In this document: positions 1 through 64,000 of the stretch, piece by piece | Position numbering within the stretch: the stretch's first letter is position 1 | Layout: the number at the start of each line of letters is the position of its first letter | DNA from: Sessilibacter corallicola | Lineage (GTDB): Bacteria > Pseudomonadota > Gammaproteobacteria > Pseudomonadales > Cellvibrionaceae | Assembly: GCF_021290925.1 (NCBI RefSeq) | Contig: NZ_JAJSLX010000004.1 | Span: 1 to 64,000 of the forward strand | DNA: 64,000 bases | Direction: 5' to 3' | Position numbers and translations under genes: made by a program | The notes under the pieces: model-generated | The model's database searches: none | Told to the model about the DNA's origin: nothing | The model's input: the letters and a program-made list of their open reading frames with translations, nothing else

Positions 1-1
1 C

Positions 2-877
2 TTTGTTCAAACAGACGCGAATGAAGTCACGGTTGCCAGCATTGAATTCGCTGATGTTAATTCGGTAGCAGGCGGTGGTGCAAATGACAGTGTCGATTTA
101 AATAATGATGATGCAGCGATTAATGCTGCCTCAGACTTTACCAGTAGCGGCATTCGATACACGAACGTCAACAGTGCCACGAACACCGATACTCTTACTG
201 GTACTATTGGTGATGACAGCTTTGTTCAAACAGACGCGAATGAAGTAACGGTTGCCAGCATTGAATTCGCCGATGTGAGTTCAGTGGAAGGTAATGGTGG
301 GAATGACAGCGTCGATTTAAATAATGACGACGCAACGATTAATGCTGCGTCAGATTTCACCAGTAATGGTATTCAATACACCAACGTTAATAACGCCATC
401 AACACCGATGTGCTGACTGGCACGGCGGGTGATGACAGCTTTGTTCAAACAGACGCGAATGAAGTCACGGTTGCAAGCATTGAATTCGCCGATGTGAGTT
501 CAGTGGAAGGTAATGGTGGGAATGACAGCGTCGATTTAAATAATGATGACGCAGCGATTAATGCTGCGTCAGATTTCACCAGTAACGGCATTCGATACAC
601 GAACGTCAACAGTGCCACGAACACCAATGCGCTGACTGGCACGGCGGGTGATGACAGCTTTGTTCAAACAGACGCGAATGAAGTCACGGTTGCAAGTATT
701 GAGTTCGCTGATGTTAATTCGGTAGCAGGCGGTGGTGCGAATGACAGTGTCGATTTAAATAATGATGATGCAGCGATTAATGCTACGTCGGATTTCACCA
801 GTAGCGGCATTCGATACACGAACGTCAACAGTGCCACGAACACCGATACTCTTACTGGTACTATTGGTGATGACAGC
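2..877 (+). repeat. Four near-identical 219-bp tandem repeats inside the adhesin gene
   Basis: Copies begin at 2, 221, 440 and 659, each exactly 219 bp (73 codons), and a fifth copy starting at 878 diverges after roughly 100 bases. Copies 1 and 4 share the same variant (encoding SVAGGGAND and TGTIGDD). Copies 2 and 3 share another (SVEGNGGND and TGTAGDD). The array runs off the left edge, so the copy number is unknown. Identity at DNA level implies recent duplication or gene conversion. Confidence 0.95.
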
Positions 878-3800
878 TTTGCTCAAACAGATACGAGTGA
901 AGTAACGGTTGCAAGTATTGAGTTCGCTGGCGTTAATTTGGTGGAGGGCAATGGTGGCGTAAACGATACCGCTGATCTCAATAGCTTGGGAGCTAATTTA
1001 AGCGCTTCCAGTTTTGATAGCAGTGGAACTGTGTATTCGAATGTTGTTCTTGTGACTGGTACAGGTTCATTATTGGGAACTGCAAACGATGATAATTTTG
1101 TCCAAACCGGAAATGACCAGATTACTGTCAATGGATTAGAATTCTCAGATGTATCTGCTGTTGATGGTAATTCTGGTTCGAATTCAGTGGATTTAAATTC
1201 TAGGAATGCCGTGCTTAATAGCTCTGGCTTTTCGGCCAATAGCATCAGTTATGAGAATATAGCGTCTGTCACTGAAACTGCTGGTTTAACCGGACAAGCA
1301 GTGGATGATCAGTTTGAGTTTTTAAGCGAACAAGAAATTCGTGTGTCGGGAATTGAGTTTTCTAATGTCACGAGCCTTGATGGTGGTAATGGCAACGATA
1401 CGATTGATGCAAATAATTTATCGATATTTTTAGGCGCGTCTGATTTTTCTGTTGGAGTTGCAAATCGCACATCCGTTTCTCAAGTTGAATTGGTAACTAA
1501 CACGGGGAATTTGTCTGGAAGTGGAAGTTCCGAAAACTTTGATTTATCAGGTAGTAGTCTAGTTGTTGATACATTAGCCAGCACAGAATTCCAAAATGTA
1601 GCGTCAATTGACGGAAATGGCGGCACGGGCAGTATTGATATTAATGATAATAATGCCAGTTTATTTGTCTCCGGTTTTACGACCGACTCTGGTGTCAATA
1701 TTACTGATATTGATACAGTTAATAACACAGGTGTACTAACTGGCACGGCAAATAATGATCTATTCACAGAGACAGGCAACAACTCTATCTCAGCAAGCGC
1801 TATAGCGTTCAATGGTGTTAATACCGTCGTAGGTAATAATAGTTCTGCTGGAGACGAAGTTAGTTTAAGAGCAGGCGCGACTGTATCTATTATTGATTCG
1901 AACGCTTTCACCTCCAATAGTGGTATTCAGTTCGAGGGCATTACCACAGTAACTAACGCCGCAAATATTGTGGGTACCGCTGGTGATGATTCTTTTACTG
2001 TAGAAGAAACCGGCTCCCAGACTACCGTTACTTTCGAAAATAGTGTTGATTTCTTTGATGTTGAAAGTATTGACGGCGGTGATGGTCGAGACTTTGTTGG
2101 ATTAATTAACGGTACTATTAATGGTGATCGATCTTTAATTTCAGGTCTTGCCGAAAACGATATTTTTACTTTTAACATCGAAGGTGCTTCAACCATTGGT
2201 GGTGTTGCCGAAGGCTCTTCTGGGCAAGATACATTTACTGTAACGTTTAATGGCACCACTATTGATGTGTTAGTGACTCAATCGGGAGCTGAAATTAATG
2301 TTATTGGTGCAGAATCGATTAATGGATTTGATGGGGACGATACCTTAGTTTTAGATTTGTCGGGAAGTTCTGTCAGTACCTTTGATCCAGAGTTGTTGGT
2401 CGCTGCTGGATTTTCAATTTTCGATTCTTTTGAAGTCTTAAATGTAGAATTTGTTTCCAACACAGGCACCTTGGCCTCAGCAGGCAACGCAACATTTACG
2501 GTTGGTGGTGATAATCTATTGTCTGTATCTGGTATACAGTTCTCAGATACAGACTCCTTGTTTGGTGCCGCGACCGATACGCTCAGTGTTATTTCCCAGG
2601 TTAATTTGGTTTCTGGTAGTTCAAATTTATTATCCAGCAATATTTCTTTTTCAGGCTTTACTAACGTCATTAATGTTGGGTCTTTGATTGCAACCGACGA
2701 TAATGAAGTCTTCAATGTTACTGGTAATGAAAGTATTAATGTCTCTCTCGCTGGAACTGACGTTAACTTTTCTGGCGTCACCTCTGTAGATAACGGTCTT
2801 GCCGGTGTTGATTCTGTTATTAATAATGCCGGTGCTGACGTTGAATTGAGTCAAACTGATTCGATTAGCGTTGCCGGTATCGATTTTTCATCGGTTGGTT
2901 CAGTAGACAATACGGGCACATTACTGGGAACCTCTGGAAACGATAGCTTCGAAATTAATGGTACCAATTCAGTATCTGCTAACAATATTGATTTTGCAGG
3001 TGTAAGTTTTATTGAAGCGGGTGGCGGTGTTTCGGATTCTCTTGTTGCCGATGGTAATGTTTTATTAAATTCCTCTGGTGCTATTGATTTTGATGCATCT
3101 GGTATTGAGGTCGCTAATGTAGAACTGGTTTCTAATACAGGTGACTTAACAGGAACAGATAATTCCGACAGCTTTGTTATCGAGGGAACAGAAAGCGTTA
3201 CCTTTGATAACATCACATTCTCGGATGTACAAAGTTTAGATGCTCTAGATGGCACTGATCAGATTTCTCTCTCTAATAGCGGCGCCTTGTTGTCAGAGCA
3301 ATCTGGTTCTGACCAATTCGTATCGAGTCAAATTACGGTTTTTAATGTTGAAAATATCTCAAATACAGGATTGTTAACCGGCAGCTCTCAGTCTGAAGTT
3401 TTTAACGCTAGTCTAGCCCAAGAAGTTTCAGTTGAAGGTACTAACCTGATTTTCTCTGAAGTGGATTCTCTTGATGGAAGTGGCGGTAGTGATACATTAA
3501 ATGTTTTTGATACTGCAGTCAGTCTGAGCGATAGCTCCCAGTCTTTCGATTTCACGGCTCAAGATATTTCTGTTTCAGGCGTCGAGAGCATTCTTCAAAT
3601 CTCTGGTTTGACTGGATCTTCAGAATCAGAGACTTTTGACGTCACGGGCCAAAATCAGATTTTGATTTCAACTGCAACAGGTTCAAACTTGACCGTCGAA
3701 GGCGCTGGAAGTATTTCTGGTGGCACTTCTGATGACGATATTGTTATCAACACGTTGGCCTCAGATGTCGTCTTGTTAAATGATAATTCAGTCGCACTTG

Positions 3801-5860
3801 GTAACTTTTCTTTCTCTGAAATCAACACAGTTAATCTAACCAGTGCTCTGGTAGGTACTCAAAACGATGATCAATTTATTGATTTAGGCACGGGTACAAT
3901 TAATGCTGGGAATATTATTTTCAACAGCGTGAATCAAATTGATGGCTCCGGTGGCAACGATAATTTCGTCATTGACGACAGTAATTTAACCATCGTCGGC
4001 GGCAACGGAGCTGATTCAATTTCCGGGGATGGAGATTGGAATATTACTGATGCTTCAGTTAGTGCAACCGGTCAAGTTGCTAATGTTCAATTCAGTGAAA
4101 TTGAAAGCTTAGTTGGCGATGGTAACGATGCTACTTCATTGACTGGGCCGAACCAATCGGCGGTTTATAATCTTGAGAGTGATGGTACGGGCAGTTTCCA
4201 AGTCACCGGTGGTAACGAGATTAGCTTCAGTGGAATCAATAACATCAATGCAGGTGATGGAGCCGATCAAATTGTTCTTGCTACAGGGACTGTTTTTGGT
4301 GACATTGTTGGCGGCGCTGGTAATGATGTTATTACCCTCAACTCTTCAAGTGTAGGGTCTGTTTCTGGTGGACTTGGGGATGATCAGTTTAATCTTTCCA
4401 ATTCCGAATTTGCGACGATCAGCGGGGGTGATGGATCAGATTCAATTTCTGTTGCTAGTGGCGATAACATTATTAGTATCGATAGCGACTTTGCAGGATC
4501 ATTAAATGGCGACGTTTTTGATGGAATCGAGAGTATCGCTACTGCTGACGGACAAGATCAAGTTACTGTACTTGCGCAAATTACCAATGTATCAACCGGA
4601 GCAGGTGATGACGTTATTACTGTTAACGGTGGCGCTATTTCTGGATTATTAGATGCAGGTGCTGGATCTGATAACCTTCAAGGTAGCGGTATTTTGGAAA
4701 TCGTAACATTGTCTAACTTAGGTTCAATCGACGGTTCCCTTAATGACTCTGCGATTAGTAATTTTGAATCGTTTACCAGCATCGGTGATTCGATCCTATC
4801 CGGTTCTGATCAAGATTCCGAGTATGAATGGGATTCTGAGAACAATGGCGCTGTTTCGTTAACCGGTGGCAGTGAAGCTTTTGTCTTTACTGGTGTAAAC
4901 ACATTGCGAGCTGGATCGGGAGTTGATTCTGTTACGATTGGTGGCGAAGCTCGCGAATATACCATTACTAACGGTGACTCAACCGTCGGTGACAGCGTAT
5001 TTTCTGGTTTTGAGAATATTACGGATACTACAGGAGGACCAATCGAAATTACTTCGTCTCTTGCGGCCGTTTTAGAATCAAACAGCCAGTTGACACTGGG
5101 TACTATTAATTTTGATTATTCCGGCTCTTTGTTAACCCTTATCGGTGCCCAAAGTGTAACAGCCACTGATATCGTCGCCGAAAATGACTTTGTATTAAAT
5201 GATATTGTCGGTGATATTAATTTGTCGGGCGACTTTATGAGTGTTACTGCCTCGGTAACCGGTGCTAACTCTTCGATTACGATTAGCGAGACCGAAAACG
5301 GTATTATTTTACCTAGTTTGGTGACCGCTGGGGGCAACGTTTCAGTTACCGCGGTTAACGATATTTCCTTTGATTTAATTGATACGGGTACAAATAATGG
5401 ATCAATGGTAGAAGTTACAAGTACCGTTGGAAGCATTCTCCCCGTATTTGTTGGCGGAGAGTCCGGTGACTTAAACTTGATTGCCGATACAGCTAATTTT
5501 AATGCCATTTTCGGCGCTATTGGTGCTCAGATTAATGCCTTTAATATTGATGTAACAACCGAGTTTTTGTCTGCTTCATCTACATTTGTTCCCGTTATTG
5601 AAATTAATGGGCGTAATTTAGCGACTCAAACAGGTGTTAGAACAGAATCCTTTGCCCAAACAGCGGGTAATTCGGGTGTTCGAAGTGCCACGCAAAATAA
5701 TCTAGAAAACGCTGGTAATGTTGACCCTGCTATTTTTGCTGAGTTGCAGCCATTTGGTGTTGGAGAGGATCCAGTTCAGTTACCAGAAGATCAGCGAGAG
5801 GAAGAGTTTGAAGAAGAATATGTTGAACTCGAAGAGAAAGATCAATTGACTTTAAATTAA
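2..5860 (+). CDS. Giant beta-strand-repeat surface protein, 3' part (5' end outside window)
   Basis: The frame is open from base 2, so the gene starts before the window; about 1950 residues are visible. It is built of repeated units of about 73 residues, nearly identical at first and increasingly degenerate later, each with an LTGTxxDD(S/Q)F strand. Further in, GGxGxD-like turns (GGNGND, GGAGND, GGLGDD) resemble RTX calcium-binding turns. The last 300 residues lose the repeat and end in an acidic tail rich in Glu. This looks like a large beta-helical or Ig-like exported adhesin. The C-terminal layout resembles filamentous-haemagglutinin-type exoproteins of two-partner secretion, but the N-terminal secretion signal is not in view, so the export route is inference. 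Asn, Asp, Ser and Thr dominate and Cys is essentially absent, as usual for such adhesins. No transporter partner gene lies downstream. Confidence 0.75.
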   Translation, partial: FVQTDANEVTVASIEFADVNSVAGGGANDSVDLNNDDAAINAASDFTSSGIRYTNVNSATNTDTLTGTIGDDSFVQTDANEVTVASIEFADVSSVEGNGGNDSVDLNNDDATINAASDFTSNGIQYTNVNNAINTDVLTGTAGDDSFVQTDANEVTVASIEFADVSSVEGNGGNDSVDLNNDDAAINAASDFTSNGIRYTNVNSATNTNALTGTAGDDSFVQTDANEVTVASIEFADVNSVAGGGANDSVDLNNDDAAINATSDFTSSGIRYTNVNSATNTDTLTGTIGDDSFAQTDTSEVTVASIEFAGVNLVEGNGGVNDTADLNSLGANLSASSFDSSGTVYSNVVLVTGTGSLLGTANDDNFVQTGNDQITVNGLEFSDVSAVDGNSGSNSVDLNSRNAVLNSSGFSANSISYENIASVTETAGLTGQAVDDQFEFLSEQEIRVSGIEFSNVTSLDGGNGNDTIDANNLSIFLGASDFSVGVANRTSVSQVELVTNTGNLSGSGSSENFDLSGSSLVVDTLASTEFQNVASIDGNGGTGSIDINDNNASLFVSGFTTDSGVNITDIDTVNNTGVLTGTANNDLFTETGNNSISASAIAFNGVNTVVGNNSSAGDEVSLRAGATVSIIDSNAFTSNSGIQFEGITTVTNAANIVGTAGDDSFTVEETGSQTTVTFENSVDFFDVESIDGGDGRDFVGLINGTINGDRSLISGLAENDIFTFNIEGASTIGGVAEGSSGQDTFTVTFNGTTIDVLVTQSGAEINVIGAESINGFDGDDTLVLDLSGSSVSTFDPELLVAAGFSIFDSFEVLNVEFVSNTGTLASAGNATFTVGGDNLLSVSGIQFSDTDSLFGAATDTLSVISQVNLVSGSSNLLSSNISFSGFTNVINVGSLIATDDNEVFNVTGNESINVSLAGTDVNFSGVTSVDNGLAGVDSVINNAGADVELSQTDSISVAGIDFSSVGSVDNTGTLLGTSGNDSFEINGTNSVSANNIDFAGVSFIEAGGGVSDSLVADGNVLLNSSGAIDFDASGIEVANVELVSNTGDLTGTDNSDSFVIEGTESVTFDNITFSDVQSLDALDGTDQISLSNSGALLSEQSGSDQFVSSQITVFNVENISNTGLLTGSSQSEVFNASLAQEVSVEGTNLIFSEVDSLDGSGGSDTLNVFDTAVSLSDSSQSFDFTAQDISVSGVESILQISGLTGSSESETFDVTGQNQILISTATGSNLTVEGAGSISGGTSDDDIVINTLASDVVLLNDNSVALGNFSFSEINTVNLTSALVGTQNDDQFIDLGTGTINAGNIIFNSVNQIDGSGGNDNFVIDDSNLTIVGGNGADSISGDGDWNITDASVSATGQVANVQFSEIESLVGDGNDATSLTGPNQSAVYNLESDGTGSFQVTGGNEISFSGINNINAGDGADQIVLATGTVFGDIVGGAGNDVITLNSSSVGSVSGGLGDDQFNLSNSEFATISGGDGSDSISVASGDNIISIDSDFAGSLNGDVFDGIESIATADGQDQVTVLAQITNVSTGAGDDVITVNGGAISGLLDAGAGSDNLQGSGILEIVTLSNLGSIDGSLNDSAISNFESFTSIGDSILSGSDQDSEYEWDSENNGAVSLTGGSEAFVFTGVNTLRAGSGVDSVTIGGEAREYTITNGDSTVGDSVFSGFENITDTTGGPIEITSSLAAVLESNSQLTLGTINFDYSGSLLTLIGAQSVTATDIVAENDFVLNDIVGDINLSGDFMSVTASVTGANSSITISETENGIILPSLVTAGGNVSVTAVNDISFDLIDTGTNNGSMVEVTSTVGSILPVFVGGESGDLNLIADTANFNAIFGAIGAQINAFNIDVTTEFLSASSTFVPVIEINGRNLATQTGVRTESFAQTAGNSGVRSATQNNLENAGNVDPAIFAELQPFGVGEDPVQLPEDQREEEFEEEYVELEEKDQLTLN

Positions 5861-5882
5861 AATCAACTGTAATTCTTGCGAT

Positions 5883-5912
5883 AAAAAAACCAGCTTAATT
5901 GCTGGTTTTTTT
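5883..5912 (+). terminator. Rho-independent terminator after the adhesin gene
   Basis: Stem AACCAGC/GCTGGTT around a TTAATT loop, flanked by an A-run and followed by seven T, starting 22 bases after the stop codon. The A-run on the left arm makes it symmetrical, so it could also work on the other strand. Confidence 0.9.
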
Positions 5913-6294
5913 ATGCCTGTAAAAATTTGATAAAAAGTAAATAGGAAGTAAATGCTAACTGAGTGCTTTGTTTATTAATATTTTTTGCGTTTTGTTAAAA
6001 ATTTTTAACGATTCGTGACTTTATATTCTTTGTCCTTTAAGTCCTATTTTGTGTTACTGGAATTTATGATTTTTATCAAAAGATAGGTCATTTTATTTTT
6101 CCAGATTGATTAAAACACTGCGTCAATACGTCACAATTCAATTGTTTTAAATTAATTACGAATTTTCCAGGTCTTGTGGGGAAGGTTCAGTTATTGATTG
6201 TTTGACCGGATATAGGAGGCTTTTTAAATACAATAATGGAAATTATGAGTTAAAAATACCGAAACGTACCAAAACAATTAAATGAATTATATTT
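5913..6294. other. AT-rich intergenic region, no gene seen
   Basis: About 380 bases between the adhesin terminator and the zinc-finger gene. An AGGAGG sequence near 6212 has no usable start codon at the right distance (the ATG near 6236 opens only five codons). A seven-codon reading frame (ATG near 6283) overlaps the next start. I see no convincing RNA gene. The promoter of the downstream gene presumably lies here. Confidence 0.5.
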
Positions 6295-6606
6295 ATGAAA
6301 TTTAATAAGATTAAAAATCATTTAGAAAAAAGATTGGTCCTTTTGGAAGCCCATTTGAATAAGATTGACCGAGAGCTGTCAAATAAAGTGGTAGGTGATG
6401 GAGTTGAGGTTTCAGCTAATGTTAAAGTAATCAACGAAAATGTTGTTGATAAAATTCACAACGAAGTGCGATTAATTAACCTTGCGCTGGATCAAATGGT
6501 AGAAGGATCTTATGGAATCTGCCGATACTGTGGCAAATTAATAGCTGTTGAGCAGTTGGAGCGGTTTCCTTATTCGCAACAATGCGCTAGCTGCCGCAAT
6601 CACTAA
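6295..6606 (+). CDS. DksA/TraR-type C4 zinc-finger protein, short
   Basis: 103 residues. The C-terminal third carries two CxxC pairs (C76, C79, C97, C100) in the order CRYCG...CASC, the DksA/TraR zinc finger. The N-terminal 70 residues are charged and helical, compatible with a shortened coiled coil. True DksA is about 150 residues and reaches into the RNA polymerase secondary channel with an acidic coiled-coil tip. The present protein is closer in size to TraR and other short family members, so a role in modulating RNA polymerase is plausible but inferred. The start at 6295 has no good Shine-Dalgarno sequence, so expression may be low or conditional. It stands alone between two terminators. 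Confidence 0.75.
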   Translation: MKFNKIKNHLEKRLVLLEAHLNKIDRELSNKVVGDGVEVSANVKVINENVVDKIHNEVRLINLALDQMVEGSYGICRYCGKLIAVEQLERFPYSQQCASCRNH

Positions 6607-6610
6607 AAGG

Positions 6611-6648
6611 TTAACAGCCAAACTTCTTATTTGAGGTTTGGCTGTTAA
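6611..6648. terminator. Perfect 13-bp stem between convergent genes
   Basis: TTAACAGCCAAAC pairs exactly with GTTTGGCTGTTAA across a 12-base loop. It lies between the zinc-finger gene (+) and the M16C peptidase gene (-), 4 and 14 bases from their stops. The T-tracts are short on both sides (AGTTTT and CCTTTT), so it is probably a bidirectional terminator of moderate strength. Confidence 0.75.
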
Positions 6649-6662
6649 GAGTTTTAATGCAA

Positions 6663-9584
6663 TTACAGTTTCTGAACGTCAAGCTCTAACTTATCAAACA
6701 CCGCCGCATTATTTGAGTTACTAACGACTGCAATACTTGCTTTATCCTGTGTTAGATATTGTTTTGCGACTCGTTTCAGATCTTCAATCGAAACCGCAAG
6801 AATTCTTTTACGAAACTCTTCGCGTTGGCTTTGGTTTTTGCCAAACAATTCTGCATGGAACGTTTGCTTTGCTTCGCCCGCGGGTGAGCTGGGTTTATCC
6901 AACGATGCAACTACGCCCAAAATAGCTTCTTCTAACGACTGAGCACTGTGATCATGTGTCAGTAACCAGTCGATAGAGGCATCAAAATCCGTGAGAGTTT
7001 CTTCTAAGCGAGGGTCGCGATAGGAGAAAAAGCGAAAACTGCCTATGCTGCTGTCGTGACTCGCACCACCACCGTAGGCACCGCCTTGCTCACGAATAGA
7101 GCGATGTAAAAAGCCATTTCTTAAGAATCCGGCTAATACCGTTAGCACGGGAGCGTCGGCGTGAGTCATCGGAACAGTCGGATACGCTTTAGCGCAAAAG
7201 TTAACTTGGGTATTGGTGATCCAAGCTTGATTAACGGTTGTATTGACCGGTTCACAGGAGAAACGACTTGGATTTTCTCCCGAAGGCTTGCGCCAGTATT
7301 TTTCTATTTCAGCAATGCTGTTATCTAGGTGATGTTCTTCGGTTGCTAGGAAAAATTGTCGCGTTTGTTTTTTGACAACATTGTGTATTTTCGCGAGGTT
7401 CTCTGCAAAATCAGCAAGTTCGGTTTCACTCGATTTTATGCTGTCATCCAATGCTTTTAGCGCTTGAATACCTGCAAGTCCTGAAAGTGTGTGAGAAATT
7501 TTCGCTCCAGCACTCATACCGGCACACGCCGCAGCCATTGCTAAGCTATGCCCTGAGCCAGTGACACTCATTTCTCTTCGGGCTCTGATTTGTGCAACCA
7601 ATTCTTTGATTCGAGCGTGTTCATCAAATCTGACGCCGTCGAGGGTTTGTTGCATTAAATCGGTCAGTTCTGATTGATTTCTTGCCAGAGCTTTACCCGA
7701 TAAAGTAATCACACCTGACACGTTTTGAACATCGTCAATTTTACCGCGAATAGTCGAAAAAGCGTTGAAGCTACCCGCGACATTTGCTTGCCATTGCTGC
7801 ACAGCTAAGTAGTCTTTTTCACCAACACCAAGTTCGGTTAAGCAGACGGAATATAACGGTAAAAGTTGTAAAAGTTCAGGCGATAATTCTGGTAAATCAA
7901 TAACCATTTGTTGATAGACCAGACCGTTAGTTCCTGCGTTGTACACGCTCAGTGAACTATCACCGACTTGGCGAGTATTTCCTTCGCAGTAGTGGGTAGA
8001 TGCCGGAACATCGCTGACGGTTACTTTAGGTAAAATGCTTTCGTCATCAACCTGGTTTTGACGCTCAACCAGTTTTGCCGCTTGATCGACAATTTTGCTT
8101 TTCTGTTCATCGCTCAGAGAGTCTTTTAGCAGCGACAAACGCAGTTTCTCGGCGGCTTGTTTGCGATCACTGATCTGTGTGTCAGGGCGCATGGCCAAAG
8201 TAACGCGGTGCGGATTGTTCAGTAGCAGCTTCTTGATGAGGTTTTGAACGAAATCAGGAGCTTTTGCAGCATCACGTAATCTCTCAAGTGCCGGTTCTAA
8301 ATCGAGGAGTTCGATTGGATTACCGCGGTGAGTGGCGGAATTTAGTGCACTGAGAATGAGCTGCAGTCCATACGGGTAACCATCTCCGCCAATTTCTCGC
8401 TGATGCAATTCCAATTGGTGCAGACAAGCGTCCAGTTGTTCTTGAGGAACACCTTCTTCAGCGATTTTTTCAACGAGTGACAAAATCTGTGCTTCAAACT
8501 CATTGATCTTGTCGGTGTTGCTGCCCTCAATACCGCACAAAAACGACAGCTCTTTTTGAGAGTCATCGAGGCCACACATCGGTGAAGGCGATGTGCCGAG
8601 GTCTGAGGTTTCCAGTAAATGTTGCAGCGGAGAAGCACTGTTGTCGAGCAAAATACTGTTTAACAACTGAGCTTGAAGAACGGAGTCCAGATCGGTGCTG
8701 GTGCCTAATAGCCAACCAATAACAATGTGAGTTTTATCGTTCAGGTCATCACTGTCATCGAGCGGATAACATTCCTCGACTCTTAACGGCGCGTGATAGC
8801 GTTTCTCTTCGCCCACGCTCACAGTGTAGTTTAAGCGGTCAAACTGAGAGAGTGCTTGATTTTCAAACTTCTCTTGATGCTCCGCCGCACTGATATCCCC
8901 ATAAGTCATGAAGATAGCGTTACTGGGGTGATAATGGTTTTTGTAGAAGCTTTTTAACTGATCATAAGACAGATCGGGAATCGCTTCTGGATCACCGCCA
9001 CTGTTGTAGTGGTATGTGGTGGTTGGGAACAAGTATTTACACATCGTGTGCCAAAGCTGAGACGGCACAGAACTCATTGCACCCTTCATTTCATTGAAAA
9101 CCACACCTTTAAACACCAATGGTGAGGTTGGATCATCCGGCTTTTCAAACTCAACTCGATGGCCTTCTTGAGCAAAGTCTAATTCGTCCAAACGAGAGAA
9201 AAATACTGCGTCTAAATACACATCCAGCAGATTATTGAAATCCTTACGGTTCTGGCTGGCAAAAGGGTAGGCGGTCCAATCAGAGCTTGTGAACGCATTC
9301 ATGAAGGTATTCAATGAACGGCGGATCATCATGAAAAACGGATCTCTCACCGGGTATTTTTTACTGCCGCACAGAGCGGTATGTTCCAGGATATGAGCCA
9401 CACCACTCGAATCCATTGGCACCGTTCGCAATGCTACCAAGAACACATTTTCGTTATTGTCTGCCTGAATGTGAATGTGTTGAGCCCCGGTTTTTTTATG
9501 AGCGTATTCCTCAACCGTGATATTGAGTGATTCAATCACTTTGCTTTGGATTGGTTCAAATGCTGGATGGGCGGCAAGTTGCAT
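6663..9584 (-). CDS. M16C-family zinc metallopeptidase (presequence-protease type)
   Basis: 973 residues, the full length of the PreP/Cym1 branch of the insulinase family. The inverted zinc motif HILEH is at residues 64-68, followed by the family-typical segment CGSKKYPVRDPFF, with the distal acidic ligand expected about 75-80 residues on. No signal peptide is seen, so it is probably cytoplasmic. In mitochondria and plastids these enzymes degrade cleaved targeting peptides and other short unfolded peptides inside a closed two-lobed chamber; in bacteria a role in peptide clearance is inferred. The C-terminal half carries the R/Y-type M16 motif (GGAYGGGAS). The ATG at 9584 is preceded by a GAGG-like sequence (CCGAGGAAATTT). 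It is a single gene flanked by hairpins. Confidence 0.92.
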   Translation of the reverse strand: MQLAAHPAFEPIQSKVIESLNITVEEYAHKKTGAQHIHIQADNNENVFLVALRTVPMDSSGVAHILEHTALCGSKKYPVRDPFFMMIRRSLNTFMNAFTSSDWTAYPFASQNRKDFNNLLDVYLDAVFFSRLDELDFAQEGHRVEFEKPDDPTSPLVFKGVVFNEMKGAMSSVPSQLWHTMCKYLFPTTTYHYNSGGDPEAIPDLSYDQLKSFYKNHYHPSNAIFMTYGDISAAEHQEKFENQALSQFDRLNYTVSVGEEKRYHAPLRVEECYPLDDSDDLNDKTHIVIGWLLGTSTDLDSVLQAQLLNSILLDNSASPLQHLLETSDLGTSPSPMCGLDDSQKELSFLCGIEGSNTDKINEFEAQILSLVEKIAEEGVPQEQLDACLHQLELHQREIGGDGYPYGLQLILSALNSATHRGNPIELLDLEPALERLRDAAKAPDFVQNLIKKLLLNNPHRVTLAMRPDTQISDRKQAAEKLRLSLLKDSLSDEQKSKIVDQAAKLVERQNQVDDESILPKVTVSDVPASTHYCEGNTRQVGDSSLSVYNAGTNGLVYQQMVIDLPELSPELLQLLPLYSVCLTELGVGEKDYLAVQQWQANVAGSFNAFSTIRGKIDDVQNVSGVITLSGKALARNQSELTDLMQQTLDGVRFDEHARIKELVAQIRARREMSVTGSGHSLAMAAACAGMSAGAKISHTLSGLAGIQALKALDDSIKSSETELADFAENLAKIHNVVKKQTRQFFLATEEHHLDNSIAEIEKYWRKPSGENPSRFSCEPVNTTVNQAWITNTQVNFCAKAYPTVPMTHADAPVLTVLAGFLRNGFLHRSIREQGGAYGGGASHDSSIGSFRFFSYRDPRLEETLTDFDASIDWLLTHDHSAQSLEEAILGVVASLDKPSSPAGEAKQTFHAELFGKNQSQREEFRKRILAVSIEDLKRVAKQYLTQDKASIAVVSNSNNAAVFDKLELDVQKL

Positions 9585-9658
9585 AAATTTCCTCGGATCG
9601 TTTATAAAATCGCGATGACGAATGAGTCGTTATTGTGTGCTTATCACTAAAATATAGT

Positions 9659-9842
9659 CAGCGGTTTGAAGCAATGAAAATCCGCTGGTCTCGCGAAAGA
9701 CTAGATAGTTTTATTCGCTATCTAGTCAGTAATGTTCAATTCTATTTCTGAGCGATAAACACTCAATTTATCGGTGTTATCGGCCTCTTAGCTCTCACTG
9801 GCTAAATCCCCCTGTTTAATATAGGCACATGCTATAAACAGG
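9659..9842. other. Cluster of consecutive stem-loops in a 560-bp gene-free region
   Basis: The region 9585-10145 has no credible gene. Within it, potential hairpins follow each other: 9659-9687 (CAGCGG/CCGCTG), 9688-9701 (GTCT/AGAC), 9699-9727 (perfect 10-bp stem GACTAGATAG/CTATCTAGTC), 9753-9773 (CGATAAA/TTTATCG), 9788-9805 (TTAGC/GCTAA) and 9811-9842 (CCTGTTTA plus TAG pairing with CTATAAACAGG). None has the T-run of a classical terminator. ATATAGGCAC occurs near 9820 and again near 10012. It may be a structured RNA, leader or REP-like element; no known family is recognised. Confidence 0.45.
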
Positions 9843-10145
9843 TAACGCCTTATTATGCCTAAGTTAGCTAGGTTTCTTGAGAATTAAAAGCAGTTTATCG
9901 GGGCGCGCACTAATAGAGTACAAATGAGTACGATTGATTTCATCAATAGGATTTGAGCTAACACTCTCTTTTGATCATTGGGAAAACGCGAGATGCCCAG
10001 AACCGTCAATGATATAGGCACGCAAGACGGTGTTGGGACTAAAATGCAGAGCTAGCGGTATTGAAGTCAAAGTATTGAGCCAAAAATTCTGGGCTGAAAA
10101 AGTGGAACAACTGATTTATTTTTATAAGTCTGGCTCGTGTACTGG

Positions 10146-10430
10146 TTATCGTAAAAAAATCTTTGTTGGCTTATCTAGAGTTAACACCAGTTTTTTGCGC
10201 CTTGGCCATTTCTTTATTTCATACTCTCGCTTGCTGGCGCTGGACCTGGTATGACCCGATTCGCTCCAGACGATAAATCTTGGTGGGTCGCTGCGAAAAT
10301 ACTTGGCACCTTTGCCTCGGTAATGAGCTTGGAATCTTTTTTCAAGATTGTTTGTTATCCCGGTGTATAATTTGCCGGATTGGGTTTCAATGATGTAAAC
10401 ACACCAAGTCTCCTCGGTATTTATTGCCAT
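10146..10430 (-). CDS. GIY-YIG nuclease-fold protein (YhbQ/UPF0213 type)
   Basis: 94 residues. The single-domain GIY-YIG fold is visible as CVYIIETQSGKLYTGIT near residue 10, then the conserved RFQAHYRGKGAKYFR segment, a SASKREYEIKKW stretch and a basic C-terminus. Members of this small family are found across bacteria and have been linked to DNA damage or genome maintenance. Their physiological substrate is unclear. The size fits the family. It is a single gene facing a long gene-free region downstream, with cmoM diverging on the other side. Confidence 0.88.
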   Translation of the reverse strand: MAINTEETWCVYIIETQSGKLYTGITNNLEKRFQAHYRGKGAKYFRSDPPRFIVWSESGHTRSSASKREYEIKKWPRRKKLVLTLDKPTKIFLR

Positions 10431-10571
10431 TTTGTCGATATCTATTGTGTCTTATTCAGTCAGTGTGAGTAGGTCTGTGTTTGAGAGATCATCATATCAT
10501 CGTTATCTTCCCGATCTTGTTCTCAGTTTGTCTGAGCCGCGTGAGCAGTAAATTTTGAAATTGAATTTTAT

Positions 10572-11372
10572 ATGACCAGTGATAGAAATTTTGATGATTT
10601 GGCACACCGTTTTGAGAAAAACGTGTATCAGTCCCTAAAGGGGCGTATTCGATTGGGTGTGCTAGAGCGGGATTTAAGAGAATTTGAATCGGATTTGTTT
10701 GTTGGCGAGCGTAAAAACGCTTTAAATATTCTCGATGCCGGGGCGGGGAAAGCCCCTATGTCGCTATCTTTTGCCGCCGCCAGTCATAACGTAACCTTAG
10801 TTGATTTATCGGTTGAAATGCTTAAGCACGCAGTAGCCGAGGTGGAATCTAAAGATTTTAGTAATCGAGTATCGGTTTATCACGGTTCGGTGCAGCAGTT
10901 TTGTGAAGAAAGTAAAACCCGAGATGACAATCAATACGATCTGATTTTATGCCATGCAGTAGTTGAATGGCTGAGTGATCCCTTGTCGGTAATCACAGCA
11001 TTGGTTGAGCGTTTGTCTATTGGTGGAAAATTGTCGTTAAGTTTTTACAACAAAGACGGTTCGGTCTTTAAAAATTTACTGCGCACGAATTTTAAAAAAA
11101 TCGAAACCCAAGACTTTTCCGGTGGACGACGAAGCCTGACTCCGAGCTTTCCCCGCGAAATTGATGAAGTAAAGGCGTGGTTGAGTGATTTACCGCTAAG
11201 GCTTTTGTGTCACAGCGGTATTCGGGTTTTTCACGATTATATTTTTAATCGCGATGATCTAAATCGAGATCCCGATTCGCTTTATCAATGGGAATTGCAT
11301 TACTCCAGAATTTCCCCGTTTCGGGAGTTGGGTCGTTACCAGCATTTTTTGCTTGAAAAAACTACTGGTTGA
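10572..11372 (+). CDS. cmoM: tRNA 5-carboxymethoxyuridine methyltransferase CmoM
   Basis: 266 residues, class I SAM-dependent methyltransferase. The N-terminus DRNFDDLAHRFEKNVY closely follows E. coli CmoM (SmtA). The SAM-binding glycine loop is LDAGAGKAP, then VTLVDLS (acidic ribose contact), LCHAVVEWL and the family-typical VFHDYIF near the C-terminus. CmoM methylates the carboxymethoxy group of wobble uridine-34 in several tRNAs, giving the methyl ester that helps decode wobble positions. cmoA and cmoB are not nearby. It starts at an ATG and is divergent from the GIY-YIG gene, with about 140 bases for both promoters. Confidence 0.93.
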   Translation: MTSDRNFDDLAHRFEKNVYQSLKGRIRLGVLERDLREFESDLFVGERKNALNILDAGAGKAPMSLSFAAASHNVTLVDLSVEMLKHAVAEVESKDFSNRVSVYHGSVQQFCEESKTRDDNQYDLILCHAVVEWLSDPLSVITALVERLSIGGKLSLSFYNKDGSVFKNLLRTNFKKIETQDFSGGRRSLTPSFPREIDEVKAWLSDLPLRLLCHSGIRVFHDYIFNRDDLNRDPDSLYQWELHYSRISPFRELGRYQHFLLEKTTG

Positions 11373-11398
11373 ATCAGAGTTTGATTTTTTATGCACTC

Positions 11399-11452
11399 GA
11401 AACACAAGTTATTTCCGAAACATAAGCCATTTCTGAGATATAAGGTCATTTG
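11399..11452. repeat. Degenerate 18-bp tandem repeat, three copies
   Basis: Units start at 11399, 11417 and 11435 and follow GAAACAYAAGNYATTTCC loosely. They lie between the convergent cmoM and J-domain genes and show no open frame use. This is one of several such arrays in the window. Confidence 0.7.
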
Positions 11453-11460
11453 CAGACAGA

Positions 11461-12159
11461 TCACAGTAAATCGAGTAGCACGTCTTTTGCCGTGTTAATT
11501 TTTGCGGCCAAATAATCTGAACCACCACGATCCGGATGAAATTTTTGCATCAGCTTTCGGTGGGCAGCGACCACCTCTGTTTTTGAATAATCCCCCGCTA
11601 ATCCTAAGATTTCCAGAGCTTCACTTTCGCTCATGTCGCTTTGGGTTCGTGATTTCGTCTGAAGCAGGTGCGGGTGATATTTTCGAATAAACGCGGTGAT
11701 GAGCTGGTGCGAATCACGATCCTGCTGACAAAACTGCATTAATTCCAGCAGCTCTGATTCGGATAAATCATCAATTTTTCTGCCCGAATGTGGGCCGCTA
11801 ATCACGGTTCCGCCCATGTTGCCTGAGTCATCAACAACAAAGTGCAATATCGTGGTATTGGCTGATTTTGCGTCGACATTTTGAGAACGCATTTTTCGCA
11901 TAAACCACGGTTGGATAAAAGGAAAGATTCGAGGCGTGTAAGACAGCAGTGTTCGCAGTACTGGCAATATTGCTGCGAACGCTGCACCAATCCAATGAAC
12001 CCGCCCGGTGAGCGCTAACACAATCAGAACCGCAGCCGTTCCGTAAATGGCTACTTGAATCCACAAGCGTTTTTTCTTCGCTGGTGGCTGCCGGTTAATG
12101 TACTTTGCCCCCCAAATTATTGCGATTAGGGCAAGAATAACCAAAATACTGCGAATCAT
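11461..12159 (-). CDS. Membrane-anchored J-domain (DnaJ-like) protein
   Basis: 232 residues. Two membrane segments lie near the N-terminus (about residues 3-18 and 35-52), followed by a further hydrophobic stretch near 56-70. The C-terminal 55 residues form a J domain with the invariant HPD at residues 208-210 ([10 protein letters not shown]). The order membrane anchor, linker, J domain at the extreme C-terminus is that of TIM14/Pam18-like and related bacterial proteins that recruit Hsp70 (DnaK) ATPase activity to a membrane site. No glycine-rich or zinc-finger domain of DnaJ proper is present. The client is unknown. It is next to ppx on the same strand (52-base gap), so possibly co-transcribed. 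Confidence 0.85.
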
Positions 12160-12211
12160 CGTGATAGCTGCCGAAGTTAAGCGGGTGAGATACTTTTCAT
12201 GGGTTTAATGC

Positions 12212-13723
12212 TTAGTAATAGTTTAATGTAATCCCAATGCGCGACAAATACTCGGCTTCCTGCGTTAAAGACCGCTGCGTTAGCGGGTTGTTTTCGAGCC
12301 ATTGTGTTTCAAAGGTCAGCGTGATGCTCTTATCTGTCCACGCGATTGAAGGTGGAAACTCCAAGTCGTCTCGTTTGCGATTGAGTACGGTGGCCAATCG
12401 TAGGCAGATTGCCATCGAAAGAATCGCGTCTCTGTGAGCAGGGTTGAGAGCTTCAATGCGGTTTTGATTGATTTTCCGGCGGTGCATGCCTACCAGCGTT
12501 GCCAGCAAATACTGCTCATACCGATTGAAACCGGCTAAATCAGAATTTTCTAAAATATAGCGGCCGTGATGGTGGTATCCAGAGTGAGAAATCGTCAGGC
12601 CAATTTCGTGCAGCAATGCCGACCAACCCAACACGCTGGTGCAATTTATGCCGTCTACACAGGCGGGTTGAAGTTGCTGAAACAACGACAGCGCAATGTG
12701 TTTCACGCGTTCGGCTTGTGAGCGATCGACGTGGTATTTCGCGATGTGTTTAGTCACGGTTTCATCGCGAATATCGTGATGCTTGAGTCGCCCGATGGTT
12801 TCGTGAATCAATCCCTCTTTAAGGGCTGCGTCTGAGACATGCAGCTCTTCAATATCCAGCTGATCTAAAATCGCCTTTAGAATCGCGATACCGGCGGGCA
12901 TAACAAAACGACGTTGCTTGGTAACGTTATCGATTTTGATTTCTTTGTTTTCGCCCAACTGTCGATACAGTTCGTTCACGCCCTCGCGGCTGATAATGCC
13001 CGCTGGCGTCATGATTGGCATGATCTCCGTTACCGATTTCATGGTTCCCGAAGCGCCGTAGGTGATGTCCCAGCCTTCACTGCGGTAAATTGAACGTATT
13101 CCTTCCAGCTCTTCACTGGCAGCGATGTAAACGTTATTGAGCGTTTTAGGGGTGATGTCTAACTCACCTTTGGCGTTGGTCAGATACTTTTCGGTAAACG
13201 TGACGCAACCAATGCTGAGGCTTTCTAGCAGACGAGGTGAATAATCTTGACCGACGATAAATTCTGTACTGGCGCCGCCGATATCAATCACTAAGCGTTT
13301 TTGATGATCTTGAGAGATATTATTGGAGACACCAACGTAAACCAGCCGTGCTTCTTCGTAGCCCGATACCAGTTGAATAGGTACTCCCAAGGCTTTTTCT
13401 GCTTGATACAAAAATTCAGGGCCGTTTGACGCTGCTCTTAAGGCTTTGGTGCCAACTGCCTTGATGTGTTCGGCGGGGATTTCTTGGATTCGTTCGTTGA
13501 AGCACTGTAAACATTCGAGTGCGCGGTTTTGTGCTTCTTCTGATAAAACACCGTTTTTTAGCCCTCGGGCTATTTGAACCATGTCTTTGACGCGATCGAC
13601 CACTTCAATCAGTCCACGATTTTCTCGGACGATGAGCATGTGAAAACTGTTTGAGCCAAGATCTATGGCTACGTAATAGTGATCTGTTTCGTTATTGAGC
13701 GTTATATCCACATTTACATCCAT
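12212..13723 (-). CDS. ppx: Exopolyphosphatase (Ppx/GppA family)
   Basis: 503 residues from the ATG at 13723. The frame stays open to a TTG at 13747, but neither start has a strong Shine-Dalgarno sequence; the ATG gives the usual Ppx length. The two actin-like phosphate loops are clear: VAIDLGSNSFHML near the N-terminus and VIDIGGASTEF about 130 residues on. The C-terminal HD-like half contains LHEIGLTISHSGYHHHG, as in E. coli Ppx. The enzyme trims inorganic phosphate from long-chain polyphosphate, and the close relative GppA acts on pppGpp. Length and the C-terminal half favour Ppx. No polyphosphate kinase gene is adjacent. Confidence 0.9.
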   Translation of the reverse strand: MDVNVDITLNNETDHYYVAIDLGSNSFHMLIVRENRGLIEVVDRVKDMVQIARGLKNGVLSEEAQNRALECLQCFNERIQEIPAEHIKAVGTKALRAASNGPEFLYQAEKALGVPIQLVSGYEEARLVYVGVSNNISQDHQKRLVIDIGGASTEFIVGQDYSPRLLESLSIGCVTFTEKYLTNAKGELDITPKTLNNVYIAASEELEGIRSIYRSEGWDITYGASGTMKSVTEIMPIMTPAGIISREGVNELYRQLGENKEIKIDNVTKQRRFVMPAGIAILKAILDQLDIEELHVSDAALKEGLIHETIGRLKHHDIRDETVTKHIAKYHVDRSQAERVKHIALSLFQQLQPACVDGINCTSVLGWSALLHEIGLTISHSGYHHHGRYILENSDLAGFNRYEQYLLATLVGMHRRKINQNRIEALNPAHRDAILSMAICLRLATVLNRKRDDLEFPPSIAWTDKSITLTFETQWLENNPLTQRSLTQEAEYLSRIGITLNYY

Positions 13724-13747
13724 CGATAATTTAATCCAGTATATCAA

Positions 13748-14418
13748 TCTCAGTGCACCCAGAAGAAGATGAAATTACACTAAAATCTAAGGCTCTCTCT
13801 TTGAATGATTGGTACGTTAAGCTTGAAAAGGTGAGGAATTTTCATTGAGCGATAGCAGTGGTTAAAAACTGCACGTTGTTATCCGATTTATTGATTGGAT
13901 TAATTCTAGGAATAGTTTGTGCGAATGCGAAAGAAAGGGAAGACTGAGAAGGTGGAAAGATAGAAAAGGAAAAGAAAGATTAGGTGTTAAAAGCTTTCAA
14001 AACGTCAAAAGAATTAAAAGAGTGAATCATTGGCTCCTAAACAAATGGTTAACGTGTTTTGTGAAGACCGTGTTCTGTGCAGACACGCTGACAGTAATTG
14101 ACTGCTCTTTTAACTGCCTGATTAGGTCAGGGTTAGTACAGATTGTTGCTTGGGCTTTTGTGTTTTAGAGAAATCTTTGGAATGTATTACCTTTAATGAA
14201 CGTCTTTAATAAAAACGCCTGGTGTTTATGTCTAATCAGTATTTAATGTCTTGTTGGGTCATTTCCGCGATGATGTATCAGTTGTATATCGATTCGTAAA
14301 ATCCATAATTCATCGTCAATACGTAATGATACCATTGTAATTTAATGACGAGTGCGTATTAGGCATGATGTAAGGAACGTCATACAATCATTAAATAATT
14401 TGTTTTATGCGAGACACT
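13748..14418. other. Gene-poor divergent region with a purine-rich tract
   Basis: About 670 bases between ppx and msrA. A GA-rich stretch (about 13929-13978) has only a few pyrimidine interruptions. An 83-codon frame at 13917-14168 has biased, basic-then-hydrophobic composition, no Shine-Dalgarno sequence and no recognisable family, so I do not call it. The two promoters should lie here. Confidence 0.5.
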
Positions 14419-15060
14419 ATGTTGTTTGATAAGCGACAAAAGCTACAATTTCCTGAGCCGAGCCAATGCTTGCCAGGCAGAACTGAAGCCCTTGAGATAG
14501 AAAACACCCATTATGTGTTCGGAACACCGCTTAAAATGACCGACACAGAGCTAGAAAAAGCCTACTTCGCTATGGGGTGTTTCTGGGGGGCTGAACGAAA
14601 ATATTGGCAAATACCCGGTGTTCGATCAACATCGGTTGGTTACAGCGGTGGTTACACGCCAAATCCTACCTACGAAGAAGTCTGTTCTGGCCTAACCGGT
14701 CATACAGAAATTGTCCAAGTTTATTACGATCCAAAAATTGTTAGCTATACTGAATTGCTCAAGGTGTTTTGGGAATCTCACGATCCAACACAGGGTATGA
14801 AGCAAGGTAACGATGTTGGTACACAGTATCGGTCTGCAATTTATTGCACTACGCCGCAGCAGTTAGCGCAGGCAGAATCTTCAAAAAGCGAATTTCAAAA
14901 CAGCTTAGATAAAGCGGGTTTTAGCTCAATCACAAGCGAAATCAAAATGTTAGTTCATTTTTATTATGCCGAAACTTATCATCAGCAATATTTAGCAAAA
15001 AACCCCAGAGGTTATTGCGGCCTAAAGTCGGTTGGTGTGGAGTTTGCGAGTACCAATTAA
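14419..15060 (+). CDS. msrA: Peptide methionine-S-sulfoxide reductase MsrA
   Basis: 213 residues from the ATG at 14419, which aligns with the E. coli start (MLFDKR against MSLFDKK); an in-frame ATG at 14407 would add four residues. The catalytic motif MGCFWGAER holds the nucleophilic cysteine. The substrate-binding segments [17 protein letters not shown] and [10 protein letters not shown] are intact, and NPRGYCGL near the end carries a resolving cysteine. MsrA reduces the S-epimer of methionine sulfoxide in proteins and free methionine, using thioredoxin. The long upstream region suggests its own promoter. No msrB gene is in view. Confidence 0.96.
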
Positions 15061-15259
15061 TCAGCCATGATTAGCTGTGATATTTATAATATTCGTTATT
15101 TGATCAAAAAAAATTCATAGAATTTCGATGTGCACTAGGTTAGTCTTCATCTGCCAGTGCGAATGGGTTGGTAGTTCATATTCCTTAAAGCAATCGCTTT
15201 TAGAATTTGATTTGTATTAATTAGATCTTCAAATAGTTGGTGTGCAAAAAGAGAGCATT

Positions 15260-15469
15260 ATGTCTGAAATTATTTCTGGTAAAGTTAAGTGGTTTAACGA
15301 CGAAAAAGGTTACGGTTTTATTGAACAAGAAGGCGGTAAAGACGTTTTTGTTCATTTCAGTGCAATTAATGGTGAAGGGCGCAAAACCCTAACCGAAGGC
15401 CAACAGGTAACCATGGAAGTGACTCAAGGACAAAAAGGTCCTCAAGCCGAGAATGTTACGCCACTGTAA
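15260..15469 (+). CDS. CspA-family cold-shock protein
   Basis: 69 residues from the ATG at 15260, preceded by GAGAG; an upstream GTG at 15242 is in frame but less likely. The single cold-shock domain has both RNA-binding motifs, KGYGFI and VFVHF, starting from the canonical [11 protein letters not shown]. It binds single-stranded RNA and DNA and melts secondary structure. The roughly 200 non-coding bases before the start could include a long leader like those that control cspA translation in E. coli, but I cannot fold it here. Two stem-loops lie downstream. Confidence 0.95.
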
Positions 15470-15532
15470 CAATTTAGCTTGCCTAAATTAAGAAGTGTTA
15501 AGTTTAAGATTGATTAGGTCAACATTTCGTTT

Positions 15533-15557
15533 TCAGATATAAAAGATTCATATCTGA
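15533..15557. other. Stem-loop downstream of the cold-shock gene
   Basis: TCAGATAT pairs perfectly with ATATCTGA over a 9-base loop; flanking GTTTTCA (from 15529) and TGAAAAC (to 15568) can extend it with a bulge. A smaller hairpin, AATTTAG/CTAAATT, is at 15471-15489, just after the stop. Neither is followed by a T-run. They may be a 3' stability structure. Confidence 0.45.
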
Positions 15558-15640
15558 TATTTGAAAACAAAATAATTGCTTACTGAACGATTCACGCACT
15601 CAGTAATTCTTTTGATCAATTCAACAGTACTTATCGTTTA

Positions 15641-15664
15641 GTGGGCTTGTAATTATTAGCCCAC
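15641..15664. terminator. Hairpin between convergent csp and sulfurtransferase genes
   Basis: GTGGGCT pairs with AGCCCAC over a 10-base AT loop, 42 bases beyond the sulfurtransferase stop. The position suits a shared terminator, but the T-tract is poor on both sides. Confidence 0.4.
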
Positions 15665-15706
15665 GAATATTCTGCTGACCTTATAATTCTGATTTTTTCT
15701 TATTTA

Positions 15707-16549
15707 TTAAGACTTAATCGGTTTTTTAGGATTAACTCCGCACCATTGGCTCCATCCTCCGCTGTATAAGGCCGGTGGTTTGTGCCCTGCAATAATAATC
15801 GACAGTATGTTCACACACGCGGTCACGCCTGATCCGCAGTAATGGACAGAGTCACTGTCTTTTTCTTGAAGAAAACTCCAGTAGTCTGCGAGAAACTCTT
15901 TAGATTTAAAAAATCCCTCAGAATCGATTACATCCAGCCAGGTTTTGTTTATTGCACCAGGAATGTGCCCAGCGTAAGGATCAATAGGTTCTACTTCACC
16001 GATAAAACGTTGATTTTCTCTCGCGTCAATTAAGAAAAAACTGTCTTGAGATTGCGCTGTTTTTACCTTCTCAACAGACGCGGTAGGAAGCTGCCAGTTG
16101 ATTGGCTTTTGACTGCTTATTTGTTTTTCTGGAGGCTCAGGTATTTCGCTGTTGGTGGTAAATCCTTGTTGTTTCCAATTCGAAAATCCGCCATTTAATA
16201 CGACTGTTTTGGTGTAGCCCAAGGCGTGAAGCATCCACCACGCCCTTGAGGCATAACAGTGATTCTTGTCATCGTAAACAACTACCGTTGAATCTGGAGT
16301 TATTCCATATGACGCCACCAGTGCTGAAAATTGTTCTGGCTTGGGAAGTGGGTGTCGACCGTTTTCTGAAGCAATTTGTCCTGACAGGTCATTGTTTAAG
16401 TGGAGATAGTGGGCGTTCGGAATGTGTTCCGATTGGTATTGGTTAAAGCCGACGTCGGGATTGAAGAGGTCAAATCGACAATCGAAGATAAACACGTTGT
16501 TATCTAAAATGGCGTTAAGTTCACTGGCAGAAATTAGCGTATTCGTCAT
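15707..16549 (-). CDS. Sulfurtransferase (3-mercaptopyruvate/thiosulfate type)
   Basis: 280 residues with two rhodanese domains. The N-terminal domain is inactive and structural (FDCRFDL, DGGF-like LNGGFSNW). The C-terminal domain carries the active loop YCGSGVTAC with the persulfide-forming cysteine at about residue 238. The CGSGVTA loop is typical of 3-mercaptopyruvate sulfurtransferases (SseA), while classical thiosulfate sulfurtransferases have a charged loop, so mercaptopyruvate is the likelier donor. The protein transfers sulfane sulfur to cyanide or thiols. It is a single gene, 113 bases downstream of the flhB-tail gene on the same strand. Confidence 0.9.
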   Translation of the reverse strand: MTNTLISASELNAILDNNVFIFDCRFDLFNPDVGFNQYQSEHIPNAHYLHLNNDLSGQIASENGRHPLPKPEQFSALVASYGITPDSTVVVYDDKNHCYASRAWWMLHALGYTKTVVLNGGFSNWKQQGFTTNSEIPEPPEKQISSQKPINWQLPTASVEKVKTAQSQDSFFLIDARENQRFIGEVEPIDPYAGHIPGAINKTWLDVIDSEGFFKSKEFLADYWSFLQEKDSDSVHYCGSGVTACVNILSIIIAGHKPPALYSGGWSQWCGVNPKKPIKS

Positions 16550-16662
16550 AGTGTCTCAGCGGTAGGGGTCAATGAATTTCATAATACAAGTATGTATTAA
16601 GAGACTTTAACGCTTGAGTGTACAACAGATATTGACACCAGTGCCATTATTGCAAAATGGCG

Positions 16663-16959
16663 TTAATTTCCTGATGGTTTGCCAATGATTTCGGTGTTAT
16701 CGAGTTCCGAGAAATTCGATAAAAAATTGAGCGTAATAGCCAGTGATTCCAGGATTTCAATGGGGATATCTTCCTGATTTTCCAGCGCCAGTAATATTTC
16801 TGCTAATACTTTATTTTGCAGAGTATTGGATTTGAAATAATCTGAGTTTGCGTGTTGTTCTAATTCGCTTGTTTCGTCTTTTTGGCTGACAATTTTAAAC
16901 GTGTCATTCTCTTGATAGAACAGCGCAATCAGCAAATCGCTCGGTGTTATTGTGTTCAT
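16663..16959 (-). CDS. FlhB C-terminal-domain-like protein (FlhB2/FlhX type)
   Basis: 98 residues. It resembles only the cytoplasmic tail of FlhB/YscU export-switch proteins: ALFYQEND near the start fits the AVALKY strand, and DIPIEILESLAITLNFL fits the DEIPxELYxAVAEVLAFVY end of the family. The membrane part and the NPTH autocleavage loop are absent, as in free-standing FlhB-tail homologues. Its start overlaps the stop of the fliK-like gene by four bases (ATGA), implying translational coupling. I infer that the pair acts in flagellar hook-length or substrate-specificity switching. The call rests on weak similarity judged by eye. Confidence 0.6.
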   Translation of the reverse strand: MNTITPSDLLIALFYQENDTFKIVSQKDETSELEQHANSDYFKSNTLQNKVLAEILLALENQEDIPIEILESLAITLNFLSNFSELDNTEIIGKPSGN

Positions 16960-18314
16960 ATGTGCAAATCTATTAAATTGATTTCAACAGCTTTTTTCAT
17001 TGTTTTGGGAAGTCTTTCAAAAAAAGACAGTGTGATTTTTATGCCCTGGTTTTTGTGTTGTTCAGTTAGTCGATGAGAGTATTGTTTTAATTTATTTAAG
17101 GTGTCTGCGTGCTGGCAAAAAATCGATGTTCTATTGATTAGTCGATTCGCTGGTTCCCTTTGGAACTCAAGAGTAAAGTAGACTTGAATGTTGTTTTTTA
17201 GTGTTGTCGATAAATTGATGTTCCATTTGGTGGTTTGTTCTTGGTCGGTATGTTGGTTTTTGTCGCTGTTATTTCTCGTCAGCTTTTTTATAAATTCAAT
17301 GTGAGTGTTTGTTGTTTGGTTGAGAACCGTTGTTGGAATGTCGACGTCAAACGAATATGTGTCGCTGTTGCGATTTTTCTCAATATTTTCCCATTGCTTA
17401 GTGTGAATGGAAAATAAGTACTGCAACAATAAGGTAGTTAACTGATTTCTTAATGCGGGTGATTCAGTTGAAGGAAGTGTTAATAACGAAGTAATTGATG
17501 AGCTTTGCGTGTGTTGTTGAATGTGCGCTAGTAATTTTTTAGCGATTGCTTCTGCACTTTTGGTCGTGCTTGCGCTGTTATGAACATCAATCAGCGCTGA
17601 CGATAAAAGATTCTTTAAACTAGCTGTACGTTGTTGGTTGCTCGACATCGATTCGTGTAAATAACCAAAGTTTTTTATCAGGCTTGGAAGGTTAGAAGAA
17701 CTGAACGTGTTGTTGTTTCGTAAAAAAGATTGAATATTTTCCAGCGTTTGTTCTGATAATAGCTGGCGTGTTGACTGCGTTTTTGTCAGCAACTGTAACG
17801 TTTGAAAAACTTCGTGCGCTTTGAATTTTTCAGAATAGGGCTTCGAAAACTGCAATTGATTTTTAACAATTTGATTAATTAACGTATCTTTTGCCAGTAA
17901 ATAAGTCGAATTATTTAACGTTGCTTGCTTTTGAGATAGATGTTGTAAGGGTAAAAGTTGCCCTAATTGAAATTCATGCGTTGTCGTTAGAAAAAGTGGG
18001 GATGATTTTGAGGTTGATGTCAGGTTTTGGGTATTTGCTTTCGCGAGCGTGAGAATGTAGTTCACCGGACTATTTGATTTTCTTTGATGACCAAGTAATT
18101 GGTCGTCAATAAGTCGGGCAGCGTTATTTATTGATTGTGCTGATTGAGAATTTATTGATCGAACGTTGATGACCTTGTACCACGTGGTGTTTTGAGAGGA
18201 GATAGTCGTGTTGGTCTGAACAGCGTTAGCATTTTTGTTAACTTCACCCGTGTTGGGTGGTGACCGATGGCTGTTGAGAATCTGTGTTGGATGATTGGAT
18301 TTAGGAATATCCAT
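16956..18314 (-). CDS. FliK-like hook-length control family protein
   Basis: 452 residues, rich in Ser, Thr, Asn and Gln, with no signal peptide or membrane segment. The last 120 residues look like a FliK C-terminal (T3S4-type) domain: a strand pair around NNIQVYFTLEFQRE, then a helix with LNKLKQYSHRLTEQHKNQGIKITLSF, which fits the usual pattern of a recombining low-complexity N-terminus and a conserved C-terminus that contacts FlhB. Coupling to the FlhB-tail gene supports this. Similar fliK-flhB-tail pairs next to ccmA occur in pseudomonads to my knowledge. The main flagellar fliK is not in this window, so this may be the main copy or a second one. Confidence 0.6.
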   Translation of the reverse strand: MDIPKSNHPTQILNSHRSPPNTGEVNKNANAVQTNTTISSQNTTWYKVINVRSINSQSAQSINNAARLIDDQLLGHQRKSNSPVNYILTLAKANTQNLTSTSKSSPLFLTTTHEFQLGQLLPLQHLSQKQATLNNSTYLLAKDTLINQIVKNQLQFSKPYSEKFKAHEVFQTLQLLTKTQSTRQLLSEQTLENIQSFLRNNNTFSSSNLPSLIKNFGYLHESMSSNQQRTASLKNLLSSALIDVHNSASTTKSAEAIAKKLLAHIQQHTQSSSITSLLTLPSTESPALRNQLTTLLLQYLFSIHTKQWENIEKNRNSDTYSFDVDIPTTVLNQTTNTHIEFIKKLTRNNSDKNQHTDQEQTTKWNINLSTTLKNNIQVYFTLEFQREPANRLINRTSIFCQHADTLNKLKQYSHRLTEQHKNQGIKITLSFFERLPKTMKKAVEINLIDLHI

Positions 18315-18706
18315 TGGGTGGTCGAATGTTGTGAGTTTTGCACCGCGCTGTTTGTCTATTGTTAATGATAGATCATTTTTTGATATTCAATTTTCTTTAT
18401 CAGAATTACCAAAATCTGAGCAAACTTACCTCAGTGGTATTGAGTAAAAAATGTGGTTTAGTAATTGATCTAAATCAGATGCTTGCGGTGTAGAGTTTCG
18501 TATAGACGATCCTAATATTGCCGATTATAAAGATATTCAAATCGACTAATGGATTAATATAAGGTACTTTACGCCGCCTTTATTGGTTCCTTAGTCGTGT
18601 TTTATTGCGTGTACCTTAAAAAATCTCTGCAAGGCGGTATAATCGCGCACTCTCACGGTAAATGATGTTTTTGTTTGTTTGTTCCAAATGGGGCTAGTGA
18701 AAAACC
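18315..18706. other. Divergent promoter region between fliK-like gene and ccmA
   Basis: About 390 bases that must hold promoters for both divergent units. Apart from the FNR/Anr-like palindrome at 18465-18478 I see no other clear operator or RNA. Confidence 0.6.
18465..18478. promoter_or_regulatory. FNR/Anr-like box upstream of ccmA
   Basis: TTGATCTAAATCAG matches the consensus TTGAT-N4-ATCAA at 9 of 10 conserved positions. It lies about 230 bases before the ccmA start and about 150 bases before the fliK-like start. Oxygen-responsive control of cytochrome c maturation by FNR/Anr is known in other proteobacteria, so a role in the ccm operon is plausible but inferred. Confidence 0.5.
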
Positions 18707-19351
18707 TTGTTAGATTTAAGCTTGGAATTGCGTGACTTATCTTGTGAACGAGATGATCGGGTATTATTCGCTGGTCTTTGTGCGCAGTTTAACAGCGGTG
18801 ATGTTGTTCAAATTGAAGGCCCTAACGGCAGCGGCAAAACCACATTACTGAAGGTTTTGACGACCATATCAAACGACTACCGTGGCGAAATCTACTGGGA
18901 CCGAAAGCCATTCTCCCAATCAAAGTTCGAATTCTTATCTCAATTGCTGTTTCTCGGCCACTTACCCGGCATAAAGAAAGCACTTTCCCCTGTTGAAAAC
19001 TTGCTCTGGTACCAACGAATTTCTGGTGAGGTATCGAAAGATCGAATTTTCTCAGCGCTCACCCAGGTTGGCTTAGCGGGTTACGAAGACGTGCCGTGTT
19101 ATCAATTATCGGCAGGCCAGCACCGACGTGTCGCCTTGTCTCGACTTTATCTCGATCCGTCACCGGTTTGGATATTGGATGAGCCTTTTACAGCAATCGA
19201 TAAAAAAGGGGTTGCAGCACTTGAGCGCTTGATCGCCGAGCGGGCTGAAAAGGGAGGATTGGTCATTTTAACCACGCATCAAGATATCAATTCACCCTCG
19301 TTAAAGAAAGTGAATTTGCAAGACTTTAATACTGTTGAGGCGCAATCATGA
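18707..19351 (+). CDS. ccmA: Heme exporter ATP-binding subunit CcmA
   Basis: 214 residues from a TTG at 18707; no ATG or GTG is available in frame, and a second TTG lies at 18722. An ABC ATPase with Walker A GPNGSGKT (residues 38-45), signature LSAGQ, Walker B VWILDEP and the switch histidine in TTHQD. With CcmB it forms the ATPase module of the CcmABCD complex. That complex releases holo-CcmE carrying heme for cytochrome c maturation in the periplasm. First gene of ccmABCDEFG; it overlaps ccmB by four bases. Confidence 0.95.
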   Translation: MLDLSLELRDLSCERDDRVLFAGLCAQFNSGDVVQIEGPNGSGKTTLLKVLTTISNDYRGEIYWDRKPFSQSKFEFLSQLLFLGHLPGIKKALSPVENLLWYQRISGEVSKDRIFSALTQVGLAGYEDVPCYQLSAGQHRRVALSRLYLDPSPVWILDEPFTAIDKKGVAALERLIAERAEKGGLVILTTHQDINSPSLKKVNLQDFNTVEAQS

Positions 19352-20094
19352 GTTCAAAGCCTCAATCGGTTGGCGAAACCCGTGCCGAATCACCGCAAGC
19401 GCAGAGTTTGAGTAACGTTGGCTTATTTTCTGGATTTGTCGCCGTTTTCAAACGCGATTTAACTTTGGCCTACAGAAACCAGGGCGAATTGTTCAACCCT
19501 CTGACGTTTTTCTTGATTGTTATAACGATGGTGCCATTGGGTATAACACCCGACCCAGAAGTTTTGGCAGAATTGGCCCCCGGAATGATTTGGGTAGTTG
19601 CGTTATTGGCAACTCTATTGTCTTTAGATGGTCTATTTAGGTCAGATTTTGAAGACGGTTCATTAGAACAGTTGTTAATCAGTCCGAGCCCCTTGTATTT
19701 GTTGGTGTTGGGCAAGGTCGCGGTGCATTGGCTTGTCACGGGTTTACCGCTGACGTTGTTGGCGCCACTGCTTGGGGTGATGTTGTTTTTACCGGATTCT
19801 GGCTACGGCCCATTGGTTTTATCGTTATTTCTTGGCACCGCGTCTTTGAGCTTAATTGGCTCCATTGGTGCGGCACTGACGGTAGGTTTGAGAAAAGGCG
19901 GGCTGTTGTTGTCTTTAATCATTATGCCGCTGTATTCACCCATACTTATTTTTGGGGCAAGCTCTGTAGCCAGCGCCATTGATGGTTTTGGTTATACCAG
20001 TCAAATCGCTGTGCTGGGTGCTTTTTTGTCAATTGCTTTGATTTGCGCGCCGTTTGCTGCCGCTGGTGCATTGCGCGTTAGCGTCAATGGTTAA
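19348..20094 (+). CDS. ccmB: Heme exporter membrane subunit CcmB
   Basis: 248 residues, about 25 longer than usual because of an extra hydrophilic N-terminus. The core begins at VFKRDLTLAYRN, which is the typical start of CcmB. Six membrane segments follow, with the conserved LFRSDFEDGSLEQLL cytoplasmic loop between the second and third. It is the permease partner of CcmA. The ATG overlaps the ccmA stop (ATGA), so translation is coupled. Confidence 0.95.
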   Translation: MSSKPQSVGETRAESPQAQSLSNVGLFSGFVAVFKRDLTLAYRNQGELFNPLTFFLIVITMVPLGITPDPEVLAELAPGMIWVVALLATLLSLDGLFRSDFEDGSLEQLLISPSPLYLLVLGKVAVHWLVTGLPLTLLAPLLGVMLFLPDSGYGPLVLSLFLGTASLSLIGSIGAALTVGLRKGGLLLSLIIMPLYSPILIFGASSVASAIDGFGYTSQIAVLGAFLSIALICAPFAAAGALRVSVNG

Positions 20095-20166
20095 TCGCTA
20101 GGATTAAACCATCGTGTCGCATGGTCGATTATCTCTAGATCGACGTATATTTTAGGAGAATTATGC

Positions 20167-20907
20167 ATGGCCTGGACGTGGTTCCATCAATTCGGTTCAC
20201 CGCGATGGTTTTACGAAAAAACCACGGCGTGGATGCCTTGGCTGTTTGCGCTTTCAATTATATTGCTCATTGTGGGAAGTGCCTGGGGGTTGGGTTTTGC
20301 GCCCTCTGATTCCAAACAAGGCAACAGCTACCGAATTATTTTCATTCATGTTCCGGCCGCGTTTTTAGCTCTTGCGGGCTATTACATCATGGCGATCAGC
20401 GGTGCCATAGGCATGATTTGGAAGACGAAAGTCTCATACTTAGTCATGCGCTCGGCCGCGCCTATCGGTGCTGTGCTAACGTTTGTTTCATTATTTACCG
20501 GCGCCGTTTGGGGGAAGCCGACCTGGGGTACTTGGTGGGTTTGGGATGCACGCATTACCTCGATGTTGATTCTTTTCTTTCTTTATTTGGGTGTTATGGC
20601 TTTGCAAAACGCCTTTAATCACGAAGAGTCAGCTAATAAAGCCAGTGCGATATTGGCGTTAGTTGGAACGGTCAATATCCCTATCATTTATAAGTCGGTT
20701 GATTGGTGGTACACGCTTCATCAGCCTGCAACAATCAAATTTACAGAAGACAGTACGATCGATCCGTCCATGAAATACCCGTTATTGTTGATGGTTGTCG
20801 CGTTCTACGTGCTCTATGCAACGGTTTTGATGATGAGAACTCGTACCGAAATTATTGCCCGTGAACGGAAATCAAAGTGGGTAAAAGAGATGGCGACGGC
20901 GAGTTAG
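20167..20907 (+). CDS. ccmC: Heme handling protein CcmC
   Basis: 246 residues, six membrane segments. The periplasmic tryptophan-rich heme-handling signature WGTWWVWD is at about residues 120-127. The two conserved heme-ligand histidines are in IFIHVPAAF (H61) and TLHQPA. CcmC delivers heme to CcmE. A ribosome-binding site TAGGAG precedes the start, with an alternative ATG two codons upstream. The 72-base gap after ccmB shows no terminator. Confidence 0.96.
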   Translation: MAWTWFHQFGSPRWFYEKTTAWMPWLFALSIILLIVGSAWGLGFAPSDSKQGNSYRIIFIHVPAAFLALAGYYIMAISGAIGMIWKTKVSYLVMRSAAPIGAVLTFVSLFTGAVWGKPTWGTWWVWDARITSMLILFFLYLGVMALQNAFNHEESANKASAILALVGTVNIPIIYKSVDWWYTLHQPATIKFTEDSTIDPSMKYPLLLMVVAFYVLYATVLMMRTRTEIIARERKSKWVKEMATAS

Positions 20908-20967
20908 TTAAGCGCTCATCCGTTGTGCTAATTGTGTTTTAAAATTTACATGCAGTGAGTCTATTTG

Positions 20968-21183
20968 ATGCAATTTCAGTTTGAATCATTGGCTGATTTT
21001 TTTACCATGAGTGGACACGGTCCGTATGTGTGGGCGTGTTACTTTGTAACATTATTAGCTATTGCTTATTTATTAATATCTCCTATTACCGCAAAACGTA
21101 AATTGATCAACGATATTAAAAAACAACAAAGAATCGTAGACGCTCAAAATCAAGATTTGAGTGATCAATCGAAAAGTTGGTAG
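20968..21183 (+). CDS. ccmD: Heme exporter small subunit CcmD
   Basis: 71 residues from the ATG at 20968, preceded by GTGAG. One membrane segment (YVWACYFVTLLAIAYLLI) follows the short conserved motif MSGHGPYVW, and a basic coiled tail comes after. CcmD stabilises the CcmABC-CcmE complex and is needed to release holo-CcmE. The size and operon position match the family. Confidence 0.93.
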   Translation: MQFQFESLADFFTMSGHGPYVWACYFVTLLAIAYLLISPITAKRKLINDIKKQQRIVDAQNQDLSDQSKSW

Positions 21184-21205
21184 CCGTCAATAAGGTTTAG
21201 TTATC

Positions 21206-21670
21206 ATGCACCCCGCTAGAAAGCAGCGTTTGTACATTGTTTTATTCATTGTCGCTTTTGCCTCAATTGCCATTGGTTTAATTGTTTTTGCATTGCGGCA
21301 GAATTTAGACCTCTTTTATCCGCCTTCCAAAATCGCCGCGGGCGAAGCGCCGTTAGAAACGCACATTCGCGCCGGTGGCTGTGTGTTGCCGGGCTCAGTT
21401 GTTCGTTCAACAACAAATCTTGATGTCGAATTTGAAATCACAGACGGCCCAGCAAAAGTGAAGGTCTATTACAGCGGAATCTTGCCTGATTTGTTCGAAG
21501 AGGGCGAGGCCGCCGTTGTCAGCGGTAAGCTCAACCCTGAAGGCCACTTTATGGCCACCCAAGTTCTCGCAAAGCACGATGAAAACTACACGCCGCCTGA
21601 GGTTGCCGATCTTGCAGGCGAAGGCGCGGATCATCAAAAAACGTGCGAGGTGATTTCGTATGATTCCTGA
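21206..21670 (+). CDS. ccmE: Periplasmic heme chaperone CcmE
   Basis: 154 residues. An N-terminal signal anchor (about residues 8-30) is followed by an OB-fold heme-binding domain. The heme-attachment histidine is in LAKHDENYTPPEV (H124), which binds heme covalently before passing it to the CcmFH ligase. The surface segment usually read as GGxVxxGSV is AGGCVLPGSV here, placing an unusual cysteine in the domain. The gene overlaps ccmF by 11 bases. Confidence 0.95.
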   Translation: MHPARKQRLYIVLFIVAFASIAIGLIVFALRQNLDLFYPPSKIAAGEAPLETHIRAGGCVLPGSVVRSTTNLDVEFEITDGPAKVKVYYSGILPDLFEEGEAAVVSGKLNPEGHFMATQVLAKHDENYTPPEVADLAGEGADHQKTCEVISYDS

Positions 21671-23645
21671 GTTGGGTCATTTCAGCTTAATCCTGGCACT
21701 TTTTCTGTGTGTTTTGTTGTCCATTGTTCCGTTAGTGGGTTCGTACACCAATCAAACGGTGCTGATGAAGTCGTCCACTTCATTAGCCAGTGGATTTTTC
21801 GTCTTCACAACCTTGGCTTACATCTGTTTAACCATTGCCTTTGCGCAAGATGATTTTTCGGTTAAATACGTAGCGTCTCATTCCAACACCTTGCTGCCCA
21901 TCTATTACAAGCTGTCTGCGGTTTGGGGTGGTCACGAAGGCTCACTGCTGCTTTGGGCGTGGATGCTTGCCGGTTGGACTTTTGCGATCACGCTATTCAG
22001 TCGTCATTTGCCATTAGAAATGTTCGCGCGGGTTCTATCCGTAATGGGTATGGTCGCAGTGGGCTTTTTGTTATTTACCTTACTCACTTCAAATCCGTTT
22101 GATCGCTTACTGCCTGATCAACCAAGAGAAGGCTCCGATCTAAACCCCTTACTTCAAGACCCAGGCTTTATTTTCCACCCGCCAATGTTGTACATGGGTT
22201 ATGTCGGTTTCTCGGTAGCGTTTGCGTTTGCGATTGCCGCGTTGATGGGTGGTCGTCTTGACAGTGCTTGGGCGCGTTGGTCTCGTCCTTGGACGACCGT
22301 TGCTTGGGTTTCCCTAACCCTAGGTCTAGCTCTTGGCAGTTGGTGGGCGTACTACGAACTCGGCTGGGGCGGCTGGTGGTTTTGGGACCCGGTAGAAAAT
22401 GCTGCCTTTATGCCCTGGTTGGTTGGTACTGCGTTGATTCACTCTTTGGCGGTAACCGAGAAACGAGGTGTGTTTAAAAGCTGGACAATATTGTTGGCAA
22501 TCCTGGCGTTTTCGCTCAGCTTGTTAGGAACGTTTTTGGTTCGCTCCGGGGTGATTACCTCGGTACACGCGTTTGCTACCGATCCGGCTCGTGGTGTCTT
22601 TATTCTCGGCTTCTTGCTGTTTGTTATTGGTGGCTCACTCACCTTGTACGCCTTTAAAGCCCCGCAGGTTAAAAGCGTAAGCCGTTTCTCCTGGTTATCC
22701 CGTGAGTCATTACTGCTCGGAAATAACGTTGTGTTCGTCATTATCACGGCGACTGTATTGTTGGGAACCTTGTACCCAGTGTTTGCCGATATGCTTGGCT
22801 GGGGGCGCGTGTCTGTTGGGCCTCCGTTCTTTAACTTCTTCTTTGTACCGTTGATGTTTATTGTGTGTGTGCTGCTTGGCATTGGGCCGATGGTCGCATG
22901 GAAAAAGTCACCGCTTAAAAACATCGGTGGGTTGTTGTTGAAGCCCCTGACCATCAGCATTGTTATTGGATTGGTGTTTCCGTTTTTGTACGCAGATGAG
23001 TACTCCATTTCGGCGGCGATCAGTGTCATGATTGGCATGTGGGTGGCAACAACGACGTTGGCAGAAGTCATTCACAAAACCCGAAACGCGCCGAGCTTTA
23101 TGGCGGGACTCAAAAAGCTAACGGCCAGTTTTTACGGCATGGTGCTCGCGCACATAGGCGTGGCGATTACCGTGTTAGGTGTTGCTCTGAACACTATTTA
23201 CAGTGATCAGAAAGATTTGCGACTGGCGCCGGGCAGTGTCGTGACAGTTGGTGGTTACGAGTACTTATTTTACGGCGTTAAAGAAGTAAAAGGCCCGAAC
23301 TATATCGCTCAAGAAGGCCGAGTAGAGGTCACCAAAGACGGACGCTTAATTGCCGAACTTAAGCCGCAAAAACGCAATTATTTGTCTGGCGGGAATTCCA
23401 TGACCGAAGCCTCGATCAAAAGTAGTTTTCTCCGCGATATCTACATTTCCCTTGGCGAGCCTTTGCAAGAAGGTGCCTGGGCGGTACGAGTGTATTTCAA
23501 ACCATTCGTGGTTTGGATTTGGCTCGGCGCTATCTTTATGTCGATAGGCGGAATCTTAGCCATTTCTGATAAGCGTTATCGAGCACACGTAAAACGTAAA
23601 CAAGAAAAATTGGCTGCCACCCAAAATTTGGCGGGTGCTAGTTAA
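21660..23645 (+). CDS. ccmF: Cytochrome c heme lyase subunit CcmF
   Basis: 661 residues with about 15 membrane segments. The tryptophan-rich signature WGGWWFWDPVENAAFMPWL is at about residues 236-254, with GGHEGSLLLW earlier and the family-typical LLGTLYP later. CcmF takes heme from CcmE and, with CcmH, ligates it to the CXXCH motif of apocytochromes c. The start overlaps the end of ccmE. Length is normal. Confidence 0.97.
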   Translation: MIPELGHFSLILALFLCVLLSIVPLVGSYTNQTVLMKSSTSLASGFFVFTTLAYICLTIAFAQDDFSVKYVASHSNTLLPIYYKLSAVWGGHEGSLLLWAWMLAGWTFAITLFSRHLPLEMFARVLSVMGMVAVGFLLFTLLTSNPFDRLLPDQPREGSDLNPLLQDPGFIFHPPMLYMGYVGFSVAFAFAIAALMGGRLDSAWARWSRPWTTVAWVSLTLGLALGSWWAYYELGWGGWWFWDPVENAAFMPWLVGTALIHSLAVTEKRGVFKSWTILLAILAFSLSLLGTFLVRSGVITSVHAFATDPARGVFILGFLLFVIGGSLTLYAFKAPQVKSVSRFSWLSRESLLLGNNVVFVIITATVLLGTLYPVFADMLGWGRVSVGPPFFNFFFVPLMFIVCVLLGIGPMVAWKKSPLKNIGGLLLKPLTISIVIGLVFPFLYADEYSISAAISVMIGMWVATTTLAEVIHKTRNAPSFMAGLKKLTASFYGMVLAHIGVAITVLGVALNTIYSDQKDLRLAPGSVVTVGGYEYLFYGVKEVKGPNYIAQEGRVEVTKDGRLIAELKPQKRNYLSGGNSMTEASIKSSFLRDIYISLGEPLQEGAWAVRVYFKPFVVWIWLGAIFMSIGGILAISDKRYRAHVKRKQEKLAATQNLAGAS

Positions 23646-23687
23646 GAGTTAATTGAACCCATTGATACTGTAGGTTAGTAAATCTTT

Positions 23688-24209
23688 ATGAGTAGATGGA
23701 AACTGTTTATACCATTGGCAGTATTTCTTGCGCTTTCGGTTCTGTTTTATCGCGGTTTGTTTTTAGATCCGACGGAATTGCCGAGTGCGCTAATCGATAA
23801 ACCTGTGCCAGAGTTTGAGCTGGCCTCTCTCGGGCAGCCGGGTCAGACGATCGAAAATGAAGATTTACTGGGTAAGCCTTACTTGCTCAATGTTTGGGCC
23901 ACGTGGTGTGTGTCTTGTCGATACGAACATCCCTACTTGATCCAACTGGCCGAGCAGGGCGTGAATATTTATGGCATTAACTACAAAGACGATACCGATG
24001 AGGCTGTGCGGTGGTTGGAGCGGTTAGGTGATCCCTACCAGATGAACATCGTTGATCAGGACGGTCGATTGGGTGTTGATTTGGGGGTGTTTGGTGCTCC
24101 TGAAACTTACGTAGTCGATAGCCAAGGTGTGATTCGTTACAAGCATGTGGGTGTTGTTAATCAAGAAGTATGGCAATCAACAATGGCACCGATTTATTCT
24201 CAATTGTAG
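23688..24209 (+). CDS. ccmG: Thiol:disulfide interchange protein CcmG/DsbE
   Basis: 173 residues. An N-terminal membrane anchor (residues 5-22) is followed by a thioredoxin fold with the active site WCVSC (C74, C77), GINYKDD, and the cis-proline region FGAPETYVVD. It keeps apocytochrome c cysteines reduced for heme attachment, receiving electrons from DsbD/CcdA. It is normally followed by ccmH and ccmI; here the next gene is an unrelated one on the opposite strand. Confidence 0.95.
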   Translation: MSRWKLFIPLAVFLALSVLFYRGLFLDPTELPSALIDKPVPEFELASLGQPGQTIENEDLLGKPYLLNVWATWCVSCRYEHPYLIQLAEQGVNIYGINYKDDTDEAVRWLERLGDPYQMNIVDQDGRLGVDLGVFGAPETYVVDSQGVIRYKHVGVVNQEVWQSTMAPIYSQL

Positions 24210-24238
24210 TTCTGGCCAATTCTAGTTCTGCTCAAGGG
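24207..24238. repeat. Two 16-bp direct repeats at the end of ccmG
   Basis: TAGTTCTGGCCAATTC and TAGTTCTGCTCAAGGG are adjacent, sharing the first eight bases. The first T-A-G is the ccmG stop codon. Confidence 0.5.
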
Positions 24239-24256
24239 TAATTTAGTACGCAATAC

Positions 24257-24294
24257 AACGCTAAGTTGTGCGATTCAAACAGCAACTTAGCGTT
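24257..24294. terminator. Perfect 12-bp hairpin between ccmG and the acetyltransferase gene
   Basis: AACGCTAAGTTG pairs exactly with CAACTTAGCGTT over a 14-base loop, 47 bases after ccmG and 30 bases before the convergent gene's stop. The right arm runs into TTTTC. It is a likely terminator for both directions, stronger for ccm. Confidence 0.75.
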
Positions 24295-24324
24295 TTCAAT
24301 CTAAACCTCTCCCAATACGATCAA

Positions 24325-24825
24325 TTATCCTCGGCTAATTATTTTGGCTGGAATTCCCGCAACCGTTAGGTCAGATTCGACCGGTTTTGTAACAACCGCA
24401 TTCGCACCTACTTGAACATTATCGCCAATGGTTAAGGGCCCCAATACTTTTGCGCCTGCGCCGAGATCCACGTGATAGCCTAAATCCACTTTCCCCGCTA
24501 AAGTCACTTGCTGAAAAATAAGGCAATTCGGCCCAATGGTAGAATCTGGGTGAATGACGATGCCGTGTGGATGAGGTAATAATAAACCGCCGCCAATTTG
24601 GCAATTAAGATCAATCTCTGCGCCACAGACAACACTCCAGAATCGATGCCTAATTACGCATGTTTTCATGAGAATTTTGCTGAGCACGCCGCCCTTATTT
24701 TTCAAAGATTGATAATTGCGAATGGACTTTAATAGTTTTCGGCTTGGGTCCCAAAAACGACGAGGTTTTTCTCGGTCCCACATTGGCGTTTGCCAATCAA
24801 CAGGTTGCCTAACTCTATCATCCAT
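24325..24825 (-). CDS. Hexapeptide-repeat O-acetyltransferase (serine acetyltransferase-like)
   Basis: 166 residues. The left-handed beta-helix begins around residue 65 with hexapeptides (IDLNCQIGGGLLLPHPHG, VIHPDSTIGPNCLIFQQVTL, VGANAVV) and ends AGIPAKIISRG. The two histidine-containing turns and the QQVTLAG loop are those of the CysE-like branch. It lacks the helical N-terminal domain of true CysE, which is about 270 residues. Short homologues of this type usually sit in polysaccharide loci and acetylate sugars, so the acceptor is open. It is a single gene with no sugar genes beside it. Acetyl-CoA is the expected donor. Confidence 0.85.
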   Translation of the reverse strand: MDDRVRQPVDWQTPMWDREKPRRFWDPSRKLLKSIRNYQSLKNKGGVLSKILMKTCVIRHRFWSVVCGAEIDLNCQIGGGLLLPHPHGIVIHPDSTIGPNCLIFQQVTLAGKVDLGYHVDLGAGAKVLGPLTIGDNVQVGANAVVTKPVESDLTVAGIPAKIISRG

Positions 24826-25359
24826 TAGAAGTGTTACCTCATATAAGCTACATCATATATTAGATATTAAATTCGCTAGCAAAAATAGCAAATAAAAACT
24901 GACAAAAATTAGGTGTACAACTCAAATTTGAACATTCTGTTATCGTAATATTAGTATGAGTTTTTGTTCAAAAAGATTTTCAATTCTCTTTTTAATTATA
25001 CAGCTTATTTACAAACCTATTTTAAAGACAAAGAATTGATTGTGACTTCTGTTTAGGTGCTTAAGTACCCAGGTGTTTAAGTGTTTAGGTACATAGCTGT
25101 TTAGATGCTTAGAAAGCTAAATGAACAATTTGCCAGAGAAGTTTATTTGAGAGGGTCGCCTGAAAAGATTGCTGGCAATAACCGTAGGGATTGAATAAAA
25201 ACAAAGGTGGAGTATTTGTCAAAGATGAATTTAAATACACTTAATCCATTCACCTAATACGCACGAAATAAAATCACTCGCTTAAAGGAAAAATGTGTTG
25301 CACGTCCTTGTGCTGAAAAATCTGTGTGTTGAAAAATAGTACTCGTTGTAGAGTATTTA
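24826..25359. other. AT-rich intergenic region with an 8-bp tandem array
   Basis: About 530 bases between the acetyltransferase start and the bphO stop, both on the minus strand. The only structure I see is the array at 25051-25114. No clear terminator for bphP-bphO is visible. Confidence 0.5.
25051..25114. repeat. Degenerate 8-bp tandem array, eight units
   Basis: Successive 8-mers read GTTTAGGT, GCTTAAGT, ACCCAGGT, GTTTAAGT, GTTTAGGT, ACATAGCT, GTTTAGAT, GCTTAGAA. The consensus is roughly GTTTAGGT. The unit is not a multiple of three and no frame uses it. Confidence 0.7.
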
Positions 25360-25914
25360 TCAGTGACTTGTAAACTCGATTTGCTTTAACGCAATATCAA
25401 AGTTTTGGAACGTCATTAATGCTGATTCGATTAATACATTGCTAGGGTGTGAATCAATGTTGATTGAATTTATAGCGTTTAATAAAGATTGCCATTGGTA
25501 TTCATTGGTTGTAATCGAAAAAAATCCAACAGGCAAATCAGCGTTCATTCTTTTAATGGAATTAGACATCACGGTCGCGCCGGCTTTCGATCCGTGAAAT
25601 ACATACAGCGCGCCGAGTAACGAAAATTCGTCTTGTATCCATGATGTGTTAAAAACGGGTAATTCTTGAGTGTTAATATCGAGCAGCGTTAAATCGTCGG
25701 TTAATCGTACGCACTCATGCTCCAGAGAAAAGCTTGGCCACAGGTTGAGTTCCTTTCGTATTCCTTCAATAGACGATACAGCACTAAAGTAACAACTCAG
25801 CACTTTAGCGTAAGCATCGTGAGAAATTTCCCTAGAAAACAAGCGTCTCAATGCTGGATTTACGTGCAGTGAGTTATGGGCATGGTTGGTTTTGTCTATT
25901 AAATAATTATGCAT
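25360..25914 (-). CDS. bphO: Biliverdin-producing heme oxygenase (BphO type)
   Basis: 184 residues from the ATG at 25914 (a TTG two codons earlier is in frame). The family pattern is visible as HNSLHVNPALRRLFS near the N-terminus, supplying the probable proximal heme histidine, and LLGALYVFHGSKAGATVM near residue 105, the distal helix with its glycines. The enzyme opens heme to biliverdin, the chromophore of bacteriophytochromes. It lies 20 bases downstream of bphP on the same strand, so the two are surely co-transcribed. The order bphP-bphO is the reverse of the bphO-bphP order known from Pseudomonas. Similarity to the family is moderate, but context makes the call strong. Confidence 0.85.
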   Translation of the reverse strand: MHNYLIDKTNHAHNSLHVNPALRRLFSREISHDAYAKVLSCYFSAVSSIEGIRKELNLWPSFSLEHECVRLTDDLTLLDINTQELPVFNTSWIQDEFSLLGALYVFHGSKAGATVMSNSIKRMNADLPVGFFSITTNEYQWQSLLNAINSINIDSHPSNVLIESALMTFQNFDIALKQIEFTSH

Positions 25915-25934
25915 AATCAATTACAGACTCACTA

Positions 25935-28232
25935 TCAACCAACCTTGGGGAACGTTAATACAATTCGAGTGCCGTCTTGGTAATCGTTGTCGACGTGAAT
26001 GGTACCGTTGTGCAGTTGAACGATTTGTCGACAAATGGTTAGTCCGAGGCCGGATCCCTCAATATTTTTACTTCTTGAGGCTCGTCTAAACGGTTCGAAT
26101 ATTTCAGATTTATCGGATAACTTAATGCCCATTCCGTTATCTGTGACAAATAGGGTGATATCGTCATTTTCCGTTTGTGAAGAGACAATGACATGCAGTT
26201 CAGAATCGGGTTTTTTGAACTTGATTGAATTGCTGAAAAGGTTCTGAAAAAGCGTCACTAGTAAATCATAGTTTCCACGCAAGTCATTCGGTAAGTCTTG
26301 TTCGGCAATAAGATTGCATTCCTCTTTAGGGCCTAAAATTCCCCAAGCGTCATCCAAAACACTGTTGAGATCGATCGGTAAAAAATTAATTTGCTGTTGT
26401 TCAATAACCAAAAAATCCAGCATAGCGTCAATAGACTTACTCAACCGATTAGCCGACTTCAACGCTTCGTTGCCCATTTTTTCTATGGTTTTATTATTGA
26501 TTTTTTTGTTTTCTTCACCAATGGTATCGGCGGCAATTCTGATGTATCTCAGTGGTCCTTTAATATCGTGCGCTGCGGCGTAAGAGAAAGTTTTCATGTT
26601 TTTATTGTGCTGAATTAGCTCAATTTGGCTAGAGACAATATTAAACATGCGCAGCAGAATTTCTTTTGCTGCGTGAGTATCCGTTGTTGTCCAGTCATCG
26701 GATAAATCCTTGTGCACCGACACCCATTTTGAAAACGAATTCCGAGGCATTAACGTATCGGAACCGTCCGGTTGTTTTTCCAGTTGTTTCTGAGTGGGGT
26801 CACCTGCCCAATGCTCGGTTTTTGCAATTGGAGGTCTTATCCAAATTAGGTGACAAATCTGATTAAGGTGAATTTGCTCGTAAAGAATGCCGCAACAATT
26901 ATCAATGTAATCCAACGCGCGCGGCCAATGTTGGTGGAGAGCGTTGGTTGAAAACGACTCATTTTTACTGGCGTATTGTTGCCGTAACCAGGTTACCAAC
27001 TCTTCAACAAAATCTTCGTCGGGTGTTTCGCCATCGTAATAAGTTTTCATTCCGTATTGGAACACAATGCCTGTACTGTTCAAAAACTCTCTTAATTCAG
27101 GCAACACTTGATGAATGGAGTTTTCAAAATCGTCGCCCGAAATAATGCTGTTATTAATACCTTCTTCGATTAAGCGAATATTGTTGATGGTAATAGCACT
27201 TTTTTTGGCGTCGATTTGGCGCAGTTTCGACATCAATGTAATCGCCAATTGATTCACAATTCCCCAGGTGTCGAACGGTATCGATTTTTCTTCGTCATGG
27301 TGACAAGCAATACAACCCCAGAGGTTGTCGTCATACATTAATGATGTCGTAAAAGAAGACTTGACCCCAAAATTGCGAAGATAGGCAAGGTGCATATTCG
27401 AGACGCCTCTGAGCAGAGAGAACGTCAAATCCAGAGCGTGTTCAGACTCATTACCGACCGCAACAATATTTGAAATACTGTCTTTCTCAACACTGGTTAT
27501 TGCTCTAAAAGGCAATAAAGACATCATTACCCTAGCTTGTCTGGGAATATCAGACGCGGGAAACAGCAATCCTATAAAGGAAGCCATGTGATCAGCGCAA
27601 GATTCAGCAACCACTTTTCCGGACCAGTCGGGTTGAAACTGGTAGATCTTAATTCGACTGAATTGCGTAATGGTTCGTATTGCCTTCGCCGCCGAATCCA
27701 TCGCCTCCTGAAAGGTATCACTTGCCATGATTTTACTGGTGGCGTTATTGAGAACGGTTAAGTTGTCGCGGATGTCACGGGTTTCGATATCTACCTGAGG
27801 GATAAACTCCAAAAATCCCAGCGATTGCTGTTCGTGATAAATGCACTGGAACGGGTTGTTCTCGATGCTGATGTCCGCAACGATGGAGTGCACGCCTTGA
27901 GATTTTCCAACATGGGGATTCAGTACTTCGTTGATAACCGGTAAAACGTCTTCAAGGGTTTGATTGGATTGCGTTGTGTTTAGGTTGATTAATTTATCAA
28001 TATTATCCGACGCTGCTACGATTTGGCGTGAATCAATATCGATTGCCAATAAAACGCCGTAGGACTGAATGGTGTTGATGCAATGAATAGGTTCTTTTTC
28101 GCAGTTATCGAGCGTGACTTTTTGCTGGTTGTAAAAAAATTCGTCAAGTGAATTTAAGTGGTCGAGGTCTGTTTGATCAGATTTTCTGTTACTGGAGAAA
28201 AACTGAATCGGGGCGTTGTGTTTTTCTTCCAA
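25935..28232 (-). CDS. bphP: Bacteriophytochrome sensor histidine kinase
   Basis: 765 residues with the full PAS-GAF-PHY-kinase order. Bilin attachment should be at C44 in DNCEKEPIH. The GAF domain has FPASDIPRQAR (D228 of the DIP motif) and the conserved histidines H281 (NMHLAYLRN) and H311/H312 (ACHHDEE). The PHY tongue motif PRNSF is at 496-500. The kinase part has the H-box YAAAHDIKGPL (H555), the N-box FSNSIKF, DNGMGI and GSGLGLTI. The expected function is red/far-red sensing through biliverdin with light-dependent autophosphorylation. No response regulator gene adjoins it, so its target must lie elsewhere or be a REC domain such as that in the CheB-CheR fusion nearby. It is the first gene of a two-gene operon with bphO. 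Confidence 0.95.
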   Translation of the reverse strand: MEEKHNAPIQFFSSNRKSDQTDLDHLNSLDEFFYNQQKVTLDNCEKEPIHCINTIQSYGVLLAIDIDSRQIVAASDNIDKLINLNTTQSNQTLEDVLPVINEVLNPHVGKSQGVHSIVADISIENNPFQCIYHEQQSLGFLEFIPQVDIETRDIRDNLTVLNNATSKIMASDTFQEAMDSAAKAIRTITQFSRIKIYQFQPDWSGKVVAESCADHMASFIGLLFPASDIPRQARVMMSLLPFRAITSVEKDSISNIVAVGNESEHALDLTFSLLRGVSNMHLAYLRNFGVKSSFTTSLMYDDNLWGCIACHHDEEKSIPFDTWGIVNQLAITLMSKLRQIDAKKSAITINNIRLIEEGINNSIISGDDFENSIHQVLPELREFLNSTGIVFQYGMKTYYDGETPDEDFVEELVTWLRQQYASKNESFSTNALHQHWPRALDYIDNCCGILYEQIHLNQICHLIWIRPPIAKTEHWAGDPTQKQLEKQPDGSDTLMPRNSFSKWVSVHKDLSDDWTTTDTHAAKEILLRMFNIVSSQIELIQHNKNMKTFSYAAAHDIKGPLRYIRIAADTIGEENKKINNKTIEKMGNEALKSANRLSKSIDAMLDFLVIEQQQINFLPIDLNSVLDDAWGILGPKEECNLIAEQDLPNDLRGNYDLLVTLFQNLFSNSIKFKKPDSELHVIVSSQTENDDITLFVTDNGMGIKLSDKSEIFEPFRRASRSKNIEGSGLGLTICRQIVQLHNGTIHVDNDYQDGTRIVLTFPKVG

Positions 28233-28635
28233 AATTTTTTCCTTTATATAAGTTGTAAGAATAGAAATCGGCGGGAATTATAGAATTAGGTCAAGATTTT
28301 GACATCATACTCAAAGTCAATCGTTATGCATACCTAAGTTTGCCACCTTGTGTTTGTCTAAGAATTTACAAAAAACAGTACCGAGGAATTGCCGACTCAA
28401 TTCAGAAGAATTAACAGCGGTAATTTGTTGTTAAATTGTTAATTTTTCAATTTTTTCCTAATAATTGAGGTTGCTAATTCGAAACCAGAATGTCTATTTG
28501 ATTTTTATATTCATATCGTTACTGAATGGAATTGGATGAATCTTTTTATTTGTAAATTTATTTCATCATAGACTGACGCTTTTTTGACGAACTAGGGTGT
28601 GTTTACTATAAAAAAAATATACTTTATTGGGATAG
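28233..28635. other. Divergent promoter region between bphP and the GGDEF-EAL gene
   Basis: About 400 AT-rich bases. A loose inverted pair TTGAC/GTCAA spans 28299-28320. I cannot assign it to a regulator. No RNA gene is seen. Confidence 0.4.
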
Positions 28636-31272
28636 GTGCGCACAGTGCATTATGAGGGAGAATTACTGACCCAAGCGTCTCAGATTGGAGGACTCAGTTT
28701 CCTTGACAGTCTGGATACAGATTCAGTGCTGCTGAGTTGTTTGGATCAACTGATGAACTTTTATCGGTCGGATTACGGCTTCATTTATATTGATACCAAC
28801 GTCCGCACGAAAAACCTTACACCGGACGTTCCTCAAACTTGGGAGCTGGTTGCTTCTTGTATTATTGATAAAGACCGGCTTCGAATTGTTAAGAGTAGCG
28901 TCAGCAGTGCTGGGGTTTCACCTTCGCTTCTTTCTTATTTGAATAATAAAGATTTCTTTTATTCTAATTCTGAAATTCCGGTAAAAATACCTGAGCCAGA
29001 AAAAACGGTGAATTCTCTGGCGTGCTTCCCCTTGAAGATTTCCGACGTTGTTTGCGCCGTTTTTTGTTTATGCAATACCGCAACGGAGTTAAAAGAAGAG
29101 CAGTTGGTCAGTTTGAGGCCGTTTTTATCGTCTGCCGCGTTGATCTTGCAAACTGAAAAACAAACGAGCCTATCGAATATTTATCCCGCTGTGTTCGATG
29201 ACCGCCAGTATTGCAGTTTGCTGGCGATTTTAAATAACTTGTTTAATGGTGTTGTTTTCGTTAATGACGACTGTGAAATAACATTTTGTAATAACAGTGC
29301 TCTTAGATTGTTGGCGTTATCTCATTCAGAAGCGATTGGCAAACCAATCAAAAATTTTATAACGTCTGATTCGAGTTTAATTCAAGCGTTGGTTGCCAAT
29401 AATCGGCGGGCAGACGATACCTTTTTTAACTCGGATTCTTGCGCAAAACGTTCGCACTTTCCCGGTGTGCTTATTTCATCGTTTAAGGGTGATAAATCCG
29501 TTGTTAACGTTAATCTAATTCGTTGCGTGGTTTCTGAAAGAGTCGTGCGAGGCATTGTCTTTAGCGATTCTGTTGACGATAAAATTATATCCAACGACTA
29601 CCACTCTATCGTACAGCGATACCAAGTCATTACTAACTATGCACCCGTCGGTTTAATTCAGCTCAACAAAGATTGGGAATGCATTTATGTCAATGACGCC
29701 TGGTGCGAATACTGTCATTTAACACCGGATGAATGTTACGGGCTGGGTTGGATCAATGGCATCAACAGTGATGATTTAGAAGGCACCTTAAATTCCATTC
29801 GCGTCGATTTAAGTTCCAAAGGTCGATACAGCAACAAGTTACGTTTAAAAACCCCGTTGGGTCGCATTACTTGGGTTACTTTAGATGCTCGCAGCTTATT
29901 TTATGAAGATGGCAGCATCAACGGTGTTGTGATTAGCGTTCAGGATATTACCGATTACCTGAAAAAAGAACGTGAATTAAAAGACATTGCTGAAACCGAT
30001 CAGTTAACCGGGTTGGTTAATCGAAGTTTTTTCAACGATCGTCTCGAAGTTGCTATTAATGGCATCAAGCGCTTTGGTGCCATTGCCTTGCTATTTATTG
30101 ATTTGGACAAATTCAAACAAATTAACGACACATTAGGCCACGAGTTTGGCGATGAACTGCTAAAGCAAGTGGGTGAACGGTTAAGAAGTTGTTTGCGGCG
30201 GGTGGATACCATTGCTCGTATTGGTGGCGATGAATTTACCGTTCTTATGACGAACATCAGCAATGTGCAATCCATCACAACCGCCACAGAAAAGTTAATT
30301 GATTCGTTCAGCGAGCCTTTCATTTTAGGGCAGCAGTCTGTTTATGTGACGTGCAGTATTGGTATCACCGTAGGTGAAGACGACCACACTCGATCAAAGT
30401 CGTTACTGCGTCAAGCCGACGCTGCTTTGTACAAAGCAAAAGAGGCGGGCAGAAATCAATACAAGTTCTACACGCCTGAATTGGATAAAAGTGTCAATCT
30501 GCTAATCGATTTAAGAAAAAGTTTGCGCGAATCCCCTAACGACGATTTTCGCGTGGTTTATCAACCGCAAGTTCATTCGGTTACTGGAAATATTGTGGGC
30601 ATAGAAGCACTGTCGCGATGGTCTTCGCCTTTGGGGGAAGACATTCATCCAGATATGTTTATTCGTATGATCGAAGATTCTGGCTTAATCAACGAATTTT
30701 CTGAGTGGTTGTTTGAAAAGGTTTTTAAAGACGTTCATCAATTAAGAGAGCAATTTACTGAAGCGTCGGATATAAAAATATCGGTTAACTTATCAGTTAA
30801 ACAGTTTAGAAACCGAGATCTGGTAAAATACCTCGGAAAATTGTGCGTTGAATACGCAATTTCTCCGGCGTGTTTTGTCCTGGAAGTTACCGAGACGGCA
30901 TTTATTGATGATCCGAAACTGGCAAATTTAACATTGGCGCAATTAAAAGAATTGGGCTTTTCTATTGCTTTGGATGATTTTGGCACCGGTTATTCGTCCT
31001 TGTCTCATTTACGGTCCATGCCCATTAAAATTGTCAAAATAGACAAAACCTTTGTTAATGATGTAATTCATGATCCAGAGGATGCAAAAATCGTGTCGTC
31101 GATTATTTCTCTGGTTCATACGTTAGAGATGGATGTGATTGCTGAGGGGGTAGAAAATATTGAGATTAAATCTTGGATGGAGGCAAACAACTGCTTTGTT
31201 CAACAAGGATTTTATTATTACGAACCTATGCCCTTAGAAGATATTTGTCATTTATTAAAAAATCGATCGTAA
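28636..31272 (+). CDS. GAF-PAS-PAS-GGDEF-EAL cyclic-di-GMP protein
   Basis: 878 residues from a GTG (28636; a second GTG three codons on is possible). The order is a GAF-like region (about 20-175), two PAS domains (about 195-310 and 325-440), GGDEF (about 450-610) and EAL (about 625-870). The cyclase signature GGDEF (530-534) is exact, with an RxxD inhibitory site (521-524) ahead of it. The EAL part keeps EALSRW (E657), DDFGTGYSS, KIDK and AEGVEN, so both diguanylate cyclase and phosphodiesterase residues look intact. It has no membrane segment, so it is a cytoplasmic sensor. Divergent from bphP. A functional link to light is suggestive only. Confidence 0.93.
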   Translation: MRTVHYEGELLTQASQIGGLSFLDSLDTDSVLLSCLDQLMNFYRSDYGFIYIDTNVRTKNLTPDVPQTWELVASCIIDKDRLRIVKSSVSSAGVSPSLLSYLNNKDFFYSNSEIPVKIPEPEKTVNSLACFPLKISDVVCAVFCLCNTATELKEEQLVSLRPFLSSAALILQTEKQTSLSNIYPAVFDDRQYCSLLAILNNLFNGVVFVNDDCEITFCNNSALRLLALSHSEAIGKPIKNFITSDSSLIQALVANNRRADDTFFNSDSCAKRSHFPGVLISSFKGDKSVVNVNLIRCVVSERVVRGIVFSDSVDDKIISNDYHSIVQRYQVITNYAPVGLIQLNKDWECIYVNDAWCEYCHLTPDECYGLGWINGINSDDLEGTLNSIRVDLSSKGRYSNKLRLKTPLGRITWVTLDARSLFYEDGSINGVVISVQDITDYLKKERELKDIAETDQLTGLVNRSFFNDRLEVAINGIKRFGAIALLFIDLDKFKQINDTLGHEFGDELLKQVGERLRSCLRRVDTIARIGGDEFTVLMTNISNVQSITTATEKLIDSFSEPFILGQQSVYVTCSIGITVGEDDHTRSKSLLRQADAALYKAKEAGRNQYKFYTPELDKSVNLLIDLRKSLRESPNDDFRVVYQPQVHSVTGNIVGIEALSRWSSPLGEDIHPDMFIRMIEDSGLINEFSEWLFEKVFKDVHQLREQFTEASDIKISVNLSVKQFRNRDLVKYLGKLCVEYAISPACFVLEVTETAFIDDPKLANLTLAQLKELGFSIALDDFGTGYSSLSHLRSMPIKIVKIDKTFVNDVIHDPEDAKIVSSIISLVHTLEMDVIAEGVENIEIKSWMEANNCFVQQGFYYYEPMPLEDICHLLKNRS

Positions 31273-31533
31273 CCGCTTGATTGTTGACAAAAGATTAATA
31301 GCCTATTCATTAAATAAGCGTAATTTTCGGATTAAACGTACGTGTTTTATCCCAATGAATAACTTACAATCAACACAATCTTTTTTGGTAACTGATTTTA
31401 AACAATCAGTACTCAATCATTTTTATTTATTTTTTAGTATTTGTTGTCATTATAGAATCTTTAAATAACAAACCGTTATTGATGATTCATTCGGTGCTAA
31501 AAATGAGTGAAATTTATCCTACATAGGGCCAGC

Positions 31534-34500
31534 ATGAATAACAAAGTAGATCTTTCTACAGAAATTGTGCCTTCTTATTATATTGGAATTGGGGCATCTG
31601 CTGGTGGATTGGAAGCTTTGGCGGATTTTTTCGGTAATTTACCGCCAGAAACCGACGCTGCCTACATCGTGGTTCAGCATTTGTCGCCAGACTTCAAAAG
31701 TATGATGCCAGAACTCTTGGCAAAACATACGAACATGCCTATTTTTCCCGTTGAAGACGGCGTTTTGGTGCGTCCGAATTCCATCTATTTAATGCCGCCA
31801 CGAAAAAATATGTTGTTGGCTGAAGGTAAATTGCTGATTTCCGATCAAATGCCGGCAAATCATCCGCATATGCCGATTGATATATTTTTCCGTGCCTTGG
31901 CCGAAGATCAACAGCATAAAGCCATCGGCGTGATTTTATCCGGTACCGGTTCTGATGGCACTCGCGGTATTAAAGCAATTAAAGAATCCGGCGGCTTAAT
32001 TATTGTTCAAGAGCCAAATTCCGCTAAATTTGACGGCATGCCGATCAGTGCCTACAAAACCGGTTTGGCGGACCTTTCATTGCCGCCAAGCGAAATGGGT
32101 GACAGTATTTTGAGATTTATCCGCCATCCTTCCATTTCTGGCGATCACTCTGAGGCGAAACTGTCGAAAAGTTTCAAAGACGAAACCTTAGATGAAATTT
32201 TTAAATTACTGAAACAGCAGTCGTCGATTAATTTTTCTCATTACAAAGCGTCCACTGTTGCCCGAAGGATCGAGCGGCGACTTGGTGTTAATCAGCTTGA
32301 GTCTTTAGAAGCTTACCGATTACTGCTGTTGGAATCTCCGCGAGAGCTGCAAATTTTAAGTCGTGAACTGCTCATTGGCGTTACGCGATTTTTTCGTGAC
32401 GAAGAAGCATTTTCGATTTTAAATACTCAAGTCATTCCGGATATCATCGAGAATTCTCTGGATACCCGCGAAGGTATTCGCATTTGGGTGGCGGGGTGCT
32501 CGTCGGGCGAAGAAGCCTATTCATTGGCAATCTTGTTTGACGAACATTTGAGAAGTAAAGGGCTTGATATTTCGGTCAAAATTTTTGCCACCGATGTCGA
32601 TGAAGAAGCCATCGCCAATGCTAGCTCTGGCGTTTATTCCGCCGATATTATTCAAGACGTTAGCTTGGAGCGTTTAGAGCGTTATTTTGATCGCAAAGAA
32701 ACCACCTATTGTGTGAAACCTAAAGTTCGGCAAATGGTAATTTTTGCCGTGCACAATATGATTGATGATCCACCGTTTTCAAACATTAACATGGTGTGTT
32801 GTCGCAATGTCTTAATTTATTTCCAGCACGCCACACAGAAAAAAGTATTGTCATCGTTGTACTTTGCCCTCAAAACCAGTGGTTACCTCTTTTTGGGAAC
32901 CTCGGAGTCCTTGGGCGATTTACAAACTCATTTTGAATCGGTCAATGAGCGGGCGCGTATTTTTGTCAAAATCAGTAATGCTCGCATTCCGCTTGGCAAT
33001 CATCCGCCTTCGCTCAGCTATACCTCGTCGAATTCAGAATCGCGCGTGATGTCGCCCGTAACGCGGGTTATTCGAGCCATGAAAGGCAATAACGGCACAA
33101 GATCCGGCATTGTGAATGTGCTCGAACGCTTGGTTGAAGAATACGTGCCCGATTGTATTGTGTTGAATGAGTCCTTCGATGCGATCCATGTGTACGGCGA
33201 TGTTTCAAAATACACCAAAGGCATTCGTCACGGTAAAGTCAGCAATAATATTAAAGATATTATTATTGATGACTTAAGCGTTGCAGTTTCTACTGCGTTA
33301 TATCGGGCGGAAAAAAATAATTCCGATGTGTTTTATAAAGATGTCACCGTGGGTGATTTATCTCAAAATCCGGCTTATATCGATTTATCGGTTTTGGTCG
33401 TTTCCGACAGTGATCAAGCCAATGCAGCCCGGCATTACCTATTGCAGTTTGTCAGTCAAAAAGAAGAAATCCAAAAAGATACGTCCAACAAAAAGATTTC
33501 CTTTGACGCTTCCGAACAGTCGCGGCAACGCATTATTGACCTAGAAAATGAACTGATTAAAAAGCAAGAACATCTGCAAGTAACCATTGAAGAACTGGAG
33601 ACGACCAACGAAGAGTTGCAATCGGCGAATGAAGAGTTGATGTCTGCCAACGAAGAATTGCAAAGCACGAACGAAGAATTGCAATCTGTTAACGAAGAAC
33701 TGTATACCGTTAATAGCGAGTATCAACAAAAAATCATTGAATTAACCGAAGCCAACGAAGACTTAGACAGCGTCGTTAATGCCACCAAAATTGGCATTAT
33801 ATTCTTGGATGATCAATTGGCCATTCGCAGATACACATCGTACGCAACCAATTACATTAATGTCAGAGAGTCCGATATCGGTCGACCTTTCCATCATATT
33901 TCACACGACTTGAGTTATGAAGACTTCTTCTCAGACATTCTGAAAGTCAGCAGCAGTCGCGTTGAGATTGAAAAGACGTGCTCCACTTACATTGGCCACG
34001 AAATCTTGGTTCGCCTGATTCCGTTCCAAAGCATTGATGAGGAATCCGAAGCGGGCGTCTTGATTACACTCACCGATATCACCAAGCAGAAAAATATCGA
34101 AAAATCGCTCAAAAATACTCACGATAAAATGCTGAGCTATTTTACCACGTCGGGACGACCCAATAAGCTGCTTGAATACATCGGTAATATTTCGCTGTTG
34201 GTAATAGATGACGAAGAATTGGATTTGGCCAATATTTGTCAGTTGCTAAAGAAAATTCCCGGCAGAAAATACACCGTATTTACGGCACAAACCATCGAAA
34301 GTGCTGTTGAAATTATCAACCAAAACACCATTGATTTGTGTTTGGTCGATTACATTCTTGAAGACTTTACGGCCAAGGATTTTGTTGCAGAATTAGAAAC
34401 ACAAGAAATTAGTGTGCCTATCGTGATCTTGTCGGGTTACTCAGAAAATGGTCTGGATGCGAGCTTTTTAAGAACTCAAGCGTTCGATTTTTTGAGCAAA

Positions 34501-34596
34501 GACGAACTCAATAGCCAGCTGTTAAAACGCAGTATCGACTACGTTTTAGAGCGTCGAAATCTTCAATCTGTGTTTGAAGAAATTGGGATTGAATAG
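31534..34596 (+). CDS. CheB-CheR-PAS-REC fusion signalling protein
   Basis: 1020 residues from the ATG at 31534, which has AGGG upstream; a GTG at 31507 is in frame. The order is CheB methylesterase (GASAGG with the nucleophilic serine, QHLSPD, GTGSDGT), CheR methyltransferase (HYKASTVARRIERR, GVTRFFRD, GCSSGEEAYS), a linker, a coiled coil of heptad-like ELQSxNEEL repeats, a PAS domain and a C-terminal receiver. The receiver has LLVIDDEEL, LCLVDY (phosphoaspartate), VILSGYS and FLSKDE. Such CheB/CheR-PAS proteins are known from chemosensory-like and light or stress systems. They usually end in a kinase; here a receiver is at the end. No receptor or CheA gene is adjacent. Confidence 0.93.
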   Translation: MNNKVDLSTEIVPSYYIGIGASAGGLEALADFFGNLPPETDAAYIVVQHLSPDFKSMMPELLAKHTNMPIFPVEDGVLVRPNSIYLMPPRKNMLLAEGKLLISDQMPANHPHMPIDIFFRALAEDQQHKAIGVILSGTGSDGTRGIKAIKESGGLIIVQEPNSAKFDGMPISAYKTGLADLSLPPSEMGDSILRFIRHPSISGDHSEAKLSKSFKDETLDEIFKLLKQQSSINFSHYKASTVARRIERRLGVNQLESLEAYRLLLLESPRELQILSRELLIGVTRFFRDEEAFSILNTQVIPDIIENSLDTREGIRIWVAGCSSGEEAYSLAILFDEHLRSKGLDISVKIFATDVDEEAIANASSGVYSADIIQDVSLERLERYFDRKETTYCVKPKVRQMVIFAVHNMIDDPPFSNINMVCCRNVLIYFQHATQKKVLSSLYFALKTSGYLFLGTSESLGDLQTHFESVNERARIFVKISNARIPLGNHPPSLSYTSSNSESRVMSPVTRVIRAMKGNNGTRSGIVNVLERLVEEYVPDCIVLNESFDAIHVYGDVSKYTKGIRHGKVSNNIKDIIIDDLSVAVSTALYRAEKNNSDVFYKDVTVGDLSQNPAYIDLSVLVVSDSDQANAARHYLLQFVSQKEEIQKDTSNKKISFDASEQSRQRIIDLENELIKKQEHLQVTIEELETTNEELQSANEELMSANEELQSTNEELQSVNEELYTVNSEYQQKIIELTEANEDLDSVVNATKIGIIFLDDQLAIRRYTSYATNYINVRESDIGRPFHHISHDLSYEDFFSDILKVSSSRVEIEKTCSTYIGHEILVRLIPFQSIDEESEAGVLITLTDITKQKNIEKSLKNTHDKMLSYFTTSGRPNKLLEYIGNISLLVIDDEELDLANICQLLKKIPGRKYTVFTAQTIESAVEIINQNTIDLCLVDYILEDFTAKDFVAELETQEISVPIVILSGYSENGLDASFLRTQAFDFLSKDELNSQLLKRSIDYVLERRNLQSVFEEIGIE

Positions 34597-34670
34597 CGGG
34601 GTTTTATCGATATTGTTACAGTAGAAAGGCGAACTCATAGGTCATTAAGATCAACTCAGACCAATTCGGA

Positions 34671-34714
34671 TTGATTCAGGTTAAAAGTCACACAAAGTGA
34701 CTCGCCTGAATCAA
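34671..34714 (+). terminator. Two-tier hairpin after the CheB-CheR gene
   Basis: Outer stem TTGATTCAGG/CCTGAATCAA encloses an inner stem AGTCAC/GTGACT. The right arm is followed by TTTCTT. It starts 75 bases after the stop codon. Confidence 0.65.
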
Positions 34715-34750
34715 TTTCTTGTATGGTCATGTTTCCGTGTTCCCCTTGAT

Positions 34751-34789
34751 TTAGCCGTTCAATTTAACCATTCAATCTAACCGTTCAAT
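34751..34789. repeat. 13-bp tandem repeat, three copies
   Basis: TTAGCCGTTCAAT, TTAACCATTCAAT and CTAACCGTTCAAT in direct succession. They lie in the roughly 480-base region 34597-35080 between the CheB-CheR gene and the DUF2891 gene. Besides this array and the hairpin before it I see nothing else there. Confidence 0.75.
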
Positions 34790-35080
34790 ACAGTTCCTCA
34801 GGTTAGCCAGCCTAAAGGCAGAAGCACAAACTCTGTCTTTGGGTGCAAATCTTATTGCTTTTCCAACAACGCTCTTCCAACACTTTGCCGCCTTCATATT
34901 GAGTGGTTTTTGGCAAAGTTCGTCTACTACTGGCTATAACTATCATAAAAAGACCCATGTTAGGGTAACAAAAAAGCACTTACAGAAACTCTTAAACATT
35001 TAGCGCCAATTGGTGTTTTTAATTAATCGTGGTGTATCGCGTAGTAATTAAGATGAACCTTAGTTTTTTAGGAAGGCGTA

Positions 35081-36229
35081 ATGATAAACCAAACAATAAG
35101 AGCAGCTTTAACCCATTTCTTGCCTAAGCGGAAAGTATTTTATACGGCAAGTAAAGCGGTGCTAGTAACGACGTTATTCAGCAGTTCAGGTTATGCACTA
35201 GACGTAGAGGAAGATGCCAATTATCAAAAAGTGTTTTCTAATTTGGCATTACATTGTATTCATCAAGAATTTCCAAATGTAGTTAAACACACCATGAACG
35301 CCGCAGCAGATGTAAAGGCGCCCAGTAAATTATATCCGGCGTTTTATGGCTGTTTAGATTGGCACTCGTCGGTACATGGGCATTGGTTGTTAGTGCGCAT
35401 GCTAAATACCGCAGGCGATAAAGTCGACCGTGAAGAGATTATCCAAAAACTCGGTATTAGTTTTACGAAAGACAATATCGACGGCGAATTAGCTTCATTA
35501 GTTCGGGATAACAATTCGGCTTTTGAACGCCCTTATGGACTCGCTTGGTTTTTACAGTTAACGGCGGAATTGCGTCAGTCAACGTTGCCGCAAGCACGCC
35601 AATGGTTAGCGATATTAATGCCTTTAGAGGAGGAAATTGTTGCGCGGCTGACGAACTGGTTAGGAAAGCTTACTTATCCAATACGTACAGGCGAGCATAG
35701 CCAAACCGCCTTTGCATTCGGCCTAATGCTCGACTGGGCTAAAACGGCAAACAATGCCAGCTTTGAATCGTTGTTAACACAAAAAGTGAAACACTATTAT
35801 TTAAATGATAAAAATTGCCCGTTGGCTTATGAACCTTCCGGCCAAGATTTTTTATCGCCGTGTTTGGCGCAAGCAGATTTAATGCGACGGGTTTTGCAAC
35901 CGAAAGAATTTAATGCGTGGCTAAGCGAATTTTTCCCAACGTTGACAGAGCGCTCGTCAGGGTGGCTTGCTCCGGCGGTTGTTACCGATAAAACAGATGG
36001 CAAGCTGGCTCATTTGGATGGCTTAAATATCAGTCGAGCCTGGATGTTAGAAGGCATCATCAGCGGCCTTGATAAAAATGACCCAAGAGTGGAAGTGCTT
36101 GCTTCAAGTTTAGCAGCGCATCGGTCGGCGGGGCTTAATGCGGTTTTTGGCGATATGCATTATATGGGGAGTCATTGGTTAGGCAGTTTTGCAGCCTATT
36201 TAGAGACCCAGCGAGGTGTTGGCGAGTAA
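35081..36229 (+). CDS. DUF2891-family exported protein
   Basis: 382 residues. A Sec signal peptide spans about residues 1-40 and ends SSSGYALD. Family-typical blocks are LYPAFYGCLDWHSSVHGHW, ERPYGLAW, the EPSGQDFLSPCL segment, and HLDGLNISRAWMLEG. The repeated helix pattern suggests an alpha/alpha barrel as in glycoside hydrolase-like or bile-acid/terpene-type folds, but no activity is established to my knowledge. A GGAAGG ribosome-binding site precedes the ATG. Predicted periplasmic. A single gene ended by terminators. Confidence 0.88.
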   Translation: MINQTIRAALTHFLPKRKVFYTASKAVLVTTLFSSSGYALDVEEDANYQKVFSNLALHCIHQEFPNVVKHTMNAAADVKAPSKLYPAFYGCLDWHSSVHGHWLLVRMLNTAGDKVDREEIIQKLGISFTKDNIDGELASLVRDNNSAFERPYGLAWFLQLTAELRQSTLPQARQWLAILMPLEEEIVARLTNWLGKLTYPIRTGEHSQTAFAFGLMLDWAKTANNASFESLLTQKVKHYYLNDKNCPLAYEPSGQDFLSPCLAQADLMRRVLQPKEFNAWLSEFFPTLTERSSGWLAPAVVTDKTDGKLAHLDGLNISRAWMLEGIISGLDKNDPRVEVLASSLAAHRSAGLNAVFGDMHYMGSHWLGSFAAYLETQRGVGE

Positions 36230-36240
36230 TTGAAATCAGA

Positions 36241-36312
36241 GTGTTCACTTAGTAACACGATTTTTTCAGTTATTCTCTTAATAAAAAGGCGAACCCTTGG
36301 GTTCGCCTTTTT
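36241..36312. terminator. Tandem terminators between DUF2891 and the M36 protease gene
   Basis: The first hairpin (36241-36258, GTGTT/AACAC) runs into GATTTTTTC. The second is a strong stem, AAAAAGGCGAACCC against GGGTTCGCCTTTTTT (36283-36312), with a two-base loop in the maximal pairing. A- and T-runs on both sides make it bidirectional between convergent genes. Confidence 0.9.
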
Positions 36313-36384
36313 TGTTACTAATTTACTCTAGCTATACTCTAGCGCAATTGATCAGTTCTTCCTTGAACCGATCAAAGCTCAAAC

Positions 36385-39300
36385 TTAGAGCGGGCAAATA
36401 CTAACGTCATCAATACCGCATTCAACCAAGTCGCCGCCTGCTGTGCCATCGGAACACTGGGTTCGAATAATCACGTCGGAACCACCTGGAATGGTGCGTG
36501 TGGCGGTCTGCCATGCTGCGTTTGATGTTGTATCACCATTGCTCGCCAAGGTTTGGAAACTCACGCCACCATCGGTTGAAACTTCCAAACGGAAGAAATC
36601 ACCCGCGTCACCGCCAGAATCTCGCTGACCGTGGAAATAAGCCACCGACAGCGTTGAGTTTGAAGGTACAGAGTAGGAAGGCGATTCTGCGATACAAGTA
36701 CCACCGTCGACATCGTTGACACCCGCAGAGGTATTGGTTGCTGTGAAGATAGCGTTGATACCGCTGTTAGCGCCGCCGACTTGCGTAGTGACTCCGCCGT
36801 TGACGATCTCAGTAGGCGTACCCAATACGAACGCGCCTGTTGAACAGGTTGAGGCCGCAGAGTTAGACCAACCGCCTGCGTCGGTTTCGAAGTCTTCTTC
36901 AACCACACAACCCGCTGGCGGTGGTGGCGGAGGCGTGGCGTCGGCTGCACAGAATAGAACGCGGTCAACACCGGCTTCAATTAAGTCGCCAGCGCCAGCA
37001 CCGTCAGTTGCGCGAACACGCAATTGCACATTGCCGGGGTTGTTAAGCACTGTGCTGGCGGGTGTCCATGCGGCGTTGCTTACGACATCGCCAATATTCA
37101 CCAGTGAATCAACCACGCTTCCATTGTTAAGCACATCAATGGTGAATCCATCAGTAGCATCGTCACCGGCGTCGCGCTGGCCGTGGAAGTACATCAATTC
37201 GATGTCAACCGCGCCAATACCCGCTAAATTAACCGACGGAGAAAACGCTTCACAGGTTCCGCCATCGACATCAGCCGTACCTGCTGCGGTGTTAGGTTGG
37301 GTAAACCAAGCACTGTTACCACTGAAAGCGCCGCCCACTTGGGTTGTAACGCCAGAGGCAGTAATTAAATTTGGCGTACCTAAGGTAAATGCACCCGTGG
37401 TACAGGTGTTAGAGCCAGTAAACCAACCGTCGGCACTGGTTTCAAAGTCCGCCACATACAGCGGCTCTGAGCCGTCGGAACACTGCGCGACCGGTGGTGG
37501 CGTAGACGAACACTGCGCCGGTACTGCAAAGCCGTTGGTTGGGTTAGTGCTGTTTGAGCCTCCCGAAATGGCGTCAACACCCAAACCGTAGGCGGCAAAT
37601 GCATTCCAGACGGTACACATATCTTCACCGCCAAAGCTGTTGGCAACCGCCGTGATAATACCGTCGCGCGCGTCGGTGAAGGTTGGCGAACAAGCGGTGT
37701 TTTTCAGGCCTTCGTTAACATAAAACAACGCGCGTTTGTTACCGGCTTCGTTGGCATCGTTTAAATCGAAATTAATTAAATCCGACTCAAAACCGTGCTC
37801 GTCGACTAACGCCCAATACACTTCCCAAAGCGCTTGCGCCCAAACGGAACCAACACCGTGTGGAATAACGGAACCGCGCACGGATTCGTAGGTGTAGTTA
37901 TTAACGGCAGGATCAGTACTGTACTGCTGTGGGCGAATGGTGCCTGTTGGCGGTAGATTAAATAAATAAGCGCCAATGCCGCGAACATCGGTTGCTAAAT
38001 CGGAAGGACGTGCGGTGTAGACCAAACCGAACCAATCACTCCAGCCTTCGCCGCCTTGCTGGCTGTTGTTCAAACAGCTTGAATTGCTCGGGCCACCCAC
38101 TTGTCGAGTTGAAATACCGTGGCCGTATTCGTGGGCGATAACGCCGTTATCGAAATCCCCGTCTGCCGATGGATTGCTTTCGTCACACAAAAACATTTGC
38201 ATACGTGGATTGCTGCCGTCTGCGGGTGTGGCAAAGTTGGCGTTACAGTTTGAGCCGCCAGCAGCGTTATCTTGAGCTTCGGCATTGACGGAGTCTGAAC
38301 CAAAGCCGCCGCGTCCGAAATTATTTTCCTGGAAATTACCGCCGGATTCATCGAAGCCGTATTGGTATTGCACATCGTGAATTAAATTACTCCAGTAAAA
38401 TAAATTCGTGATGGCAGCGGGCAGGGAGTTGACCGGATCGCTGTTTAAATTCAGAGGGAAATCACACACTTGTCCTGATGCACAGGCAACCTCAGGCGTA
38501 TCACAGGCGTTGTTGCCGTTGCGATCGGCACAGGCGTGAGCATTGTTGCCCACCATAATATTGGTGCCGGCATTAAACCATCCGTTAGGTGAAGCCGTTG
38601 GATCTTCGGGATCAACGACTAATTGTCGCGCGTCGTTCGGTGGCAGTGGTGTTGTGTGAATTGGGCTTTCGACGGGTTCGGGATAAACGCGGTAGCTCGC
38701 GTCTTTCATTAAATCAAAACTGGTCAGCAAAGCGCCGGTTTCTGCATCGATGGTTACATTCGGCCACGCGTGATCCATTTCGAATTGAAAATTCCAAGCG
38801 AGCGTCACATTGCCTGGTGCAATCGGTACCAAAACCAAACTGGCTTTAAACGGTTTTGGTGATAACTGTTGCTGACTAATCATCACTGACGATTGAGCAT
38901 CAGAAAGTGCTTCCATCATCACCGGTTGATTGGTCATTGGAATATTTAATTCCCGCGCCGCATTACTGACCGCGCTTTGCGCATTGATCACAGGTGTCAT
39001 GGATTTGATCGATTTTGCCAGCTCTGGAATAAATCCGTTATTCACGTGACTGATCGCGCCCGCCTTGGTGACGTGAACTTGCATTTGGCCGTTATAAACC
39101 GGAACACCATTGAATGTTTGGCCGAAATAAAAGTGCGTAACGCCACTGATCGACTCGACCACATCCGTAACCTGCATGGCTCGAACGTCTGAGGGCACTA
39201 AGCCCAATAAATTCATGTTGCGATTCACAAACGCTCGCGCAACCGCGTTTGGATTTCCGGCATTCGCCGAAGGCCCGGTAAGGTTGCCCATGGCATTGGT

Positions 39301-39591
39301 CAGTGTTCGAGTTGCACCGAATTCAGAAAATGTCGTCATTAAATTCGGAGACTGCTGGCGCATTGCGTTAATGGCCTGCATTTGTAACGCACTTGGCGCT
39401 TTTTGAGCTGTACGAGGAACATTGGTAGGGCGGTTATCAATGTCTCGATTAAAGGTTGTTTGCCCAACTTGTGCAAACACGGTATTGGATATCGCTAAAC
39501 TTAATAATGACAAGGATAAAATTTTAAACGATTTTTTATGGGGAAAATTGAAACGCTTTTTCCCGCGAGACGTCATGGCATTGTGTATCAC
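36385..39591 (-). CDS. Secreted M36 (fungalysin-type) metalloprotease with two C-terminal modules
   Basis: 1068 residues from a GTG at 39591, five bases after a clear GGAGG; the next ATG is at 39576 and is too far from it. A long-n-region signal peptide ends near SNTVFAQ. A propeptide of about 300 residues (FTP/PepSY-like: QTFNGVPVYNGQMQVHV) precedes the catalytic domain. Zinc ligands are in HEYGH (about 487-491) and GGEGWSDW. After the catalytic domain come two homologous modules of about 175 residues, each opening DFET(S/D)xxGW and each containing TGAFxLGTP, GGVTTQVGGA and YFHGQRD, joined by a polyproline linker. The modules are probably surface- or substrate-binding domains, or are processed on secretion. 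M36 enzymes digest proteins such as elastin and keratin in fungi. Confidence 0.92.
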   Translation of the reverse strand: MIHNAMTSRGKKRFNFPHKKSFKILSLSLLSLAISNTVFAQVGQTTFNRDIDNRPTNVPRTAQKAPSALQMQAINAMRQQSPNLMTTFSEFGATRTLTNAMGNLTGPSANAGNPNAVARAFVNRNMNLLGLVPSDVRAMQVTDVVESISGVTHFYFGQTFNGVPVYNGQMQVHVTKAGAISHVNNGFIPELAKSIKSMTPVINAQSAVSNAARELNIPMTNQPVMMEALSDAQSSVMISQQQLSPKPFKASLVLVPIAPGNVTLAWNFQFEMDHAWPNVTIDAETGALLTSFDLMKDASYRVYPEPVESPIHTTPLPPNDARQLVVDPEDPTASPNGWFNAGTNIMVGNNAHACADRNGNNACDTPEVACASGQVCDFPLNLNSDPVNSLPAAITNLFYWSNLIHDVQYQYGFDESGGNFQENNFGRGGFGSDSVNAEAQDNAAGGSNCNANFATPADGSNPRMQMFLCDESNPSADGDFDNGVIAHEYGHGISTRQVGGPSNSSCLNNSQQGGEGWSDWFGLVYTARPSDLATDVRGIGAYLFNLPPTGTIRPQQYSTDPAVNNYTYESVRGSVIPHGVGSVWAQALWEVYWALVDEHGFESDLINFDLNDANEAGNKRALFYVNEGLKNTACSPTFTDARDGIITAVANSFGGEDMCTVWNAFAAYGLGVDAISGGSNSTNPTNGFAVPAQCSSTPPPVAQCSDGSEPLYVADFETSADGWFTGSNTCTTGAFTLGTPNLITASGVTTQVGGAFSGNSAWFTQPNTAAGTADVDGGTCEAFSPSVNLAGIGAVDIELMYFHGQRDAGDDATDGFTIDVLNNGSVVDSLVNIGDVVSNAAWTPASTVLNNPGNVQLRVRATDGAGAGDLIEAGVDRVLFCAADATPPPPPPAGCVVEEDFETDAGGWSNSAASTCSTGAFVLGTPTEIVNGGVTTQVGGANSGINAIFTATNTSAGVNDVDGGTCIAESPSYSVPSNSTLSVAYFHGQRDSGGDAGDFFRLEVSTDGGVSFQTLASNGDTTSNAAWQTATRTIPGGSDVIIRTQCSDGTAGGDLVECGIDDVSICPL

Positions 39592-40097
39592 AAACACCTC
39601 CAAAGGTTAGTATTGATCAAAGCAGTTTGACGAAAAATTCCGCTGAATTATTTTTAATTAAAATTGGGATTATTATTATGAGAAGCACTGATTAACTCAG
39701 CGCTTTACGTGAACAAGGACTTATCGAAAATATTGCGACTGCAAATTTCTTAAAAATACAATCAAAAGAAATTGTAGTCAGAATTTTCATTAACATCCTT
39801 GTATTGATGCGAGTGAAATGCTCTAAATACCTTTTTAAAAAATTATCGATTAAAAATCTTTGTTCAGACAGCAAACGTACTTTATCTTCTTGTCCTCAAC
39901 CAAAGAACTTTCTGATTTTCAATAACGGTAAGTATTTTGGAATAATCTGACAGATATGACAGTAAGAGAATGGAAAATATAAATGGCCAAGCATTTAAAA
40001 CTTGACCATTAAAAATTAAAAGCTTTAAAAAATTATTTTATTTTGCGATGTTATATCGTAGCAATTTATTTTCTGATATTAACAACAAGAGTCTGAT
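39592..40097. other. AT-rich intergenic region, no gene seen
   Basis: About 500 bases between the M36 gene start and the DUF302 gene stop. A 60-codon minus-strand frame inside has no ribosome-binding site and looks random. No RNA or repeat is recognised. Confidence 0.5.
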
Positions 40098-40583
40098 TTA
40101 TTGATTTAAACCAGCGGCTTTATTCGCAATGCCTTTTAATGCGTTGGTGATAACCATCAGGTTTTTTTCGCAACCCGATAATTTATGACGAGCGGCAATG
40201 TAATCAGGGGCATTGTAAGAAACGAAAACCTCGCCTTCGCTGTTTTCAGAAATTAACATTTTTTGTGGTAAATCCAGAGCGACGGATTGCTCGCATTTCA
40301 TCAGTGGCGATCCGGCTTTTGGATTGCCAAAAATAAAAAGCGTAGTTGGCAATAAATCAATTGATACTGATTCAGCCCCTTTTGCGTGATCGACCACGGC
40401 AAAAATGGTCATCCCTTTGGCCTTTAAAGTGGCTTCTAATTCTTGAACACTTTGTTCAAAATTCAACTGACTCTTGATGGTTTTAACGCCTTCGGCGGCG
40501 ATGGATTGAGAGGCACCCACCAACAATGCAATGGCAAAACAGGCTTTCTTAACGGATGAACTGAATTTTACTGGCTTAATCAT
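40098..40583 (-). CDS. DUF302-domain periplasmic protein
   Basis: 161 residues. A cleavable signal peptide ends at SQSIAAE. The DUF302 core has the pattern SVQELEATLKAKGMTIFAVVDHAKGA, then LFIFGNPKAGSPLM, DLPQKMLISE and VSYNAPDYIAARH. This small alpha/beta fold is widespread and its biochemical role is unknown; members have been linked to heavy-metal or redox stress and to ligand binding. Predicted periplasmic. It diverges from the OmpA-type lipoprotein gene across a 309-base region. Confidence 0.88.
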   Translation of the reverse strand: MIKPVKFSSSVKKACFAIALLVGASQSIAAEGVKTIKSQLNFEQSVQELEATLKAKGMTIFAVVDHAKGAESVSIDLLPTTLFIFGNPKAGSPLMKCEQSVALDLPQKMLISENSEGEVFVSYNAPDYIAARHKLSGCEKNLMVITNALKGIANKAAGLNQ

Positions 40584-40782
40584 GTGTCGTAGTTCCTGAT
40601 GATCATAGAATTTTGGCCAATATTATGGGGTGATTATTAAAACATTTGTGTTAACCGGTCCTAGAGATAACAAATTATGCTCGGGTTAAATTCATTCGGT
40701 GTTCATAACTGGCGAGGTATAAATCGTCTTAAAAGCCAGATTGGCAGGCTTGTATTTTTGTCTAACTATTCAATATCTGAGA

Positions 40783-40797
40783 ATTGACACAGTCAAT
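40783..40797. promoter_or_regulatory. Perfect 15-bp palindrome between DUF302 and OmpA-type genes
   Basis: ATTGAC-ACA-GTCAAT lies about 95 bases before the OmpA-type start and includes a TTGACA hexamer that could be a -35 element. Apart from this, the 309-base divergent region 40584-40892 shows nothing I can name. Confidence 0.35.
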
Positions 40798-40892
40798 GGA
40801 TGAACGTCGGTGTAAACGCTATTATAGAAGCATTCTAGTTAGGCTTGATTTGTTTAAAAATCAAACAGTGAAATGAATAAACAGGAGAAACA

Positions 40893-41558
40893 ATGAAGAA
40901 ACTAATCTGCGCCGTATCTGCAATGGCGATTCTTGCCGGTTGTACCACCTATGATGCGTACACAGGCGAGCAAAAAACGTCAAACACTGCGATTGGAGCC
41001 GGTATTGGTGCGAGCGTAGCTGCGGTAATTGCGTATATTGATAACAAAGACGACGACAGTCGTACACGTAACAAGCGTATTTTGGCCGCAGCGGCAACCG
41101 GTGGCGCTATTGGTGGTGGCATTGGTTATTACATGGACGCACAGGAAGCAAAACTGCGTAAGCAATTGCGTGGCAGTGGTGTGAGTGTTGAGCGCGTTGG
41201 CGATAACATCAATCTAATTATGCCTGGCAACATTACTTTTGCTTCGGCGCGTTCTGAAATCGCCTCTGATTTCTACCCAGTGCTTGAGTCAGTAACCCTA
41301 GTACTGAAAGAATACGATAAAACATTGGTTGTTGTGGGCGGACACACCGACAGCGACGGTTCAGAGTCTTACAACCAATCGTTGTCTGTACAGCGTGCAA
41401 ACTCTGTCTCTGGTTACTTCCAGTCTCAAGGCGTAAAACCAATTCGTTTAGAGCCAATTGGTTTCGGTGAATCTCAGCCAATTGCCACTAATTCAACCCC
41501 AGCCGGCAAGCAGTCAAACCGTCGTGTTGAAATTACGTTGGTTCCTGCAACCACCTAA
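40893..41558 (+). CDS. OmpA-domain lipoprotein (YiaD-like)
   Basis: 221 residues. A lipobox LAGC puts the lipidated cysteine at residue 17. A glycine-zipper stretch follows (AIGAGIGASVAAVIAY and TGGAIGGGIGYYMD), then an OmpA_C peptidoglycan-binding domain with ITFASARSEI, GHTDSDGSESYN, LSVQRANSV and RVEITL. The layout is that of YiaD/PA-type lipoproteins that tie the outer membrane to peptidoglycan. A GGAGAAAC ribosome-binding site precedes the ATG. It is monocistronic, ending at a strong terminator. Confidence 0.93.
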   Translation: MKKLICAVSAMAILAGCTTYDAYTGEQKTSNTAIGAGIGASVAAVIAYIDNKDDDSRTRNKRILAAAATGGAIGGGIGYYMDAQEAKLRKQLRGSGVSVERVGDNINLIMPGNITFASARSEIASDFYPVLESVTLVLKEYDKTLVVVGGHTDSDGSESYNQSLSVQRANSVSGYFQSQGVKPIRLEPIGFGESQPIATNSTPAGKQSNRRVEITLVPATT

Positions 41559-41572
41559 TCCCGTTGTTTTAT

Positions 41573-41610
41573 AAAAAATGCCTTGCCGTTTTTACGGTAA
41601 GGCATTTTTT
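41573..41610. terminator. Strong terminator after the OmpA-type lipoprotein gene
   Basis: AAAAAATGCCTTGCCG pairs with CGGTAAGGCATTTTTT (one G-T pair) over a six-base loop. The T-run makes it a rho-independent terminator; the A-run on the left makes it usable for the convergent YqaE gene too. Confidence 0.92.
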
Positions 41611-41630
41611 GTGTCTAACAGGCGAATTTG

Positions 41631-41789
41631 TTATTTAGTCGTTACCCAAATAGCGTGAATAATGCCCGGTATATAAAATACAAAGCACAGCAAAATATTA
41701 ATCAATAAATCTTTGCCAACACCGCTTTTAAAAAATACCGCCAGTGGTGGAATCAAAATCGCCAGAATCACTAATACCGTTTTATTCAT
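41631..41789 (-). CDS. YqaE/Pmp3-family small membrane protein
   Basis: 52 residues, too short for most ORF calling, but clearly of the Pmp3/YqaE (UPF0057) family. It has two membrane helices: VLVILAILIPPLAVFF with the signature PPLAVF, and LLINILLCFVFYIPGIIHAIWV with the signature PGIIHAIW. Homologues in yeast and plants affect membrane potential and salt tolerance; bacterial members are stress-induced. The ATG at 41789 follows an AGAGAG-type ribosome-binding site. It lies 23 bases downstream of the DUF3012 lipoprotein gene on the same strand, so the two may be one transcript. Confidence 0.88.
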   Translation of the reverse strand: MNKTVLVILAILIPPLAVFFKSGVGKDLLINILLCFVFYIPGIIHAIWVTTK

Positions 41790-41812
41790 TACTCTCTCTT
41801 TCGCTGATCTAC

Positions 41813-41995
41813 TTAGTCTTTTTGTTTAAACACGCAGTTTTTTGCGTATTCACCCGCTTCGCTTGCTGTCCAGTCGGATTTCGATTTTTCATTCATATCG
41901 TCACACCACGCTTTGCTGCCAACCTCTGGTGCGCAAGCCGATAGTGCGAATACCGTTGCCGAAAGCAATACCGTAAAAAGAATCTTGTTATTCAT
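41813..41995 (-). CDS. DUF3012-family small lipoprotein
   Basis: 60 residues from the ATG at 41995 (the frame is open further upstream, but the signal peptide starts here). Lipobox FALSAC gives a lipidated cysteine near residue 21. The mature part APEVGSKAWCDDMNEKSKSD followed by WTASEAGEYAKNCV is the DUF3012 pattern, with two further cysteines able to form a disulfide. Role unknown. It precedes the YqaE gene. Confidence 0.85.
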   Translation of the reverse strand: MNNKILFTVLLSATVFALSACAPEVGSKAWCDDMNEKSKSDWTASEAGEYAKNCVFKQKD

Positions 41996-42208
41996 ATTGA
42001 TGCCCAGGTTCGATAGAATTTGAACAATAGTTATATCGATGTTTTTGTACAGTTTGGGAATCATACTCTTTATGCATCGAAAAACGACGCTTTAAAACGG
42101 CTAAAAAGAGACATTTTGCAGTGTTTTACAATGAACACGCATTCGAAAACAGATAAAACCTTAGACGTTGCTTTATTAATGAATTGCTCAAAACCTGGTG
42201 CTAATACA

Positions 42209-42983
42209 ATGCGAAAAATGTTAATGGTTCGATTAATTGCTTCTTTTCTTGGTTGTTTATTATGGAGTGGCTTAATAGAAGCAGACGAAGGTAAGGCTAA
42301 GTTGAAGGCCATCGGCGAAGATTACTTTTCGGTGTATGCCAACAGACGTGATATTGATCGGTTGATGACTTTCTATGATCCAAAGGTTGTATTGAATGAT
42401 ATGGTGTATGGTAACCACATTCAAGGTCGAGAAAACCTGAAAAAATTTTTTGATTGGGGCAACGATAACTTTAAGCTGGTCAATGGTAATGAATCGTTAA
42501 AAGTAACGCGTCAATATTATGATCAGAATACGATCTTTACCGAAGGTTATTTTTATCCGTTTCATTATTATGGTGAACAGTTAGGGCCTGTTCACACTAA
42601 TTTAATCACACCTGCTGGAGTGTATTTTTTTCGTATTTTTGGCGCAGTGAGTGTGATTTGGTTGTTCCAAATGAACGAGCTGCAACACGAAATACGGGAA
42701 AAATACGCCGAGCCCCTAGGGTCGCCCCTAAAACACGCCATTCGTTGTTGTTCGTCGCTTATTTAGCGCGCTAAACTGCACTCCTCACGCCTAGACTGAC
42801 GCGTTTTAGGCGCGACAGGTGCGGTTAAATTAGTGTGAACAGGCCCTAAGACCTTGGTATTTTTTGATTGTTTTAAAATTAAACTCAGAGCTTAAAATTA
42901 TTGAGCAAATCGATTGGATTAATTACACACCAAAATCGAAATTTACTGGGGGTGAGAATCTAAACCAACTTATTGTTGAGTAA
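42209..42983 (+). pseudogene. SnoaL-like (NTF2-fold) exported protein gene, split by an inserted element
   Basis: The ATG at 42209 starts a signal peptide (LIASFLGCLLWSGLIEADE) and an NTF2/SnoaL-type domain: IGEDYFSVYANRRDIDRLMTF, DMVYGNHIQGRENLKKFFD. At 42584 the frame enters an inserted element and stops at 42766, giving a chimeric tail. If the element and one TA copy are removed (42584-42848), the frame resumes at 42849 and stays open to the TAA at 42981-42983. The restored tail reads YYGEQLRPWYFLIVLKLNSE and then LKIIEQIDWINYTPKSKF, the normal last strands of this fold. The intact protein would have been about 169 residues. Function of the parent is unknown; SnoaL-like proteins range from cyclases to inactive binding proteins. 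Confidence 0.85.
42584..42846. mobile_element. MITE-like element, 263 bp, 31-bp terminal inverted repeats
   Basis: Left end (42584-42614) begins GGGCCTGTTCACACTAATTT; the right end (42816-42846) is its inverted copy with two mismatches in 31. The element is flanked by TA on both sides (42582-42583 and 42847-42848), consistent with a 2-bp target duplication. It has no transposase, so it would need a helper in trans. The TA target and GGGCC ends suggest an IS5-group (ISL2/IS1031-like) or IS630-like origin, which I cannot settle without the parent element. Confidence 0.88.
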
Positions 42984-43012
42984 AAATAAATGTGCCTGTC
43001 TTAGTTTAATCG

Positions 43013-43054
43013 AAAAAACACCCAGAAAATTCTGTTTTTGTGAATTTCTGGGTG
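43013..43054 (-). terminator. Terminator of the DUF1501-DUF1800 operon
   Basis: Read on the minus strand, CACCCAGAAATTC pairs with GAATTTTCTGGGTG (one bulged base) and is followed by TTTTTT. It starts 16 bases beyond the DUF1800 stop codon. Confidence 0.85.
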
Positions 43055-43069
43055 CTAGTGCATTAAAAC

Positions 43070-44929
43070 CTAACGTTGTATTTGAGTTTCTGGTGCGTTT
43101 ATTACCCCATTGAGAACCGCTTTGTATCTTGCAGCTTCTGTACTTTCCGATACGTTCTTAACAATGGCACTGCGCGTAACCGAGGTTGCTCTTTCGGCAT
43201 GCAGAAAACCGGCATTCAGATAGAAATCGAGAAAATCAATCAACGCTTCTGCTTTGATTATGTTATCGCCTTCGGTGGAATTCCAAATTGACTCCAGCAA
43301 TTGTTGATTCCATCCCGTTTTGTGGTTATCCACTGTAAACGGCAGAAGAAATGAATTTTGTTCATTTACGGGGAAGGATCGACTCAGGCTGTTGTTGGTT
43401 AACCGATGGTAATAGTTAAATACCGAAATTAACTGGTTGTCAGTTTGTAATTGCTGTTCGGGGGCCACAATACCTTCGTCGGCCAGTAAACCGGCTGGCG
43501 AGAAGTTGGGTGAATAAAAGTTAAATACGCTAGGAGCGCCCATTATCTGTTGGCCTGTATTCGATAAAAGCCCGATACGCAGCAATGTTGCGTCTTGCTC
43601 AAAATTATCGAAATTTGCCGCGTTGATACCGAATTCTCGTTGATCCAAATAAATTCCAGATTGTGCTTCTAACAATCGGAATAGATTGGTTAGCATCAAC
43701 ACGGGCTCTTTTACCTTTCCAAAACGATCACTGTTAACGTTGTTTGGATCTCTTGCTTCTGGGTCTAATAAAATGGCTTTAATAGTTGCGGTCATATCGC
43801 CATTGTTGGCAAACTGCGTTGCAACTCGTTCTATGTATTGTGGGCTGGGATTAGACGTAACCAAGCGCTGAATTAAAATACGACTGATATAAGGCGCTGT
43901 GCTGGAGTGAGCGGCTAAAGCGTTAGTCACGGTTTGGATTTCTTCTAAAGCGGCGAGAGCGGTTTTTTCTGTGGCCGCAGGAAGAGTCAGCGTAACGCCT
44001 TTGTCAGTAAAGAGTACCTTTTCGTCATAGTCGTGCTGGCTGGTAAAAATTTTCATTGGCGCAAGCCATTGGTTTTGGCCTCGATTGAACGGCGGTCTTA
44101 CGCTTCGGTTAAAACTGGTGTTTTCAATACTTTCACCGTTTGAATCAAACCATCGACTGAACGATAAACCCGTAAATACGCGAGCCATTCCCTCAATCAC
44201 AGAATTATCGTAGGTAGGAATTGGATTGCCGTTATCATCAGTAATCACCGAACCATCCAACCGTCTTTGCACCAATCCCATACTGAATAACTGCATAACT
44301 TCGCGGGCGTAGTTTTCATCGGGGTATATTCCCGTGCCCGGTACGGCTTTGGGATTACTAATGTGGCTCAACCACACTCCCATAACAGGGTGAATCGATA
44401 CGTCGTAGAGTAAATTTTTGTATTCACCAAACGCGTGGTTCGACAACGTATCCCAATAGGTGAAAACACCTCGGTAAGCGCTTCTAACGGCAACTTGTTG
44501 TGTGCTAATTACCAGAATTTGGCTCAGAGCAAAGGCGACTCGCTGACGCAACTGATCTTTTGCCGATGTAAATGTTGTCCAATAGCAGTCGGGTACATCT
44601 CGAATCGCAGCGCGTTGAATGTCTGATGTAATACCAGTAATTGCGCTGTTGCAAAATGTATCCATATTGGAGGGTGTTTGTGCGATTTGATCGTTAATCC
44701 ACTGATCGTAAATTGCTAAACGGTTACTGCCATCGTTGGCTATTTGTGAGCGCAGTGAAGTAAAAGATTCAGGTGTTGCCCCAAAAGTCGCTTGGTTTAA
44801 AAATCGAATTACATCGGTATCCACTTGTTCTGACGTGAGTGATTGCGACTGTGCAAATGCACTGTGAATACACAACAAACAGCAAATTTTTATTGTGATT
44901 AATAGACGGCTAAACGGTAAAAAATTCAT
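43070..44929 (-). CDS. DUF1800-family exported protein
   Basis: 619 residues from the ATG at 44929, which has GGAG eight bases upstream; a GTG three codons earlier overlaps that site. A signal peptide ends at HSAFAQS. The family pattern is visible in DVIRFLNQATFGATPES, LRQRVAFALSQILVIS, HPVMGVWLSHISNPKA, PDENYAREVMQLFSMGL and the C-terminal region. DUF1800 proteins are large, periplasmic or exported and almost always encoded with a DUF1501 protein; their activity is not established to my knowledge. The gene starts 12 bases after DUF1501, so one operon. Confidence 0.92.
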   Translation of the reverse strand: MNFLPFSRLLITIKICCLLCIHSAFAQSQSLTSEQVDTDVIRFLNQATFGATPESFTSLRSQIANDGSNRLAIYDQWINDQIAQTPSNMDTFCNSAITGITSDIQRAAIRDVPDCYWTTFTSAKDQLRQRVAFALSQILVISTQQVAVRSAYRGVFTYWDTLSNHAFGEYKNLLYDVSIHPVMGVWLSHISNPKAVPGTGIYPDENYAREVMQLFSMGLVQRRLDGSVITDDNGNPIPTYDNSVIEGMARVFTGLSFSRWFDSNGESIENTSFNRSVRPPFNRGQNQWLAPMKIFTSQHDYDEKVLFTDKGVTLTLPAATEKTALAALEEIQTVTNALAAHSSTAPYISRILIQRLVTSNPSPQYIERVATQFANNGDMTATIKAILLDPEARDPNNVNSDRFGKVKEPVLMLTNLFRLLEAQSGIYLDQREFGINAANFDNFEQDATLLRIGLLSNTGQQIMGAPSVFNFYSPNFSPAGLLADEGIVAPEQQLQTDNQLISVFNYYHRLTNNSLSRSFPVNEQNSFLLPFTVDNHKTGWNQQLLESIWNSTEGDNIIKAEALIDFLDFYLNAGFLHAERATSVTRSAIVKNVSESTEAARYKAVLNGVINAPETQIQR

Positions 44930-44941
44930 GTCTAACACTCC

Positions 44942-46387
44942 TTACGCCATAAAATTCAAATTCGCGTTAACAGAAAACGGGCTGTCAAAGTTAGCTAAAT
45001 TGGGGAACAATTCCGGTAGGTTTTCTTCGGGAACGCCAAACCAATTTGCCAATACAGCGCCACACTGTGACACGCTTGTTTGTGGTATCCACCGACCGCG
45101 ACCCTGACGATCATCGGAATCCAATTCTTCGCCAATACGTAAATCAGGGTAGGTGCCGTAGAAGTTGCCACCGTTCACAGCGCCGCCCATTACTAAAAAG
45201 TTGCCTCCCCAAGCGTGATCGGTTCCAGCAGAGTTGGTGGTACTGTTTGGGGCGAAGGTTCTGCCAAATTCGGAACTGACTAACGTTGTTACGTTATCAA
45301 AACAATTTAATTCAACGAGCGTATCTCGAAAGGCTTTTAACGCGCCGTTTAATTGTTTCATCAAAGAGGCCTGAGTAGAAAGAAGATCTTTGTGAGTATC
45401 GAATCCACCTAGGCGAACATAAAAAATGGTTCGGTCATTGTTGAGAGTTTCTCGACCAGAAATAATTTTGGCAACCGATTGCAGTTGTCTGCCAAGATTG
45501 GTAGAGGTTGCGTTATTATTGCTAAAAATTTCATCGTAATTAACAGTGCTGGCATCAGCGTCATCGAATACGGTTGAAAGCGCTACTTGGGCGTTGGTGG
45601 CTGAAAAGAATCTTTCCTGATAATTTCTCGACATTAAATGGTTGGTCGGTGTCGACATGTAGGTAGTATACATATCGGCTGTGGCTCGAATGTTAGAGAT
45701 GATACGAGGTATTTTTCCTGGGTTCATCGCATAAATATTGAGTAGACCCGATTCTGTAGTCTGAAAAGTATTCAAGCCGTTGAGTGATATTAACGGCGAT
45801 ACTGGCGATCCAGAAATATTAACCCCACTGACACCCGTTAAAATTTCGAGCATTTTTCCGCCCCAACCAAATTGACTTTGCAACATGGGCTGGCTTTGTA
45901 ATTGTCTGGCTTGGTCGGAGTGGGAAAATAGTTGCGGCGGTAAGGCAACGGAATTGTTTAAGTATTGAGTTCTTGTAACAGGAGCCACTAAATTACCGGC
46001 GTTACTGATCACTGCCAGTTCTTGGTTGTTGAACATATCCGCCATATCGCCACAGTTTGGATGAAAACCAAAACCGTTATAGTCAACACCATTAAATATT
46101 TTGGGAGCGTTCAAAGCTGTTACGGGCTTCATTAAGTCTGCGTTTAAAGCAACACTACGTCGACCCGATTCGTAGTTATCTCGTAATATTCCAGGTTCTT
46201 TCGGTGCAACCATATTAAAACTATCGTTGCCGCCGGCAAGATTAATAAATACTAATGCTTTAAAATTATCAGTCGCAGCAGATACAAGGTTGGAAGCTAA
46301 TAACGCAGAAGAAGGTACCACAAATTTTTGTAACCCTAGAAGACCTGAATATTTCAACAATGATCTTCTCGATTTGTCTATAGCCAT
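44942..46387 (-). CDS. DUF1501-family protein with twin-arginine signal
   Basis: 481 residues. The N-terminus KSRRSLLKYSGL is a Tat-type signal, so it is likely exported folded. The body has FINLAGGNDSFNMV, FHPNCGDMADMF, LFSHSDQARQLQ, GGFDTHKDLL, SSEFGRTFAPN and TDHAWGGNFLVMGG. This is the alkaline-phosphatase/sulfatase-like fold of DUF1501, in which the conserved Asp/His residues resemble metal ligands. Activity is unproven. It is the upstream gene of the pair with DUF1800. Confidence 0.92.
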   Translation of the reverse strand: MAIDKSRRSLLKYSGLLGLQKFVVPSSALLASNLVSAATDNFKALVFINLAGGNDSFNMVAPKEPGILRDNYESGRRSVALNADLMKPVTALNAPKIFNGVDYNGFGFHPNCGDMADMFNNQELAVISNAGNLVAPVTRTQYLNNSVALPPQLFSHSDQARQLQSQPMLQSQFGWGGKMLEILTGVSGVNISGSPVSPLISLNGLNTFQTTESGLLNIYAMNPGKIPRIISNIRATADMYTTYMSTPTNHLMSRNYQERFFSATNAQVALSTVFDDADASTVNYDEIFSNNNATSTNLGRQLQSVAKIISGRETLNNDRTIFYVRLGGFDTHKDLLSTQASLMKQLNGALKAFRDTLVELNCFDNVTTLVSSEFGRTFAPNSTTNSAGTDHAWGGNFLVMGGAVNGGNFYGTYPDLRIGEELDSDDRQGRGRWIPQTSVSQCGAVLANWFGVPEENLPELFPNLANFDSPFSVNANLNFMA

Positions 46388-46922
46388 CGTATTAATTCCT
46401 GTAAGAATTTAGAAAAATTCTGAAGCTCAAGGACTGGCTTCAAGGTAATTTTATTGATTTAAATGAATCGAAGATTGTTTTAAATCACGAATGAAATATT
46501 CAGTTTTATTTTTCTGGTTATATAAACAATATTTTTAATAGGTTTGGTTTTGATGTGAATTTTTGCGGTGATTATAAAAATATTTTAAATTTCTGGTGGG
46601 ATTGATTTTTTCCTTTTAAATAAAAATAAGAAATATTAATAGTGAGTGGTTCTTATTTAAAAGTTGCATGAGTCGCAAATTTTACAGTGAAGGTTCTAGT
46701 GTTCTCGGCTTTTAATCAGAAAAATTTTTAAGCAGAGGGTAGGGTAAATAAAGCTCAAAGATTCAGAGTTGTTGCAAGAATGAAAACGTAAAAACTTGTG
46801 AATTGTTCGAGCTGTTCAGTGTGGCAGTGAGACACTGCCAACAGAGAATGGATTGTACTGATTAATGAGTATTAGAGCGTCCATGATTATTAAACGCTAA
46901 ACTAAAATTCTGACGATTAGCG
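46388..46922. other. AT-rich intergenic region, nothing recognised
   Basis: About 535 bases between the DUF1501 start and the hxlR-type stop, both on the minus strand. It must contain the DUF1501-DUF1800 promoter. No hairpin with a T-run or repeat stands out. Confidence 0.5.
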
Positions 46923-47285
46923 TTAATCAGAAATTTCTTGTTCTGAATCACTCTCGTAATAATTCATTCCCCACTTACACATTCCATCCAGCATAGGTTG
47001 CAATGTTCGGCCTAATTCAGTTAATGAGTATTCAACTTTAGGTGGCACTTCTGGGTAAACTTTGCGATTGATTAAGCCGTCTTTTTCCAATTCTCGCAGT
47101 TGTTGAGTCAACATTTTTTGAGTCACGCGGGGCAGGCGCCGTTTGAGTTGGCTGAATCGCAGTGTTTTATGGCATAGGTGCCATAGGATCACGCCTTTCC
47201 ATTTCCCACCTATAAGCTCCAGTGTAACGGATACGCCGCAGACGTATTCAATGGCGCTGTCTTGGGGTGTATTAACTTTTGTCAT
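46923..47285 (-). CDS. HxlR-family transcriptional regulator
   Basis: 120 residues, the usual size. The winged helix-turn-helix shows as YVCGVSVTLELIGGKWKGVIL, then LRFSQLKRRLPRVTQKMLTQQLREL and the wing PPKVEYSLTELG. The N-terminal cysteine (C16) is the position used by several family members (for example YodB, QorR) to sense electrophiles or quinones. It is divergent from the AcuI/YhdH-type reductase gene across a 193-base region holding a tandem array and a palindrome, so it probably controls that gene. Confidence 0.93.
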   Translation of the reverse strand: MTKVNTPQDSAIEYVCGVSVTLELIGGKWKGVILWHLCHKTLRFSQLKRRLPRVTQKMLTQQLRELEKDGLINRKVYPEVPPKVEYSLTELGRTLQPMLDGMCKWGMNYYESDSEQEISD

Positions 47286-47298
47286 TCGTACATCTCAG

Positions 47299-47363
47299 CA
47301 GTGGGTTCCAACAGTAGGTTTTAGCAGTAGAGACTAACAGTAGGTCCTAACAGTAGATCCGTT
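47299..47363. repeat. 13-bp tandem repeat, five copies, upstream of hxlR-type gene
   Basis: Units start at 47299, 47312, 47325, 47338 and 47351. Consensus CAGTAGGTCCTAA; the outer units are more diverged. The array begins 13 bases before the regulator's start codon, so it occupies its leader or promoter. Confidence 0.85.
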
Positions 47364-47386
47364 CAGTTCAATCAATGGTATCTTTT

Positions 47387-47400
47387 TGGTAACTATACCA
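47387..47400. promoter_or_regulatory. Candidate HxlR-type operator
   Basis: TGGTAACTATACCA is a palindrome of the GTA...TAC kind described for HxlR-type regulators. A second imperfect palindrome, AAGTGCATACTT, follows within a few bases. Both lie about 80 bases before the reductase start. Confidence 0.5.
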
Positions 47401-47478
47401 CTTAAAAGTGCATACTTGATAATTTAACTCATACCGGCAGAATAGTCTCGTACCCAGAATAATATCAAAGAGGAACTT

Positions 47479-48483
47479 ATGTCGGAATCATTCAAGGCAC
47501 TCGTTGTTGAGCAGGTAGAGAAACGAAAATTCGAATCATCGGTGACGCAGCGAACATTAGATGATCTTCCAGAAGGCGACGTTCTAATTCGGGTTAGATA
47601 CTCGTCTCTCAATTTTAAAGACGCGCTTTCCACACAAGGTAACCCTGGTGTGACCACCAAATTCCCTCACACGCCAGGAATCGACGCGGCGGGCGAGGTG
47701 GTTGCCAGCGAAAGCTCAGATTTCAATGTTGGCGATGAAGTGTTGGTCACCGGCTTTGATTTGGGAATGAATACCTCGGGCGGGTTTGGGCAGTATATCC
47801 GCGTACCCAGCAGTTGGGTGTTCGCTTTACCGGAAGGTTTGTCTGCGCGTGAAGCCATGATTTATGGAACCGCCGGATTCACCGCAGCAATCTCGGTTCA
47901 AAAACTGGTGGATGCGGGCGTAAAACCTGAGCACGGCGAAGTATTGGTGACCGGCGCCACCGGTGGTGTCGGCTCCGTTGCTGTGGGTATTCTCGCAAAA
48001 GCCGGTTATACCGTGGTGGCACTTACCGGCAAGGCGTCGCAAGTGGATTTCTTAAAGCAACTTGGGGCGAGTGACGTAATAAGCCGAGAAGCCTTTTTAG
48101 AAAACGCTCATAAACCATTAATGAGAGAGCGTTGGGCCGGTGTTGTCGATTGTGTCGGTGGCGATTATTTGGCGGCGGCCGTGAAATCCAGTCGATACGA
48201 CGGCGTAGTCACCTGTTGTGGACTAACCGCATCGACCGATTTACCGCTTAACGTATTCCCATTTATATTGCGCGGTGTTTCTTTATTGGGTGTTGATTCT
48301 GTTCAATTCCCGAGTCAAAAGCGTTCGCCAATTTGGCAGAAGCTTTCTCAGGAATGGAAACTCGATTCTTTGGATTCACTGGTAAAAGAAATTGGTTTCT
48401 CTGAGTTGCAAGATAAAATTGATTCAATTTTAGCGGGTAACATTGTTGGTAGAACCTTACTGAACCTCGATTCAGACGCATAA
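47479..48483 (+). CDS. AcuI/YhdH-type zinc-independent oxidoreductase
   Basis: 334 residues, MDR superfamily. RYSSLNFKDAL, PHTPGIDAAGEV and VLVTGATGGVGSVAVGIL (NADPH-binding GxxGxxG-type loop) are those of the YhdH/YhfP quinone oxidoreductase branch. That branch includes AcuI, the NADPH-dependent acryloyl-CoA reductase. No zinc-binding cysteine set is present. Physiological choices are acryloyl-CoA detoxification (for example during DMSP use in the sea) or quinone/electrophile reduction; the divergent HxlR regulator leans to the latter. A good AGAGGAAC ribosome-binding site precedes the ATG. Confidence 0.9.
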   Translation: MSESFKALVVEQVEKRKFESSVTQRTLDDLPEGDVLIRVRYSSLNFKDALSTQGNPGVTTKFPHTPGIDAAGEVVASESSDFNVGDEVLVTGFDLGMNTSGGFGQYIRVPSSWVFALPEGLSAREAMIYGTAGFTAAISVQKLVDAGVKPEHGEVLVTGATGGVGSVAVGILAKAGYTVVALTGKASQVDFLKQLGASDVISREAFLENAHKPLMRERWAGVVDCVGGDYLAAAVKSSRYDGVVTCCGLTASTDLPLNVFPFILRGVSLLGVDSVQFPSQKRSPIWQKLSQEWKLDSLDSLVKEIGFSELQDKIDSILAGNIVGRTLLNLDSDA

Positions 48484-48504
48484 TTTTTTGTAGTTAGAAA
48501 ATGT

Positions 48505-48556
48505 AACGGTTGGTATTAGTATTTTCTAATGTCAGCCGTTGCTCTATTGTTTGTTT
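48505..48556 (+). terminator. Terminator after the oxidoreductase gene
   Basis: A 15-bp stem (AACGGTTGGTATTAG with CTAATGTCAGCCGTT, using three G-T pairs), followed after nine bases by a T-rich tract. The pyrimidine-rich stretch continues to about 48600. It separates the gene from the flagellar cluster. Confidence 0.65.
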
Positions 48557-48703
48557 TTTTCCTTTCTTTTTTACCGTTTTATTTTTCCCTTTCTTTTGGC
48601 TTCTTTGAAAAAACCTTCATAACTTGCCGCTGCATAACGGCAAAAGCTTGCCATTATTAACGCTTCAATAACTAAATGATTGATTTTGTTTGAGTATTCG
48701 ATC

Positions 48704-48721
48704 TTGGTACGGGTTTGGCAT
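48704..48721 (+). promoter_or_regulatory. Sigma-54-type promoter upstream of flgB
   Basis: TTGGTACGGGTTTGGCAT has the invariant GG (48706-48707) and GC (48718-48719) separated by exactly ten bases, and a near-consensus TTGGNACG. It would start transcription near 48731, about 45 bases before flgB. Confidence 0.7.
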
Positions 48722-48777
48722 TCTTTCTCGTACAACAGGAATACGACAATAAATATTTAATGTGAGGTTTGGAGTCG

Positions 48778-49182
48778 ATGGCAATTAATTTCGAAACTGC
48801 ACTGGGTGTTCATCCGTTAGCCTTGATGAAAAGAACCGAGCGTGCAGACATTCTTGCAAACAACATTGCCAACGCTGAAACACCCGGATTTAAAGCGCGT
48901 GATTTTGATTTTAAATCTGTATTCGAAAAAGTCGACCAAATGCCGGCGAAAGGTTTGTCAATGAATACCACCAATGATACTCACCGACCCGGTGGTGCGG
49001 TGGTCATTGAAAATGATGATTTATTGTATCGGTCACCATTACAACCATCCATTGATGGCAACACCGTTGAAGAACACATTGAGCACGCAGAATTTATGAA
49101 AAACTCGCTTGCCTTTGAAACCAGCTTTTTATTTTTGAAAAGTAGCTTCGGCGGAATGTTAACGGCGTTAAGAGGTGAATAA
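48778..49182 (+). CDS. flgB: Flagellar basal-body rod protein FlgB
   Basis: 134 residues from the ATG at 48778; a TTG three codons earlier is less likely. The N-terminal rod motif LANNIANAETPGFKARDFD is typical, and the C-terminal helix EFMKNSLAFETSFLFLKSS closes the coiled-coil core. FlgB forms the proximal rod next to the MS ring. It is the first gene of flgBCDEFGHIJKL and lies behind a sigma-54-type promoter. flgA is not upstream, unlike in enterobacteria. FlgC follows after two bases. Confidence 0.95.
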   Translation: MAINFETALGVHPLALMKRTERADILANNIANAETPGFKARDFDFKSVFEKVDQMPAKGLSMNTTNDTHRPGGAVVIENDDLLYRSPLQPSIDGNTVEEHIEHAEFMKNSLAFETSFLFLKSSFGGMLTALRGE

Positions 49183-49184
49183 GC

Positions 49185-49625
49185 ATGTCATTAGGTAATA
49201 TTTTTGCAACCTCTGCTACGGCTCTAAATGCAAACAGTGTTCGTTTAAATACTACGGCCAGCAATTTGGCCAACGCGGAATCTGCGGCATCGAGTATTGA
49301 TGAAACCTATCGTGCGAGACACCCGGTTTTTTCTGCCATTGCTCAGCAAGTGTCTGATATTCAATTTGAAACGCTGGACGATGGAATAAAAGAAAACAGT
49401 GGCGTGCAGGTGCTTGGAATTGTTGAATCGCAAGCGCCATTGCAACAACGTTACGAACCTGGGCATCCGCTGGCGAATGAACAAGGTTACGTATTTTATC
49501 CGAACGTAAACGCAGTCGAAGAAATGACAAACATGATAGCCAGTTCCAAAGGCTATCAAATGAATGTTGAAGTATTAAATACTGCAAAAACGATGATGCA
49601 ACGTCTTTTAACGTTAGGGCAATAA
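49185..49625 (+). CDS. flgC: Flagellar basal-body rod protein FlgC
   Basis: 146 residues. The N-terminal motif TTASNLANAESAASSIDETYRA with the following RHPVFSA is diagnostic of FlgC, and the C-terminal VNAVEEMTNMIASSKGYQMNVEV is the shared axial-protein helix. It is a proximal rod subunit. Length is normal and spacing to flgB implies one transcript. Confidence 0.95.
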   Translation: MSLGNIFATSATALNANSVRLNTTASNLANAESAASSIDETYRARHPVFSAIAQQVSDIQFETLDDGIKENSGVQVLGIVESQAPLQQRYEPGHPLANEQGYVFYPNVNAVEEMTNMIASSKGYQMNVEVLNTAKTMMQRLLTLGQ

Positions 49626-49649
49626 CAGAACGTCTTAGGTATTCTCATT

Positions 49650-50360
49650 ATGGATATCTCCAATGTTGACTCGGTTCTCAATCAGTTTTCGATCCGAAAT
49701 CGCCAAAGCGACGAATCGGAAAACGGCGATGATCTTGGCCGCGATGTATTTTTACAACTGCTGACAACACAGTTGCAAAATCAGAACCCGCTAGAGCCAC
49801 AGGAAAACAGCGAGTTTGTTGCGCAGTTAGCGCAGTTCACTCAAGTTGAAAGTTTGGATGAGTTGAGCAATAACTTCAGCGATTTTACGGGATCGTTTTT
49901 ATCGAATCAGGCATTAGCAGCGTCATCGTTGGTGGGCACATCAGTAACTGTGCCGTCGAGTTCGACGTTATTATCGGCCGGTGGTGTGGTTTCTGGGCGA
50001 GTAGAACTGCCTACCTCGAGCCCTGATGTGAATATCAGTATTTTCGACGATAACGGTTCGCTCATCGACAGAATTCCGTTGGGAGAGCAAGCCAGTGGTG
50101 AATTAATTTTCCGTTGGGACGGTTTGTTTGCTGAATTAAATGGTGAGTTACTCGACTGGCAGTCACAAAATGCTGAAATCCCTCCGGGCGAATACGAAAT
50201 TAGAGTAACTGCTTTAATCGGTGGGGAATCTACCCAGTTAGACACCGGATTAAGTGCCAATGTTAATAGCGTTACGGTCGGCAATAACAACGAGCTTACG
50301 TTGAATTTAGCGGGCATTGGTTCATTCAGTATCGATGACGTTATTCAGTTTAATCAGTAA
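49650..50360 (+). CDS. flgD: Flagellar hook assembly (cap) protein FlgD
   Basis: 236 residues. DVFLQLLTTQLQNQNPLEP and EFVAQLAQFTQVESL form the conserved N-terminal export and capping region; the middle has two Ig-like/Tudor folds with FRWDG as the FlgD_ig landmark. It caps the growing hook and is removed afterwards. The gene lies between flgC and flgE, the usual position. Confidence 0.95.
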   Translation: MDISNVDSVLNQFSIRNRQSDESENGDDLGRDVFLQLLTTQLQNQNPLEPQENSEFVAQLAQFTQVESLDELSNNFSDFTGSFLSNQALAASSLVGTSVTVPSSSTLLSAGGVVSGRVELPTSSPDVNISIFDDNGSLIDRIPLGEQASGELIFRWDGLFAELNGELLDWQSQNAEIPPGEYEIRVTALIGGESTQLDTGLSANVNSVTVGNNNELTLNLAGIGSFSIDDVIQFNQ

Positions 50361-50441
50361 TTTAAAAAGGATGATAAAGAGTCTCTGCAGTAAAACGGCT
50401 TTTTAATGTTGTATTTTTGTCATTGGATTTAGGAGTACGTT

Positions 50442-51704
50442 ATGTCTTTCAATATCGGTCTCAGCGGAATTCGTGCAGCGAATATTGATTTGGAAGTAAC
50501 CGGTAACAATATTTCGAATGCTTCGACAATCGGCTTTAAAGAAAGTCGAACCGAATTTGGAGATATTTACGCAAACTCTTTATTCGGTTCCGGTTCTTTT
50601 GAAGTTGGTGATGGTGTTCGAGTGGCAGATGTCGCACAGATTTTTGACCAAGGCAATCTAGCGTACACGGAAAACGAGTTGGATATGGCAATCAGCGGTG
50701 AAGGGTTTTTTATCATCGAAGATGCCGGTGAATTAAATTACACCCGCGATGGAACCTTTGGCTTAGATGACAACGGATTCGTGATTAATAACACGGGTGG
50801 AACGGTACAGGGGTTTGGTGCAGACGAAAACAATAATATTGTTGGTGTATTGACGGATTTAAGAATTTCTACCGACAATATTCCGCCGCAGCAAACCGGT
50901 CGGGTTGACTGGATTTTAAATTTAGATGCGTCACTAGAGGCACCGCTCGTCACACCGTTTGATGCCACAGACGCAAGTACCTACAACAGTGCTACGTCCG
51001 TTACGTTATACGACGCACTGGGTGTGAGCCACACCCTGACTCAGTACTTTGTGCAAAATACGGCTGCGGCAGGCAGCTCGCAATGGCAATCGTATTCTTT
51101 TATTGATGGTGTTGCGGTAAATCCCGATGCTATGGGCAACGCCATTCCTAATATCTTAGATTTTGATACCACCGGAAATTTAATTGCCGTTGATGGTGTT
51201 GCCGGTGGTACCACTTTTGCAATTACTAACTGGACACCGCCAGAAGCAACCGATGCGGCAATCGGTGATTTAATTATCGATTATCGAGGAACCACGCAAT
51301 TTGGTTCTGATTTTGGGGTAACCGATGTTGAGCAAAATGGATTTGCAACGGGGCGATTGTCAGGATTAGAAATTGACGCCGAAGGAATTATTTTTGCGCG
51401 CTTTACCAACGGTCAATCCAGCATTATTGGCCAAGTGGCACTCGCGGAATTTACCAACACCCAAGGTTTAGAACCAGTAGGCAATAATTCATGGGCGCAA
51501 ACCTTTCGCTCGGGCGAGCCAAACGTGGGTGCACCTGGCTCGGCGGCTCTCGGTTTAATTAACTCCGGTGCATTAGAAGAGTCGAACACTGATTTAACGG
51601 AACAACTTGTGCAATTGATTATTGCACAACGTAATTATCAAGCGAATTCGAAAACGGTAGAAACCGCTGACCAGGTAACGCAAACGATTATTAACATACG
51701 ATAA
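50442..51704 (+). CDS. flgE: Flagellar hook protein FlgE
   Basis: 420 residues. It opens [27 protein letters not shown]..., the FlgE N-terminal rod-like helix. [17 protein letters not shown] is the FlgE/F/G core, and the end [21 protein letters not shown] is the C-terminal helix. The D1-D2 insertion gives a typical hook size. A GGAG ribosome-binding site precedes the ATG. Its transcript probably ends partly at the terminator just downstream. Confidence 0.96.
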
Positions 51705-51727
51705 ACAGAATTGACTGTGCGATTTTG

Positions 51728-51751
51728 GGCGACGAAAGTCGCCTTTTTTTT
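51728..51751 (+). terminator. Terminator after flgE
   Basis: GGCGAC-GAAA-GTCGCC, a stem with a stable GNRA-type loop, followed by eight T. It lies inside the flg cluster and upstream of a sigma-54-type promoter, so flgBCDE and flgF may be separate transcripts. Confidence 0.9.
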
Positions 51752-51767
51752 GCCTTTAAAATTATTG

Positions 51768-51785
51768 TTTGGCATTTAATTTGCG
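51768..51785 (+). promoter_or_regulatory. Sigma-54-type promoter upstream of flgF
   Basis: TTTGGCATTTAATTTGCG has GG (51771-51772) and GC (51783-51784) ten bases apart, with TGGCA and TTGC close to consensus. The predicted start, near 51795, is about 50 bases before flgF and just after the flgE terminator. Confidence 0.7.
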
Positions 51786-51843
51786 TAATTTGTGAACAGT
51801 TAATTATTGATAAATAAACGATAAATTCTTGGAGTAGTTGGGA

Positions 51844-52587
51844 ATGGATAGAGCAATTTATATTGCCATGACCGGTGCCAAAAATAATATGCTTGCGCAA
51901 ACCGCACACGCCAATAATTTGGCAAACGCCAATACTCACGGCTTTCGGGCAGACTTCGAACAAGCTCGTAGTATGGGCGTTTATTATGGCGATGGTCTGC
52001 CCACACGTGCTTACTCGCAATCCGAACGGCCAGCAACGGATTTTAGTTTTGGCTCGTTAAGTCAAACAGGGCGAAATTTAGACGCGGCCATTGAACGTGA
52101 CGGATTTTTTGTCGTCACGGCACCTGACGGAACCGAGGCATTAACTCGGGTAGGAAATTTTGTGGTCAGCCCAGAAGGCGTACTTCATACCGGTAATGGT
52201 TTGCCGGTCATGGGTGAGGGCGGAATCATCAGTTTGCCGCCCATTGAAAAAATTCAAATTGCCCGCGACGGAACGATTTCAATTCAAATTCAAGGACAAG
52301 GCCCAGAAGCATTGGCTAATGTAAATCGTCTTCGTTTAGTGAATCCAGATTTAGATACCATCGAAAAAAGCACCGATGGATTGTTCCGTTTAAAAGACGG
52401 TGGTGAATTTTTTGACGACCCGAATGTAACGGTTGTAGCGGGCTTTCTCGAAACCAGTAACGTGAACGTTATTGACGAATTTACCAAAGTGTTGGCGTTG
52501 TCGCGTCAATACGAAACGCAAATTAAATTGATGTCCACGGTAGAAGAAAATTCTGATGCTAGCGTTCGCTTATTGCAGTTAACGTAA
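51844..52587 (+). CDS. flgF: Flagellar basal-body rod protein FlgF
   Basis: 247 residues from the ATG at 51844, nine bases after GGAG; a TTG two codons earlier is in frame. MDRAIYIAMTGAKNNM is the usual FlgF start, LDAAIERDGFFVVTAPDG the core, and the C-terminal NVIDEFTKVLALSRQYETQIKLM helix is intact. It makes the proximal rod below FlgG. Its own promoter and terminator bracket it. Confidence 0.95.
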   Translation: MDRAIYIAMTGAKNNMLAQTAHANNLANANTHGFRADFEQARSMGVYYGDGLPTRAYSQSERPATDFSFGSLSQTGRNLDAAIERDGFFVVTAPDGTEALTRVGNFVVSPEGVLHTGNGLPVMGEGGIISLPPIEKIQIARDGTISIQIQGQGPEALANVNRLRLVNPDLDTIEKSTDGLFRLKDGGEFFDDPNVTVVAGFLETSNVNVIDEFTKVLALSRQYETQIKLMSTVEENSDASVRLLQLT

Positions 52588-52611
52588 ATTGGTATGCACG
52601 ATGTTTGAACT

Positions 52612-52635
52612 GTTCCAATCATTTTAAATTGGAAC
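52612..52635 (+). terminator. Terminator-like hairpin between flgF and flgG
   Basis: GTTCCAAT pairs perfectly with ATTGGAAC over an eight-base loop. GTTTTTGG follows. The right arm is also part of the sigma-54-like promoter for flgG. Confidence 0.65.
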
Positions 52636-52645
52636 GTTTTTGGCT
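52629..52645 (+). promoter_or_regulatory. Sigma-54-type promoter upstream of flgG, overlapping the flgF hairpin
   Basis: TTGGAACGTTTTTGGCT has GG (52631-52632) and GC (52643-52644) exactly ten bases apart and TTGGAACG near consensus. Start of transcription is expected near 52655, about 105 bases before flgG. Confidence 0.6.
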
Positions 52646-52762
52646 TTTATTTGTAAGATTGTGCTTTTGTAAACACGTATCATAATTTTTTTTAGAGAAA
52701 TTTTCTTACAATATAAATATCGGTAGATGGATCGAAAGCTTTAATAATTGAGGTTACTTATT

Positions 52763-53548
52763 ATGCATGCAGCTCTTTATGTTAGTAAAACCGGATTGAG
52801 TGCCCAAGACACTCAATTAACGACGATTTCAAATAATTTAGCGAATGCATCTACTGTAGGTTATAAACGCGACGCTGCTGTATTTGAAGATTTAATTTAT
52901 CAAATTACTCGTCAACCCGGCGCCCAGTCAACGCAAGATACAACCTTACCTTCGGGTTTGCAGTTAGGCACGGGTGTCCGTGTTGTGAGTACACAAAAGC
53001 AATTTACCGAAGGCAGTTTGCAAGTTACGGATCAGGCATTAGATGTGGCAATCAGCGGTCGAGGTTTTTTCCAAATTGCCATGCCCGATGGAACCACAGC
53101 CTACACCAGAAATGGTCAGTTTCATTTAAACGCCGACGGTAATATTGTCAACGGAAACGGTTTACTGTTGGAACCTGCCATTGCCGTGCCGCAAAATACC
53201 AGCACAGTAACCATCGGTACAGACGGTATTGTTACCGCGAGCATTACCGGTGAGGCAACGCCCACACAAATCGGTACCATTGAAGTCGTGGATTTTATCA
53301 ATCCTTCGGGTTTAGAAGCCTTTGGCGGAAACTTATTTTACGAGACTGCTTCCAGTGGTAACCCGCAAGCGGGCGTGCCCGGACAAAACGGTTTGGGTGA
53401 ACTCTTACAAGGTACGCTAGAAAATTCAAACGTCGATATCGTTGAGGAAATGGTGAATATGATCACCACTCAAAGAGTCTACGAATTAAATTCCAAGGTT
53501 GTGACTACGGCCGATCAAATGTTGCAATTTATCAGTCAAAACCTATAG
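52763..53548 (+). CDS. flgG: Flagellar distal rod protein FlgG
   Basis: 261 residues from the ATG at 52763 (GAGG about ten bases upstream); the frame is open for five more codons to a TTG, CTG or ATG-like codon but MHAALYVSKTGL is the family start. LTTISNNLANASTVGYKRD, ALDVAISGRGFFQIAMPDG and the C-terminal EEMVNMITTQRVYELNSKV are typical. FlgG builds the distal rod and has the usual length of about 260. Confidence 0.96.
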   Translation: MHAALYVSKTGLSAQDTQLTTISNNLANASTVGYKRDAAVFEDLIYQITRQPGAQSTQDTTLPSGLQLGTGVRVVSTQKQFTEGSLQVTDQALDVAISGRGFFQIAMPDGTTAYTRNGQFHLNADGNIVNGNGLLLEPAIAVPQNTSTVTIGTDGIVTASITGEATPTQIGTIEVVDFINPSGLEAFGGNLFYETASSGNPQAGVPGQNGLGELLQGTLENSNVDIVEEMVNMITTQRVYELNSKVVTTADQMLQFISQNL

Positions 53549-53561
53549 CGGTAAATTTCTG

Positions 53562-54254
53562 ATGAACCTAAATACAATAATGCAGTGGAGTTTGTTGGCA
53601 GCGAGTTCTTTTTTTATCGGTTGCTCCAGCCAATATTCCGTTCCCGAACCCGATAGCGATCCTTATTACGCACCGGTGGTTGCACCTAACGAAGCAAGAA
53701 TTCCACCGGAAAACGGATCGCTGTACAGCCGTAACTATTCAGTGTCTTTATTTACCGATGCTAAAGCCATGCGTGTTGGCGATATTATTACGGTAATTCT
53801 TGAGGAGCAAACAACGTCGAGCAAATCGTCTAACGTTTCTTTGGCAAAAGACAGTGAATTAGATGTTGATGAAGGCACGTTGCTCGGCACCGGAATCAGT
53901 TTTAAAAATTTAAGTTTATTAACGGATTTAGCCTCTGAACGGGAGTTTACTGGCGAAGCCGATGCCGATCAAAGCAACAGTTTAATCGGTGATATTACCG
54001 TTACTGTTGCTGAAATTTTGCCGAACGGCAACTTGGTTATTCGCGGAGAAAAGTGGATTACGATTAATCGCGGCGACGAGTACATTCGCATTAGCGGTAT
54101 GATTCGCCCACAAGATATTGGCACGGATAACAGTATAGTTTCGACTCGCATTGCCAATGCCAGAATCTCCTACAGCGGCACCGGAGAATTAGCCGATACC
54201 AATCGTATTGGCTGGTTAGCTCGCTTTTTCAATAAACCTTATTGGCCATTCTGA
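53562..54254 (+). CDS. flgH: Flagellar L-ring lipoprotein FlgH
   Basis: 230 residues. Lipobox FIGC lipidates C21. [30 protein letters not shown] is the conserved L-ring opening, [21 protein letters not shown] the core, and [15 protein letters not shown] the end. It assembles the outer-membrane L ring with FlgI. It lies 13 bases after flgG, and its stop overlaps the flgI start by one base. Confidence 0.95.
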
Positions 54255-55396
54255 TGTTAGTTAAACTGAGAGTTGGATTACCGATAAAATCAATGTTACC
54301 GATAAAGTTAGCATTACTGATAATTTTATTGTCGGTTGTTTTTAAAGCCAGTGCAGAACGCATTAAAGATATTACCAATATTCAAGGCGTGCGTTCGAAT
54401 CAACTGATTGGTTACGGTTTGGTGGTTGGTTTAGATGGCACCGGTGATCAAACCAACCAAGTCCCATTTACTGCGCAATCGTTTAATTCGATGTTGCGTC
54501 AGTTTGGCATTGCCGTGCCCGAAGGTGCTCGTCTGCAATTGGCCAATGTTGCTGCGGTAGCGGTTCATGCCGAATTGCCAGCGTTTTCAAAACCCGGCAA
54601 CGAAATAGACATTACCGTATCGTCCATTGGTAACGCCGCGTCGCTGCGCGGCGGCACACTGTTATTAACACCGCTAAAAGGTATCGACGGTGAAATTTAC
54701 GCAATTGCACAAGGTAATTTGGTCGTTGGTGGATTGGGGGTTGAAGGCGCTGACGGTTCACGGGTAACTATTAACGTTCCCAGTGTCGGACGTATTCCCG
54801 ATGGTGCTACGGTTGAGAGAACCGTGAAAGGTGATTTTGCTTCCGGCGGGCCTATTATTTTAAATCTTCACGAACCGGATTTTACCTCTGCCAAACGCAT
54901 TGCCGACATTATTAATTTTACCCTAGGGCCAGAAACCGCATTTCCGATGGACGCCGCTTCAATTAATGTTCGCTCCCCGGTTGATCCCGCACAGAAAGTT
55001 GAATTTCTCTCGTTAATAGAAAATCTAGAAATAGAACCCGGTGCTGCGCCTGCTCGAGTGGTGATTAATTCTCGAACCGGAACCATTATTGTTGGCAGCC
55101 ACGTTACCGTTGAACCAGTAGCAATAACCCACGGCAGTCTTACAGTCACTATTCGTGAGAATCCCCAAGTGGTACAACCGAATCCACTGGCCGAAGGGGA
55201 GACAGCAATCGTTCCGCAAACGGAAATTGTTGTCGAAGACGGACCCCGGCCCATGTTTCGTTTTGCGCCTGGCCCAACACTCGATGATATTGTTCGGGCA
55301 GTTAATGAAGTCGGCGCGGCTCCCGGTGATCTTATGGCGATTCTTGAAGCACTAAAGCAAGCTGGTGCATTACGAGCCGAATTGATTGTAATTTAG
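54254..55396 (+). CDS. flgI: Flagellar P-ring protein FlgI
   Basis: 380 residues from the ATG at 54254, overlapping the flgH stop (TGATG). A signal peptide ends at [42 protein letters not shown] and the C-terminal [18 protein letters not shown] are diagnostic. It builds the periplasmic P ring, needing the FlgA chaperone whose gene is not in this window. It is translationally coupled to flgH. Confidence 0.96.
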
Positions 55397-55405
55397 GATA
55401 ATCCA

Positions 55406-56380
55406 ATGTCTATTGCAGGATTAACAGGTCAGGCAACGAGTGAATCTTACACCGATTTGTCGGCGCTCAATAAGATTAAATCGTTGGGGCGAGAAGACAA
55501 CCCTCAAGCGATTGCCGAAGTGGCCAAACAGTTCGAGTCATTTTTTATTCGAGAAATGCTGAAAGAAATGCGCAAAACCGTGGATGTATTGGCGTCGGAT
55601 AATCCATTGAATTCCAATGAGTTGCAGTTTCATCAGCAAATGTACGATCAACAGCTTTCTTTAGAATTATCCAGTAATGGCGGTATTGGTTTAGCCAAAG
55701 TGTTGGAACAACAACTGACTCAACAATTTAATCTGGGTAACAATCACTCGGAATCCAATACAAAGATTGCGCCGTTAAATGCAGATCAAAAAGAGACCCA
55801 TTTCGATAAATTGATTGAACCATTAACCGATAAATCCACATCCGTCGAAAATACGAACATCAACGATACTAAGATCAAGGATACCAACACCAACGATACC
55901 AACACCAGAGATACACTCTCGTTTGATAGCAAACTGGATTTTATTCGTGCATTAAAACCCATTGCTGAAAAAGCCGCGCAAGATCTGAATTTACCCGCTA
56001 ATGTGTTGTTGGCTCAGGCAGCGCTTGAAACCGGTTGGGGTAAATTCATTAATTCGCTGGGTGATCGCAGCAGCTTTAATTTATTCAATATTAAAAGTGA
56101 CGCTCGTTGGTCGGGTGACAGTGTTCAAGTCAACACATTGGAATACCGCGATGGTGTGGCTCGTAAAGAAAATGCGTCGTTTCGAGTGTACGATAATTTC
56201 GAGCAGAGTTTTCAAGATTACATAGAATTTATACGATCCAATCCACGCTATGACAGCGCGGTAAAAGCGGCGCATTCACCCGAGCAATATTTGCAGGAAC
56301 TGCAAAAGTCTGGTTACGCCACAGATCCTAAATACGCGGAAAAAATTATTAATATACTTCAGCAATCTGAATTTAATTAA
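55406..56380 (+). CDS. flgJ: Peptidoglycan hydrolase FlgJ (rod cap plus muramidase)
   Basis: 324 residues. The N-terminal rod-binding domain shows QFESFFIREMLKEMRK and LQFHQQMYDQQL. A linker of about 30 residues (residues 145-170) is low complexity, with T-N-I/T-N-D repeats from imperfect tandem 12-15-bp DNA units. The C-terminal GH73 domain has LPANVLLAQAALETGWGK (catalytic Glu) and ARKENASFRVYDNFEQSF. It caps the rod and cuts peptidoglycan for it. The two-domain form is that of gamma- and betaproteobacteria. Confidence 0.95.
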   Translation: MSIAGLTGQATSESYTDLSALNKIKSLGREDNPQAIAEVAKQFESFFIREMLKEMRKTVDVLASDNPLNSNELQFHQQMYDQQLSLELSSNGGIGLAKVLEQQLTQQFNLGNNHSESNTKIAPLNADQKETHFDKLIEPLTDKSTSVENTNINDTKIKDTNTNDTNTRDTLSFDSKLDFIRALKPIAEKAAQDLNLPANVLLAQAALETGWGKFINSLGDRSSFNLFNIKSDARWSGDSVQVNTLEYRDGVARKENASFRVYDNFEQSFQDYIEFIRSNPRYDSAVKAAHSPEQYLQELQKSGYATDPKYAEKIINILQQSEFN

Positions 56381-56414
56381 CCTGTTTTAAACGGTAATTG
56401 TAGCGAGTGTTTCG

Positions 56415-58412
56415 ATGTCATTAATTAACGTAGGACTTACAGGTTTGCGATCGACTCAAACCTCGCTCGCAACAACCAGCCATAATATTTCTAATGCTAA
56501 TACAGAAGGCTTCAGCCGACAAAGAACCGAACAGATTACTCAGTTACCCAGCTTTTCGGGAGCCGGATTTGTCGGTAATGGTTCAAGAATTGTTGCTATC
56601 GAACGATTCGCCAATGAATTTCTAAATGAAGAATTACGCCTAGCGGGAGAGGCATTATCGGCTTCGGAATCGTTTTTAAACCAGGCGCAACAATTAGACT
56701 CACTGCTTGCATCGAGCAATACCAGTTTAACCGGCAGCCTAGAGCGGTTTTTTGCTTCTTTATCCACTGCCGCAGAGGATCCACAAAGTGCCGCCACTCG
56801 CCAATTAGTGCTGAGTGAGGCCAGTGGACTGGCAGACCGATTTAATATTTTGCATCAGGAAATTTTCGATCAAAATCAGTTCGTAAACAGTCAGGTGGTT
56901 GCTTCTGTTCAGCAAATTAATCAACTTGCCGAAAACATCGCCAGCATTAACGCGGCGGTCGCGGCATCATTTTCGAACGGTCGAGAACCCAATGATCTAC
57001 TCGATAGCCGAGACGTTGCGATACGTGAATTGAGTCAATTAGTGGGTATTACCGGTGTTGAACAAAACGACGGTACCATCAATATTTTTATTGGAACCGG
57101 GCAGCCGTTGGTTGTCGGTGAAGAAGTCACTCAACTTTCAACCGCGTTGTCGTTAGATTCAGGATTTACCCTAGATATCATCCAGCCGGAATCAGGCACC
57201 ATTGTTACTTCGGTAATAAGCGGCGGTCAGCTCGGTGGTGTGTTAGGCGTTCAGCAAGATGTGCTGCTGCCAGCATTAAATGAAATTGGCCGCCTTGCCG
57301 TGGTAACCGCAAATTCAATTAATTTGCAGCAGGCGCAAGGTTTGGATTTAGAAGGCAATTTTGGTTTAAATATTTTTTCTGATATTAATACCAATTCTGC
57401 TATGGAAGATCGTGTTTCGGCCAGTTTAGAAAATGTGGGTACGGCGCAATTACAAGTCGCCATTGACGATACATCGTTATTAACGGCTTCTGATTATTTA
57501 GTTCGCGTGGTTGGTACTACCTACGAAATCTCCAGATTAGACGATAATACAGTGCTAACCACAGGGGTGCTGCCGATTCCGGCAACCATCGATTTGGCCA
57601 GCGAAGGGTTCGATATTCAATTGGTTGGTGGAACCGCTGTTGATGGCGATCGATTTTTGATTTCCCCCACTCGGCGCGGAGCCCAGGGCATCGAATTGGT
57701 GTTAAACGAGCCGTCGCAGTTGGCTTTTGCCGATCCCGTTCGCTCGTCGAATGTGTCATCGAATCGCGGTGATATAACGGTATCAACGCCGAATGTTGTC
57801 AGCGCCTTAGACGTTAATAATCAATCGCTGCTTGCAACGACCGGCGGTGCCTTACCGTTTGAATTGGTGTACTCCGAGGCAACCAATCAATTCCAAGTCG
57901 CAAATTTGCCCGCAGGGTTTACCGCAACTCCGGCCAATTTTGCCTACACCAGCGGTGTAGAAAATACCTTAACTATTAATTTGTCCGACGCCTTGGGTAA
58001 TAATCTTGATTTAGAAATTCAAATATCCGGTCGGCCGGAAAATTCCGATACAGTGCTGATCGAATTCAACACCGATGGCGTTTCTGATAACCGCAACGCC
58101 TTAGAAATGGTTGCCGTACAAACCACGGATTTAATTCGCAGCTCCAGCGCAGTTGCCAACGCTAATCAAAGCTTGGTGGATACCTACGGCCAATTGGTGG
58201 AGCGGGTGGGTGTGGTGACGTCGCAAAAAACCATTGAGACCGAAGCCAATCAGAGTATTTTTGATCAAGCCTTTGTTAACCGAGAAGAAATTTCCGGCGT
58301 AAATCTGGATGAAGAAGCGGCAAACTTAATTCGCTTTGAGCAAGCCTATAATGCATCCGCGCAAGTGATCGCTATCGCCAGAGACTTGTTTGACCGTATT
58401 CTTCAAATTTAA
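56415..58412 (+). CDS. flgK: Flagellar hook-associated protein FlgK (HAP1)
   Basis: 665 residues, longer than the 547 of enterobacteria because of a larger surface domain in the middle. SLINVGLTGLRSTQTSLAT with SHNISNANTEGFSRQR is the FlgK N-terminus. FFASLSTAAEDPQSAATRQLVL and the C-terminal ISGVNLDEEAANLIRFEQAY are family-specific. It forms the hook-filament junction with FlgL. The start ATG follows GCGAGTG with only moderate Shine-Dalgarno likeness. Confidence 0.95.
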   Translation: MSLINVGLTGLRSTQTSLATTSHNISNANTEGFSRQRTEQITQLPSFSGAGFVGNGSRIVAIERFANEFLNEELRLAGEALSASESFLNQAQQLDSLLASSNTSLTGSLERFFASLSTAAEDPQSAATRQLVLSEASGLADRFNILHQEIFDQNQFVNSQVVASVQQINQLAENIASINAAVAASFSNGREPNDLLDSRDVAIRELSQLVGITGVEQNDGTINIFIGTGQPLVVGEEVTQLSTALSLDSGFTLDIIQPESGTIVTSVISGGQLGGVLGVQQDVLLPALNEIGRLAVVTANSINLQQAQGLDLEGNFGLNIFSDINTNSAMEDRVSASLENVGTAQLQVAIDDTSLLTASDYLVRVVGTTYEISRLDDNTVLTTGVLPIPATIDLASEGFDIQLVGGTAVDGDRFLISPTRRGAQGIELVLNEPSQLAFADPVRSSNVSSNRGDITVSTPNVVSALDVNNQSLLATTGGALPFELVYSEATNQFQVANLPAGFTATPANFAYTSGVENTLTINLSDALGNNLDLEIQISGRPENSDTVLIEFNTDGVSDNRNALEMVAVQTTDLIRSSSAVANANQSLVDTYGQLVERVGVVTSQKTIETEANQSIFDQAFVNREEISGVNLDEEAANLIRFEQAYNASAQVIAIARDLFDRILQI

Positions 58413-58427
58413 TTTGAGTTCATTGTT

Positions 58428-59795
58428 ATGAGAATTTCAACCACTCAAGCATTTACCGGCGGTGTAAACAGCATTCAGGATATTTATGCTGAGTTATTGC
58501 GAACACAAGAACAAATCAGTACTGGTAAAGAGGTACTGTCGCCCTCAGACGATCCCGTAGCGGCAACTCGTATCTTAAATTTGCAAGAAGACAACGCGCT
58601 TCTGTCTCGCTTTCGATCCAATATTACCTTGGCGTCAAACAGTTTGTTCGAACAAGAAGCGTTACTAAATTCGACATTAATTGCGGTTCAGCGTTTGGAA
58701 GAACTCGCTATTCAAGCCGGTGATGGCGCTTTGAGTAATGTTGATAGAGTTGCTATTGGTTTAGAAACGCAGCAAATTTACGAACAGTTGGTCGATATTG
58801 CTAACAGCCAAAACGCACGTGGTGAATTTTTATTTGCTGGAAGCCAAGCACAACAGCAACCTTTTTTAGTTCAACCCGATGGCAGCGTTAATTACGCGGG
58901 TGACGAAAATGTTCGTGCAGTAGAAATTGCCGGTGGCAGTTTTGTTTCTATTCGCGACAGCGGCCATGAAATTTTTCAGAATATCGATAATACCCAGCGC
59001 GTTGTCACGAGTTCCAGCAATGAAGCCATCGCCCGAATTGGCGCTGGTGCTTTGGTGGATGACGATGCCTTCGACAATTACTTTGATTTATACGCAGCGC
59101 TGCCAGCACCGCAAACAACCACACTTACATTGACCGATAATCGCGATGCAACCGATCTAAATTTTCCCAATGTTCCTCTCAATTACAGTTTGGAATATTC
59201 GCCCCCTGATGGCTCAGGGCCCATCGCCATTACCAATTTTAATTTGGTGAATGAAAACAGCGTTGATTCCGACGGGTTTTTGGAAATTCAAGTGGACTTA
59301 AGCGCAGAGTTCGGACAAACGTTTTCATTGTATTTGCCGACGGATGAAAATGGTTTTGTCGTCGGTGCCGGTGATCCCGATGGGGCCGGTGCTACCGTTG
59401 GTGAACAAACGCAGTTTTTTATTGAGCGGCAAGAAACTCAAGGGTTATTAAATACAGCGTTTGAACTCACACAATTATTAAATGCGCCCGCAGATGAATC
59501 GTCAGCCAATCAAAATCTTTCTGATCGACTGGGCCGAATTTTATCGAATTTAGATTCGGCGGGCAGAAATATCGATAACGTTTCTGCCAGTATTGGTGCG
59601 CGATTAAATTTACTGGAATCCACCGATACACTGCACGAAGATTCCGAACTGTTCAATGCCGAAGCGCTATCGACCATTGAAGACCTAGACTTCGTAAGAG
59701 CGCTCAGCGATTTAAGTTTGCAACAAACCGTGCTTGAAGCGGCGCAAGCGAGTTATGTGCAAGTAACGCGATTAAGTTTGTTTGATCGCTTATAA
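58428..59795 (+). CDS. flgL: Flagellar hook-associated protein FlgL (HAP3)
   Basis: 455 residues, longer than the enterobacterial 317 through an inserted central domain. RISTTQAFTGGVNSIQDIYAE, the ISTGKEVLSPSDDPVAATRIL motif and RGEFLFAGSQAQQQPF are those of FlgL. The C-terminus DFVRALSDLSLQQTVLEAA matches the flagellin-like end helix. It links FlgK to the flagellin filament. Last gene of the axial cluster. Confidence 0.95.
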   Translation: MRISTTQAFTGGVNSIQDIYAELLRTQEQISTGKEVLSPSDDPVAATRILNLQEDNALLSRFRSNITLASNSLFEQEALLNSTLIAVQRLEELAIQAGDGALSNVDRVAIGLETQQIYEQLVDIANSQNARGEFLFAGSQAQQQPFLVQPDGSVNYAGDENVRAVEIAGGSFVSIRDSGHEIFQNIDNTQRVVTSSSNEAIARIGAGALVDDDAFDNYFDLYAALPAPQTTTLTLTDNRDATDLNFPNVPLNYSLEYSPPDGSGPIAITNFNLVNENSVDSDGFLEIQVDLSAEFGQTFSLYLPTDENGFVVGAGDPDGAGATVGEQTQFFIERQETQGLLNTAFELTQLLNAPADESSANQNLSDRLGRILSNLDSAGRNIDNVSASIGARLNLLESTDTLHEDSELFNAEALSTIEDLDFVRALSDLSLQQTVLEAAQASYVQVTRLSLFDRL

Positions 59796-59850
59796 ACAGT
59801 GAATTAAAAATATAATTACAACAGTTTTTTAGACGCTAATTTTAGCGGTC

Positions 59851-59895
59851 TCTTGTAAATAGGACTCTTATAAACAAGATTCTTATAAAAAACAA
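59851..59895. repeat. 15-bp tandem repeat, three copies, after flgL
   Basis: TCTTGTAAATAGGAC, TCTTATAAACAAGAT and TCTTATAAAAAACAA in succession. A small hairpin, CGCTAA/TTAGCG (59834-59847), comes before it and may end the flg transcript, though with no T-run. Confidence 0.75.
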
Positions 59896-60002
59896 TCCGT
59901 TGCCCAGTCATTAAAGTTTTTTCCGTTTCTGCCGATGCAAAACGACAGAACGAAAGCGGTACTTGCGCGTAGGCTTTATAAACGCGTTTACTCTAATAAG
60001 CT

Positions 60003-61175
60003 ATGATGGTGGTAATTATGATCCCTTTGATGATTCCAGATTTACCCACAACCGATGATATTATTCCTTGGTTGCATCAAATTGATCAAAATAAGTGGTA
60101 TTCCAACTACGGTCCGTTGTCGAAACAGTTCGAGCGTGAAATTGTTGAATTACTAGAAGCGGAAAATTCTGGCGCGCTAGCCTCTGGCATGGTGTCCACG
60201 TCTTCAGGTACTTCGGCGTTAGAAGTGGCGTTAAGCGCGTATCGCTTGCGCCCTGGATCCAAAGTATTATTGCCGTCGCTGACCTTTCCGGCAACCGCAA
60301 CGGCGGTTATTCGCTGCGGTTTAATTCCGGTATTTACTGATGTCGATCCAAATTCCTGGGTGTTAACACCAGACATTGCTGAAAGCGTAATAAAAAAATG
60401 CGACGCCGACGTCGTGATTCCCGTATCTGCTTACGGCGTTAAAATTCCCGAAAAACCTTGGCAGCAATTTGCTCACAAACACCAATGCAAAGTGCTTATC
60501 GATGCGGCCGGTGCGTTTCCTGGGCAAGTGGCAATGGAAGGCGTTGATGTTACCTACAGTTTTCATGCAACAAAATGTTTGGGTATTGGTGAAGGCGGGG
60601 GCATCGTCTCTGTTAACAACGCCTTTTTGGATTGCTGCCGTGAAGTGACTAATTTCGGTTTTTCCCAAGGTACCATTCATACCTCGGGCATTAACGCCAA
60701 ACTCAGCGAATATCACGCGGCCGTTGGTTTGTGCCAAATCAGACGTTTTAAATCCACTATGCTGAAACGCATTAAATTGCGCAATAAATACGTGGCTGGG
60801 TTTTCTCAAAGCGACAATACCGTGGTATTTCAAGAGGGCAAAACCGCAATTTCACCGACGTTATTTGTTGTTTCTGTACCGAATAAAGCCAGCGCTTGTG
60901 TAAAACGTTTAACGGAGCAGGGCATTGGTGTACGGCAATGGTATTGTCCGCCGTTGCATCGTCACAAGGCGTTTGCCAGTTATTTACGTAATTTGTCATT
61001 AAAATACGGCGAGTTATCGATCAGTGATTACTTGGGCGAGTCTTTGGTGGGTTTACCGTTTCATCCATTTTTAACCGACGCGCAAATTACGACCGTTGTA
61101 AACGCCGTGATTGAGGTGGCCAACAATAAACAAAATAACAATAAACAAGCTGCACCAACACGAGCGTTTATATAA
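60003..61175 (+). CDS. DegT/DnrJ/EryC1/StrS-family sugar aminotransferase
   Basis: 390 residues from the ATG at 60003; ATG codons at 60006 and 60018 are also possible, the last having GGTGG upstream. WYSNYGPLSKQFE, the PLP phosphate loop VSTSSGTSALEVAL, LIDAAGAF (PLP ring Asp) and the Schiff-base lysine in FHATKCLGIGEGGGI (K191) are intact. These enzymes aminate keto sugars of nucleotide-sugar pathways or reduce them. Its place right after flgL suggests flagellin glycan synthesis as in Pseudomonas or Shewanella glycosylation loci, but no other sugar gene follows here. The Lys is kept, so the aminotransferase reaction is likelier than dehydration. Confidence 0.88.
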   Translation: MMVVIMIPLMIPDLPTTDDIIPWLHQIDQNKWYSNYGPLSKQFEREIVELLEAENSGALASGMVSTSSGTSALEVALSAYRLRPGSKVLLPSLTFPATATAVIRCGLIPVFTDVDPNSWVLTPDIAESVIKKCDADVVIPVSAYGVKIPEKPWQQFAHKHQCKVLIDAAGAFPGQVAMEGVDVTYSFHATKCLGIGEGGGIVSVNNAFLDCCREVTNFGFSQGTIHTSGINAKLSEYHAAVGLCQIRRFKSTMLKRIKLRNKYVAGFSQSDNTVVFQEGKTAISPTLFVVSVPNKASACVKRLTEQGIGVRQWYCPPLHRHKAFASYLRNLSLKYGELSISDYLGESLVGLPFHPFLTDAQITTVVNAVIEVANNKQNNNKQAAPTRAFI

Positions 61176-61264
61176 ATCGGGTGTTAATTTATAGGTTCTG
61201 GCGCAGCTTTCTGAAAAAAATGCGTACTAAAAAATAGTGCATTTGGAAAAATGCAGTTGAATAA

Positions 61265-61306
61265 AAAAACCTCTGATCAAGTCGTAAAACTCAATCAGAG
61301 GTTTTT
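61265..61306. terminator. Bidirectional terminator between aminotransferase and xthA
   Basis: AAAAACCTCTGAT pairs with ATCAGAGGTTTTT over a 16-base loop. A- and T-runs on both arms suit the convergent genes on each side. Confidence 0.85.
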
Positions 61307-61346
61307 GAAAACTTTTAAAATAAAAAGTTTAAAGAGACGTCAGCAA

Positions 61347-62159
61347 TTACAGCTTAAACTCAGACCAAACCGGGCAGTGATCAGACGGTTTCTCCATGCC
61401 ACGAACATCGTAATCCACACCTGTGTCGGTACAGGCTTCTAGGAGCGAGTCCGTCACTAGAATATGGTCAATACGCAGGCCGCGTTTAGGCTCTCTCTCA
61501 AAGCCTTTTGAGCGGTAATCAAACCAGCTGAAGATTTGATTCTCATCGGGGTTTAAATGTCTGAAGGTATCGGTCAAGCCCCAGCTTTTAAGTGTTTCTA
61601 ACCATTCACGTTCTTCGGGTAAAAAGCTGCACTTTTTAGTGCGTAACCAACGCTTGCGATTATCGTCGCCAATACCGATGTCAGAATCTTCCGGAGAAAT
61701 ATTCAAATCACCCATAACAATCACTTTTTGCTCGGGTTTGTATTCCTGAGCCAATAAGTCGGTTAGGTTTTTATAAAAGTCGCGTTTGTTTGGGTATTTG
61801 GTGGGGTGGTCTTGGCTTTCGCCCTGCGGAAAATAACCGTTAGCGACCACAATTTCTTGGCCGTTAACGTTGTAAGTTCCAAGCACTAACCGGCGCTGAG
61901 ATTCGTCGGTATCACTGGCAAAGCCTTTCTGAAAAGACACAGGCTCAGACTTTGACAGTAAGGCAACGCCGTAGTGAGTTTTTTGGCCGTGAAAAATCGC
62001 GTGATAACCTAGCTCTTTAATGGCCTCAAGCGGAAAATCTTTGTCTTGTACTTTTGTTTCTTGCAGCCCGATAAACTCGGGCTGGTGGGTATTTATAATG
62101 GCTTCTAGCTGATGTAATCGAATTCTTAAGCTATTAACGTTGAATGATACTACTTTCAT
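61347..62159 (-). CDS. xthA: Exodeoxyribonuclease III
   Basis: 270 residues. MKVVSFNVNSLR, GLQETKVQ (metal-binding Glu), YFPQGES, VMGDLNISPED (catalytic Asp-Asn) and the C-terminal PSDHCPVWSEF (catalytic Asp-His) are those of the ExoIII/APE1 family. It acts as AP endonuclease and 3'-5' exonuclease on duplex DNA in base-excision repair. Its ATG overlaps the prc stop by four bases (ATGA), so it is translationally coupled to prc, an unexpected pairing of a periplasmic protease gene with a DNA repair gene. Confidence 0.96.
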   Translation of the reverse strand: MKVVSFNVNSLRIRLHQLEAIINTHQPEFIGLQETKVQDKDFPLEAIKELGYHAIFHGQKTHYGVALLSKSEPVSFQKGFASDTDESQRRLVLGTYNVNGQEIVVANGYFPQGESQDHPTKYPNKRDFYKNLTDLLAQEYKPEQKVIVMGDLNISPEDSDIGIGDDNRKRWLRTKKCSFLPEEREWLETLKSWGLTDTFRHLNPDENQIFSWFDYRSKGFEREPKRGLRIDHILVTDSLLEACTDTGVDYDVRGMEKPSDHCPVWSEFKL

Positions 62160-64000
62160 TGAAAACCGTTTCCAAAATTATCGGTTGCTGCTGTTTTGTT
62201 TCGGCTTCGTAGTGTAATGAAATCGGCAAGAATTTGCCCGCTCTCTTTTAGCAGAGCGTCATCGGTATTAATTTCAACGCTGGCAACAGCTTCTTCATTT
62301 TCTTTGGAATCGTGGTCTTTTAGATCGTCAAAGGTTTTAAACGGCTCTTCGCCTTTGGCCACACGGCGTTTGTTTTCCAGCTCTAGCAATGTGTTTTCTC
62401 GATCTTTCTTCTCTTGCTTGCGTTGTTTGATGTTCAACGACAACTCTTTTTGGTCTCGGTTTTCCTGAGCCAAATCGTAAGAATCGGCAATAAAGTTAAG
62501 ATCTGGATCTTGATCGATTCTAGAGTTGTGTTGCTCTTTCAAAATGGGCAGCAACTGAGAGAAATTGATGTACTTATCGTGGCGCACTGGGTGAATTTGG
62601 TCCCACTCTAATGCGGTTTCATAGGTGCTCTCACCAACTTCGTCTGGGTCAATCACCTGCGGCAACATAATGTCTGGAATCACACCACGGTGCTGTGTGC
62701 TGTCACCAGAAACGCGATAGAACTTAGATTCGGTAATCTTTAGCTGACCTTCGTGAACGCGAGTCAGAGTTTGTACCGTGCCTTTACCAAACGATTGTGT
62801 ACCGACAATCAAGCCGCGGTTGTAGTCTTGAATGGCACCGGCAAAAATTTCAGAAGCACTGGCGCTCAAACGGTTGATCATTACCACAAGTGGGCCGCGA
62901 TAGGTTGCCTTGCGACGGCTGCGATTGCGGCGAGAAATCTCTTGGCTGGTTTCACGAATTTGAACCACTGGACCAACGTCGATAAACAAATCGGTTAATG
63001 CCGTAGCTTCTGTGAGTGAACCGCCGCCGTTGTTGCGCAAATCAAGAATGATGCCGTCAACATTTTCTGCTTCTAGCTCTTTCAATAACCGACGCACGTC
63101 GTTGGTGGTGCTTTTGTAATCCGGTTCTCTGCGACGATAGCCTTCAAAATCCAGGTAGAACGCAGGAATATCGATGATGCCAAATCGGTAGGCGCTGCCG
63201 TCTTTATCTTTCACATCAAGAATGGCTTTTTTGGCGCCTTGTTCTTCCAATTTAACCTTATTACGCTTAATGGTAATGGTTTTGGTGTCGCTCTCGGTGG
63301 AGGCTTCCGAGGGAATCACTTGCAAGCGAACAGTTGAACCTTTCGGGCCGCGAATCAAGTCGACAACTTCGTCTAAGCGCCAGCCGATTACATCAACCAG
63401 CTCGCCACTTTTACCTTGGCCAACAGCAATAATCTTATCGGCGGCTTTCAGTTCACCTTGCTTATCGGCCGGGCCTGCAGTGACAATGCGAACCACTTTT
63501 GTGAACTCGTCTTCGTTTTGCAATACCGCACCAATACCTTCCAACGAAAGCGACATATTAATGTTGAAGTTTTCTTCGGTGCGCGGTGAGAAGTAGCTGG
63601 TGTGTGGGTCGTAAAGCTCAGCCAGTGAGTTCACTAGGGTTTCAAACACATCTTCTTGATTTTGCTGATTGATGCGCTTGAGTTGATTGGAAAATCGGCG
63701 AACGAGGGTTTCTTTGGCTTCTTCTTCTGTTTTACCGGCAAGAACCAAGTTCAGCGTGGAAGACTTTAAGCGTTTGCGCCAGTATTCATCGGCTTCTTTC
63801 TTGTTTTTCAACCAAGGCGTGTTTTCATCGCGATCCAACTCAATGGCTTCGTCTTTACCAAAATCGAACTGAGTTTCTGGGTTTTCTAAGATGGCGACCA
63901 GCTTATTCAGTCGGTCCGTTACGCGGTCACGGTAGGTGTTGTATATTTCGTAGCCAGGAGTAATGTTGCCGCGCTTGAGGTGATCATCAATTTTGGTTTC
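62156..64000 (-). CDS. prc: Tail-specific protease Prc/Tsp, 5' end outside window
   Basis: 614 residues of the C-terminal part are visible; the frame is open to the right edge. The N-terminal fragment in view matches the end of the Prc helical domain. A PDZ domain follows (LSLEGIGAVLQNEDEFTKV...ADKIIAVGQ), then the S41 catalytic core: LRNNGGGSLTEA, RLSASASEIFAGAIQD with the catalytic serine and SFGKGTVQ with the catalytic lysine. Prc is a periplasmic protease that trims C-terminal ends, for example penicillin-binding protein 3 and RseA or NlpI-dependent MepS in E. coli. The TTG at 63838 is not the true start. Confidence 0.95.
   Translation of the reverse strand, partial: ETKIDDHLKRGNITPGYEIYNTYRDRVTDRLNKLVAILENPETQFDFGKDEAIELDRDENTPWLKNKKEADEYWRKRLKSSTLNLVLAGKTEEEAKETLVRRFSNQLKRINQQNQEDVFETLVNSLAELYDPHTSYFSPRTEENFNINMSLSLEGIGAVLQNEDEFTKVVRIVTAGPADKQGELKAADKIIAVGQGKSGELVDVIGWRLDEVVDLIRGPKGSTVRLQVIPSEASTESDTKTITIKRNKVKLEEQGAKKAILDVKDKDGSAYRFGIIDIPAFYLDFEGYRRREPDYKSTTNDVRRLLKELEAENVDGIILDLRNNGGGSLTEATALTDLFIDVGPVVQIRETSQEISRRNRSRRKATYRGPLVVMINRLSASASEIFAGAIQDYNRGLIVGTQSFGKGTVQTLTRVHEGQLKITESKFYRVSGDSTQHRGVIPDIMLPQVIDPDEVGESTYETALEWDQIHPVRHDKYINFSQLLPILKEQHNSRIDQDPDLNFIADSYDLAQENRDQKELSLNIKQRKQEKKDRENTLLELENKRRVAKGEEPFKTFDDLKDHDSKENEEAVASVEINTDDALLKESGQILADFITLRSRNKTAATDNFGNGFQ

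Follow-up and report, generated by a model that had tools for sequence, protein, structure and literature searches.

The cyanobacterial Cph1/Rcp1 and Deinococcus BphP/BphR systems are pairs of a phytochrome kinase and a receiver. The phytochrome kinase encoded in the Sessilibacter corallicola DNA described here (termed the window, the whole analysed stretch of 64,000 nucleotides) has the same kinase architecture, whereas no Rcp1-like receiver adjoins its gene bphP and none is evident in the organism's own genome. The BphO-BphP/AlgB system of Pseudomonas aeruginosa, as described in the available part of the source (PMC6932827), resembles the window in having a dicistron of heme oxygenase and orphan phytochrome kinase with no adjoining regulator gene. 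It differs in that bphO comes first and the regulator is the distant AlgB, while in the window bphO is second and the closest receiver forms part of the CheB-CheR fusion. Two light-responsive c-di-GMP systems appear in the available part of a further source (PMC8846402). Rhodobacter BphG, a phytochrome fused to GGDEF/EAL, likewise joins red light to c-di-GMP, with sensor and enzyme being separate genes in the window. In PapB-PapA a stand-alone BLUF protein controls an EAL protein, and as in the window the light sensor is a separate protein beside a c-di-GMP enzyme; unlike PapB-PapA, the window has a phytochrome kinase and no BLUF, and the interaction of BphP with a c-di-GMP enzyme is putative. 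CheB-CheR-PAS(-kinase) fusions, of which the cheBR fusion is counted in Geobacter in the portion available of PMC8396549, share with the window protein a single chain of CheB, CheR, a Glu-Glu heptad coil and PAS. The window fusion departs from these in having a receiver after the PAS domain and a tied GGDEF-EAL partner gene.

The locus is composed of two divergent gene pairs, with open reading frames found where the initial annotation placed the genes. The minus strand carries bphP (25935-28232), encoding a PAS-GAF-PHY-HisKA-HATPase bacteriophytochrome histidine kinase of 765 amino acids, followed by bphO (25360-25920), an ORF call of 186 amino acids from a TTG with an ATG two codons further in. 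The plus strand carries the GAF-PAS-PAS-GGDEF-EAL gene (28636-31272, 878 amino acids), placed 403 bp from bphP, and the CheB-CheR-PAS-REC fusion gene (31507-34596, 1029 amino acids from a GTG with an ATG 9 codons further in). The left border gene is an acyltransferase (24325-24825, minus strand) that in the sister species lies next to the GGDEF-EAL gene, and on the right a DUF2891 gene (35081-36229, plus strand) occupies the place of the sister's kinase and receiver genes. An M36 peptidase gene lies at 36385-39603. Scans of the window gave zero Rfam matches, 25 promoters compared with 29.1 expected and 21 terminators compared with 11.1 expected, many of the latter being within genes.

In BphP the PHY (123.1 bits), PAS_2 (40.9 bits), GAF (32.9 bits) and HATPase_c (91.2 bits) matches are over the Pfam cut-off, with HisKA under it (23.9 compared with 26.9 bits). 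A script located NCEKEPIH, with Cys-44 taken here as the N-terminal biliverdin cysteine, PASDIP (presumably the DIP motif), ACHH, WAGDP and PRNSF (presumably the PRxSF tongue), together with AHDIKGPL, NLFSNSIKF, DNGMGI and GSGLGL in the kinase part, where His-555 is taken as the phospho-acceptor histidine and the others as ATPase boxes. With every motif that was checked present, the initial annotation of intact chromophore and kinase residues stands. The closest relatives of solved structure are full-length bacteriophytochromes (best E 3.2e-76). Against the NCBIfam equivalog bacphytchrmBphP (NF041576) the protein scores 201.6 bits with a cut-off of 1040, and it is a relative lying outside that equivalog. 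The PHY domain is single-copy in the genome, and a search of named genomes with BphP confirmed no relative. In a BLAST search with the kinase part, the kinases that adjoin the GGDEF-EAL and fusion genes in relatives, termed module kinases, come ahead (1.4e-28 to 8.4e-25) of the first phytochrome (4.0e-22). In a kinase tree built without the Glaciecola kinase and without two stretches having no usable H-box or match, the BphP transmitter is a long, unplaced branch apart from the module kinases; its derivation from them was rejected, the tree setting the branch next to an unrelated kinase (89/87).

BphO is probably a divergent heme oxygenase. The protein scores 19.1 bits against PF01126, below the cut-off of 23, and it and three homologues adjoining other bphP genes all match this family in a search at E ≤ 1 (lowest 1.1e-14), with no match in the organism's own genome when PF01126 was searched at E 0.001. 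An alignment of four sequences shows the proximal-His candidate His-15 and the G-rich helix kept in all of them. The AlphaFold model is too poor to use (mean pLDDT 42), and a PDB search returned no match. The gene order is the opposite of the Pseudomonas type, as had been noted from the DNA: bphO leads in the three other linked pairs found (3/3) and is ahead of bphP in P. aeruginosa in the available text of PMC6932827.

The GGDEF-EAL protein contains PAS (two stretches), GGDEF and EAL matches over the Pfam cut-off and a GAF_2 match under it (21.5 compared with 28.6 bits). GGDEF with RRVD upstream and EAL with VTET, DDFGTG and EGVE were located by script, and these are taken to be the catalytic signatures. 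The description of a soluble protein with intact catalytic motifs holds for the motifs and is less sure for solubility. A 19-residue hydropathy mean above 1.6 commonly hints at a membrane helix, and the highest mean here is 1.99 at residue 128, although this falls inside the GAF stretch.

The neighboring fusion has CheB, CheR_N, CheR, PAS_10 and Response_reg domains, all over the Pfam cut-off. The motifs GASAGG, QHLSPD and GTGSDG in CheB, AGCSSGEE in CheR and IDDEE, LVDY and LSKD in REC were located by script and are presumed to be the CheB/CheR catalytic and REC phospho-acceptor signatures; CheB and CheR, each with its catalytic signatures, occur in a single chain, as in a CheB-CheR-PAS fusion. 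Of the 61 Response_reg matches listed for the genome, that of the REC domain (34198-34530, plus strand) alone falls in the window, which bears out the earlier statements that the sole receiver of the window is at the C terminus of the fusion and that no response regulator adjoins bphP.

The GGDEF-EAL and fusion genes form a stable unit of which the phytochrome is not part. Among the matches listed (best 80; more relatives exist), 15 relatives have a full-length fusion and in 14 of these the two genes are adjacent, a linkage stronger than could be known when the two output genes were first connected from the window. In a set of 58 genomes, seven have a GGDEF-EAL match at E ≤ 1e-120, among them all six that carry the full-length fusion (Fisher 1.7e-7), the best GGDEF-EAL matches being in the fusion-bearing genomes. 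The initial annotation had treated phytochrome, GGDEF-EAL protein and fusion as a possible single route whose units should stay together in relatives. Co-occurrence and gene order uphold the pair (14/15), and the phytochrome is not retained with it, being beside the pair in none of the 15 relatives among the matches listed; a conserved cluster of all three units is rejected.

A histidine kinase gene is a frequent and varied neighbor of the pair, occurring within 2 kb in 11 of the 15 relatives among the matches listed and in the window, and the kinase types comprise CHASE, PAS, Cache, degenerate and phytochrome. The genome-wide HATPase_c density, taken from per-genome totals (787 in ~71.9 Mb), predicts 0.66 kinases near the pairs compared with 12 seen, and over the 16 loci together 2 kinase genes lie between 2 and 10 kb away. 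In Exilibacterium a BLUF gene is directly ahead of the pair's GGDEF-EAL gene. The commonness of an adjoining kinase (11/15) makes a kinase-to-pair route plausible. Only part of the enrichment is peculiar to the pair, since a kinase also lies within 2 kb of 22 of 58 other CheB-CheR fusions (the 58 being those with a callable CheB-CheR ORF among 67 control loci, L065-L132 minus L067; the remaining 9 were excluded). The difference gives Fisher 0.020, or 0.062 with three Psychromonas counted once, and a kinase neighbor special to the pair is a weakened proposition. The preferred reading, given about an even chance of being right, is that the block combines a conserved two-gene c-di-GMP/methylation output module with a species-variable neighboring sensor kinase, here the bacteriophytochrome with its heme oxygenase, that would feed the pair.

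It is very unlikely, in comparison, that the pair operates free of kinase phosphate, with both proteins sensing through their own GAF/PAS domains and BphP acting by transcription only or not at all. Both proteins do have PAS or GAF domains, the GGDEF-EAL protein is without a receiver by Pfam, and in four relatives among the matches listed the pair lacks a kinase within 2 kb (two of these loci being cut by a contig end). However, the REC residues Asp-901, Asp-902, Asp-948 and Lys-998, which include the presumed phospho-acceptor, are invariant in 6 of 6 aligned fusions, and a CheR-less protein (G047) retains the receiver.

The locus of the sister species, the one congener searched, contains the same left genes followed by the GGDEF-EAL gene, with bphP-bphO absent. 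On the right side of its pair, where the window has DUF2891, are a PAS kinase and a phytochrome-regulator-like receiver. The frequent presence of some other sensor kinase beside the pair suggests that S. corallicola may have placed a light sensor into an exchangeable sensor position. Elsewhere, a phytochrome is absent from the whole genome in 13 of the 15 relatives and on a contig other than that of the pair in 2 (both among the matches listed), and PHY presence shows no association with that of the full-length fusion in the 58 genomes (Fisher 1.0). This distribution favors chance neighbors, a serious possibility short of an even one, in which bphP-bphO, a light-sensing dicistron in its own right, would have come to lie next to the pair and would signal to a regulator elsewhere, for example an AlgB-like NtrC-family protein. 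The orphan BphP of P. aeruginosa phosphorylates the distant regulator AlgB, and AlgB is predicted by those authors as partner wherever BphP is orphan (available part of PMC6932827). The S. corallicola genome encodes at least 8 NtrC-family regulators, one over the NtrC cut-off, but a scan of 8 (of 10 stretches fetched) gave no AlgB-named NCBIfam match. Chance would also have to explain why the insertion fell right next to a pair whose usual neighbor is a kinase, and why the kinase and receiver of the sister were lost from the pair's other side.

A dedicated BphR-type regulator encoded elsewhere, named earlier as a finding that would speak against a route through the fused REC, does not emerge from the own-genome search with one Rcp1-like receiver, in which no Rcp1/BphR-like protein stands out (best E 1.8e-8). 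A kinship of the fused REC with the receivers behind bphP in two relatives is also unsupported, as it ranks 29th of 45 matches when the genome is searched with one such receiver. In these two relatives (G006 and G027, which account for 2 of the 7 further PHY-bearing genomes among the 58) a stand-alone receiver gene and a CheB-CheR-PAS-kinase gene come after bphP on its strand, and the G006 receiver matches the fused REC weakly (27%, E 3.9e-6). Phytochromes and CheB-CheR fusions might on this evidence be general partners, the window being one version; this is unlikely, as the G006 and G027 fusions end in a kinase and not a receiver and the other 5 PHY-bearing genomes have no CheB-CheR match by BLAST with the window proteins in the 20 kb surrounding the phytochrome gene (one stretch covering 17.5 kb).

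In the preferred reading of an output pair fed by an adjoining kinase, BphO would produce biliverdin, to be bound by BphP through Cys-44, and red/far-red light would alter BphP autophosphorylation. Phosphate would pass to the fused REC directly or via another receiver, the REC would set the methylesterase/methyltransferase activity of the fusion, and the GGDEF-EAL partner would convert the state of the fusion into a change in c-di-GMP. Rcp1-like receivers occur together with the module kinases of relatives (the one at L055 matches Rcp1 at E 1.3e-18), and a separate stand-alone receiver is beside the kinase in 7 of the 15 relatives among the matches listed, so the kinase may bypass the fused REC altogether. 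These separate receivers count against the preferred reading, as do the control fusions with kinases, the divergent orientation and 403-bp distance of bphP, the unplaced transmitter branch, the rank of the REC and the kinase-less relatives.

The putative methylation target is a coil (residues 695-736; 33589-33714, plus strand) that is the most conserved stretch of the fusion in an alignment for which 86 loci were given, 77 of them with a CheB-CheR ORF. Its Glu-Glu heptad repeat is visible in the DNA too (33605-33713). Heptad-spaced Glu/Gln pairs with small residues after them, the consensus of MCP methyl-acceptor sites, occur in 98 of 99 CheB-CheR-like ORFs, a number that includes repeated copies of the same genes from overlapping loci. 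A PDB search with the coil gave coiled-coil proteins at E 0.03 and worse and no chemoreceptor. Judged from this pattern, the fusion may carry its own methyl-acceptor helix in the form of the Glu-Glu heptads. CheB-CheR fusions are common, yet we know of no established substrate, and a literature search found no paper naming this gene pair or a methylated coil. It is conceivable, though quite improbable, that CheB-CheR-PAS fusions are self-contained adaptation devices in which methylation and demethylation of the Glu-Glu pairs of their own coil tune the receiver or kinase behind it, set here by light via the exchanged-in phytochrome and with c-di-GMP output via the GGDEF-EAL partner, without a chemoreceptor. 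If true, this would be an adapting, chemoreceptor-free pathway from light to c-di-GMP having chemoreceptor-like methylation within one chain.

The nearly invariant Glu-Glu heptads offer a direct and cheap test of the CheB/CheR substrate in these fusions. Methylation enzymes tied to a GGDEF-EAL protein beside a changing sensor kinase would, if the preferred reading is correct, provide a new way for many signals to reach c-di-GMP, and for phytochrome biology the pair is a candidate output for the orphan phytochrome of a marine-type gammaproteobacterium.

The four genes of the signaling block lie where the initial annotation placed them, with bphO (25360-25920) and bphP (25935-28232) on the minus strand and the GGDEF-EAL gene (28636-31272) and the CheB-CheR-PAS-REC fusion gene (31507-34596) on the plus strand. 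The domains assigned to them are recovered with Pfam and the expected motifs with a motif script, and the genes are real and correctly read. The HisKA domain of BphP and the GAF domain of the GGDEF-EAL protein fall below the Pfam cut-off, and the latter protein contains a single hydrophobic stretch (mean hydropathy 1.99 at residue 128). Despite a heme-oxygenase family score of 19.1 bits (cut-off 23), the gene downstream of bphP is best read as a putative bphO, because its three BLAST relatives are each directly upstream of a bphP gene (genomes G002, G031, and G053) and all four proteins give a match to the heme-oxygenase family. The genome (4.70 Mb, 8 contigs, 99.48% complete) contains a single PHY domain by profile search and at least 61 receivers among the matches listed, one of which is within the window. 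An imperfect tandem repeat (24-base unit, 2.7 copies) occupies 25049-25112 between bphO and an acyltransferase gene, and an open reading frame of 1861 residues at 275-5860 is without a Pfam match at E 1e-5.

The fusion has five other full-length matches in a set of 58 genomes including its own, in the sister species G001 (68%), G026, G032, G014, and G013. A named-genome search adds at least 10 further loci among the matches listed (Exilibacterium, three Psychromonas, Paraglaciecola, a Saccharophagus MAG, Alteromonas KUL49, a Glaciecola MAG, Reinekea, and a Granulosicoccus MAG), giving 15 relatives with L053, L061, and L062 counted once as the loci of G001, G014, and G013. The gene next to the fusion is a GGDEF-EAL homologue in 14 of the 15 among the matches listed, the exception being Paraglaciecola, where the contig begins 1.4 kb before the fusion and carries in that interval a shorter gene that gives REC- and GGDEF-like matches. 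At an analyst-chosen threshold of E ≤ 1e-120, with at most 16 candidates scored per genome, the GGDEF-EAL protein is matched in seven of the 58 genomes, comprising the six with a full fusion and G047, which carries a reduced CheB-PAS-REC protein instead. Co-occurrence of the full fusion and the GGDEF-EAL match gives a Fisher p of 1.7e-7 with kinship ignored. Judged by sequence comparison, the GGDEF-EAL/fusion pair is a conserved unit.

The proposal that BphP, the GGDEF-EAL protein, and the fusion form a route from light to methylation-type signaling and c-di-GMP is not borne out as a conserved three-part unit. A PHY domain is present in eight of the 58 genomes (own included), none of them among the five others with a full fusion, and in two of the 15 relatives among the matches listed (one in Exilibacterium and two in Paraglaciecola), on contigs other than that of the pair. 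On this distribution the phytochrome does not belong to the conserved unit. Downstream of bphP in G006 and G027 come a stand-alone receiver gene and then a CheB-CheR-PAS-kinase gene, a different fusion from that of the window. These two rows, each on one strand, are at L011:8842-15154 and L012:8795-15763 and come from two genera of the same family.

In G001, the sole congener in the set, the left genes are kept at 75-79% identity, ccmF and the acyltransferase included, and the GGDEF-EAL gene follows the acyltransferase side without bphP-bphO between. Searching the DNA of G001 with window positions 24000-28640 recovers the acyltransferase alone and no bphP-bphO. The G001 GGDEF-EAL gene reaches its contig end at residue 846, its last residues (845-870, 50%, E 1e-8) are located on the end of the fusion contig, and both ends (L133, L040) share a 27-base repeat, as if the gene or its assembly were split by a repeated element, perhaps inserted. 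On the right side of G001, a PAS kinase gene and a gene for an Rcp1-like receiver precede the M36 peptidase gene, at the place where the window has DUF2891; at this locus one species therefore has bphP-bphO and the other the kinase-receiver pair. Nothing closely related to the Rcp1-like receivers came up in a search of the own genome.

The window and 11 of the 15 relatives among the matches listed (G001, G026, G014, Exilibacterium, three Psychromonas, KUL49, Glaciecola, Reinekea, and Granulosicoccus) have a kinase gene no more than 2 kb from the pair, that of Glaciecola being short with no H-box found. Genome-wide density would give an expected 0.66 at this distance, where 12 are seen. The 2-10 kb flanks of all 16 loci contain two more. 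The kinase genes were counted with a profile built from phytochrome and CheB-CheR-kinase cores alone, and training on all cores gave the same result. The enrichment is weakened by a control: of 58 other CheB-CheR fusions, 22 have a kinase gene at the same distance, and the difference has a Fisher p of 0.020, or 0.062 when the three Psychromonas are treated as one. The neighboring sensors differ (CHASE, Cache, PAS). Six of the kinases (G001, Exilibacterium, Reinekea, and three Psychromonas) form one clade in the tree (100/98), each with a stand-alone receiver nearby, that of Psychromonas resembling the phytochrome regulators Rcp1 (E 1.3e-18) and RcpB (2.4e-18), and G026 has a kinase from another clade and a receiver. 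A second light-sensor type occurs at this position in Exilibacterium, where a gene for a BLUF blue-light receptor (L054:6692-7126) is directly upstream of GGDEF-EAL.

In the best-supported mechanism, light acting on BphP would lead to phosphate transfer to a receiver, the fused REC being nearest, receiver phosphorylation would change CheB-CheR activity, and the GGDEF-EAL partner would turn the signal into c-di-GMP. Two observations speak against direct transfer from BphP to the fused REC: a search of the own genome with the G006 receiver places this domain only 29th among 45 matches, and seven of the 15 relatives among the matches listed have a separate receiver. BphP-AlgB of P. aeruginosa (PMC6932827) is a precedent for a distant partner. 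At least eight NtrC-family regulators are encoded in the own genome.

The most conserved stretch in 77 aligned CheB-CheR fusions (61 without a receiver, from many phyla) is the coil at residues 695-736 of the fusion, with a mean share of the commonest residue of 0.92 compared with 0.71 for CheB, 0.61 for CheR, and 0.51 for PAS in loci picked by two CheB patterns, which favors CheB. Glu-Glu pairs at 702, 709, 716, 723, and 730 show 97-100% conservation, are spaced seven residues apart, and precede small residues, like the consensus of chemoreceptor methylation helices. A PDB search with the coil reveals no kinship to chemoreceptors at the sequence level, and the conservation may instead reflect a plain dimer coil under strong structural constraint. 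Four such heptads occur in tandem in all but one of 99 CheB-CheR-like open reading frames (repeated copies included), and no other open reading frame in the loci carries the motif. The exception, the G047 protein (L134:3656-5326), keeps PAS and REC with no CheR, changed CheB motifs, and 21 coil residues missing, a single case from a MAG with 81% completeness. A second sample, chosen without reference to CheB, covered 13 plasmid stretches out of 256 matching records; 11 gave a CheR-bearing open reading frame and two none, and all 11 have the heptads by a somewhat looser pattern. A strict link between the heptads and a fused CheB is disfavored because a Deinococcus plasmid fusion (L177:2396-6449) without the CheB GASAGG motif keeps them; a separate adjacent CheB gene has GASAGG, which would fit CheB help in trans.

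Neither the gene pair nor a methylated coil is described in the open-access literature searched, including passages of PMC12826048, PMC8396549, PMC2577667, PMC9239204, PMC8846402, PMC5812497, and PMC6932827. The three-part pathway is not conserved, and of greater interest is that the conserved pair has a sensor neighbor that changes from species to species.
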